DNA from: Prorocentrum cordatum
Lineage: Eukaryota > Sar > Dinophyceae > Prorocentrales > Prorocentraceae
NCBI GenBank assembly: GCA_963575745.1
Contig: CAUYUJ010016161.1
Coordinates: 50,489 to 114,488 of the forward strand
Length of the DNA stretch: 64,000 nt
Direction of reading: 5' to 3'
A program made the position numbers and the translations under genes. The stretch's first letter is position 1, and every line of letters begins with the position of its first letter. Below the pieces are notes generated by a model. It worked only from the letters and a program-made list of their open reading frames with translations, was not told the origin of the DNA and searched no databases. Shown here piece after piece: positions 1 through 64,000 of this stretch.

Positions 1-400
1 ATTTCGGGCCGGGGTCCTGACTTTTTGTGAGACCCGAGCGCGTCGGTAGCCTGGCACTGGGAGAGGGGGGCTACAGCGGGGACCCGTGCCAAGAGACGCC
101 CTGCTCGCCTCCCGGGTGCCCCTGGGCTTCTCCGGGGTTTCGATGGTTTTGCGATGGGAAGCGTGACGTTCCCACGCCAGACATCAGTGGACGCCCAGGG
201 GCTCAGGGTTGGGCTTCTCGTGGGAGGTTTCTTGCGGACTGGCGTCCACTATACGCCGCCACCGCCTACAACATTTGACATTTGCCAACTGGGGGCCGAA
301 TTCCTATAGGATTTTTTTGCTCCTCCCTGCGCGGGTCGATCGCATCTCATTGCAGCGCATCCTCCTCCTCTCTGGCAAGTGGCTTCGCGGTGTCCCGTGC
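1..400. other. Sequence upstream of the first recognisable exon
   Basis: Presumably CFAP45 intron. It is GC-rich with no domain or repeat I recognise, and the short ORFs here look fortuitous. Confidence 0.3.
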
Positions 401-555
401 GAGGAGGAGGAGACGGCCCAGAAGCTCCGGCAGGACGCGGAGAATGCCGAAAAGATGGAGAGGGCCGCGGCGAGGAAAAACAAGATCTTGCAGATGGAGG
501 AGGCGCGCAAGAAGAAGTTGATGGAGGAGGAAGCCGAGAGGGACGGCCGCGCTAA
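401..555 (+). CDS. CFAP45: CFAP45 exon a
   Basis: Encodes a charged helix that begins [11 protein letters not shown], continues [20 protein letters not shown] and ends GRAK. It matches the CFAP45 stretch before the conserved MSK-IRDA region. The 3' end is placed at CGCTAA|GCAG, a GC donor in phase 2, because this joins exon b (which starts with one completing G) in frame. The 5' edge is uncertain; in-frame coding could begin a few codons earlier, and the acceptor is not clear within the GAG-rich start. Confidence 0.7.
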
Positions 556-3500
556 GCAGAACCCTTTCACAGAGAGGACGGGCTGGAGACAACCGTCACT
601 AACTCATGGCCTCCCCCTCGTGATGTTGCGTCATGGGTGCCTTCTGCATGAGGGTCGCCTCAGATGTTGTTATTTGTGCTGGGAACCCTACGCTGACATC
701 AGACTTAGATGCTCTCTGTTCTGCTCCGACGTGCTACGATATGCCATGGTATGCCATGATGCGTTATGACGCGCTACGTTGTGCGATTCGATGCTCTACT
801 GCGCTGGAGCGGCACGATGTGCACAGGTCGTGCTATGCCATGCGCTGTCATGCTGCAACATTATCATACCCTCCTCATGCTCATATCTATGATGTGTTTG
901 TTGTTGTTCGCGTTTCCTTCTCTCTCTACCTCTTTCCCTCTCTCTCTCTCTCTTTCCTAGCCAGTTCTCTCTCTCTCCCTCTCTTTCTCCCTCTCCCTCT
1001 TTATCTCCCTCTCTGTCGGACTTTCTCTCTCTCTCTCTCTCTCTCATTTCTCGCCTTTCCTCCTACCCTCCCTCCCTCCCTCATCCTCCTCCTCGTCTCC
1101 TCCTCGTCTCCCCCTCCTCTTCCTGTCTTTCTCCTCTTTTCTCCTCCAGTTTTCTCGTCCTTCATCCCGACCCCCCTTCCTGACCTGAATGTGGGAGGTC
1201 AGTTCGGGCCCCCTGAGCGCCATGGTGTCGACAGTAGTGCGCTTGTGCATAGCAAGTGGCTCCCGACAGGGCCAAGCAGCTCCAGGACGAGAACTCGGAC
1301 GACGTGAAGCATCTCAAGCAGCTGATGCAGATGTCCAAAGTAGTGACGATCCGAGACGCGCAGATGGAGGAGAAGGCGCTGATGCAGGCAGAGAGGGAAG
1401 AGGAGGAGAAGCAGCTGGACGCGATGATGGAGATCGACAGGGTGAAAGCCCTCAGGATGTACGAGTTGCGCGAGAGGGAGCGCCTGGAGCAGCAGCGAAC
1501 CGGCTCCAAGGTGATCGTTGAGCAAATCAGAGACCGACAGGCGCAGCGGTTGCACGAGGAGGAGGAGAGAGACAAGGAGCCGAGAGGGTGCAACCATCGG
1601 GGACAGCCCCAAGGTGTGTTGAGGGCATCCTTGTTTCCGTCGCCCAGTTACAGTCAATTTCGTCGTCAGGAAACAAAGCTTTCCCCGAGAACCCTCGCAT
1701 CCTTTCATCTCGGCCCATCCTGGCTCTCAGCTCTTAGCCATGGGCGTCCAGGGGCCTCGCATCCTTACCGCGCATCCTTATGATCCTTTCGAACTGCTGT
1801 CGAGGGTCCTCGAAGTCGAGTCGGCCCTAAGAACCAAGAGCCTCCAAAGTGCTGCGAGAGCCTCCGCCAGCAGCGGCACCATCAGAGCAAACCTCGTCAT
1901 CAATCAGCAGCAAGCAGCAGGCAGTAGCCAAGCGACAAAAAGCGCCAGCAAGCATCGGCAAGAAGCAGCAAGCAGCAGCAAGCAGCAGCCAACAACGGCA
2001 CGCAGCGCTAAGCAGCAGCAAACATCAGCAATCAGCAGCAATCAGCAACCAGCAGCGGCAAGCAGCAGCAAGCCGCAGCTGGAGGCAGCAACCAGTAGCA
2101 ACCCGCAGCAGTTGGCACATGTTTTAATACAATGTGGTTCGCACCGAGGCGATACCAGCATGCTGAAGGCGTCAGCGACAAGCGGTGAGCTCTGCTCGTC
2201 ACGTGCGAGTCCAGGTGGCCGTCCAAACACCAGAACGTGGATGTCATAGAGTCGACAGCATACCGCTTGGCCGAGGGCAGTGGCCATTGCCGAGACTAGA
2301 GCACCGTTTTCTGTGAGGAAATGGCATGCGCCAGTGCGAGAGCGAGCTAGGATGTGGCCGGCGCCGAGGGTGAGAGCGCCATTCCGACCGAGAACCCCGT
2401 GCTGCAATGGGGTGAGACAGCTCGGGCGCCAGCATTGACTACCAGGAAGCTGGATGCACATGACGCAGCCGCCCTCTGCGAGAGCCGGGCACACACACAC
2501 ACACATAAACACAAGCACCAACGCAAACACACACAAACACAAATACCACCACACACAAACGCAACCACACACGCACACACACACACACGCGCGCACACAC
2601 ACACAAACACACACACACACACACCTACAAACACATTATCACACTCACACTCACACTCACACTCACACTCACACTCACACTCACACTCACACTGTCTCAC
2701 ACGCACACACACACACATCCGTAGCCATTTTGGCTCTAGCCTGCCGTGGGCGCCAGGCAGGCGAGGAGCGCGGCGGGCCTCTCCCTTGGTAGGAGAGGGC
2801 GGCTCTGTCTCCTTCCCTTATCTTTGCGGCACATGCGATGGCCACGGTCGATCGCTGCCAGGTCATGGTGGCGCTAGCCCCGCTCGTGCGGGCAGCGGTG
2901 GTGGGCGCGGCGGAGGGTGGCGGCGGGCGCCAGCATCTCGCCGCCGTCGCCGCTGTGGTCCTCCGCGCGGGCGCGGAGGTCGCCCTCGACGCGGCGGCGC
3001 GGCGCCCGGAAGGGGGCTCGGGAGCGGCTGGCGAGGCCGCACCTCACGGAAGTGGGCTCGGGAGTGGCGGCGGGCCGCGCCGGCGTGCGGGATCGGGCAC
3101 GGCACGCCGGGGTCGGCGTTGGCGCGCAGGCGGATGCCCGCCGCAGCGCGCGAGGCGTGGCGCCGCGCGCGGGGGCCGCGGCGCCGCGCCGAGGCGGCCG
3201 ACGCGGCGGAGGACGGCCCCTCCCGCCCTGCCTCCTCCCGCGGCGACGTCGGCCAGGCGTCGGAGGTATGGTGCTGGAGGTGCTCGTCGGCTCCACTGCG
3301 TCTCTCGCTGTCTCTCCTCTTCCCCCCTCCTTGCGCAATTCGGGCCGCAGCTGGCGCGCTGTGGCTTTGGCGGCGTGCGGCGCCTCCGTATCGCTCGCGA
3401 TCGAAAAAGTCGGCTCCACTGCCGAGGAGGATGTCGGGGCCGTGAGCGCGGATGCGCATGACAGCGACGATGCGGAGGACGCCGTGGAGGAACACTCCCT

Positions 3501-6500
3501 GGCCGAGAAGCCCGCGTCGCAGGACGCGAACCTTGGCACGGGGGACATCGCGGGCGAGGTCTCCCAGTGCCCCGACATCGATGATGCCGACGCCCTGACC
3601 GACGCGCACGGCTCCAAGTGCACGGTCGCGGAGGGTGGCGTGGACATGGAGCGGACGTTCGAGTGTTTCGAGGGCGGGCTTCTAGACGAGCAGGCCCAGT
3701 ACTCTGGTTTCGGCGCCCAGCTTGACGCGATGCCCGTCATAATGCGCCCCGCCAGAGAAAAGTTGAATGAGATAATCTCATACGTAACATGTTAGTGAAT
3801 AAGCCTCGCCGGACCACGCGCTCGAGGTGGCGGAGTGGGGTCGGTGAGCATGTCGTCAACTCCTTTCCTGAGAAAGCTCAAGCCAGGGGCGCATGTCGCC
3901 GTGAGCATTCTCGCACGTACACATGGACAATCATTTTATGATAGAACGATCCAGCCACTTTTACTCGTCACCCTCGGCACGCTTGTCCAGAACGTCGGGG
4001 GAATATCGTAGCGGTCTTCAACAACTCGTCGATCACCGGCATGCCTGGGGCACTCAGCGAAGGCGTGGCGAAAACTTGGGGTCGATGCCCCACAGTGCTT
4101 ACAATCGAATCCAGTTCGTCGTCGTGTCTCGGAGGTGACTGCCCCCGACCTGAAGACCGCCAAAAGAGTGCGGTCTTCCTCACTCAAACTCATGAGCCAC
4201 TTTGAATATATTTTGCTAGAAGATGCCTGCACGTCAACGTCGTCAATCTCCTCGGCGTCATATCTCGTTCGCACAACCTGCTGGAGGCATCTGATGCGTG
4301 CTATGCTTCTGAGAGCATGCTGGGCGGCCTTGCTGTTGGTGGTGAACTTCCAGTCGTCGCCCACGACGTGCTCCACTGCGTGCCTGGCTCTGAAGTCATC
4401 TCGCGAATCCACTTCAAGAACAGCGCCCTGGGTGGGCGAATAACGAATAAAGGATAATCCCAATACTCGAGCATACTCAGAGAGAGTCGTGTCCAGAAAA
4501 TCACTCCACACCAGGCTCTCATCCACAAGCTTTCGAAATCCAAGAACCGCTGCTGAATATTCAGGATGCAACAATACGTTTTGTGCCCAATAGCGTCCGA
4601 AACACCACCATCGAGAGCCCGTCTTCCAAAGAGCTCTGCACAGTAGCCTCGCAAATCGTCTTGGTGGCGGTGTCACGATAGGCAACGCCCATGTCCAAAG
4701 CGGCCTCACATAAGCAAAGGCCAGCCTGAGTCGTACTTGGTGGCTGCCTGGGATGGCGGCCAGCACTGAGATGGCGGTCTCGAGCTTCTGCCACCCGCCC
4801 CTCGGGATGATGGGGACGGCGTGGTCTGTAGGAGTAGCAAGAATACCCAGATGCTCCACTTGGACAGGAACAGGGTCATCTATACTCCAGCGTTGCCTTT
4901 TACTCTGGTTCTCACAATACCCGATGGACGTGTCGAACTGCTGTGTCATCTGCAAGTCCTTGTCGAGGTCGTCCGTATTCTGAGCTACCAGGCTTCTGTC
5001 ATCCATAAAAGCGTGTCCCTGTGATATCGGTACCCATGGTACAAGCGTCGATATGAGTGTACAAGGTGCCGTGCTGTCGCCCTGAGGTAGGCCTCGGCAC
5101 GGGTCCAGTGGTGGTGCAAACTCGCCCTGAATACAGCAGATCCTCGGGCCCTTCCACGCGGCGTAGCATGTGTACATGACGGCATACGGTATGGCTGAGT
5201 GGTCAGCCGCTTCCAAGGCGAGGTCGTGACCCACTTGGTCAAAACACGCTGAGAGGTCCATCTCCGCGCCACACTGACCTTCTGTGCAATCTTTCAGCCA
5301 CTTGGATACAGCGTGCACCACCGAAGTACGTCTGCGGTTGGCCCACTGCAGGCAGGTCTGGAGGAGAAGCAGATGCCGTTGCCAGGGCCCGTAGCCAGGC
5401 TCTCATCAGCACCGATCCCATGGAGATGGGACGCGTGGCCTCCTCGTTCTTCGGGATGCCAGCTACCCGCCAGGAAAATATGGCGTGCAGCACTTCTGGC
5501 GGTAGTCTACCTCGGAGCTCAACTGCTTGTTGTGATGCCATGACCCACATATCGTACAGCTCCTCGATGATGGTGGGGTATATCTTCTCCAACGCCTTGA
5601 CCTCACGACTTGTCCAGCCGTCGAGTCCAGGGCATCCTTTGACTTGTCGGACTGCTGCCACATAGGTATCCAACGTGGGCATCCAGTCCTGTGCGTGTGT
5701 CGACTTCGGGAACGCTACTGCCGAGGCATGTTGTCTCCATGCATTCACGTAGCCCGTGTTGTCGTAGTTGTCTGGCTTCCAATGTTTGGCCCTCTGCTCG
5801 CGCATGTCTGTGGCGGCGTGGGCTGGTGCTGGTCGGCCTCCCTTGAAGAGTGGGGTGGCCGCTTTCCACACGTCGTTGCTCCAGCTCGCGAAACGCTGTC
5901 GCCACTGTGCGGCATTCCTCTTCTGCATCTGGTACTGCTCGATGGTGATCCCCTGAGATATCCAGTCCAGTGCATCAGCATAGGTAGGGATGCCTACTGC
6001 CTTGACTTGGACCAGACCGTCCACTGCCGCGGCAGCAAGCTGAGGGTAGTGCTTGGTCTCCAGTGTGGTGGCTCCTGGAGCCCCTTGGCGTAGGTGTTCT
6101 GCCAGCCGTCGGTGCAGTCGTCGGAGTCGTCGCAGGGCGATCGTCTCGTCGGGTCTGTGAGCTGGGGAGTGTGATGTCGGCCGTGAGGTTGGCTGTGAGT
6201 CTTTGTCCCTCTCGGCTTCGCTTTGCACTGAAAGTAGGCCATGCTCGACTGCCAGCCTCAGCGCCTTCTCCGCTCTCATGTGCCAGTAGTGCCAGCGGTC
6301 GAGAAGCGGGGGGTCCGTGTCCTCATTCAGGTAGCGGGGGGGCCCACCTCCTGGTCGATTAGCTCTTGAAGTCGCTCTTTTTCCCCGTCGTTGGGGCTGC
6401 GCTCTAGTGTGTATGTTGCCGTGCGTCTAAGCCGGGTTGGTGTCGGGTTGACGTGTGTGATGCTTTGCTCGTATCCCACCAATGCATGATGTGGGATGCC

Positions 6501-9500
6501 TGCCAGTAGGTGCGTCGTGATCTGCTCTGGAGCAGCTCCTTCTCGCCATAGCAGGGCTCTCGTCGGACAAGTACCTGCTGCCGTGGTGGATGTCTCTGTA
6601 CCTCTTCGCACCGTCCTCATATGCCATCTTGTGGTTAATGCGGAGTAAAGAGGACGCCAGTTGAGGTCTTTAATGATGTACACTGGATGGCCGAGATGTC
6701 CCAACGATTGGAAATATTCGAATGCATGCTGAAACCAAGCTCTGTCCACTCCCACAGGGCCGTACACGGACAGAAACGTAGCGGTAGCACAGCGTATCCC
6801 GACCATACGGTGGCCGAGGTCCTTGTGGCGGATGACGATGATCTTGCCCAGTGAGCGGCGCCATAGTATAGCGCAGCCCCCCTGTCGTACCGTGCCCCGC
6901 TCCTGCGTTGGTGGTGGATCTGAGCAAGCAATACTCCACCCATATCTCATGGCCGTCTGAAATATCCATCGTGGTCGTAATTCGTGGTGTCGTATCTCCT
7001 GGAGACAAAGGACCGTAGCTGTGGACACAGGTAGTGCCTCCAAGATCGTGACAAGTCTCGCTTTGGAAATGCGGGTGACATTGATCGTACATATTTGAAG
7101 CTTGGCGGTGTCAGCACTCGGCTCCGCAGTCGGAACGATGTCCTCTGGGGCCAACTCCTCCTCCAGCCTCTGGCGCTTGGGCTGTGCCTGGCCTGGGCTC
7201 GAGGAGCACCCAGGGTCAGGGCGATGTCCAGCAAGTGGCTGTCCAGCACGTGGCGACGTAGCCTGGGAAGCAGACGTCGGCAAAAGCCAGTCGCGACCAG
7301 GACTTGCGATCTTTACGCCTGAACTTCTGGAGTTGGCAGAGGGGGACCTATACACGTGTCCCTTGCTAGTGCGTTCTGACCCATGTCCAGCATGTGGCAA
7401 CGGTGCCTGGCCCGAGCTCGAGGAGCACTCGGAACCAGGACTTGCGTTCTGACCTTGAGGAGTACTGGCAGAGAGGGGCCCCGAGGGTCCCTTGCCAGTG
7501 CGTTCTGACTGTGTACTCGCTGCCGTAGGACAGGCCGTTGGCGTAGGCGGAGTACCAGTTGGCGTCGGTGGTGTCGTCGGTGTACCCGTAGCTGCAGTAC
7601 CTGTGGCCGAAGCTGTACAGGTAGGTGAAATCAGTGACGAGGGTGAACCAGCAGTCGCAGTACCTGAGGCCGAGGCTGTACAGGTAGGCGTAGGCAAAGG
7701 TAAGGATGAACCAGTCGCCAATCCCCGCGAGGTGCGAGAACGTTTAGCCTTCGGTGTGGGACTCGAAGGGTGCGCAGAAACTGCATCAGAAACTTGGTGT
7801 ACATGCTCATTGGCCACTGCAAATACAGCACCTGAATTCGGATCTGCAAATACAGCCCTTGAATTCGGCGTGGTGGCTCGTGCTTTTTTGGGTGGTGGTT
7901 CTCTCGGATGGGCCGAGGCGTCGGTGGGTCGTGAGACCGTGGGTTGGTGGCTTGGTGCTGCTGTCTTTTGTCGCTTGCTTGGTGGTGTCGGCCCCTGTGT
8001 GGAGCGGCCTCCGCACAGGAGCGGGTCCCGTCAAAGTTGGCTCGGCTCGTCGTGGGCTGCTGGCTTCCTTCGCACCGGTGCACGCTTGCACACCGTCGGT
8101 AGCCCCAGTGCTTCACGTCGTAGCCGCTCCTTGCGTTCGTACTGCTTCCTCCCGTAGCGCTCGTAGTACTTGGCGTAGTAGCCTGGGGCCTTGGAGGACT
8201 TCTTCCAGTGCTGCTTCATCCGCCTGGCGGAGTCGGCAACTCGCTTCTTGGCAGCCTCCTCTCCCACAAGCCTGGCCATGCCCATCTGGAGGGTGACCCC
8301 CTCTGGGCGCCGCTTGCAGGGGTAGCCGCGGAACTTGGCAAGACATAGCTGCCTGCCACACTTGATGCAGACGTAGTGCGTGCTCATCATGCGGGTGTGC
8401 TGTACAGTCCTGGCAGATCCCTCCCCAGGGTCGCAGGCAACCTCACGCTGAGCAGGAGTGAGCTCGGCCCTTCAGAGCTGGAAGCGCCTCCATGCTTTGT
8501 CTCTCTTGGCTTTGTTCATGGCTGCAACCGATAGCCCATCTTTGCCCAACCGATGACGTCGAACATCAGCTGGTTCCTTGGGTGGATCTTCGCCTTGACA
8601 GATGCGCCAGTGCTTCTTGACCTCTGTCCACCTCTGCTTGGCGGACTGCTGCGGGTCGGGCTTCCACTTGCCACAGGGGCAATGCCAATGCTTGTACGAT
8701 TCCGTCAGCATCGGCAGTGGGGAAGGCATCGGGCTGTGATTCAAAATACTCTCCACTCGTCGTGATGAGATGGGCTTGGTCTTCGGCGTGGCCATGCCGA
8801 AGATGCTCCGAACTCGTCGTGTCGAAATCGATTTCCCCGAAGGCGTCGGGGCCTCAAAAATTGCCATGGCCGCTGCCGAGGACAAAGAACTCGATGACTG
8901 CGTGGATGCTGGTGTCGGGTGGTCCGTGTCGTCATAGTGGTCCTGTCCCTGTCCAGTCTTTTTCTTAGTAGTAGTGGCTCTTCCTCCTCCAGAAGTGATG
9001 AGGATATGGCCTGGCATTATTTTTCCATTCAGCTTCGATGTCCGTGGGTACTGGAGCTGTTCCAACCAGCAGCTGGATATGCTTGTCCACCAAAGTCATC
9101 CAACACTTGTGCTTCGTCTTGGTGGCTGCTGGTGCTGAGAACAACCTCCATCCAGTGCCCTGCTTCTTCCAGATGAGAAAATCACATGATACTGCTGTCG
9201 CTGCTGCTTTGATGGCGGCCGATGTCGCATACGTTCCCGCTTTAGCCTGATCATCAGCATCCTTCTGGGGTAACTTCTGCTTGAGCATCTCTGCCGCCAG
9301 TTTTGCTCGTAGTGCTGCTTGGATCTTCCCTCCTGGGCCTAGGTCGGCCTCCGTCGGGAGCTTCTTGCCTGATTTACCTCCAGATGGCTGGGGGGAATTG
9401 AAATAGGAACCTGCCGAGACATAGAAACAATCTCCTTTGCCTCCACACTCTCGCTGCTTGAAATATGCTTCCCATGGTGCTTTGCTTGGCGTGGTCTGCT

Positions 9501-12500
9501 TCGGCTCCTTGGGCTTGGGCTCGCCATCACCGCTGTTCTCCGCGGTGGTCATCGTAGCATCTCCGTCCGCATCTGCCTGTGGTATGGCAGCTGCAGGGGG
9601 AGCTCCTGGGTGGTGTCGGGTCGGGCTAGGAGTGCCCCACGCCGTCTTTGGTGACTGCGTCGGTGGTGGTCTGGAGCTCCCCCATGGTGGAGCCGCCAAG
9701 CTTGCCATCACTCCCGATTTGAACTCAAGAACTCTGCCACTTTCAAGTTGGTCGAGATCGGCGCGGATGAACCAGCGCCTCGTGCCACAACGTGCTATGC
9801 TATTCATATTTTGAATCCTCGATCCACGGCCCATGCTTTGACTTCTTCCTCCTGGGACCATGATGTGGGTGTACGCTGGAGAAGCCATCTTGGTTGAATA
9901 TCTGCTGCGCTTACAACATTGGCTGAGATGACACCGAGCGAACTGTTCTCCGATGGGCGGTACACCAGTCGTCCAGCTGCTGCCTGTGCTGCTGCCTGGA
10001 CTCGCTTGAAATAGTCGGTGGCCAGCTCGTCATCCCTGAGCCTATGCCACGAGGGGACAAGTGATGTCCCCTGTTTATGGAGGAAGACTCCATCTGGTAG
10101 TGGGTACTTCATGATGTCCTCGATGTGGGACGCTTGAACAATCAAAATCGCCGTGACCTCCGTCTCGTAGGCCATGGCTCCCTTTGTTTTGAGAATGTAC
10201 TTGGTAAGACTAGCGCTCAAGATGAGTGCTGGCAGCGCAATTGGATTCTCCTCGGCCTCGGCGTATAACCAATCTGGGGCATAATCACGAGCAACTGTGA
10301 TCCTCACCGCAACTGGCTTGTCCGTGGAAACTGGAATCTCAACATCATCCTTCACACCTTTGGGAAGGCCCGTCTTCTGTGGAGCCTTCTGGCCCGTGCG
10401 TAGAATCTGTGCTGGAACAAGCGTGGCCCCTCCACCCTTGGCTTCGACGGCGACGTCGACGTGGTCCCAGCCCTCGTACTTCGTGGATTCGTCGAAGAGC
10501 ACATACGTGGCTGTGGGATTGGTGAGACCTCTTGCCTTCAGCCAGTCCACGGCCTGATCGTTCTGGATCTTCCCCTTGCATGCAATCACAGGTGGGGCCT
10601 GTGGATCATATTCTTTGTCTTTGATGTGTGCTGCCTGCCAGACCGACGAGGTTCCCCACGGATGTTGGAGGAGCTTGTGTGTAGTATTAGGCGACGTCGA
10701 AGTACTTTTCCCTGTACTCTTCGTCGCGGCACTTTTGTCTGTGTTCTTCTTGCCCCGAGTGTCGTCCAGCAAGTGAGTAAGCGTCGCGACCACCTCTTTG
10801 TGGGTCGGAGGTTGGTCTCGTTCATCCGCTTGGCGAATGAGTAGTTTGATCCGCACCAACAGCCTTGGATCCCTGCGCCTGTTGGTCTTCTCAGTGAAAC
10901 TGTCTGAAGTTCGCTGCTTTGCTCTCGTCTTGGATGTCTGACTGCTCCCACGAACTTGACCCGTCAAGTCCCGCAGTCGCTCCTTCATGAGCGCCAGTTG
11001 GGTCAGTACTGCAGCTTGATCGTTCCCCCGACGTCGTTGTGCATACATACCCCCACGTCCTCCCGCCAAGAGCGGGTCTGAAGAATAATCAGTATCTGGG
11101 TTGTCGATGTCTGAGTCCAGCTCGCTCGACAGGTCCAGCTCGATCTCCTCGGTGTCGACGGCGTCGGTCACCTCGGACGTCTCGTGCTGGTGCTCGTTGG
11201 TTGTCACGTCCGTGACGCGTTCGCAGTACTCCGCTGCGGCGGGGGCCGTCCCATCTACCTCGTCGTGGAGAGGTACTGCATCGTAGATAATGCGCCCCGC
11301 CAGCATGACGACGACGCTGCCCGAGGCCTCGCAGGGGATGCGCGCGCCCGAGGCCTTCCAGGAGAGCCTCAGGGAAGACGTGGCCGAGCCGATCGATGGC
11401 GAGGCCGTTGCCAGTGTCAGCGCTGGCGCCGGCGCGCGCGGCGGCGATGGCCTGGAGGTGGCGCCGGCGGCTGGCGAAGGGACGCGCGTGTCCGGCAGCG
11501 TCGTGGCCGCGCGCGCATGCGGTGGGCGGATGCGTTGGACGAGGCCGATGGCTGTGCAGCCGAGGCGGCGGCTACTGGCGGCCAGGCGAACGGCGGCGCC
11601 GAGGGCCCCACTGACGAAGGCTACGAGGACTCGGAGGCGACGCGGAGCAAGCAGAAGCGGCTGGCGCGCCTGGGGCGCCGTGCGGCGGCGATCCAGATGG
11701 AGGGAAATCGCGTTGAGGTCATCGAGCCGTTCCTTCCACCAAGACAGAGAGAAAAAACGTCGCGCGGCTGCCGGAGTTCGCGGAGACGTGAGAAGAGCGG
11801 GAGGCCAGTATGGCATCCAGGACGGCCAGGTGGCGAACACCTGGGACGTGCCCGCCCTGCGCGGCATTGGAGGCGGCCTAGGGCCGCGGCGATGCTTGCG
11901 AAATCTGCCAGAGGGCGTGCCTGTGGCTAGGGGCTCTGGTGGGCCGCGCTGGCCTGAGGCGTGGTGAGCAGGCGTGGGCCCGTCGAGTGGGGATCAAGCA
12001 TCCTGCTTGCCCGATTGAGGCTCGCTTCTTGGAGCCTCTGGTCTTTCGCTTGAGGCAGTGTGCTGTTTTTCGTTGGTGCTTCGCACGACTGCCGCGTCCC
12101 TCCAGTGGTTTGGCTGCTCTCAGCTGGCTCGTGGCAGCACGTCTTGGCTCCTAGAGGTCCCGATCTCTGCAATCGGTGGTTTGCGCGTGTGGACCTCCAG
12201 GGCGCACTGGCATCTGACTCGTGCTGAATTGTTTTCGCTTTTCGATCGTTCTCCAGAATTGTGCTGAATTCGCATTGTTGTCGAATCACTGTCTGTGCAA
12301 ACCGGCCGATTCTTGGCCTTGCGGCGACGACCCCGGCGCTGCGGGGCGGAGCACCCAGCCAGATCTGGGTGAGCAGATTATCCTTCATTCGCACCGCGGT
12401 TAGTAGCGTAGTTTCGGCTCGCTGCTGGACGTGGCTCGCAGGGGGTCCGGCACACAGATACACACACGCACACACAACGCACAACACAAAACACGCACAA

Positions 12501-15500
12501 ACCACAACGCACACACCACACACCACACAACACACAGCACACGCACACACAACACACAACAAACAGCACACACACCATACACACACACACACCACAACAC
12601 ACGCACACGCACACACGCACTCACATACACACACACACACGCACACGCACACGCATAAACGCACAAGCACACAAACACACACACAAACACACACACAAAC
12701 ACACAGACACGCAAACACGCAAACGCACACACACACACATTCACACACACACGCACACACACACACACACGCACGCACGCACGCACGCACTCACGCACGC
12801 ACACATAGACACACCACACACCACACACCACACTCCACACACCGCAGCATCTCCGCCTTTCCCTGGTAAACTGGTCGATGCCCTGGTAAACTGGTCATCC
12901 TGGCGCAACCAGGGAATGGACCAGTTTTCTGGTGTCTTTCTTGCGAATGTTTCGCACGGAGTCGCCCCGCAAAGTACCCAGAACAGATTGGTGGATTTGC
13001 GTGTAACCATTTGGGCCCCGAACAACAAGACATGCCGGGGAACGCTCCAGTCGGCGCGTGCGCACGCATTCGTGCTGCTGTTGTGTGCGTGTGTGTGTGC
13101 ATGCGTGTGTGCTGTGTGTGCAGTGTGCGTGCTATGTGCGTGCAGTGTGTGTGTGTTGAGTGTTTGCTGTATGTGCGGTGTGTGTGTGTGTGCGTGGTGT
13201 GTACGGTGTGTGTGTGTGTGTCTTTTGTGGTGTGCGCGGGGTGTGCGGTGTCCGCTGTGTGCGCGGCGTGTGCAGTGTGTGTGGCGCGGTGCGGCGCGCG
13301 CGGTGGTGCCGTGCTGCACGGTGCACCTTATGACGTTCTCTATAGCATTGCCTTGGACGTGCCTGGGGGGGGCCTCCCAGGGAATCCTAGGAATCCCGAG
13401 GGATCCGGCCAATCGCCCGATTCCTGAGAGGGCCTCCTAGGGAATCCCGTGCGGCGCGCGCGCGGTAGCACCGTGCTGTATGGTGCACCTTATAGTGTTC
13501 TATATAGCATTGCTTTTGATTGAGGTACCAGGGGGGGCTTCCCTCCTAGGGGATCCGAGGAATCCCTAGGGATCCCACCAATCGCCGAATTCTTGAGAGG
13601 GCCTCTTAGGGAATCTTGAGAATTCCTCGGTATCCGACGAATTCCCAGATGGCCTCTGAAGGACTCGCAGGAATTCCACGGGATCCCACCAATTCCCAGA
13701 TTCCTGGGAGGGCCTCCCAGGGAAGCCTCGGGATCCTCAGGGATCCGACCACTTCCCAGATTCCTGGGAGAGCCTCCGGGGAATCCTCGGAATTCCTGGG
13801 GATCCGAACAATTGCCAGATTCCTGAGATGGCCTTTTAGGGAATCCTCAGAATTGCGAGGGATCCTACCAATTCCCAAATTCCTGGGAGGACCCCCTGGG
13901 GAATCCTTAGAATTGCTCGGTATCCGACCAACTGCCAGATTCCTCAGAAGGCCTCTGAAGGACTCTTTGGAATTCCAAGTGATCCCACCAATTCTCCGAT
14001 TCCTGGGAGGGCATCCTACGGACCCCTAGGGATTCCGAGGGATCCCACACATTACCAGATTCCAGAGAGGGCCTCTTAAGTAATCTGAAGATTTCTCATG
14101 AATCCGACCGACTCCCAGATTCCTGGGGGGGCGTCGTAGGAATCCGAAGGATCGCGATGTAGCTGACGACGGAGGACCGCAAGCCTTTGCCATCCGAGGA
14201 TGGCGACTGTTCCCCCCAGAGGGACGCAAATCCCCGGTGGACTACGTCGAACAGACAGTTGCCGTCACCAGGGACGGCTCCACGGCAACGAATCGCCCCG
14301 GGCCCGTCCTCCAAGCGGGGAGCAATGGTTTCGCCGCCTCGCGAGCGTCTGCGTGGCCCCAGAAGCCCGGCGGCACCAAAAAACACTTGTCTTCGGGACG
14401 CCCAAGAAGCCATTCGGGAGGCCCACAAGGCTTTTCGGGAGGCCCCAGACGCCTCTCGGGAGGCCCAAGGCACTTCTCGGGAAGCCCAAGGCGCCTCTCG
14501 GGAGGCCCAAGACGCCTCTCGGAAGGCCCAAGACGCTTCTCGGGAGCCCCAAGACGCCTCTCGCGAGGCCCAAGACGCTTCTCGGGAGGCCCAAGACGCC
14601 TTCCGGGAGGCCCAAGAGAACTTCTCCAGAGGCATCTGGATAACTACTCTGGAACTCGCGCCGGGGAATGGATCAGTTCACCGGGAGACACCCAGCTTAC
14701 AGGGAAAAGGAATTCTTTCCACACTATACACACCACACACCACGCGCCTCACATCACACACGCACACACACACACACACAGCACACACCACGCACGCCAC
14801 GCACATCATACACACACTTTCTTGCGCCGGCGGCTAGGCAGATTGACTGCGCTGGCGGAAAGCATCAGTAGGGCATGCGAACACACACACGCACACACAC
14901 ACACACGCACACACACAAACACTCTCACACACACACCGCAGCACACACACAAACACACGCACACACACACACCGCAGCAGCACACACACCGCAGCACACA
15001 CACAGCGCAACACACAGCGCAGCACACACACACACACACACACCGCAGCACACACAGCACACATAACACACACAGACACACACAGACACACACAGACACA
15101 CACACACACACACATACAAACACACACACACACACACACGCGCGCACGCCAAACTGCGCGTGCAGTGGTGAGATGCCTTGTGATGTGTTGTTGTGTGCTG
15201 TTGTGATGTGTTACGATGGCCTCGCGTGCAAGGACACGCGCAGTTTCTTTGTGTCGTGGAGTGATGTGACGCGCAGTGCCCGCGTAGCCGTTTCTGGCAG
15301 CTTTCGGATCCCCCGGACACGCTCGCGCACGCTCGCGCACAGCGCGGCTGTGATGCGCGGCGCTGCGTCGCGCTGTGCCGTGGCCGTGGCCGTTTGAGCG
15401 CTGCCTCGCGAGGCGTGCTCGCGCCTCTCGCTTCCCCCCTTCCCTCCCGCCCCTGTCCTCCCCTTTTCCTCCCCCCCTTCCTCCCCCTGCCCCCTTCTTC

Positions 15501-18500
15501 CCCCCCTTCCGCCTCCGTTTCCTGCTCTGCCTCGCCCTCCGCTCCCTTGTTGTCGTCGTCGTGAGGCAGATCAGGAAGAGTTCTAGTGGGGGCGCACCCA
15601 AAATGAAAACGGGCAAGGGCAAGGAATACGGAGAGCGCGGGCGCTGGAGTGGCCCCGAGCTTGCGACGGCAAGTCTGGCAAGATAGCCCCACTTTTTAAA
15701 CGAGATGCTGGATCGCAAGGTGGCAGCCGAGCGTCCGGCAGCTACCGCGCGGGCGCGAGGATCGGCGACCCCCCGCCGGCGGGTGCGAAAAAGTTCGAGG
15801 ATGTCGCCGAGGACATCTGTGAGGACCACGCGATGACGGACGCAGCGACGGCGGAGACCGGGACTCCTCTGGTGGTTGCAAGGTGCGGTTGGTCGGCGAG
15901 TGATTCCGAGAGGACCCTGGCCCTGCTCGCAGGGGAGAAGGCGATCAAGCGCGCGCTGAGCCATCTGATTCCGCCAGTGCCAACGGGGGGTCGCCGCCGA
16001 TCCATCGCGGCGCGGGCCGCGCGCGCCAGAACGCAAAGAGTTACGACACCCTGCGCGGTCAGAGGTGCGCTTCCCGTGCCTTGAGTCTCCGGCGCCGCGG
16101 CGAAGAAGACGGGCAGGACGGAGTGCGACACGGGCGAGAAAGCAGGCTTTTTCATCGGGGTGATTGGTCGGCTAGGCCACGGGCGGCGCCGACAGCGACG
16201 TCGGCGCGAAGTACCTGGGCGTGCAAGTTGGCGTCTGCCAGCCGCCGAACGTAGACGTTTACAGCATCGCGGACACAGGCTGCCGCGGGAGCGTGGCTGG
16301 ACCTGCCGGGCATGCCGCGGTCGAGAAAAGGCCCGCGAAGCTAGGTCCCATGCCCGTGGCAAGGGCTGTCGGCGAGAGCTTCAGGTTCGGTCGTGGCGAC
16401 ATGATTCGCGCTGCGATCGCCTACGTCTACCCGATGAGAGTCCGCGGCGAGATGAGCAAGCTCGACGCGGCCTACGTCGAACGCGATTGCCCTGGGTTGC
16501 TCAGCGGATCAGCCCCAGAGGACTGAGGCGGGCATCGCGACGGCGACCGACGAGATTCGCGCGGGTTCCGCGACGCGCCTTATCCAGGACCGCCTCGCGG
16601 TGCACCCCGTGCTGAAGGTCGACGAGCACGGCGCAACGGGAACCGCGCGCTGGGCGAGTTTCGGACCAGGAGCATTGACGTTGGCGACGAGGGCCAGGCG
16701 GAGGTCGCGGAGGACTGGGCCCTTTGCGGCGCGGAGGTCGTCGGCGCCTACGAGTGGAAGGCTGCGATTCGTCGGGTCGCTCGCGGGGCGCGGGAAGGGT
16801 TCGCCAAGCGCGTCGATGCGCTCTGCGGCGCCCAGGGCCACGTGTCCAATGCACAGAAGGTCCGCCCACTAAAAGCTCCAAGGCGCTCGGGGCTCCTGCA
16901 GATCTGCGCGCGGGCGCGAGTTTCATGCGCAAGTGGCCCGTGACAGAGGCTGGCGCGTCGCGGGCCCTGCGCTCTCGGAGGCGGGCGGGCCGCCGCCTGA
17001 GGGCCGGCGCCAGAAGGGGCCGCGGCGTGGGCGCGCGTCGAGAAGGTGGGCCCCGATGTCGTCGCGTTCGCATTCCCTTGCAAGTCCTGGCCTCGCGCGC
17101 CGCGCGCGAGTCGCAGCGCCGGGGGGCGGCGATCTCGGCCGCAGGAGATGCGGGCGCAGATCGAGACGTCATTCTGTTTCGCGGCCGGGGTTTCGACCGC
17201 CAGCGGCGGCGCGGGGGGCGCATCTCGCTCGGCGGCCGCGATCGGGATCTCGCGCGAAGGCGAGGCAGATCTAGGGGGCAGCGCGCAGCTGCAACGGAGG
17301 CGTCGCAAACGCGACTGCGCAGTTCGCGATGCTCAGAGACGGGCGACCACATCGAGCGGGGCGCGCGTTTGGCTTCCGAGGTCGGCCTTGGAACATGCAC
17401 GCCTGGTCATCCGGGGCGCGCGCAGCACTGCGAGTACTGCGGCAACTGCTCCAGGGGGTTACCCTGAGGGTCGGGCGTCAATCATTGTTTACTTTTCAGG
17501 GAAACAATGATTGACGGCGGACGAGGGTTATCTTTCGATGTGAAAGCGTTTACTGCGCCCCCTCCATGTGCATTTTCTCAGGCCCACAGATGAGGGGAAA
17601 CATTGGGCGCATTTTTGAGCAAAAGTGGCTAGGGGAGGAGACGGAGAGGGAAAGGAAGGGGAGGGAGGAGGAACAAGAAGCAGAGAGGAAGGCGTAGGGA
17701 GAAGGACGGGATTCGATTGCGAAGGCCAGACGTGGGTCAGAGTCCTCATGGATGCTTCTTGGGGTCTCTTCGTAGCGCTCTCGGGTGCTTCTCGGGGACA
17801 GTGTAAAAGGCCTCTTGGGAGCTTCGTGGGCCTCCGCCTCAGCCTGCCTCAGCCTCAGCCTGCATCAGCCTCAGCCTCAGCCTCAGCCTCAGCCTCAGCC
17901 TCAGCCTGCCTCAGCATCAGCCTGCCTCAGCCTCAGCCTCAGCCTGCTTCAGCCTCAGCCTCAGTCTGCCTTCAGCCTCGCCTCAGCCTCAGCCTGCCTC
18001 AGCCTCAGCCTGCATCAGCCTCAGCCTCAGCCTCAGCCTGCCTCAGCATCAGCCTGCCTCAGCCTCAGCCTCAGCCTGCCTCAGCCTCAGCCTCAGTCTG
18101 CTTCAGCCTCAGCCTCAGTCTGCCTTCAGCCTCGGCCTCAGCCTCAGCCTGCCTCAGCCTCAGCCTGCCTCGGCCGCAGCATCAGCCTGCCTCAGCATTC
18201 AAAATGTGGAATCTGGGAACAGAACACGAAGTGGCCTACAGTTGGCTCCGGGCATTCAAAATCATGCCCAGGAATGGAGTTCTGGGAACTCGAAGACCAC
18301 GAAGTGGCCTACAGTTGGCTCCGGGCATTCAAAATGTGGCCCGGGAATGAGTTCTGGGAACTCGAAGAGCACGAAGTGGCCTACAGTTGGCTCCGGGCAT
18401 CCAAAATGTGGCCCGGGAATGGAGTTCTGGGAAGTCGAAGAGCACGAAGTGGCCTACAGTTGGCTCCGGGCATTCAAATGTGGCCCGGGAATGGAGTTCT

Positions 18501-21500
18501 GGGAGTGCACCTGTTGGATCTCGAAGAAGCAGCCGAAGTGTGTGACTGTTGCATCCGGGTATTCAGAATGTGGCCTGGGAAGGAGTTCTGGGAGCACGAA
18601 GAGCACGAAGTGTGTGACTGTTGGTGAAAACGAGCCCGGCACCCTGCCGCCCGGCAACTCCCCAACACCTGCCCGGACCCCCCTGTGGAGTGATCTGTGA
18701 GCTCTTTTGAGTCAACTAGAAACCTATCAGTCTTCGCTGTTAGGTAAAAACCAAAAAAACCTCCAGTTCTTACTGTCCTCCCCCTTCCGCCTGTACTTTG
18801 GGGGCGACGACGACCGACGACGACGGCGACGGACGACGACGGCGGTGGACAACGACGACAGACGACGGCGCCGCGGCGATGGCGACGCACTTATCTCGCA
18901 TGGAGTTACGCCTCGTACAGCATCGCCAACAACGAGCAGCTAACAATAACAACACAAAACATATGATAATCCCCTTTCTTCTCTTCTTCACGCTTCTCTC
19001 TTCTACGTCCTGGGCACGACGGATATAAAAGGCCCAACCCCTGTCCCGCCCCCTCTCCTTCCCATGCAGACAAAGCAACAACCCCAAAAACAACAACATC
19101 AACAAGAGCAAAACTTATCTCGCATGGTGTTACGCCTCGTACAGCATCACCAACAGTGATCAGCAAGCCTGAACAACAAAATATGATACGCCTCGTACAG
19201 CATCACCATCAATGAAAAGCTAACTAGAACAACAACATATGATGAGATTCCCCCGTTTCTTCTCTTCTTCCCACTTCTCTCTTTGACGTCCTGGGCACGA
19301 CGGATATAAAAAGGCCCAACCCCTTCCCACCCCCTCTCCTCCAAGCAGCAGCCGCAACAGCCGCAACAACATCAACAACAATAGCAACAACAACGCAACA
19401 GCAACAACAGCAACATAAACAGCAACAGCAACAACATCAACCAAACAACACGACGGCGACGGCGACGGCAACGGACTGATCTCGCAACGTGTGAGGTCTC
19501 CTTCGCTAGAACAGCATCGCCAACAGTAGGCAGCTAGCAAGGACAACCTATTACATACCAGAATCCCCATCTCGTCTCTTCTTCCCACTTCTCTCTTTCA
19601 CGTCCTGGGCATGACGGATATAAAGGGCCCAACCCCTTCCCACCCCTCTCCGCCCTCATGTGTATGTAGATGTTCGAGCTCTTTACGACGTATCGCCGAC
19701 ACTGAGCAGCTAGGACAATATAATACATAACATAATCCCCCACTCTTCCCTTCATCCCACTTCTCTCTTTTACGTCCTGGGCACGACGGATATAAAAGGC
19801 CCAGACGGCGACGGCCTTGGCAACGGACTGATCTCGCAAGGTGTCACGCCTCGTTCGCCAGAACAACATCGCCAACAATGAGCAGCTAACAAAACAACAT
19901 ACTATATAATAGCGCCTCCCTTCTTCCCACTTCTATTATTTACGTCCTGGGCACGACGGATATAAAAGGCCCAATCCCATCCCACCCCTTCTCCTTCCCC
20001 GTGTGCACGTATATGCTCGAGCTATCTTTGCCAACACTGAGCAGCTAACAAGGACTTCCGTCCCCCTCTCTTCCCTTCTTCCAATTGCTTGTTTTCACGT
20101 CCTGGGCACGACGGATGTAAAAGGCCCTCCTCTCCATTCAGACACAACAACAACAACAACAACAACAACAATCACAGCAACAACAACAACAACAACCACA
20201 ACAAAAACATCAGCAAAAACAACAACAATAACAACAACAACAACAACAGCAACAACCTCAACAACAACGACAACAACAACCACAACAACAACCGCGACAG
20301 CAGCAGCAACAACAACACAAGCAACAGCAACAACACCACCATCACCGACACCAGCAACGACAACAACAACAACAACAACAACAACAACAGCGACAATAAC
20401 CAACCAACCACAGCAACAGCAACAGTAACAGCAACAGCAGCAGCACCAACACCTGTACAAAGGACCCGACTCCTCCAACATCCATAAGCAGCATGCATCA
20501 ACGGTACCGCCACCACTAACAAAACAACAGCAACGGCAGCGCTAGGAATCGCAACACCAGCAACACACAACAGCCATTTTGGCCCGAGGCGATCCTTCAC
20601 CGACACTCTCAGCCCCAGGGCGCACGACCGTCGAGTGCACAGAGATGAGCCGCAAACGTGGCCCAGAGTCGACTAGCCCTGCTGAGAAGAAGGCCAAGAT
20701 CGACAAGGTATCCGAGCTCTTGCGGTCGCCTGATGTGGCTGACAGCATCCTCATGCATGCATGCCAGGGCCTGTACAAGCCGAAGTTGCAGGAGCTCTGG
20801 GACGGCGCCAACAAGCCGCGCTCCGAGTTCTTGGCCTTCATGAAGAAGCGCGAGGCTTGGAGGCGCAAAGGCTCCAAGTCCAGCCTCGGCGACGGCACCG
20901 ACTCAGAGGAGCTGGCCGCCGCCGCCCTGAAAGTGAAGCCCGAGCCAGCGCCGTTGCCCTTGCCCGAGGCCGACTACGATTTCGAGAAGAAAGTTGCCCG
21001 CGTTGTCATGAACGGCAAGAAGCTGGAGACGACCGACCTGATTCCTAAGACCGTCGGCCGTGGCGAATCGTCAGAAGTCCTTGCCTTGTTCGAGTACGGC
21101 GACCAGAAGTATGCGTACAAGGTCATCGGCATATGGTGGGGTCTTATCACGAGTTCGGGCGCCTCATCATCTGCAGGGCCGCCACCACTTCGAGAGCTTC
21201 CGCGGGCGGCAGGTGGCAAGAAGCCGCAGCGCCGCATCGTGGGCGACTGGGTCGCCCCAACATTCACCACAACAATCGCTTCCTCCTCCTCTGGCCACCG
21301 GAGGAGGAGGAGGAGGAGGAAGAGAAAGAGGAGGAGGAGGAGGGAGGAGGAGGAGGAGGAGGAGAGGGAGGAAAGGAGGAGGAGGAGGAGGAGGAGGGAG
21401 AAGGAGGAGGAGGAGGACAGGGAGGAGGAGGAATAAGAGGAGGAGAAGAGGGAGAAAGAGAGAGATAAAGAAAACGAGAGAAGAAAGCAGAGGGAGTAGG

Positions 21501-24500
21501 GAGAAGGGCAGGTAGGGGGGAGCTACCGCGTCAGGCAAGCTCAAGCTCACGAAGGGTGCGAACAAGGCTGCATCCCAGTCCTGCTCTTCACCTCCTCCCC
21601 CTCCCTCCTCAGCGCCCTCCTCCTGCTCCTGCTCCTGCTCCTCTTCTTCCTTCTCCTCCTTGCTCCTCCTCCTCCCCTCCTCCTCCTCCTCCTCCTCCTC
21701 CCTCCTCCCTCCTCCCTCCTCCCTCCTCCCCTCCTCCTCCCTCCTCCTCCTCCTCCTCCTCTTCCTCCTCCTCCTCCTGCTCCTCCTCCTCCTCCTCCTC
21801 CTCCTAGCCCCCCGCTTCCATCATTTCAGGCCGCGAAGGTCGCCGACTCCGACGCCCAGGCCTCGAAGGTTGCCGACTCCGACGCCCTGGCCTCGAAGGT
21901 TGCCGACTCCGACCTGCAGGCCTCGAAGGTCGCCGACTCCGACCTGGAGGCCTCGAAGGTTGCCAACTCCGACGCCCAGGCCGCGAAGGTAGCCGACTCC
22001 GACGCCCCGCATGCCTCGAAGGCTGCCGACTCGAACGCCCAGGCCTCGAAGGTCGCCGACTCCGACCTGCACGCCTCGAAGGTTGCCGACTCCGACCTGG
22101 AGGCCTCGAAGGTCGCCGACTCCGAACTGCAGGCCTCGCAGGTAGCCGACTCCGACGCCCAGGCCGCGAAGGTCGCCGACTCCGACGGCCAGGCCGCGAA
22201 GGTCGCCGACTCCGACGCCCCCGACGGCGCCTCCGACAGCAAAGCCGAGGTCGGGGCCGAGCAGGCCCCCCCACGACACTTTCAACCCTCCAAGCCCCCA
22301 ACCCCCCCACCCACCCCACTCCACCCTCTGGAGACCTCCAACCCTCCAGCCCTCCAACCCTCCAACCCGGCAGCCCTCCAACCTTCCGCCCCTCCAACCC
22401 CCCAGAGCCCCGACCCTCCAACCCTGCAGCCCTCCACCCATGTAACCCTGCAACCCTCCAACCCTCCTCGAACGCAGGGGCAATAGGGTGAAAGATACGG
22501 TTGGCCCCATCTGGGGCCTTAAGGGCTCCTTTAAGGGCCCTCGCGGGCCCGTTCAGGGCCCTCACGGGCCCATTTAGGGCCCTTCTCCTGCAGCATCGAG
22601 TCCCTTGCGTTTACCCCGTGCGCTGCCAACCGCCCTCGTCCTTGTCGTCGTCGGCCAGGCGGCCGACGGCGGCGCGCCCGCGCCGACTGGCGACGGCTCG
22701 GACGCTGGCGTTGACGCGCTCGCGAAGGAGGCGGAGGAGGCAAAGGAGGCGACGCCGAAGGACGTATAGGGGTTGGGGTTATAGGGTTGGGGGTTCGGCT
22801 CAAGGCTTGCGGCGCTTCAAGGCTTGGGCCGCCTCATAAACCCTGACCGTGGCCCCTACCCCTAACCCTAACCGCAACCCCTAACCCGAGCCCCCAGCCC
22901 CTAACTCGAACCCCTGACCCTATGTTGCCCGAGTGCCCGATCCAGATCTAGATCTACGATCGGGGCGAAGGGAGTAAATCACGTTGTCAAGACGCACGTC
23001 AATTTCCAAGCGAGCGCTACGTGAAACCACAGGACGTTGTCCAGTAGTGGCTCACGTAGCGCTCGCTTGGGAATGGATGTGCGCCTTGAAAACTGGACGT
23101 CGGGCCCCTGGGAATTGAGCACACGGCGTGGCCAAGGAATCTAGATCCCTCCATGGGCAACGGAATCGGTCCATATCCACTGCCCTAGGCCTGGCCCATG
23201 CTGGGCCCAGAAGCGGCGTATAGGCATCCCTGGCCAAGCCAGGAGGGCGTAGTCCTCGGCCCAGAAGGGCAAGGCCTGGGCAGTGGATATGGATAGATCC
23301 CGTCGCCTGATTCGCCAAGGAGTTGGCTGCCGAGCGCCACGAGGAGCTGGTGCGCATCGGCGCGGAGCTCTGCTACAGGGATGGCCCCCTGACGATTCGC
23401 TACGAGCCGCGCTCGTCCAAGGTCCACGGCTGGCTCGCGACTCGGCACGGGCTCGTGGCGAGGCTCGCTGGCCACGGGAACCCGTCGTTCCCGATGAAGT
23501 TCCCAGCAGATGGTCGCGAGGGCTCGGACGCCGAGTTCGTTGCCGCGTACAAGGAGGCCTTCACGACGGCCCTGGACTGGGCGGACGACGTCCAGAACAA
23601 CAAGGGCAAGTGGCGCAAGGGCGCCAAGACTGGCGCGTGGGAGCGCCTCGATCCGTGAGCACGTGTTTCGTTTGCGAGTGCCAACCTGTGGCACCTCGCC
23701 CCTCGAGCTCAGTGCCCTCGCGCTGGGTTCGGGGACGGCCGCTTCGAGGCCCCGAAAGTCGGGGAACATGAAGGAAAAGGGAAGGAAGCTGACACGGCAT
23801 ATGACGTTTGTAGAGCGGAGGCGCTGAGTCGCAACTTGAAAAAAAACATTGGCTATGAGGATGTACCTTTTTTTAAGTTAAAGCTCAACGCGTCCACTCG
23901 ACGAACACCAATGCACTATGCCCGTCTCGTTTCCCGCTTCCTCTGTTTCTCTGACTCCCGATGGGACGAGTCTAACCCCCTCCCGTGCTCGCCTCGAGGC
24001 TGTCGCGGCTAGATGCTCGCCGAAGCAGTTCGGCGTGGAGCGTGGCGCACCATGAGGAGGAGGAAGAGGAGGAGGAGGAGGCAGATGGGATGGTCGACGG
24101 GGGGAGGCAGGGGACGGGGAACGGGAGGAGGAGAAGAGGGAGGATGCGGAAGGGAGGAGGAGGAAGCTGATAACAGGATGAGGGGGAGAGGAGCGCCTGT
24201 CTCGAACAAGTCAGTGTTAGAATGCACGGAATACCCCAACGACGGGGCGTTGGTCTCAGCATTGGGTTATGCTGCCATCCCGCGCTCGGATTGAACAGTT
24301 GCCTCCTGCCCGAGGCGGGACATCGAGGCATTGCGGCCGAGGAAAACACGTGGGCTCGGAAGCCCAAGAGGGCTTCCGACGCGACAAAATGGCTGGTGTG
24401 TTTCAGCCACTTTGTCGCGGAATTGTATGGAGCTGTCCTGAGCCATCTTGGAACTGTCTAGGGCTGCTGCTGGGCCCCCCAATGATGTTGCGGGCCCAAC

Positions 24501-27428
24501 GCGTCCGCTCAACAAAAACAAATGCCCCGTGCCCGTATCGTCCCCTCAATACTCGTGTTCTCTGCGGGGGTCATCTCTGGGGCCGCTGAGGCCCTGAGCC
24601 TCTGGGGCCCTCAGGGCACGATGTTGCGTCGCGGGGCTCGGGGCCAAAACTATCTATAGAATTATCTATGGAATGCTGTAGATAGTTTTACATAAGGGTT
24701 TTAGTTATAAAATTATCTATAGAATTATCTATGGCAGGTCCTGTAGATAATTTTGGCCCCCTCCTCGGCCAACTTCAACCTCCTCCTCCTCTCCGCAGCC
24801 GTTTTGGCATCGAAGTTGCCTGCAGCACGCGTTGTTCTGTCGAGCTCACTTGTCACCTGACGCGACTCGCGCCTTCGGGGATGACTCAGACGTTGCTCGA
24901 TTCGTGGAACGCCAAGTTCGATCAGCTCACCGAGGCAATCGCCACTGGCACCTACCGCTGCGACACCGAGAGCGACACGGATGCCAGTACATCGGTTGGT
25001 TCCTCTCGCCTGCAGGCTCGCGGCAAGGGTCGCCCTCGCGGGCGCGGGCGCAAGCCCCTCACGCCCGTCAAGGAGGAGCGGCCCGCCGACGCCGAGGATG
25101 GCACGTCCACAGTTCCCGCTGGTGATGGGGAGCTGCATGCGGCGGGCGTGTCGGAGCAGACGCTGGAGGAACCGCAACGGGCCGCTGTCGGCGGTGCCCC
25201 AGCTCAGATCTTCGGCACGCCACCTCGCCGCGCGGGCACCGCAGACGACCTTCAGGGTCCTTCGCCATCCGAGGGGTCGTCGAAGAAGGTTGGCGTTGAG
25301 CAGACGCCCGAGCACCTCTTGCGCACTAGTGATGCAGGCGAGGCTGCGGCGTCTGACGGGGGGGGCCTGCCTGAGCAGGCCGCTGCTCCTGCTGCTCCCG
25401 AGGCTGCCCCCGAAGCCCCCGAGGCTGCTGCAGCTGCTGGAGCCGAGGCTGCCCCCGAGGCTGCTGTTCCTGAGGCTGCTCCCGAAGCCCTGGAGGCTGC
25501 TGCAGCTGCTGGAGCCGAGGCTGCCCCCGAGGCTGCTGCTCCCGAGGCTGCTGCTCCCGAAGCCCAGGGTGCTGCATCGGCCGAGGCTGCCCCCGATGCC
25601 CCAGGCGAGGCTGCTGCTCGTGACGGCGCCGCTGATGGCGACGATGATGACTCGGACTCGGACTCGGACTCGGACTCAGACTCTGTCCCCATCAAGGTCG
25701 ATGCAGCAACGTCGCGCATGGCGAAGCAGATGGAGGCGACCGCCAAGGCTAAGCTGGCTGCCGAAAAGGCGAGGGATGCAGCGAAGAGCGCAAGGGCTAA
25801 ACAGACTGCCATGCAGGCTAAGTCAAAAGAAGATAAGGCACAGATCAAGGAGCTCAAGCAGAAGATGAAGGAGCAGGCTGGGGAGATCAAGGACCTCAGC
25901 CAGAAGATGTCGAAGTATCGGTACGCCAATCCGAACTCGAACTTCAGCGAGTTGTGGGCGGAGACAAAGGGCCTCCCTCCTGTGGAGCAGCTCATCTCGC
26001 AGATCAAGCTGCAGGACTTCTACCTGAAGAACATATGCAAATCGACGCGTCGCATCACCTTCACGAAGACGCAGGAGCACGCGGACTCCAAGGTTCAGGC
26101 GACCCTCAGCTACTGGGAGATGTGCACCAAGATGAACCTATCGCCGAGGGATGAGAACATCCAGCAGGAGATCGACCTCGCCGTGAAGATGGGCTGGGTC
26201 AAGCAGAAGAAGGCTTCGAAGGCTACGATCAAACAAGCAGATGATCTGGGGCTGCCAGCTGCTGCGGGCTACGTCTACATTGTTTGCTCTTCCTGCTCCA
26301 CAACTTCTCTGAAGAAGGCCAGGACTGACACGTGCGAGGAGGAGGCAGAGCTGGACGCAGAGCAGCGCGATGACATGAGGCGCGAGCTGTTCCCCATGAA
26401 GGCTGCTAAGGCCAAGCCCAAGGCGCGCGCCAGGAAGACCAAGGACGAGAAGAAGGGCAACGCCGCCGAGAAGGCCAACGGCGACGGGGCCGCGGGCTCC
26501 GAGCAGGTCGACAGCACCGGTGGCAATGCCGTGACGGACGGCGCCGCGCCTGAGCCCTTATAAGGGGCCGCAGGAGCGAGCGTGGCCGCAGGGCAACTTT
26601 TTTACCTGTATATCATCTGTCCTCCCTCCCTCCTCCCAGCTTTTCGGCCTGAATGCCCATAGCTTTGGCGCGTGTCCAGGCGACGCGGACTCGTGGCTGC
26701 GCAGTTGCCTATTCGAGTTGATTTTGCTTGAGTTTGAGCGACGCCGTTCGGGCCATCTAGCAGCACGGCAATATACATGCATCGGTCACAGCTGGGTCAG
26801 ACATGGAGCGTGCGGTTTGCTCCAGGAGCCAGTTGGGATCAGCCGTTCTTTCTGCCCGAGCGCGAAGATAATGCAAGCCCCCCTTGCTCTCTCTCTCTCT
26901 CTCTGGAGCACAGAGACAGCAACAACCGCATCGTGCAGCATCGCCTCGTACAGCATCGCCAACAATGAGCAGCGAACAAAGACAACATAATACATAATGT
27001 CATACCCCGAGCTTGTTACGACAGATCGCCAACACTGAGCAGCTAACAAGGTCAACATAATACATGAGATAGCTGCTCTACCTTTCCTTATTCTCAGCTC
27101 TCTCTCTCTCTCCCTTTCTCTCTTTTACGTCCTGGGCACGACGGATATAAAGGGCCCAACTCCTTCCCAGCCCCTCTCCTCCCCCCATCAGACAAGCAGC
27201 AGCAACAACAACAAGCTTCTTACGACAGATCGCCAACACTGAGCAGCTAACAAGGTCAACATAACACATGAGATAATCCCCCTCCCTTCCCTTCTTCTCA
27301 GATCTCTCTTTTACGTCCTGGGCACGACGGATATAAAAGGCCCAACCCCTTTCCCAGCCCCTCTCCTCCCCCCCATCAGACAAGCGACAACAGCAACAAC
27401 AACAACAACATCAACAACACCAACAACC

Positions 27429-27463
<35 letters not shown>

Positions 27464-30400
27464 AACACCATCAACAACACCGACGACGACAACAACAGCA
27501 ACATAAACAACAAGCAACTGCAATGGCAGAATATAACCAACAACAAGAACAATTTAATAACACCAATGATCCGCAAGTAACGCAAACATGAGCCACCGCA
27601 TGTTTACTACTTCCTCCCTCCACCGAGCAAGGCAGCAGCAGCGATAACGGAAAGCAGGAGCAATACCATAGATAAGCATCAACAACTAAAGCACAACAGC
27701 ATCCTGCAACAAGACAGGCATAACGCACCGCATGTACACTACCCCTACCAACAAGCGCAAACGCAAACTGAAACAAACCAACAACATGCATATCCGTAGC
27801 CTGTTTTGCGCTCAAGCTCCTCAGCTTGGAATTGCGGGCTGCAGTCGAAGTCCCGATGCCATCGAAGCTTGAGCTGGAGTTGTACAGCCTCTTTGCCAAA
27901 GGGGTTCTCTCAGGGGCGGCCGTGCAGAAGCTGGCCTCAGCAGCGTGGGAGGACGGCTGGGGCTGGAAAAGCGCAGCTGTGGCGTGCCGTTTGAGGGATG
28001 CATCCAACCTGCAGGATTGTCTCACGGCGGTCAGCTTCTCTTTCCAGCTTGGGCACTGGGGCCCGTTGGGGTCAGCGGATGCCCTGCGATCAGCTGGCAC
28101 AGACGGCCGTTGGCAATCAAACATCCAGAGGGACATCCTGGCCGCTGCCGAGAGATTCGGCATCGTGGATTCTCTACCCAAAGAATATTATGCAGACACT
28201 CGGGGCCCTGATAACACGGTTGTCAAGCACGCTTTTTTTCTGCCGCACGAGACAGTCCATCACTACAGGACAAGCTTCCAGGAAGCAGCTCTCACGGAGG
28301 AGCAGATTGGAAGCACGCCAGTGGGCAGGTTGATCCAGAGCTGGTGCGCGCACCCAGACGTCGGCGTCGCGCCCCATCTGGCGACCTCGGTGTCGCCGCT
28401 CGGGCTGCATGGTGATGGAGTTCAGTACACGACGACCATGAGGGCAGGTGGGGCAAAGTCCGTGACTGCAGTGTCATTCAACCTGCTCGCTGGATCGGCT
28501 GCCATTAGAAAGAAGCGTTTTTATGATTTGCGTGCTGGCCAAGGAAGGAGGGATTCAAGAAACGAATGCGCATGCGTGTTCCCCGTGTATCGGGGGGTTC
28601 TCCTTCTCTTCCTCCTCCTCCTCCTCCTCCTCCTCCTCCTCCTTCTCCCCTCTCATCATCATCATCATCATCAGCAGCAGCATCATCATCATCAGCATCG
28701 CCATCATCATCACCATCATCATCATCAGCATCATCATCAACAGCAACATCATCAGCGTCAACATCAGCATCAGCATCATCATCATCACCATCATCATACT
28801 CTACCTCTTCCTCCACCTCCTCCATTAAATCCGCCTCCCCGTTCCCCCCTCAAGCGAAGTGTCATATGCGTATTTGTTTCGCGAAACACTTCTTTGTAGG
28901 ACTCGATGTGCGCGTGCGGTTGTGAAGGTTTTCACACGCTGCAAGACGTGTTCTCTGTCGTCGCTTGGTCGATGCAGCACCTCAGGGGGCGTGGGGCCCC
29001 CGATCGACGCCATGACGGCCAGCCTTGGAGTGCTTGGGACGCTCGACACCGACTGGCGCCAAATACTGAATTGCCTCTTGCTGGGATCGTGCAGATTCGT
29101 GGCGATTGGGATTGGATGTCCCAAGCATACCGCTTTCGACGGCCAGGTCAAGAATGTTTTTGTTGGAAATGCAACGTTACCAAAGAGCAATACAGGCGAG
29201 AATTCCGCAGGGATGCTCCGCACAGGAGCGCGCTTCGTACTCATCAGAGTTTCATGATGGAGGTGGCAGCTGGGGGTTTGGAGCTGAGCACCATCTTCAG
29301 GTGCCCTGGATTGCTACTGGATCACTTTGCCGTGGATCAGATGCACGCGGGCGAACTGGGGCCCCTCCTGGACGCGATAGGCTCGCTGTTCTGGGTGGAG
29401 ATAAGCAACAAACGGTGGCATCGGAATCAAAAGCTTGGTTTGAAGAGTACCAATCAGGACCTCAACGCTTACTTTCGCTCCAATCCCCGCCTGACTCCTA
29501 TTGTTCTTAGTCTGTCACAAATCAGGTCCAAGAATTCACCGTACCCCGTGCTGAAAAGCAAGGCTTCCCAAGCCAAGCACTTGTGCAGATTCTGTCTGGC
29601 ATTGGCCCATCGGCAGGCTGGCCACCAAGGCCGAGAGCCATTCGATTGGAGGAGGCCTGGCCATCGCTTGTATGGCCGCGGGCCCAGGTACTGTGAATTG
29701 ATTGTGAGGTTGTTTTCCGCCGTCGTCGAATATTATACCGCTTGCGACAGCCCGAACTTCGACGCGCAAAGGTGCATTCAACCTATGTATGACTTTTTGC
29801 AGACCCTAGTTGATTTGAACGACCTCTGGTGCACGGGACTGCCCGCAGCCGAACACAAAAACATGCCTTTTCACTGTAGGCAGAAAATGCACCTGCTGCA
29901 GCATTTAGTCGAGGATCAGTTGAGTTTGTTCGGGCCGCCAAAGGATTTCTCTTGCTATTTAGATGAAGCGTTTATAGGAGTTCTGAAGCTCATTTGCGGG
30001 CGGTCGAAACACCCCAAGACGTTAGAAAACGTGGCGATGAGCAAGGTCCGCTTGTCTGCAGGGGTCGAGGCCTCTCGAGATTGGGAGGACTGAGCCCATG
30101 GAAAAATCGAAGCCCAGACATGCTTCGCAGAGCCTGATTTGGATGGAGTGCCGAAGGGCCCCTTCACAGGCAAAATCGTCTTGTTTCACCCTGCTCGCGC
30201 GCCGTCTGGCGCAAGGCTCCTGACCTGACCTGACCTCCCTTGGCCTCCAGGAGCACTTCGAAGAAGGCCCCAACTGGAAAAATCAAAGGGCCCCAAGACG
30301 GCCCAGGAGGCCCCCAAGACGGCTCCAAGAGGGTGCCCAGACGAGGGACCAAAACGGACATTTCGAGCCCTCGGCCCCGAGAGGCTCACAGGAGGAACCA

Positions 30401-33400
30401 CAAGGCCCCCAGGGAAGCACCCAAAAGTCAGAGGTCCTAAGAGGCCCCCAAGAGGCACCCAGGAAGCCCCGAGAGGCCCCCAAGAGGCCCCCAAGAGGCC
30501 CCCAAGAGGCCCGAGGCTGAAGGCAGGCTGAGGCTGAGGCTGAAGCAGGCTGAGGCTGAGGCTGAGGCAGGCTGAGGCTGAGGCTGAGGCTGAGGCAGGC
30601 TGATGCTGAGGCAGGCTGAGGCTGAGGCTGAGGCTGATGCAGGCTGAGGCTGAGGCAGGCTGAGGCTGAGGCCGAGGCTGAAGGCAGACTGAGGCTGAGG
30701 CTGAGCAGGCTGAGGCTGAGGCTGAGGCTGAGGCTGAGGCAGGCTGAGGCTGAGGCTGAGGCAGGCTGAGGCTGAGGCTGATGCTGCAGGCTGAGGGCTG
30801 GCAGGCTGAGGCTGAGGCTGAGGCCGAGGCTGAAGGGACTGAGGCTGAGGCTGAGGCAGGCTGAGGCTGAGGCTGAGGCTGAGGCTGCAGGCTGAGGCTG
30901 AGGCTGAGGCTGATGCAGGCTGAGGCTGAGGCAGGCTGAGGCTGAGGCAGACTGAGGCTGGCTGAGGCTGAGGCTGAGGCTGAGGGCTGAGGCTGAGGCT
31001 GCAGGCTGAGGCTGAGGCTGAGGCTGATGCAGGCTGAGGCTGAGGCTGAGGCTGAAGGCAGACTGAGGCTGAGGCTGAAGCAGGCTGAGGCTGAGGCTGA
31101 GGAGGCTGAGGCTGAGGCTGAGGCTGCAGGCTGAGGCTGAGGCGCTGAGGAGGCCGAGGCTGCAGGCAGACTGAGGCTGAGGCTGAAGCAGGCTGAGGCT
31201 GAGGCTGAGGAGGCAGGCTGAGGCTGAGGCTGAGGCAGGCTGATGCTGAGGCAGGCTGAGGCTGAGGCTGAGGCTGATGCAGGCTGAGGCTGAGGCAGGC
31301 TGAGGCTGAGGCCGAGGCCGACGGCAGACTGAGGCTGAGGCTGAAGCAGGCTGAGGCTGAGGCAGAGGCAGGCTGAGGCTGAGGCTGAGGCAGGCTGATG
31401 CTGAGGCAGGCTGAGGCTGAGGCTGAGGCTGATGCAGGCTGAGGCTGAGGCAGGCTGAGGCTGAGGCCGAGGCTGAAGGCAGACTGAGGCTGAGGCTGAA
31501 GCAGGCTGAGGCTGAGGCTGAGGCAGGCTGAGGCTGAGGCTGAGAGCTGCTGACTGCTGACTGCGACGTTGCCGCTGCGACTGTCATCGCGAATGCGACT
31601 ACGACTGCGAGAACAGCAGAATTCTACAACTGGATTCTCATCCGAATCTTAAGGGGAATGCTTCCAGATATGCTCCTACACATCGATGTTAGGTTGCTTT
31701 GCCGGGATAATTTGAATCACGCGCCGACACGTCGCCTTGGTAAACATTTACTTCGCTGCGTGACCGGACGCCGGATATTCAATGTCGCGCGACCGGGCGC
31801 CGGCGGGGGTAAACATTTTTTCTCCGCGTGACCGGCGTCAATCATTGTTTCCCTGAAAAGTAAACAATGATTGACGCCCGACCCTCAGGGTATCAGCGAA
31901 CTTGATCGCGGGCTTCGACGTGCATTTGCCGGACTCGCTGCCTTGCGAATCGGACGGGCCCGCGCCCTGGGCCAGAGCGCGGCGTCTACGCGGCGGCTCG
32001 CGACGCCGAGCAGCTGCCCGCGGACAGGCGCCCCCGCGGCCTGATGCGAAACGCGCTCGACGTCGCCGAGCGCCAGAAGCCGGGCGGGGCCTGGGTCGAG
32101 AAGCGCCGGGCCGACGAGCTGGAGGACCGGCGCCGGCCGCGACGGAAAATCCAGAAGGACGACGACGAAACTCCCCAGACAGCTGGGGCCCTTGCGTTCG
32201 CGCAGTTTTCAAGACAAGCGGGCGAGTGTTTCGCGACGAGGTCGCGGAGCTAACGGCGCCTGTTCCTGTTCCCGCGCCTCCACTGCGCCGCCCTCCAACA
32301 CCTTCTCGACCCGACCGCGACGCGGCTGAGACCCCCGGGCCCCCCGCGCGGCCGATGCCGCGACCTCGAACTCCAGCGGTGGAGGCGCCCGAAATGATGC
32401 CCCCGCCATCGGCGCGATCGCCGATTCCGACATCGGCGGAAGCAGCGGAGACGCCGCCGCGCTCGCCCGGACCTGGGAGACAAGGTATTTTGACCATGAA
32501 GACCGACCTGGAGGCACGGGGAGGCAGGGAGCCAACGACCAAAGAAACGCCGCGAGCACCGACGCCGGCGACGACCATACACAGATATAGCGACATCCTG
32601 CCCCGACGAACCCCTCTACGAGAAGAGGGGCTATCGGACGCAGATGCGACGAAGAGACCCCCCGGCAGGAGGTCCGCCCCGCGCCCGAAGAGTTGCGCGA
32701 CCAGGGGGGGGGGCCCCGCGTGGGCTGCGAGCAGCTGGCAGGGCCCCACAGGAGTCGAATGCGCGACAAGCAGAGTCAGATGGGAGTAAAGGCCTCCGAT
32801 GGCCTGCCCCACCCGGACAGGAACATCTAGGAGACGCCCTGCTGGGGGCTGGACGTTCCGACCGACGTGGACCTCGAGGATCGAGAGACTGTCTGGCGCG
32901 ATGCTGAGTTCTTTCCAATCGTACCCACGCTGGGCGGCTTCGTCATGCAGCAGGCATTTTCGGCGATGGAGGAGACCGCGACGCCTGCCAAGAAGGACGC
33001 GCAAATTATTCAGTACGTCAAGAACGACGTCAGGATGGCTCACATAGATATTGGACACTGTGGGTGCGAGCACTTTCTCGCCGGCGCACGGCATGGGCCA
33101 AGCGTTGGAACTGCCCCCCGGGCGAGAAGCGAGCGGCTCCCAGGGCCGTGCGACTGGCGTCAGTGCCGAGACCGCCGCTGAGGTTCAATGCGACCGTCGG
33201 CTTTAACTTCCGAGTGGAGTGAGACACCGGCGGCGCTTCTTTAATGTTTCTCGACAGTATCGATCGCGGCGCGAAATTCTCTCAATGCGAGTTCATGGAG
33301 GGCAGGACTTCTCAGGCAGCGGCGGAGGCATTCTTCGCTACTTGGAGCAAGTGCGCAGGCGTGCCCGACGCGGCAACGCGCTACCTGGGCGGTGGGTTCT

Positions 33401-36400
33401 GTGGCGAGATGGCGGTAACGGTGGAACGCTTGCATATTCGGATGAGCGTCGGGCCGACGGTGGCTCCGCGGCAGCGGGCGAAGATCGAGCGCCATGGCGC
33501 CGCCCTCACAGACATCGCGCGCGCGCGGTCGTCGAGGAGCAGAGCCTCGAGGGCCAGGGCAAGACGAACATGGCGTTGCACTGTGCGGCTATGGCCAAGC
33601 ACTGGAGGGTCGACCAGAGAGAGGCAAGTCACCGAGGCAGCGAGTGTTCAGGGTGCCAAATCGGCTGCCTGGTTCTGCCTTCGACTCCCTCCTAGATGCC
33701 GAGAACCCTGCCGGCGACGCGCGGGCTCTCGTTGACGCGGCTTGCCGCAGATCCCACCAGATTCGCTCGGCATCTAAATCGGCATTTGTCAGGCTAGACC
33801 ACGCTCATCGATGCCGACGGGCAGTGGTTGCTGGAGCGCGGGCCCCTTGCGTGGACCTGCCCTGCCGATCGGGGCCCATGCGTTCGACTGGAGAACGGGC
33901 GTTGCGAAGCGGAACCTGAATGGCAGACGCTGCAGGGATCTGGATCGGCGGCGCGACATGGGGATCACCATCTGCAGCGAGATGGACTGCCCCGCCGATT
34001 CGCCGCGACGGTGCGGGCGCTGGATCTCGCACAGAGGCCACTTGCTATGCGTGGCTCCTGAACATGCTCGGCCGGCAACGAGAATGGAGCTGATGACCCT
34101 TGCCTTGCAAGCCAGCTCGTGGAGGGCGCTGCGGGGAAGCTGCGCGCGCGGCGGCGATGAGGAGCGCCTGGGCGCAACCGGCGCGGCACCTGCTCCAGCG
34201 GGCGCCCCGCTGCGACCACGCCCTCGGAGGGTCTGCAAGCCGCCGAGGGCCGTGGAAGAGCGCGAGGCGGGACCGCCGCCGCCTGCGACGCCGGAGAGGT
34301 TCAGGACATCAATTTCGCCATCTCTGGGGCCGATTCCTGACGCGGCGCCGCGCGCAGCGGGCCCACCCGCGCCCAGCGACGCCCCGAACCGGGCTCTGAC
34401 CTTGCATCTCAAGCCGACCTCCAAATCCAAGCGGGGGCGCGATCTCGACCCCAAAGGGCTCTGCAGTGGCATCTGGACTTGTAAGCGATGGAGATCGCGC
34501 GCCCAGACGAAGCGGCCAATCTCACCAGAGACAAGCCCCGCAGCAGCCTGCATGCGCCAGCGCGGGCCAACGGGGCGTCCGAGGGTGACGAGCTGGAAGC
34601 TAGCTCGTTCGGGCCGCTGGATTCGCGCGGGGTTGTCTCAAGGCGAAGCGCGCGGACAGCCCGATCGCGGGGCTTGACTGCCCCGTGCCTGGTGCTGTCG
34701 CTAGCTGGACACCTCGGCCGGCATTTCGACTCGTTCGACGTGAAGGCTGCCTTTCTCCAGCATCGTTTAACCGACCCCTGTCCCCATCCCCGTCCCCATC
34801 CAGCCCCCCGCCATCTCGGCGCCCCAGTTGGGTGTGTTACTTTCAAAGCCGGCAGGAAACAGCCCATGCCCCCATCTAGGGGGCGCGTCGGCCAGCGCGG
34901 CACAGGCCGCGCCCGCGGGGCAGGGGTCGGCTAAGCGATGCTCATTATTCGCGGGGCGCCGCGTGGAGCGGCGGGTTGCTTCCGACATCCACCTGGCTGA
35001 GCGCGCGGTCTGCCCGCCAGATGTCTGGCTCGAGCCCGGAAGGGCTTATTGCGAAGGCCTGTCGGCTGGCGCCGCCGACCTTGAAGGGGGGCGACGACGA
35101 CGGCGGCGACGACGACGACGACGACGCTGACGTGGGTCAGAGTCCTCACGGGTGCCTCTGGGGGTATCTTCGAAACGCTATGAGGGGGCCTCTTGGGGAC
35201 AGTTTACGGGCCTCTTGGGGGCCTCTTGGGGTCCTCCCGGGGCTTCCTGGGGGCTTCTTGGGGGCCTCTTGGGGCTTCTTGGGGGCCTCTTGGAGGGCTC
35301 TTGGTTTCTCCCTGGGAACTTCTCGGGGCTGGGGGCTCGATGTGCCCGTTCTAGCCCCTCGTCGTTTGGGCGTCCTCCTGGAGCCGTCTTGGAAGCCTCT
35401 TGGGCCGTCTTGGGTCGTCTCGTGGCCCTCCCGGGGCCCTCCTTGGGCCGCCCCGGGGCGATCCGGGGGCCTCCTGGGCCGTCTTGGGGCGTCTGGGAGC
35501 GGAGGAGACTCCGTCGCCGGAGTGCCCCCTCATGGGAGTGCTCCTGGAGGCCACTTGGAGCGTCTTGCAAGGCTCTTGGGCCGTTCGGGGGCTGCCGAAG
35601 CGACTTGGCGCAGCGTTTCGGGGCCTTCTTGGACCGTCTCGGGTGCCTTTTGGGGCATTCTAGGCCCGTCTAGGGCTTTTCCCTTCTAGGCTCTGCCTAG
35701 ACGGGTTCTTACTCTCTGGGCTCAAAGGGGCCGGGCAGTGGAAAGCGCCCCGGGCGGTTCCCCAGCATCCGCCCCGCGGTTTCCCCCGCTGCGTCCCCTT
35801 AGCTTAGCGTTGCTTATCTCATGTTAGCTTAGCTTGTTTCGTCTTAGCTTAGCTTAGCTTAGCTTAGCTTCATCTTAGCTCATGTTTATCTTAGCTTAGC
35901 TTACCTTCATCTTAGCTTCGCCGAGCTTTAGCATAGCAGAGCACAGCATAGCCTAGCATAGCGCGGCATAGCATAGCGCAGCACATCATATCATAGCATA
36001 GCCCAGCATAGCATAGCACAGCGCAGCATGGCATAGCATAGCATAGCATAACGCAGCACAGCACAGCACAGCATAGCACAGCGCGGCATAGCATACCAGA
36101 GCAGAGCAGAGCATAGCATAGCCTAGCAGCACAGAAAAGGCACAGCAACAGCGGCGACAGCAAAGCAAAGCACAAACAACGCAAAGCAAAGCAAAGCAAA
36201 GCAAAAACAAAAGCAAAGCAAGGGAAAGGCAAAGCAAAAGCAAAAGCAAAAGCAAAAGCACAGCAAAGGAAAGGCAAGCATTTTTTGTTCCCTAACTAGG
36301 CTCTGCCTGGAAGGATTCTTACTCTGTTGGCTTACAGGGGTCGGGCAGTGGAAATCGCCCCGGGCGGTCCCCCCGGCCCCCTGGGAGCCGAGCAAAAGCA

Positions 36401-39400
36401 ACAGCAAAGGTAAAAGCAAACGCGCGGTTCCCCCAGTTGCGCTCCCTGGGTGCCAAGCAAAAGCAAAACCAATGCAAAAGTGAAGGCAAGCGCGAAGGCA
36501 ACGCAAGAGCATAGCAGAGCAGAGCAGAGCATAGCATCGCATAGCGCAGCATAGCATAGCGCTGCGTCGCATAGCATCGCAAATCATATCCTAGCCTAGC
36601 CTAGTCTAGCCCAGCATAGCATTGCGCTGCATAGCATAGCATAGCGCAGCGTAGCGTAGCATCGCATCGCATATCATAGCATAGCATCGCATAGCATAGC
36701 ATAGCATAGCGCAGCACGGCATCCACTATTGCTGCTGCTATATTCTAAGCAACTTCGTAAGTGCTTCGCTGCAGTCGCTACTAATGTTGCTTTCCTAGAG
36801 GCTCCAACTCCTATGTAGGGTCGAACTGGGATAATTGTTGTCGCCCTGGGCCCACCCCCCGGGGGGGGGTCGCATCTGGTCCAGGGCCCCCACGGGGCCC
36901 CTCTCGGCCCCGCATCCGGGGCCCCGCCCGGGGCCTCCCCCGAGACCCCTCCCCCCTCCCAGCGGGGGAGGGATCAAAGGGAAGGGGCCTTCCTTCGAAT
37001 CGATTGCAACGCTGCTCAATTTCGTTTGAGCTGGCGTGCCTGGGGAGGAGAGCTTAGGGAAAAGGGGGGGGGGCCGACGGCGACGGCCCTGGCGCGCGAG
37101 GGGGAGGGCCCAGGGAAGGGGGGGGGGGGGCGACGGGACCAGGGAAGGGGGGGGGGCGCAGGGAAAGGGGGCCATGAATGACGAAGAAGACTCTGAATGA
37201 CGGAGACGACGACTCGACCGGACAAGCCCCTCACGCACGCCGACAGGGTCGGCGGATTCATAGCCCATAGGCGCCGAGGCTGTGGCGCCTAGAGTCCATC
37301 GGGAGAGCGAAGGCGGCAAGGGCTGGGCAAGTACCTTGGCGACCATGTCTACCCTTCCCCCATTGCGATTGCACGCTGCGTGGTCTGCTGCGCGCGCGTG
37401 GGCGATACTTCTATGAGTGGAAACGTGCACTAGTTCAACATGTTAAAGACGAAGCTCATCAAGTCCCCGAGCCTGCGGCGCGCGCCGACGATTTCGCGTT
37501 CTTCACGCGCCGCTTCGCGCGGCAACCCAACGGCGAGATGCGCGGGGAGGCGGGCGAGGCAGCGCAGAAGGTCCATATTATTTGCAGTTCGAAGGTTCGA
37601 CGCCAGAGAAGAAACGCGATTGACGCCAGAGAAGCACTCATCTTCATGAACGGTCATTTGAGATTTGTCGTGGCCAACGCGACAGGCCCTTCCCGAGTGT
37701 TCCGCGACGTTGCGGACTTCCAGCAGCGGGTTCCCGAGGCTGCGGCAGGCGCGCTCGACGGGGCGAACGCAGTGCTGCGCGACCACTGAGAGCGATCCAA
37801 GAAGCTGGCGATGAAGTTCGCCCGCAGAGTTGGCGTTGTCAGGGTGGCGACTGGACTCTGCGCCGACTCGAGTTTCGATCGTCAGCCCCGTGGCGGAAGT
37901 CAGTGAGGATCTGGTTCTACATGGAGAACGAAGGCACGTCTTCGGCGATGTGTTTCCATTCTCTTCGGTGGCATGGGGGCCAACTGAGATCCACGGCGCG
38001 GTGCGATCCACCCTAGATTCGAGCCGCCGAAGTTGCAGCGCTGGCAACGGGCTACGACGTCTGCGTCTACGCGCGCGCGATCTTGCTATACTTGCCGGGC
38101 GACTGCGCTGGAGATTGGATGGCTGGTAGCACAGATCCCACAGGCGTCGCTGTTCGACTGCAAGAGCTTGCGCGACGGCGTGCCCGAGGAAGGCGGCGCG
38201 CCGACCGAGCGACGAATCGCGTTCGACTTCTACGACGCGCCAGCGCCTGGAGGACGACGACCTGCCGTTGGCCAGCGCCAGCATGATGCTCGTGAACCCC
38301 TTTCGCCGAAACACTTCGGCAAGCTGGAGGCCACCCAACTAGGTGATTTCCTAGTGGCGGGCTTTGCCAGCCCGACGCTGCTGGCGGAGCAAGAGACAGA
38401 AGCGAGCCGAAGAGGCCCCGCGAAGGCCCGGTGCGCTTCTCTTGGGCCGGAGGGGTTCAGCCCTTTGGAGTTTCTACGCGTGGGCAGCTGCTGCTTGCAC
38501 GCATGCGTATCTTTTGTCCTGGGCATTCCTGTCGGCTCCGCGTCGGGCCCTTGGCGTTGATGTGCCCCTCGGGACCTGGGGCCTTTGAGGGCCCCCGACC
38601 TACGCCTATTCTTTCCTCTGCACCCGCTCCGTTCCCTCCGCGCCCGGTGCTCGCCGCCCGCGGCCGTTGCGGTTCGAGCTCGCGCCTCGAACCGAGTCGG
38701 CGACCGAGAGTGCCAGTCCCGACGCGCGCGCGCCCCCGCGCGGCCGCAGCCGCCCCAGCGATGAGTCTCCACGGTCTTGCAGGCCGCGTGCATTCAGAGA
38801 AGGGCTTCGCGAAACCCGAGACGCCTGAGAGCCCAACAGTGCTAGCGCGTCCTTCGCAGTAGGGCGACGGGGAGGGGGTAGCGGAAGAGGATGGAGTGAG
38901 GCAAGGGGGAATGAGGAGGAGCAGGGGGAGGAGGAGAAGGAGGAGTAGAACCAGTCCAATTGACCTAAAGACTCCCCGACGATGTTGCAATCATCCCTCT
39001 GTCCAAGTTCCCTCTTCATAAGCCCCTACAAGGATTCATTATCGTTGATAGAAGTGCCCCGCGCTGTTGTAAATCCTGAGATGTCCCTGAATATCATTTC
39101 TGGGATTTCGATGCCGCGAGTCAGTCTTGACGATCCTGAAGCGCGCCGGAACACCATTCCTATGATTCTAACAAGACACATCAACGTAACTGTCGCGCCT
39201 TGACTGTCCGACATCGTGCCAACCCTCCACCCGTTGGGCGGTGCAATTGGAAATCATGGAGCTTTTTTTATAAACACTTGAAACACATGTGCGCGTCGCT
39301 CAGGCGAGTGCCACATTTTGGAATGGAGCCAGCTTCCAGCCGTGAAAACCATGCATTTTGTAACACGAGTGCGCGCGGCGTCATCTAGGAACCGCCATCT

Positions 39401-41504
39401 ATCCATGAAGTTTTTTTTTTGTTTGACAGCTCTTAAACGGCTGCGCGCGTAAATAAGGACAGAGCCACCCTGTGAAAGCGGACCGTACTCTATCCGTCAA
39501 ACGTTGGCAGACTTTTAAGACGGATGCGCGCGGCGCTAGGGAACAACATTTTGAAGGCGACCCGCCCTCAATCCGTGAAGGTGCTGCAAATTTTGGGCGT
39601 CAGGATCATCAGTGTAGAAGACGTACCAGGCGAAGCGCACGGCCCGCCGTTCCGACCAGCCTCGGGGTGCGATAGGGAGGAATTGTTTTCAAGGAGAAGG
39701 AATGGAGGAGGGGGAGGAGGAAGAGGAGGAGGAGGAGGAGGAGGAGGAGGAGGAGGGCGAGGAGGAGGAGGGCGAGGGAGGAGGAGGAGGAGGGAGAAGG
39801 AGGAGGAGGAGGAGGAGGAGGAGGAGGAGGAGGAGACGGGTGGAATTAGTTAGTAGGAGAACGACAGGAGGAGGAGCGGGAAAAGCGGGCGAGGAGGAGG
39901 TCTGGAAGCGAGGCTTTGGCGCGACGGTGCACGCAAGACTGCGCCATCAGGCCGTAGGGAGGGTCCCACAGATCCCCCGCGGCGGAACTCGAGGCTGCGC
40001 CCTGGGTGCACTCGGTCGGAGGCCTCGGTGGGTGGCAGCTGGGAGGGGAGGCGAACGCCAGCGCGGAAAGCCAGTCAGCGCGTTGTTTCTTCATGGCTGT
40101 CCGAATGCTCAGTGGTTCTCCAGCAGTGGCACGCTGGTGGCCTCCTCACGGTGGCGTGCTTGGCATCGCTCGGACGTGTGCATGTTTTCTCGGCGGGGAC
40201 CATCGGGGACCATCCTGGACCAGCGGGCAAACGAAAACACGCACGAAACCGAAGCACGCAGGGGAAATAGACGTCCGAGCGACGGCAAGCGTGTCCGTGG
40301 TGCTGTTTCTGCCCACCTCTACCCCAGAAAGCGACGAACATGTCGTGTCGTGTACATTCGGTCGGAGCTTCGGGGAATGACAGCGAGGTGAACTTGGCCA
40401 GGAATTCGCGTTTGCTTTCAGCTCGTGTCGTGCGTTCGGGCGTGGCGACGCTGAGTGAGGGCGACGATGTGCCGGCGCAGCTAAAACCAAGCTGTGGAAA
40501 CAAGGTCTCCGTGTGTCTCGCGGTGTCTCGCCGTTGCTGTCTCGTGGACGTCCCGTGGTTGTCCCGCAGGCACTGCAAATCGGAACGCACACCACATGGC
40601 AATCGACAATTTGCACATCGAGATGAACATCGAAATGCAGGCCCGATTGCCATCGAACTTCCAAGTGAAATGCCCATCGAAATGATCGTCACCAGACAAA
40701 TCGACATGGGGATCGACATGCACGTCGAACTGCACACCTATATGCAAGGTACTCACCAGTTGCATTGTCCGTATCATCTAAAGGGTGGTATATGCTCTAT
40801 AGTCGCGCGTGGGTGACCAGTCGTGGCGAGCTGACGCGCCGCCTGTCCACGCACGCGAAACAGAAAGTGTATGTTTCCCCGGTCTTCGAAACACCAGATG
40901 TACGTGTGTTGAGGTCTGCCTTGTGACGCATTCAATGTGGGTGAAGCTTAGGCATGCTTGTTGAGCTGACTGCGCGTCTGCAGCTGCAGAGCCACGTGCG
41001 CTGTACATGCATCACGGATCGAGCTGCTGAGGACCGCCCTGGAGCATTCATATCTGCTGGGGCCACGGTCCTCCACCTCCTCCGCCTCCTCCTCCTCCTC
41101 CTCCCCCTCTTCCCTCCTCCTCCTCCTCCTCCTCCTCCTCCTCCTCCTCCTCCTCCTCCTCCTCCTCCTCCCCCTCCCCCCTCCCCCTTCTCGCAGCCTG
41201 GGAGGAGCGCGCCTGTGTCCTGCAGCAGATCCAGGCGCTGAAGGAGGAGGAGGCCGAGCACTACCGGCAGAAGCAGGAGGCGGCGAAGCGCCTCGTGGCC
41301 GAGGCGCCCCGGGTCGGGAAGCGAGGCCCACCCCCGCCCCAGGCCGCCCGCGGCGCGTCGCGGGGGGGCGGGGGCGGGGGCGGAGGAGGAGGAGGAGGAG
41401 NNNNNNNNNNNNNNNNNNNNNNNNNNNNNNNNNNNNNNNNNNNNNNNNNNNNNNNNNNNNNNNNNNNNNNNNNNNNNNNNNNNNNNNNNNNNNNNNNNNN
41501 ATGG

Positions 41505-41567
<63 letters not shown>

Positions 41568-41577
41568 CACGACGACC

Positions 41578-41654
<77 letters not shown>

Positions 41655-44600
41655 TTCCGCGCGCCGCGCGCCGCGCGCCGCGCGGCTCTCTCTTCGCGTC
41701 GTAAACCCAGAAACCCAGAGATCCACCGCATTGAAAAATCAAGACGCAGGTTTTTCGCAATTTTCGGCCTCAAAGTGCCCTCGCCAGGCCCCCAGAGCGT
41801 CAAAAAACGGCCCAGGATGAAAGACCGGCCCTGGGGAACGGGTCGAGACCTCAGGGGGCCCCGCCCCCCAGACCCAGACACGATGTTTGGTGTCCGTTCC
41901 GTGGGAGCCCGCGTGGCCCCTGGCGCTGTCCGACGTGGGCTTGATCTGGGCCGAATTGGAACACATGTGGCATCAGATTTGGACCGCACGTGGACCAGAT
42001 TCGCACCTGCAGGGGGGAGACGCAGAGAACGATCGGGGGGGGGAGTAAGAGCAGGAAGGGCTAGGAGGAGCAGGAGGAAGGGCCCCAAAGGCGGCCCGAA
42101 CGCGGCCCAAATGCAGGAACAGCTGGCTTCGATGCCGCCGCCCACGGCTCCCATGAACGGACATCGAAACGATGGCGTCGTAAAAACCCGACTCACACAG
42201 CTTATATGTTGATTTGGCAATCTTGTAAATCAACTTATATATCAGAGAAGTCCCCAAACCACGAAGCACGGCTCCCATGAACGGACATCGAAACGATGGC
42301 GTCGTAAAAAAAAATCAGGACGGGCGGCTTGGGGGCTATTTCTCCGGCCCCTGGGGGGGGGGGGCAGGGGGGCGCTCGCCGGGCAACAGGGACCGTCCAA
42401 AAACGACTCAGGACGAAATATGCCGGCCCCGGGGAAGGGGTCGGGACTTCTGGGAGCCGCGTCCTGCAAAACTCAGGACGTCGCACGTCCCCAGACCCCG
42501 ACGTAGTGTTTCTTCCGCTACGTCGACCCCCCCAGAGGTCCCGACCACTTCCCCCGGACCGGCTCTGCACCCCGCGTCGCTCTCTGCTGACGCTCCCGAG
42601 GCCCGGCGAGGGCCCCCGGAGGCCGAAGATTCCGGAGAACCTCGCGTCACGACTTCTCTCATGACTCGAGGGGGTCTGGGTCTGGGGACCCAGACATGCG
42701 ACGTCCTGGCTTCTTCAGGACGACGTCCCCGCAAGTCCCGACCCTCTCCCCGGGGCCGGTTTCTCCTCCTGAGTCGTTTTCTGACGCTCCCGAGGCCCCG
42801 CGAGGGCCCCCCAGGGCCGAAACTAGCGAAAAACCTCCCGTCGCGATTCTTTCACAGCGCGGGGGGGTCTGGCCCTGGGGAAGGCCGGCGCCTCCCACCA
42901 AGCGAAAAAAAAGGGCGCGGGCGGCTCCCGGGGCCGTCGCTTCGGCCTCGGGGGGGGGGGCCTTCGCCCGGCCTCCTCGGGGGCGTCGAGGCACGACTCG
43001 GGACGAGGGAGCGGTGCTGGGGAGGCGGCCTAGAGTCTAGACTTAAGTCGGGCCTGTCCCCCTACAGGGAGATGGTCGACGAAAAAAAAAAGAGATACCC
43101 CCAAAACAATCAGAAAAGAATCCAAAAATAGTCTGGGGACTGTGTTTTGAATATTGTTTGGCCTTTGTGGGGTATTTTGGGGGTATTTTGTAGTTTTCGT
43201 CGATAATATCCCCCTGTAGGGGGACACGCCCGACTTAAGTCTAGACCTCTGGGGGTCGACGTGGCGGAAACATCCCCAGACAGGATCGCGTCGTAAAAAA
43301 AATCAAGACGGGCGGCCTTTCGCTACTTTCGGCCCTGGGGGGCCCTCGCCGGGCCTCGGGACCGTCCAAAAACGACTCAGGACGAACAACCGGTCCCGGG
43401 GGAAGGGTCGGGACTTGCGGGGACGCCGGCCTGAAAAAATCAGGACGTGGCATGTCTGGGCCACGACGTCGGGGGCCTGGGCAAGCAGAAACCGTGAGAG
43501 GTTCGCATGCTCGGATCGGCGCTGTGCCCTCCTCCCTGGCTTGGCGGCGCGCAGCGGGGGGTGGGGGGAGGGGAGGAGGCTTCTCACAAGGGGGGCTGCT
43601 TCTTTAGAAGCCGCCGGCCTTACATCTACAGAGCGGGCCCGCGCCTTCTGAGGAGCAGGGGTGCTTCTAAAAAGCCTTCCCCCCTCCCCCCACCCCCCCG
43701 CGTGGCCGACTGGTGCGCGGAGCACGCCAGGGGCGGCGCCGGAGGCGCCACCAGGGGGGCCCCCAACGCCGGTCAAGATCCCCGGGGCCCACGCATCGAA
43801 AAAATGGGAGCAGCCGGATGGCTGGGTTGCGTCATGATGCAGCCCGGAGGCCCCTCAGGTCGCAACCCAGACACCCGACGTCGCGATTTTTTCGCAACGC
43901 CGACCCCCAGAGGTTTAGACCGCTTCCCCATTCATCCTGGGTCGTTTTTGATGCTCCCGAGGCCCGGCGACGGCCCCCAGAGGCCGAAAACGGCCCAAAG
44001 CCGCCCGCTCCAACCTTTCGGGAGATAAGTTACATCAAAGCAAACATGGGTGTTTCGGGCGTTTGCGAGTCGGCACTTTGGGAGTGGCGGAGCGCGCTCG
44101 GTGGCACAAAGAGAACTTCACAGAAGGCCGCAGAGACTCTGAGAAGCCCCGCCGCCTTCTGAGAAGGCCTGCTCCCCCTCCCCCTCCCCCTCCCCCTCCA
44201 CCTCCCCCTCCTCCCCCTCCTCCCCCCTCCTCCCTCATCCTCCCTCCTCCTCCCTCCTCCTCCCTCCTCCTCCTCCTCCTCCTCCTCCTCCTCCTCCTCC
44301 TCCTCCTCTCTCCTCCTCCTCCTCCTCCTCCCCCTCCTCCTCCCCCCGGGTGCGCCGCCGAATTTGGATTCTTGGCCAGAGCTCGGGTCGCCGGCGGCCC
44401 TTCGGGGCGATGCGGGCACCCCTGCAGTGCTCTCGGCGAGGCGCAGCCGCTGGGACGCATCCCGAGGGCGACGAGCCGCCAGGAAGCCACCACAGCGCCC
44501 GAAGACCTCGACCCTCGAAGCTCCCCTCGCTCGCCGCCGACAGACATGCTGCCAGCTCTCGGGGGCCTCACCCCCCATGCCTCTCGCCCTCCTTCCCAGA

Positions 44601-47600
44601 CCTCCTCGAGTCATGAAAAAATCACGACGGGAGGTTTTTCGCTATTTTCGGCCTCCGGGGGCCCTCACCGGGCCTCGGGAGCGTCAAAAAACGACTCAGG
44701 ATGCAAAGCCGGTCATGGGGAAAGGGTCGTGACCTCTGGGGGTCGACGTAATGAAAAAATCATTACGTCGGGGGTCTGGGTTGCTGGGCGCCCGACGTCC
44801 GGGACCGTGAGGGTCTCTGGCAGCTCGCTGGCGGCGCTGTAGTCCTCGATCAGTTCTGGCTCCTCGAGGCCGGGGCCAGCGGCCTCCGAGATGGGGTCCG
44901 AGCAGATGGGGTCGGAGGATTGCGCCGGATCGGCGATGCATCGGCGATGCATCGGCGATGCATCGGCGATGCACTGGCGATGCGTCGTCGACGTGGGCGA
45001 CACATCGGCGGCGTCGGCGCAAAGCAAATCGGGCTCCACATCGAGCCGCAACGCCGATGCATCGATGCGGCGCGATCCTCCGACCCCACTTACTCGGACC
45101 CCATCTGGGAGGCCTAGAGTTATGTCGGGCGTGTCCCCCTACAGGGGGATTTTCGACGAAAAACACAACATACCCCAAACATACTCCAAGAAGGCCACAA
45201 AAATACTCAAAGAATAGTCCCCAGACTATTCTTTGACTACTCTTTGGCTATTTGGGGGGTATTTGTTGTAGTGCTCGTCGTTAGTGTTCGTCGACAAGCC
45301 CCCTGTAGGGGGACAGGCCCGAATTGAGCCTCGAGGGGCGCCTGCCCGCAGCCGCGGCCTCGTGGGCCGGGGCCGCGGCCCCGCGGACCCGGGGCGCTCC
45401 TCCGCGGAGGCCCCGCGCGGAACCCGCCCCACAGGCCCGCTCGCGCTGGGAGCAAGATCCCCGACGGCCCTGACTTTGGGCCCAGACCCCCTCGAGTAAT
45501 GAAAAAATCATGACGGGAGGTTTTTCCTAATTTTCAGCCTCCGGGGGCCCTCACCGGGCCTCGGGAGCGTCAAAAAACGACTCAGGATGCAAAGCCGGTC
45601 ATGGGGAAAGGGTCGGGACCTCTGGGGGTCGACGTAATGAAAAAATCATTACGTCGGGGGTCTGGGTTTGGGTGGACTTTCCGCCTTTGGTGGACCTCCG
45701 GTTCGGTTCTGCCTCGGGGCGGTTCGGCTTCGAACGGCCCCGACTTTGGTTGACTCTGCCTCGAGCGGTTCGGTTGATCCCCGACGGCCCTGACTTTGGG
45801 TGGACTTTCCGCCTTTGGTGGACCTCCGGTTCGGTTCTGCCTCGGGACGGTTCGGTTTCGGGCGGTCGGGTTCGGGCGACCGAAGGGTTGGCGCGCAGGA
45901 TGCGTTGCCGGTGTGGCGTGCTGCGGCCGCAGGTCGAAGCACCGCAGCAGAAGAAAGAGCATGAGCAAGAGGACCTGGGGGTCCGGGGGCTGGGCCGCCC
46001 ACCCGCGAGACGCGAGGGGTGCGGGGACCGCTCTCTGGAGGGGCACGCCCTGACTTCGGGTCCGCCGTGCTCTGGCTGACGTTCCGACTTGGCGCTGCGT
46101 CGGAAAGGCACCCCCAACGATGCGAAGCGGTACGGCGGAAGTGTCCACCTCGGGGAGAGAGAGCGCGGATACTTCTGCGGAGGTGTGGCGCAAACAGCGA
46201 CGGCAAAGTGGGGCGGAAGTCGGCATCAAAGGCGCCCAGCAAGCAGGGCGGAAATGTCCGCCCTGCTTGCGAAACCCACCAGGAGTCAAGGGGCAGGTTT
46301 TTCGCTATACTCGGCCTCTGGGTGCCCCTATAGTGGGCCTCGGGACCGTCGAAGGACGACTCAGGATGACAAGCCAGTCCCGGGGAATGGGTCCGGACCT
46401 CTGGGGTCGAGTCCTGAAAAAATCACGACGTCTGGGGTCTGAGCCCCCGACGTCGTGTTTTTTTCGCAGCGCCGGCCCCCAGAGGTCTGGGCCCCGGAGG
46501 AGGAGGAGGAGGAGGAGGAGGAGGAGGAGGAGGAGGAGGAGGAGGAGGAGGAGAAGGAGGAGGAGGAGGAGGAGGATGGAGGAGAGAGGAGGAGGAGGAG
46601 GGGGAGGAGGAGGAGGAGGAGGAGGAGGAGGAGAGAGGAGGAGGAGGAGGAGGAGGAGGCGGAGGAGGAGGCGGAGGAGGAGGAGGCGCGTGCGTGCCCG
46701 CCCGCGATCTCGCTTCGTTGGGGGTATACCTTCCTCCTGGACCGGCTTGCCATCCCGAGTCGTTCCTCGGCGGCCCCGAGGCCCGGGCACGCCCCCCGAA
46801 GGGAGGAGGAGGAGGAGGAGGAGGAGGAGGAGGAGGAGGAGGAGGAGGACGAGGAGGCGGAGGAGGAGGAGGAGGAGGAGGAGGAGGAGGCGGAGGCGGA
46901 GGCGGAGGAGGAGGAGGAGGAGGAGGAGGAGGACGAGACGAGACGAGACCAATGACGAAGTCATATCAATACACACTCTCTAATTACCCTGACCACCACG
47001 GCGAACACGAGCACAAGGTAGCGCACCGCGAGCACCAGTAAGGAGTTGAAACGTCCAGCGATCACTGCTGCTTGCACTGCCCGTCGGTCTGCGGTGTTTG
47101 CTGCACTGGCGGCACTGGCTCTGTGACTGGCCCGCCCGAGGGAATCCCGAACACTGTCCAGTTGATCTGCGGCCCCGTCTCCACTGCGGCCCGCGGCGCC
47201 GCGCTGCCTGCCCAGCCCGCCGCAGCGGCCAGCGGCTGGGCAGTCATCCCCCGTAGGGGCCCTGGGGCCGCGCCCTCGGCGCCAGCAGCTGGCCCACCCA
47301 ACGGCACGGCAGCCGTGCCGAAGTGGCCGCCCTGCATGGCCCGCAGCACATCTGTCGCCGTTGACTCCTTCTCCCGCTCGCTCGCCGCCGCCTGCTCGGC
47401 CGTGGTGGCCTCCGCCTGGCTCGTGGCGGCCGCCGTCGCGATCTCCGCGCGGAGGGCTCGGACCATGTCGACGATGCTGGTCTCGCCTTCCTGCTCGACC
47501 GCGGGGTAGCGCGTCGCCGCCGCGCCCGCCGCCGCCGCGAGCTGGGGCGCGTCGCCAGGCGGACCCTCCGCCCGCTCGGCCTGGAACTCCCGCTCGGTGC

Positions 47601-50600
47601 CGGGGTCGGCCGCCTCGGAGCCGTCGGCACCCCCCGCAGCGGCGCCAGGCGCGGCCGCGGGCGCCAAAGCCGCGGCCAGGGCGGCCCCCAAGCGCGTGGG
47701 GGTGCCGCCGCGGTGACCGCGCAGCTCGGCGAACGCTGAGAGGAGCCGCTCGACAGTTCGGCCCTCGGCGCGACGATACTGCGCCCGCCGAGCCGCGGCC
47801 GACCGGTTGGGGCGACGCCGCCGCGGCACCTCCATCACGGCCCGCTGAGGAGGGGCGAGGAGGCGCGGCGGGAGGAGGGAGGGCGGCGCGGGGGGCGCCG
47901 GTGGCGCGGGCTCGCGCCGAGCCCGCAGGGCTCGGGCCGAGCTGGCGCTAGGAGGAGGAGGAGGAGGAGGAGGAGGAGGAGGAGGAGGCGAAAGAGTCGT
48001 GACGCAGCGCGGGGGGATCTCCGGGACCCGACCCCGTGCGGGGCGCGCCCGGGCGGTCGGGGCCCCGGGGCCGCGAGGGCGCGGCCGCGGGCACGTGGCC
48101 GCCGCGCGGCGCTGCGAGCTCGCGCCGCCGAGCTGCCGCGGCGTAGGCCCAGGGACGGACGGAGGGCGTGTAAGGAAGGCGGCAGGAAGCGAGGCGGTGG
48201 CCGGCAGGCAGGCTGGCCCGCCCCGAGGCTCGGGGAGGAGGAGGAGGGGAGGAGGAGGCCAGGAGGAGGAGAGGAGCGAGGAGGAAGAGGGAGGAGGCGA
48301 GGAGGAGGAGGAAGGCTGGGGGCTCTTCTCCTCCTGGTGACCTGGGGGGGCGCATCATGCTGGGCCGATGCCTCCCCAGTCTCATCGCACATCTGCTTGT
48401 TCGCAGACGTCCCCGCCCCCAATCGACCGCCACAAGCTTCGCGGCATGACTGCGCATCCCCCTCTTCGACTGTCGGAAGCATGGCAAAGCCTGCCCCGTG
48501 GCTGCTAAAATCGCCCTGTGGAAGTTGTCTTCGCCCTTCCGGGTTCAGCCCCTTGTGCTTCGCGTGCCGCGCCTCATTCCGGGCCTTGTTTTTTCCTTCC
48601 GGAGGGCCGCTTAGCACCGCCGGGACTCCGGATCCGCCCACTTGGGGCATTCGTAAGTAGGGCTTGGAATTTCCAGCTCACTGTCAACGTCTCTGATGCC
48701 TCGTTCTTACAGTATTTCGCGCTACCGAATGGCTGGCACGGCCCTTTTCCGTATCTAGGTCGTCGAGGGCGTCGTGCCCCCGTCGGCGGTTTCGGCTTCT
48801 TGATGCCCAGCCCGTATTCATCCGCGCCTTCGTGCGCTTCTGAAAGCCTTGTCTCCATCACCAAGCGCGCGTTCGAAGTCATCATCACAGGCAGTACGTG
48901 TGCACCGTTCTCGCGGCCGCGGGTGGATGATCATCTTGTTTACATGGGGCAGAGGGAAACATTTACTGAACACCTCCCCCTCCCCCCCTCGGCGGTTGAC
49001 ACGCTCGGGGGAGCTGCGGTCGACGAGCGATCATCAGCCCACCGCCCTTTCTCCACTGGGGGGAGGGGGAGGCGTCGACAGATGAATGTGGCATGAGTGC
49101 CGCTGTTTGTTTCCGAAGCCCTTACTTACTGAACACCTCGCAAACATCATCCCCGGCGTGGACCAGCGACGGGGCCGCCCGGGGAAGATGGGGTTCCGCC
49201 GCCGAGCGAGGCGGCAAGCACCGGGCACGGGCGGGGGGGCGGGATGCATGGGGATTCGGCGACCGCGCGCGAGCCGTGGACCAACGCATGCTTGCGCGCC
49301 CCCGTGGATCTACGGCGAGACGCTCACACAGGGACCACTGTGGGCTCACCACAGTTATGTGGATGACGCCGGCGGTGCACATCGGAAGGCGTATTGGTTT
49401 TTCTTCAGGTGATTCTTAGTGGAGTTCAAATGGCGCTTATCTCGCCTTCGGCGTCGCCCTCGTCCTCCGTTTTGGTCGCCTCGTGAAGAGGGGCCGAGGG
49501 GCTTTGGTTTGCGGGCTGTCCCCAAGATCAAGTTCAGGTTTGCGCGCCCCCGATGGGTTACGGGCGAGACGCTCACATTAGGGTTAAGTCGGGCCCGTCC
49601 CTCTACAGGAGGAATATTCAAAAGTAGTTAAAGAATAGTCTGGGGAGTGTATTTTTGAGCATGTTTTGATAATTTTGGAGTATTTTTGGGGTATGTTTTG
49701 TTTTTCGGCGAAAATCCCCCTGTAGGGACACGCCCGACTTCGCATTTAGGGATCGGAGGTGGATAGCCCTCCTGCCCTGACACGTCGATTGAGGAATTGG
49801 CCGTTTTCGGTTCGCGAGAGGGCGTCGCGGCCGTCGTTTTTGTGGGTCAAGGTCCGTCGGTTTCGGTCCCGGGCCGTTCTCATTAAAGGGAGGTTTGCTA
49901 AAGGGAGGTTTGTCCACCGCCGTAGGGACCACCCCGGGAGTGTATTTTTGAGCATGTGTTTGCCATTTTGGAGTATTTTTTGGGGTATTTTGTTGTTTTC
50001 CGTCGAAGATCCCCCTGCAGGGGGACACGCCCGACTTCACATTTAGGGATCGGAGGTGGATAGACCTCCTGCCCTGACACGTCGATTGAGGAATTGGCCG
50101 TTTTCGGTTCGCGAGAGGGCGTCGCGGCCGTCGTTCTTGCGGGTCCAGGCCCGTCGGTTTCCGTCCCGGGCCGTTCTCACTAGAGGGAGGTTTGCTAAAG
50201 GGAGGTTTGTCCACCGCCGCAGGGACCACCCCGGGAGTGTATTTTTGAGCATGTTTTTGCCATTTGGGAGTATTTTGGGGGTAATTTGTTGTTCTTCGTC
50301 GAAGATCCCCCTGTAGGGGGGACACGCCCGACTTAACATGTGGGGACCACCCCGAGGTTCCCGAGGGGGTCTGGCTTGCGGGCCGCCCCCCCGCGAGCAG
50401 GGTCGGGGCGCCTGCTCCTGGCCGAGGCCCGCCCTGGCCAGGCCTCAAACGCCCCGGCGCTCCTGCCCCCCGCGCCCCTCGCGGCAGCACGGCGGCTGCA
50501 CGCGGCAGGCGCAGCTTCTGCAGCGCCGTCCCCCGGAGATCCGACGCATCGAAAAAGTCGAGGGCGCGGCCTCGAGCCCTCGCCGGGCCCCGGGACCGTG

Positions 50601-53600
50601 CAAAAACGACTCAGGATGGGAAACCGGTCCTGGGGAATGGGTCGAGGCTTCCCAGGGACCCCGCGCTGAAAAAGTCACGACGTCGGATCTCTGGGCCTGG
50701 CGAACTCTGTGCGCACGGTGGTCCACGGCCGCCGGTGGAGACCACCGCGTGATAGAGCTGCGGCGGCGCGCACGGCAGCTCCAGATGCTCCCCGGCCTGG
50801 CCTGGTCACGATGATCTCAGCCTGAAAAGCGAGTTTTGCCCTGCTCTTCCACCTCCTCCTCCTCCTCCTCCTTCTCCTCCTCCTTCTCCTTACAACTACA
50901 AATTACAACTACAAACTACGTTTGCACTGAAATCGAGCAAATTACAGCTTCGCGCTCCGGGACCGGCTCCGCCGTGCTGTCGCGCGCACGGCCGTGAGAG
51001 CAAGAAGTGAGCGTGTGCGCTTGTGTGTGTGTGGTGACTGTTGGCGTTCGCCTTCCAAATGCGCGTACCGTTTCCTGCACCCCCTGGCTTTTCTGCCCGT
51101 GTACCGCCTACGTGTGGTCCTCAGGCGTTTGGAGACCTGCTACGCTGCTTCACGATCAAGCCAATTAGCTTTGAGGGCTACCCGGACCCACTGGCGCGTC
51201 GGAGAAACAAATGCGCGCTTGTGTCTGTGTGTGTGTGCGTGCGTGCGTGCGTGCGTGCGTGCGTGTGTGCGTGTGCGCGTGCGCGCGTGTGTGTGCGTGT
51301 GTGTGCGTGTGCGTGTGTGTGCGTGTGTGTGTGTGTGTGTTTGTGTGTGTGTGTGCGTGTGTGCGTGTGTGCGTGTGTGCGTGTGTGCGTGTGTGTTCGT
51401 GTGCCGCGTGTGTGCGTGTGTGTGTGTGTGCCTGTGTGCGTGTGTGCGTGTGTGCGTGTGTGTGCGTGTGCGCGCGTGTGTGCGTGTGTGTGTGTGTGTG
51501 CGTGTGTGCGTGTGTGCGTGTGTGCGTGTGTGCGTGTGTGTGTGTGTGTGTGCGTGTGTGTTTGCCCATCGGGCAGCGGGCGGTGATCGGCAAAGACCCC
51601 TGCCTTTGAACGGCCGGTCCCACATCTTCCGCATGCACGCGTGTTCTCACCACCCACCAAATCACCCCAACCCAACCCGGAGGCGCAGATTAACCCTCGA
51701 TTTCTAGTGGGGGGGGATCGGGAAGCATCGAAAACACACGCGTGGAACCCTTACCCCCCCCCCAACCCGAAATTCGGGTCTTCGGGTTGGGTTGGGGTGG
51801 TCTGGTAGGTAGTCGTGTTCTGCCTGCGGCTGCCACCATCCAGTCCGCCCATCTGCCACGCCGGGTGGAAGTTCGCCTGAGCGCGTCCAGGCTCCGCGCC
51901 TCGCGGCGGTGCCGTCGGCTCTCCGCTGGCGGAGCCGCGCGTGCGTGCCACCCGCTCGGCAGTCTCCCTGCCCCTGGTCTGCCCTGCGTTTCCGCTGCAC
52001 GGTGCACGCTGTCTTTTTGTTTCTCTTGTGCTCGCCCAGCGCAGCCATCGCCATTGTTCTGCACGCGACCTGCGGCGCGCTGTCCACCTATGTCTCACGC
52101 CAGGGGGCATCGACGCTGAGCGCGGCCCGCCCCAGCAGCCCGCCGTGGTGACGTCACTCGGCCGCCTGAGGAACAAAGATGTGGCGCCCTGTGTTGTGTC
52201 GACCTTGGCCGGAAGTCCATGGCGGCGACGGCTGGGAACCATCAGCGGCCCGCAGAAAGCTCGGAACCACGGCGGTGGCGGCGGCCGGACGCCCTCGTTG
52301 CCGAAGGGGCGCCTCCTCGCAACAAGCCCCGAGTGGTGCCGCCGTCTCTGTCAAGCAGTGGCGAAGCGTCCTGGCTCGCCTATTGGCCCACCAAACAGTG
52401 TTCTAACAGTGCTTGTGGTTTGCACGAAATGTTCTTAGAACATTTCTGGCTGAGTCTGCTTTGTTTTAACGCATCGGGCTTGTGTTCTAAGAACAGTGTT
52501 TTTGTTATTCGAACATTTCTGGGTTCTAAGAACAGATCGTGGTAGGGCTATAGAAATGCCGGGACGGTCGGTCCCTGCTCAACTCTGGGGAGTGGCGCAG
52601 TCGTGACGGGCGCCCCCTGGGCGAAGCGCAGTGCGCCGGCGCCCGTGCCCTCCGCAGGTGAACGCCGTGAACGCCGCGGCGACGAAGATCAAGGAGGACA
52701 GGATGCTCGCGGACCGGCTGGAGGAGGAGAAGATCGTGCAGTACAATCTGGACAGGGAGCGCCGCGAGAGGGAGGAGGAGGAGAGGAAGCGGGAGGCCGC
52801 GGCGGCCAAGGAGAGGGAGACGGCGCGGCTGCGCGGGCTGCAGGAGAAGGCTTAAGTCGGGCCTGTCCCTCCACAGTGGGGATATTCAATTTTTTGTTTA
52901 ATGAATTTGGGGAGTATGTTTAGTTTATATATATATATACACAAACAGCAAACGAAACAACAACAAAAAAACAGAAAAGTGAGTCTGTTTTGAGTCTTTT
53001 TTAGTTTTCGTCGAAAATCCCCCTGTAGGGGGACACGCCCGACTTCAGAGAAGGCGCAGGACAAGGCGTCCGAGCTGGACTCCCTGCAGGCCAAGCGGGC
53101 CGCGTTCGCGGCGGAGACCGCGCGGGGAGGGGGGAGGGGCGCCGGCCGCGTGCTCGCACCGCGGGCCCCGGCCAGGCCGCCCCCCCGCGCCCCCCCCGCC
53201 CCCCTGGGCCCAGGCAACTCGGCGGGCGGCGCGCGCCCGTGGCCGAGCCGCGGGAGGGTCGTGGAAGTCGACGAATGGAGGGGAAGCGTGCTGCCAAAGG
53301 AGTTCCAGAGGTCCCCAACATGGTTCAAGCATGCTTTAAATGTGTCAAGCACACGTCTGAAACGCTATTAGAACATGTTGTACACGTTTCAAACACATTT
53401 GTAAATCAATGATGGGACTGTTAGGGTGTACGTTGCCGTGGCATCCAGAAACGCGAGAGGGCCGGGGGGGAACGAGAAGGAGGGGGGTGGGAGAGGCACA
53501 CAGGTTCGGGCCTCGGCGCTCGGGGCTCGAGGGGCTTCCGTGGGTCCTCGTGGGCTCTCGGCGGCCTTCCGGCCTCGGGGGGGCCCTCCAGCAGCGCCGA

Positions 53601-56600
53601 GGGCGCTGCGGGGGGGGGGCCCTGGGCCGTCCCGAACGGCCGCCAGTGACCCGCTTGCTACGACCCGAACGGCCACCGGGGGACGGGCAGATCGCCGAGA
53701 AGGGGCCCGAGGGCCCCCGGACCCGCCCAGGGAGAGGCGCGGGCGGCTTGCTGTCGGGGGCGCGTCGCCGAACCGTCGACGAGGCATCGCCGATGCCCGG
53801 TCGGCGCACCCCCCCGACAGCACCGCGACGAAAGTTTCGTTCAGTCTGCCTTCGCCAACCCCAGAGATCCAACGCATTGAACAAAAATCAGGACGGCGGT
53901 TTTTGGACCTCCGAGGCTCATTCTCGACCAGCGGGGCAGAAAAGCACGCACGAGACCGGAAGATGCACAAGGAATGGACGCCCGAGCGAGGGAGAGCGGA
54001 GAGGGTCCAGACCTCCAGGGAGCTGCGCTGGGGACCTATAGCCGCTGCGTCGGGTGCCCGGGCGGGGGTGGCCTGGCCTGGACCGGGCGCGGGCGGGCGG
54101 TCGGCGGCCTCCCCAGGAGAGGGTCGCCCGCGAGAGGGAGAGGAAGGACAGGCCTCGGCAACAAACAGCGAGCGCTCGTGCCGCATTCATCCGTCCACGC
54201 CTCCCCCTCCCCCCGGTGTTCAGAGTTGGCGGTGGGTCTGACGAGCTGCACCTCGACCGCAGCCTCCCCCGCGCGTGCCAGCTTTGAGTCTGGGGGGGCA
54301 GGGGGGGGTGTTTACTGATTGTTTCCTTCTACCGGACCCAGGCCTCCCAAGTGGGGTCCGAGCAGGCGGGGTCGGAGGACCGCGCCGACGTCGCCGATGC
54401 CTCGGCGATGCGGCGCGATCGTCCGACCCCACTTGTCGGGTGATGCCAAGATTGTCCCTGGCCCAGCGTTCGACCACGCGCAGATGGGGGGTAGGGGGAG
54501 GGGGGAATGCCTCTTAGAAGAACCCCTCCCTGCTTCTAAGACGCCTTGCCTCCTCTCCCTGCCCCCCTCTGCGCGGCGCCAAAACGTTTCATCAGCGATC
54601 CCATTCGGCCTGACCATTAAGCAAACGACGGCAAGCCAAAACGCGGCTGCCACGCGGGCACGATGGAGGGCACGCGCTGTGAGCGCCCTGCCCTCCCTGA
54701 AACAGAAGGGGGTCCGGCGATGTTCGCCAGACGCATCATTTCACAGCTGCCGACATCGCCCACAGGGCGTGGAGGGGCCTCCGCGGTCCCTCCAAGAAAA
54801 CAAAAGCGTCCAACGCTCGCAGCCAAAACGTGTTCCCGTGATCTCCATGGAGGCCCCATGGCCGCCGAGGGCCTCAGCACCCCACAGCGAGGCCCGGAGG
54901 GCCTCAGGGGGCTTCAAGCATGCGCGGAAATCTGGGGGCACTTTCTTCTAGCATGAAAAGGCTGGGTCCTTAGGGAAACGGGTCCTGGACCCTCCTCATG
55001 CTCCCCCTCATCCTCCTCCTCCTCCTCCTCCTCCTCCTCCTCCTCCTCCTCCTCCTCCTCCTCCTCCTCCTCCTCCTCCTCTTCCTTCTCCTCCTTGGAC
55101 CCCAGAGCCTTCCCCCGGGACCAGTTTTTCATCCCGAGCAGTTTTCGGCCGGTTCCACTGCCCATGCAGGTCCCCGGGATGTTGTCAATAGGCAAAAACG
55201 TCCAGGACCCGTTTCCCTCAGGAGTTGTTTTCCTTCATGGCGAACCTTGGGCCATGAACATTTCTGGCAATCTGCAAGTCTGCTCGGATCTTCATTCGGA
55301 GGGCCTCTGAAGGAGCGGGAGCGCTTGGACGGCATCCAGAAAGAGCTCCAGCAGGCGCGCCTGTCGCAGCTCGCGGAGAAGGACCCCTCCACTTTTCCTC
55401 GCCCTCGCCTCCTCCTCCTCCTCCTCCTCCTCCTCCTTGCCCTTGGGCCCGTGGGTCCTTGGCGCGCTACGTCCCGCTGCTGCATCACGGAGGAAGTCAC
55501 GGTGTAATGAAACCCGTTCAGAACTCAATCCCGCTGCCTCGGCGATTCCGCCACCGCGGCAGCGCAGCATCCGGGGCGGCAGCTGTTCGAGAAGGCAACG
55601 GGGGCCTTCTGGGGGGCCCTTTTGGGGCAGAAGGCCCGCATTCTTGGCTCGTGTTCCCGCTGCCCCTCTTGGGGCCGCCTCCGGGCCCTCTTGGGCAGTC
55701 TTGGGCGCCTCTTCTGCCGTCTTGGATCCCTCTCGGGTCGTCCCGGAGCTCTCCTGGGGGCCTCTTGAACGGTTTCCGGGGAGTCTTGGGGGCCTGGGGC
55801 CGTCTTGGAGCGTCGGAAGCCCGAGGAGGCGAGAACCCCCAAAGCATTGAAACAACCTATGGGCATCAATGGTTTTTGCCCTGGTGGACTCTTGGGGGCC
55901 TCTTTTGGCTGTCTTGGGGTCTCCTGGGCTCTCTTGGGGCGGAAGGCTCGACTTGTGTGTTCCTCTTCCCTCTCTTGGGCCCTTCTTCGGCAGTCTTGGG
56001 GCCCTCTCGGGCTCTTGGGCGCTTCTGGGGCCGTCTTGGAGCCCTCTTGGGCCGTCTTGGGGCCTCTTCGTGACCTCTCGGGCAGTCTTGGGGCTGTCCT
56101 GGTGGCCTTTGAGGTCGTCTTGGGACGTCGGAAGCTCGAAGCGGCGAGAGCCGACAAACACTGAAAACCTCAGGGAATTCAAGGGCTTGTGCCCCTCGGG
56201 GCCCTCGCGGGAAGGCTGCAGGAGCTCCCCTGGGGACGCTTCGACGGCCTCGTGGGCCGTCTCGAGGTCATCTTTCATGGCGCCAACACCGCAGAGCGGA
56301 TTTCGTTTGGACAACCATGGTATGGGCCTGGAGTGTCCTGGAGAATTTCGTTCCGGATTTTGAAGTGAATTTCGTGCGGATTGTTTTTGCTCAGGAATGA
56401 AGACAAACAAACAAACCCACGTGACATTCACTTCGTGTCTCGCGCGCCGCTTCGGGGGTCTGCATCGGCAGAAGTCCACGCCAAAACTTTGCTGCAGCAC
56501 GTCTGCAAGGTCGGTGCAGTGACATCTTGGGTTAAGTCGGGCGTGTCCCTCTACGGAGGGAAGATTCAAAAATAGCCTAAGACAGTCTGGGGATGAGTTG

Positions 56601-59600
56601 TTGATCAGTTTTGTAACCATTAAGGGGTATTGTTTGGGCCATTTCTCATCCAAAATCCGCCCGTAGGGGGACATGCCCGACATAAACCTTGGGCCGTCTC
56701 GCAGACAGTCTGGGAATGAGTTGTTGAGCATGTTTTAGCGGTTTGGGGGCATTAGTTTTGCAATGTTTCATTTCTCCGCCAAAATCCGCCCGGGGGGGGA
56801 CATGCCCGACCGAAACCTTGGTCCGTCTCGCAGACAGTCTGGGGATGAGTTGTGGAGCACGTTCTAGCGATTTGGGGGCATTAGTTTTGCAATTTTTCAT
56901 TTCTCCGCCAAAATCCGCCCGTGGGGGACATGCCCGACCGAAACCTTGGTCCGTCTCGCAGACAGTCTGGGGATGAGTTGTTGAGCACGTTTTAGCGATT
57001 TTTGGGGCATTTGATTGGCGATCTCTCATTTCTCCGTCAAAATCCGCCCGTGGGGGGACATGCCCGACCGAAACTTTGGGCCGTCTCGCAGATAGTCTTG
57101 GGATGTGTTGTCAAGCACGTTTTAGCGATTTTTGGGTCATTTGTTTTGCGATCTCCCAGTTCTCAGCAAAGATCCGCCCGTGCTGGGACATGCCCGACCG
57201 AAACCTTGGTCCGTCTCGCAGACCGTCTGGGGACGAGTTGTTGAGCATGTTTTAGCGATGTAGGGGCATTTGTTTGGCGGTCTCCCAGTTCTCAGCCAAA
57301 CTCAGCCCGTGAGTGGACCTGCCCGACCGAAACCTTGGGCCGTCTCGCAGATAGTCTGGGGATGAGTTGTTGAGCACGTTTTAGCGATTTTTGGGGCATT
57401 TGATTGGCGATCTCCCAGTCCTCAGCCAAAATCCGCCCGTCGGGGGACATGCCTGACCGAAACCTTTGGCCGTCTCACAGACTGTCTGGGGATGAGTTGT
57501 GGAGCACGCTTTAGCGATTTTTGGGGCATTTGATTGGCGATCTCCCAGTCCTCAGCTAAAATCCGCCCGTGTTGGGACATGCCCGACCGAAACCTTGGGC
57601 CGTCTCGCAGACAGTCTGGGGATGAGTTGTGGAGCACGTGTTAGCGTTTTTGGGGGCATGTGTTTTGCTATATCTCCCAGTTCTCGGCCAAACTCCGCCC
57701 GTGGGTGAACATGCCCGACCGAAACATTGGGCCGTCTCGCAGACAGTCTGGGGATGAGTTGTGGAGCACGTTTTAGCGATTTTTGGGGCATTTGTTTTGC
57801 TAGATCTCCCAGTTTTCAGCCAAGGTTTCGGTCGGGCAGGTCCCCCCACGGGCGGATCTTGGCTGAACATTGGGAGATCGCCAAACAAATGCCCCCAAAT
57901 CGCTAAAACGTGCTCCACAACTCATCCCCAGACTGTCTGCGAGACGGCCCAAGGTTTCGGTCGGGCTGGTCCCCCCACGGGCGGATTTCGGCTGAGAACT
58001 GGGAGGTCGCCAAACAAATGCCCCCACAATCGCTAACACGTGCTCCACAACTCATCCCCAGACTGTCTGCGAGACGGCCCAACGCTTCGGTCGGGCATGT
58101 CCCCCCACGGGCGGTTGGCAGCCCCATCTCGGAGAGCGTTGCGCGGCCGCCTCTCGAGGGGGCCTCCCCGGGCCTCTCGCCGGCGCCGCCGCCGCCGCAT
58201 GCCGCGGGGGGCGGGGGGGGGCGCGGGGGTGCGGCCTCGGGCAGCCCGAGGGAGGGGGGGGCGGGGGCGGCCTCGGGGCCCAGAGGTACACACATGGTTC
58301 GTTTCTACGTCCTCGAAGAGGTCTTTGGCTTTTTTCTTGGGGGGGGGGGGGGCAAGGAGCCTTTCATTCCTCGTCGTTCTGTCCTGGGCCTCTTCCTGGC
58401 CACCTGGGGGGCCAGGAGCAAGGAGAAGCGAGCACAATCAGAAATGAGCACGGTTGGAAATGAACGACGTGTACACCACCACCACCTGCCTCCCTCCCTC
58501 CCCCAGGAGAGAGGGAGAGGGAGACTCTTCCCCTCCCCCTCCCTCCCCCAGGAGAGAGGGAGAGGGACTACTCTTCCCCTCCCTCGCCCAGAAGAGAGAG
58601 GCAGAGGGAGACGAGGGCGGAGGCGGGAGGCGGGAGGGGGAGGCGGTGGTGGCATGCACCACTGGGGCCCCGCAGCGGCGCACCCCAGCCGAGCGCGCCG
58701 AGCGGGCGGGGGGCCCGCTTCAGAACGCGGCCGTCGGGCCGCGGTACAAGAGCGAGGTCGGTCTGGGGAGGTTTCGACGAAGAACAAAAACGCCATAAAC
58801 AGACTCCAGATTTCACAATAAAAGGGGGGTGGTCTGATTTGGGATGGGGTCAGATTTGAGCTGTCACTGGAGGGTTCCAGTGGGTCTGGGCAAAACGCCG
58901 CCCTTTCATGGCTTGTTTGGGGGGGTCTGAAATTGCCCGTCTGTGAGGGTTGTGACCCCCTCCCTTTTATAGCGAAATCTTGAGTAAACTGTTGGCGCTC
59001 CGCGCGCAGTTCTTGGATCCGCTCTGGGCCCCCCTCCCCCCGGCGGCGCCTGTCTGGCGCCGCCCGGCGCGCTCCGCGCACCAGGGAGGGGGGGCCCAGC
59101 GCGGATCCAAGAAGTCCGCGCGCAGCGCCACAAGCGGATGTGTATGGCGTCTTTCCTTCTGTGCCTCCTGGGGAGGGTGCCCCTGGATCTTCTGTCCGTC
59201 TTGGCCGGCGGAGGGTCTCGGGCAGTTGAGGGATGCGCTGCTGGCCTGGGTCTCGACTGCACAGAGTCAGGAGGGGAACAAAAACACACAGACACAATTT
59301 CATCGCCGATCCCCCTTACAATATGGGAAAATATGGGAAGTGGGGGGGGAAGACGAAAACCCTAGAAATATGGGAAACTATGGGGGATATGTTTACTTGT
59401 GTGTATTGATTTGTGTGTCCCTGGGCTCCTTCACAGAGGCCCGACCCGAGCGACCTTGGCATGCTTCCACGCCTCGCAGTGCACAGGGCACGGCGGCGGA
59501 CTCGCCTCCGGGCTCCTCTGGCCCGCCAGGGGCAGCCACGGGCAAGGAGCGTCGACATCTCAGCGCCCAGCGCCCGACACAGACTGCACCGAGTCCGACC

Positions 59601-61377
59601 ACCCGAGCCGCCTCGCTCTCGGGCCGAACGAAAGGGGGGGATAGGGAAAGGGGGGGGTTACGAAATCTGCTGCATGCAGCCGGTTTCGGCCTCGCCGCCG
59701 GGCCCGTTCCCCGATGCATGGCCGCCTCCGGCGCCAGGAGGCGAAGGGAAAATCAGCTGCGCGAGCTGATTCTCCCCCCCCCCCTTTGCTATCCCCCCCT
59801 TTCGCCCGACCCGGCGCTCGGCGGCGAGCCCGGGTGGAAGTGCGAGGGGGCGGGCCTTCTCGAAGGGCTCGGAAGTCCCCGGGGGGCTCCTGAGAAGTTG
59901 CATGGGCCCTCCCCGAAGACGCAGGAACCCCTGTGCTTCCCCCCGCGCTCGCAGCCGAGTCGCATGCGGTGCGACGTGTGGGCCAAGCGCGGGGGCCAGG
60001 TCTGCCAGTGCACCGGGGTGTGCCGATAGCGCTTCTCGATCGGTATTAAGTCGGGCATGCTCTCTCGAGTCGGGCATGTCCCTCTCCCTAAGTAGTCTAC
60101 AGGGAGAATATATCGGAACTAGTAACCAAATCGTATGGGGAGGACTTTCTATCACTTTTTGTGCCCTCTGCATCAGATGTGGAATTCGAGATTGATCCCA
60201 TGAGATCAGTCTCGAATTCCACACCTGTTGCGAGCGACTCTCTTGCCCATTCGCTCGGTGCAGTGCCCACCGGGTTCGGGCACGGGTGCCAGCACCTCGG
60301 GCGCCTCGGGGCGGTTGGCCTCTACAAAGGCCGGCGTCCCCGGCACTCCGCCTGGAGAGCGCTTCCCCGACGCATGCAGTCGGGAGAGCTGGGCCACGGG
60401 CCAGGAGGGTCACCATCCCTTCCTGGAGATCGAGGATCGCGGGAGGGCGGGAGGAGGATGTTCGGCAAGGCTCGATCCTCGATTCCGATCCTCGACCCCC
60501 TCTCTCGAGGGGGTTCGGTCCTCGATCCTCGAGCGGATCGATCGAGGAGGAGGGGCGATCGAAGGTCGAGGACGTCGTGGACAAGCGGGAGGTCTGTGGG
60601 AGCCCTGGGAGGTCCAGGGAGGCCCGCAGCCCGGAGGAGCCCGCGACCCTCTCGGTGGTGCCCCCACCGTGGATCGGTCGGCCGCTGGAGTCCCACGGAT
60701 CCGACTCCAGGAGGGGGAGGAGGAGGAGGAGGAGGAGGAGGAGGAGGAGGAGGAGGAGGGGGGAGGAGGAGGGGAGGAGGAGGAGGAGGAGGAGGAGGAG
60801 AGGAGGAGGGAGGAGGAGGAGGAGGAGGAGGAGGAGGAGGAGGAGGAGGAGGAGAGAGGAGGAGGAGGAGGAGGAGGGAGGAGGAGGAGGAGGAGGAGGA
60901 GGAGGAGGAGGAGGAGGAGGAGGAGGAGGAAGGGGAAAGGAGGAGAGAAGAGGAGAATGAGGAGGAGGGAGGAGGAAGGTGGAGGCCGAAGAAGAGGATG
61001 AGGAGGAAGACCAAGCCGGGCCAGCAGGCCAGACTGGCCTCTGGCAGGGTCCATTCCGAACACGACCGATTCGGTTCCATTCTGATGTTCCGGCGATCCG
61101 ATGCGGCTCGAAGCCTGCATGGGCGCTGGCGTGCATCTTGGCGGGGCCGATCCGACTCGACTCCGACTCGGGGCCGAGGCGGCCCGATTCCACGAGCAGC
61201 TCGCTTCGGCCCGAGGCTCCCATTCGACGCGGAGTGAGCTTGCCTGGCGCCAGAGGCGTAGACACGTAGAGAGTCATGCTCCCCATCCTGATGTAGCGTC
61301 AGTGTCGCGTCTCTCTTTCTCTTTTTTTTGTTGTTTTTTTGTTGTTTTTTTTCTCTCTCTCTCTCTCTCTCTTTTTT

Positions 61378-61409
<32 letters not shown>

Positions 61410-62655
61410 CAGAAGAAGGAGTACAGGAGCACGACACTTGAAATTCTCCAGTTCAGAAGCCGGGCGAAGGCTGGCAAGCCCGTGGCTGCTAAAACGGAGC
61501 TCCGGAGATTTGTTTCTCTCCTGGGAAGCGGCCTGTTTACTATTTGGTGCGCTGAGCCTGATTCCGAGAGTATGTTTTTTTTTTTTTTTCCTGGAAGGCC
61601 GTTTTAGCAGCCACGTATTTGCCAGCCTTCGCCCAGCTTCCAAGAGGAATGCGGGAGCACGACTCTGGAAATACTCCAGTGCTCCCGTTTGACTGCGTCG
61701 TTGCTCTGTGCCTTTTCTCACCACCCACCAAACCACCCCAACCCAACCCGAAGGCTTAGATTTACCCTCGATTTCCAGTGTGGGGGGGGGGGGTCGGGAA
61801 ACATCGAAAAAACTCGTGTGGAACCCTTACCCCCCCCAACCCGAAATTCGGGTCTTCGGGTTGGGTTGGGGTGGTCTGGTAGGTAGTCATTTTCCGGCTC
61901 GGTCCTCAGGAGGCCAGGATGGGAGAGCAGGCGAAGGCTGAGCGGGACGAGTTCGAGCGCGTCGCGGAGGCGCAGATCAAGCAGGAGCGGTGGCTGACAA
62001 GAAGAGGCAAAGGTAGCCTGAAGGCGGGGGCCTGTCCCTCTGCAGGGGGAATGTTCATCAATTTCCAAGCAACAGTCCAGGGACGAATCTGTTTTGGTTG
62101 TCGTATGTATGTTGGTGTGCATTGTTTGCCCACTTTTGTTTTTTTCGCTCAGAATCCGCCTGTAGGGGGACATGCCCGACCTAAAGGTAGCCTTCTTGGC
62201 TGATTCACCAACTAGAAAAATAACGACGGCATACACGTAGACTTCAGGAGGCCTTCGCGGGTTTCTTGGATCAGCGACGGCGCCCTTGCCAGGGAGGGGG
62301 GCCCAGCGCCGATCCAAGAAATCCACTCGAGCCTCTCAAAGTTTGGTGTTTATGCAGGTTCTTGTTTGTCTTCTGCCAGTATCCCTCCTTTCTCCTGACA
62401 GGTATGGGAACTTATGGCATCGCCGTGGCTACAGTTCACGCCAGGCAGTCAGAAGCCGATTGAAGCTTCTCTGCGCCCTGGTACACTTCGTGTTCCTAGT
62501 TAATGACCTGGCGACTGTTAGTGACTTGACGCTTGTTCAAGCTCAGTAATCCTTATCATTATCCTCATCATCCGGATCCTCCTCCCCCTCATCCTCATCC
62601 TCATCCTCATCCTCATCCTCCTCCTCCTCCTCATCATCATCATCACCATCACCAT

Positions 62656-62686
<31 letters not shown>

Positions 62687-62970: not shown

Positions 62971-64000
62971 GGCGCTGCCGGGCGCCCCTGCGATTCTTGA
63001 CCCTGCTCCCGTCCTGCTCCTGCTCCTGATCCGACTGCGGCTGCTGCTGCTCCTTCTCATGCCTGTTCCAGGGCAGGCGTGGCGCAGGTCAGGAAGAGTA
63101 GGGCGAGCGGCGGAAGACGAGGAGGAGGGAGGAGGAGGAGGAGGAGGAGGAGGAGGAGGAGGAGGAGGAGGAGGAGGAGGAGGAGGAGGAGAAGAGACTC
63201 CTCATCGTCCTTCTCGCCATGGCGGGTATACAAGACGCGTACTTCTCTTGATTATACTGGTTGTCCTCGCCGTCGTCTTCCTCACCCTTGGTTATTTCGC
63301 GACCTACTCCGCGGTTTCTTGCGGAAGTTGCGCCCAGTGCAGCAGACATGCCATACACCAGGTTGTCTTATCAGGCACAGAAAGCGAATATACACATACG
63401 CACGCGTGCAACATCGTCTCTGTTTTGATGCATCACCTAAGTGAAACACACACATGCGACCAGCAAGTACGACATTTCTTTCAGAACGAGTCCAGAAGAC
63501 GAGCTAGAATTGTGTTGTATTGTTGCTGAGAGCACAGCACACTGCAATTATATCAGGACGATTTGAGGCGAACGCAGACCGTGGAATCAAGATCAGGCGG
63601 TCCTGTGAGAGGAATCTCGGGGGAAGCCTTCTGAGTCACTGGCGCGCGCATGCTGCAATGCGCAGCAGGTGAGCTCCCCCCGGGGCGGGAGCTCACGTGC
63701 GCAGCACGGGCACGGAAAAGGGTGTCAACGCTCGTGCGATAAGCATCTTGTACGATAGAATCGAGAGCGAGGCCCAGCACCGCATGTCAATATGTTTCTT
63801 CTCATTCTTTCACTGCCTGACCCGATTCCTCTTTACTATACTTGCTCAGCATTTTCAACCGTGCCCCTGCGTCTTCCCCTGCACGCGTTCCCCATCCCCC
63901 CCCCTGCCTTCCCTGTCCTTGCTTACTCCCGAAGATGAAGATCCGTGCACATGTTTGTGCCTAGGCATCTTCTGCGAGCTCGCAGACGCCCAGATCTGCA
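62971..64000. other. CFAP45 intron after exon i
   Basis: 63115-63192 GAGGAG repeat. 63661-63702: inverted repeat around GTGAGCTCCC / GGGAGCTCAC. A hydrophobic reading frame near 63235-63330 is noted but not called. No further CFAP45 exon recognised. Confidence 0.45.

Follow-up and report, generated by a model that had tools for sequence, protein, structure and literature searches.

What is the 14,429-bp segment (target-site duplication excluded) that lies between inverted repeats in this stretch of the Prorocentrum cordatum genome, which enzyme would move it, and why does it carry two additional genes? By the window we mean the whole stretch of 64,000 nucleotides (C15312:50489-114488; G+C 61%), and the assembly in which we searched for relatives comprises 4.13 Gb in 21,875 contigs. 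Our analysis suggests that the segment very probably belongs to a DNA transposon family of low copy number, in which gene C, a putative transposase of the CMCT clade, moves the element and genes A and B act as its dedicated partners.

The initial annotation had described perfect 55-bp terminal inverted repeats (TIRs), and this is what we find. The left TIR (17462..17516, + strand; CCCTGAGGG...) is matched perfectly by its inverse on the right (31836..31890, - strand). Together with the flanking TA on either side (17460..17461 and 31891..31892), the inverted identity between 17460-17516 and 31836-31892 covers 57 bp. The element begins and ends with CCCTGAGGG..CCCTCAGGG, that is, with CCC..GGG. 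At its end, the left TIR contains a 15-bp inverted repeat with an 11-bp spacer (CGTCAATCATTGTTT / AAACAATGATTGACG). The search of the 4.13-Gb assembly with the TIR, which the annotation had proposed, located the 55-mer with at most three mismatches at nine places; the reversed pattern, our control, matched nowhere.

Two further TIR-bounded copies, C2670 (12,393 bp) and C14498 (12,307 bp), are 93-99% identical to the window copy over the aligned segments. A fourth copy with both ends (C5655:13407-24406) has some 10 additional bases in one TIR and lacks gene B together with the beginning of gene C through a deletion. Less complete are C14889, which shows the right end with roughly 1.6 kb of interior beside a gap of 100 Ns, and C17978, where the left end stands alone (203 bp). 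Ends, duplications and further copies thus bear out the reading of the segment as a DNA transposon. The TA duplication that had been claimed for it stands in one respect: TA does flank the window copy on both sides. It is not specific to the family, as the 2-bp flanks of the four two-ended copies are TA, CA, TG and GG, a duplication of 2 bp of variable sequence. The GG flanks, those of C5655, adjoin a G run; they are the weakest of the four and could be due to chance.

As the annotation had counted, the element carries three genes, each seen as a conserved block of coding sequence. Two coding parts are recognised for gene A, gene B is one open reading frame and gene C has two exons. Exon 1 of gene C (27856..28560) and the simple-repeat-rich intron (28600..28905) have approximate borders, exon 2 spans 28906..30093, and all are on the + strand. 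The first catalytic Asp codon is at 28414-28416. Exon 2 contains the second Asp (29104-29106), a C(2)C motif (29161-29172), an H(3)H motif (29890-29904) and the catalytic Glu (29965-29967). In a 26-row alignment of gene C relatives (A1), counting covered rows, the triad is complete at every position (D in 23/23, D in 26/26, E in 23/23). Both residues of C(2)C are conserved in 26/26 rows and both of H(3)H in 24/24, in the right order and between the second D and the E. Between these two motifs lies a further invariant His, which is part of a DxMH motif.

The predicted structure points in the same direction. Our model is that of a family member, P0002, which is 54% identical to exon 2 of the window's gene C, and its strands and helices follow the order of an RNase-H-like fold. 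In a Foldseek search with this model, the leading matches are RAG1, BbRAGL and Transib. The RAG1 rows have modest TM-scores of 0.40-0.45 at about 10% identity, and the match spans most of the protein, from about residue 470 to 1007 of RAG1 in what we take to be its numbering. Among the 50 fold matches listed, the transposases are RAG1, BbRAGL, HzTransib, P element, ISCth4 and Hermes, and no others. Judged by motifs and predicted fold, gene C would therefore encode a DDE transposase, as the annotation had suspected; we found no match to a non-transposase family that would speak for a different function.

Sequence searches, on the other hand, do not name this transposase. Exon 2 has no Pfam match at E up to 1. 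Single weak matches occur in 2 of the 26 members of A1 (best E 0.044) and in 2 of 10 further proteins, and the sole match of A1 among PDB chain sequences covers 24 residues at E 0.17. When the exon 1 frame is extended into the simple-repeat intron, 19 Pfam families match, one of them, DUF2946, above its cut-off (E 6.5e-5, residues 263-340). We discount DUF2946 because the match falls in the low-complexity part of this extended frame. Scanning viral contigs with A1 gave 121 pattern matches and zero confirmed relatives. In the protein database, the relatives of gene C include one Pyramimonas protein, which may be a contamination. In the same genome, exon 2 has at least 113 matches (105 of 3,691 first-look candidates were scored), and outside the family's own four copies eight loci match it at 62-67% identity.

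Which group of transposons does the element belong to? One could argue for a Tc1/mariner- or Harbinger-like element that duplicates TA and has captured two host genes, given the TA on both sides of the window copy and the lack of a Pfam match naming the transposase. We consider this extremely improbable. The other copies are flanked by CA, TG and GG, which rules out Tc1/mariner; the fold search is headed by RAG1, BbRAGL and Transib, the C(2)C and H(3)H motifs are present, and genes A and B recur next to relatives of gene C. Motifs, duplication length and predicted fold instead lead us to file gene C provisionally in the CMCT clade (RAG1/Transib/CACTA). According to PMC12730594, this clade is marked by a DDE triad in an RNase-H-like fold, by C(2)C and H(3-4)H between the second D and the last E, by duplications of 2-5 bp, and "in most cases" by 5'-CA..TG-3' termini. 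The element has the DDE triad, C(2)C/H(3)H and a 2-bp duplication in all four two-ended copies. Its termini are CCC..GGG and not CA..TG, a mark that is not strictly defining.

EnSpm/CACTA, Plavaka, ESTA and Transib each differ from the element in termini or duplication. For EnSpm/CACTA, the duplication in wider use is 2-4 bp. As given in PMC12730594, EnSpm/CACTA has CAC..GTG termini and a 3-bp duplication, compared with CCC..GGG and 2 bp here. The same paper lists TGT..ACA with 2 bp (A) and CATCA..TGATG with 2-3 bp (B) for Plavaka, both unlike the termini of the element, and a TA duplication for ESTA, whereas copies of our element also have CA, TG and GG. The His of the DxMH motif may be the third His mentioned in the Figure 4 legend of that paper. 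With EnSpm, Plavaka, ESTA and the other CMCT lineages the element shares DDE, C(2)C, H(3-4)H and a duplication within 2-5 bp; it differs from them in having no Pfam transposase match and two recurring accessory genes in addition. Gene C resembles RAG1, ProtoRAG (BbRAGL) and Transib in predicted fold, DDE triad, C(2)C and H(3-4)H. It differs from RAG1/Transib in that there is no sequence match, and the element has CCC..GGG termini and a 2-bp duplication, compared with 5 bp for Transib/RAG. A description of the element was not found in the open-access literature searched, including passages of PMC12730594 and PMC10666404.

Genes A and B had been described as two unrelated genes, and this description does not hold: both recur beside relatives of gene C. 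The first recognised coding part of gene A is at 20645..21115 and its last, with the stop, at 23311..23658 (both + strand). That the two belong to one gene is supported by C14703, where both lie within one stretch. Gene B is a single open reading frame (24881..26563, + strand) with an RG-rich stretch, an acidic Ser/Asp tract, a Lys-rich stretch and a conserved C-terminal domain (25910-26335). Three homologues share all of these features with gene B, the RG-rich one standing at the start. We read the RG-rich stretch, from its sequence, as AT-hook-like.

Besides the window, C2670 and C14498, the C-terminal domain of gene B is found at five loci at 36-42% identity, and each of the five precedes, in the same orientation, the gene C relative at one of the eight loci. 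The last part of gene A is found at nine further loci (38-75%). At five of these (C14703, C12303, C20587, C16538 and C14677) it lies upstream, on the same strand, of a gene C relative; at the other four, the matches listed include no gene C relative. The set A-B-C is complete and in order at C14703, C12303 and C20587, and at least two of the three genes are present at seven of the eight related loci. The eighth, C21571, lies 1.8 kb from the start of its contig. These related loci are presumably transposons as well. For L060/L061, a clear inverted end was looked for and none was seen; C16538 and C14677 cease to match in one orientation about 0.5 kb into the compared stretch.

Could A and B simply be host genes that were captured once, by transduplication, and play no role in transposition? 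Some observations are compatible with this. Neither gene can be assigned a function from homologues or Pfam. Gene B has no homologue in the protein database at E up to 1e-3 among 7,995 scored candidates, the query containing much low-complexity sequence. For A, B and the B homologues, all Pfam matches stay below the curated cut-offs and are weak and of low complexity (RHINO 0.0012, Dehydrin 9e-4, ATG14 0.0015, Vps54_N 0.0069). The four gene A homologues without a listed gene C relative also fit a capture. Against it stands the fact that strand and order A-B-C are kept across loci at which gene C is only 62-67% and gene B 36-42% identical. A single capture would have to predate the divergence of these loci and be retained ever since. 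Between the window copy and C2670, dN/dS is 0.14 for exon 2 of gene C (9 changes), 0.38 for gene B (20 changes), and 0.35 and 0.62 for the first and last parts of gene A (11 and 3 changes); with so few changes, these values are a weak sign of constraint. We regard capture without a role as quite improbable, and genes A and B as probable dedicated partners of the transposase.

How might the three proteins act together? The gene C enzyme would bind the 55-bp TIRs, each of which carries the 15-bp motif twice in inverted orientation, and pair both ends of the element. Its D-D-E triad, in the RNase-H-like fold, would then cut the ends in a cut-and-paste reaction, and the excised element would enter its new site at a cut staggered by 2 bp, which would leave the 2-bp duplications. 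Our best guess for gene B, whose product is basic and AT-hook-like, is an architectural DNA-binding protein that helps to assemble the ends. Gene A we would most likely guess to be a regulator or a second end-binding factor.

An element that encodes its own accessory protein would have precedents. En/Spm is a two-gene system, TNPA and TNPD. Our element likewise combines a transposase with an element-encoded accessory protein, except that there are two accessory genes here. In RAG/ProtoRAG, the partner is RAG2, a kelch protein; at the sequence level, no part of gene A or B has a kelch match in Pfam. RAG1 and its transposon ancestors have been studied mostly in animals. It is possible, if tentative and rather less likely than the alternative, that gene C represents a RAG1-fold lineage of superfamily rank in dinoflagellates, with a three-protein complex that would pair and cut the ends and form, with its two dedicated accessory proteins, an independent counterpart of RAG1-RAG2. 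The lineage would perhaps extend to other algae, judging by the database relatives, the possibly contaminating Pyramimonas protein among them. For research on how partner-assisted transposon cutting evolved, the family would broaden the available range: it has the predicted RAG1 fold without a sequence match to RAG1, counts 113 or more matches in a single protist genome and recurs with two partner genes. Moreover, repeat annotation may overlook this class of genes, because Pfam does not recognise them.

Is the window copy itself still able to move? Its end regions, element positions 1-373 (17462..17834, + strand) and 14250-14429 (31711..31890, + strand), have the same orientation as in the other copies (for the left one, C2670, C14498 and C5655). 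The interior (18746..30512, - strand) is inverted relative to C2670, C14498 and C5655, and also relative to C14889 at the right side, the sole joint visible there. At the two joints the window copy has about 0.9 kb and about 1.2 kb of sequence that is missing at the corresponding joints of other copies. Segment X (17835..18746, + strand) consists of a CAGCCT hexamer array (TRF 17830-18196), 73-bp repeats (18221-18504) and a remainder. Segment Y (30513..31710, + strand) consists of an AGGCTG hexamer array (30513-31549), which runs in the opposite orientation to the array in X, and a remainder.

Such inverted arrays (0.37 and 1.04 kb) on both sides of the interior could be the source of a misjoin, and the inverted arrangement occurs in one of five copies, C14889 being seen at one joint. 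It is nevertheless unlikely that the inversion is an assembly artefact, since a simple flip would not create about 0.9 and 1.2 kb of extra sequence exactly at the joints. We favour a real rearrangement. As both joints are common to C5655 and C2670, parsimony makes the window arrangement the derived one. A sequence would first have been inserted between the left end and the interior; a later inversion would then have had its two breaks within this inserted sequence and at the right-end joint. In addition, gene C of the window copy is frameshifted near the 3' end of exon 1. With a rearranged interior and a frameshifted gene C, the window copy would be mobile only with the help of another copy.

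Recent movement, which had been deduced from the perfect TIRs, is supported for the family; the window copy, for its part, has the inverted interior and the frameshifted gene C. C2670 and C14498 differ by 14 mismatches (99.2% identity). Over 3,455 columns, drawn from five segments that are also found in C5655 and with 44 gap columns dropped, the window copy has 47 differences from C2670, and C5655 has 84 from the window copy and 53 from C2670. Gene C of C14498 has a stop within exon 2, and one family copy has gene C open. From these comparisons, the family looks young and rare.

The insertion site was thought to lie in a copia polyprotein split by the element. We could not confirm this: eight open reading frames in the flanks have no Pfam match below E 0.07. 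An empty site is not demonstrable for the window copy, since its joined 300-base flanks match nothing in the genome except themselves. The 14-mer that had been suggested for finding empty sites matches eight times, compared with seven for the control, as expected by chance.

The element also carries a short repeated module. Six 30-bp modules with a TATAAA motif (CGTCCTGGGCACGACGGATATAAAAGGCCC) lie upstream of gene A (19006..20127, + strand) and two more upstream of gene C (27128..27343, + strand), unlike the repeats of En/Spm, which are found at both ends. The set of six and two is alike in the window copy and C2670, and the six are retained in C5655. Their position suggests a promoter-like role; alternatively, the modules could be binding sites for the products of gene A or B.

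Distant relatives of gene C, the DDE transposase gene of the element, form a family with 27% identity and open frames of 680 aa that occupies at least eight loci in the genome (contig:position C19077:331743, C20765:1362806, C15044:655346, C18190:103529, C16693:85509, C15137:193370, C16775:55679 and C314:447878). Two loci of this family that were compared as a pair, L060 and L061, share 5.7 kb at 98.6% identity.

Our searches also returned four homologues of the accessory gene A that have no gene C relative among the matches listed: C20066:184659 (75%), C7649:44332 (45%), C18025:54835 (49%) and C9924:283464 (38%). Each of them may be a solo copy, a diverged one or one that belongs to the host.

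The element's left end has an inner segment (window 17729-17830, positions 268-369 of the left-end query) that resembles a dispersed repeat. When the genome was searched with the left end, 35 of the 40 scored matches covered approximately this segment alone.

A second inverted-end motif, GTCGGGCGTGTCCCCCTACAGGGGG and its variants, is repeated on both strands of the window (at 43226, 45124, 49730, 50027, 50324, 53035 and 56536). It has GTCGGGCGT in common with the TIR of the element at 17460..31892. The copy at 45124 forms a perfect 39-bp inverted pair with 53005-53043, about 7.9 kb away. The copies of this motif could be introner-like elements.

Long inverted repeats, each of 183-295 bp and 86-90% complementary, cluster at window 56639-58114, and an assembly gap of 100 N lies at 41401-41500.
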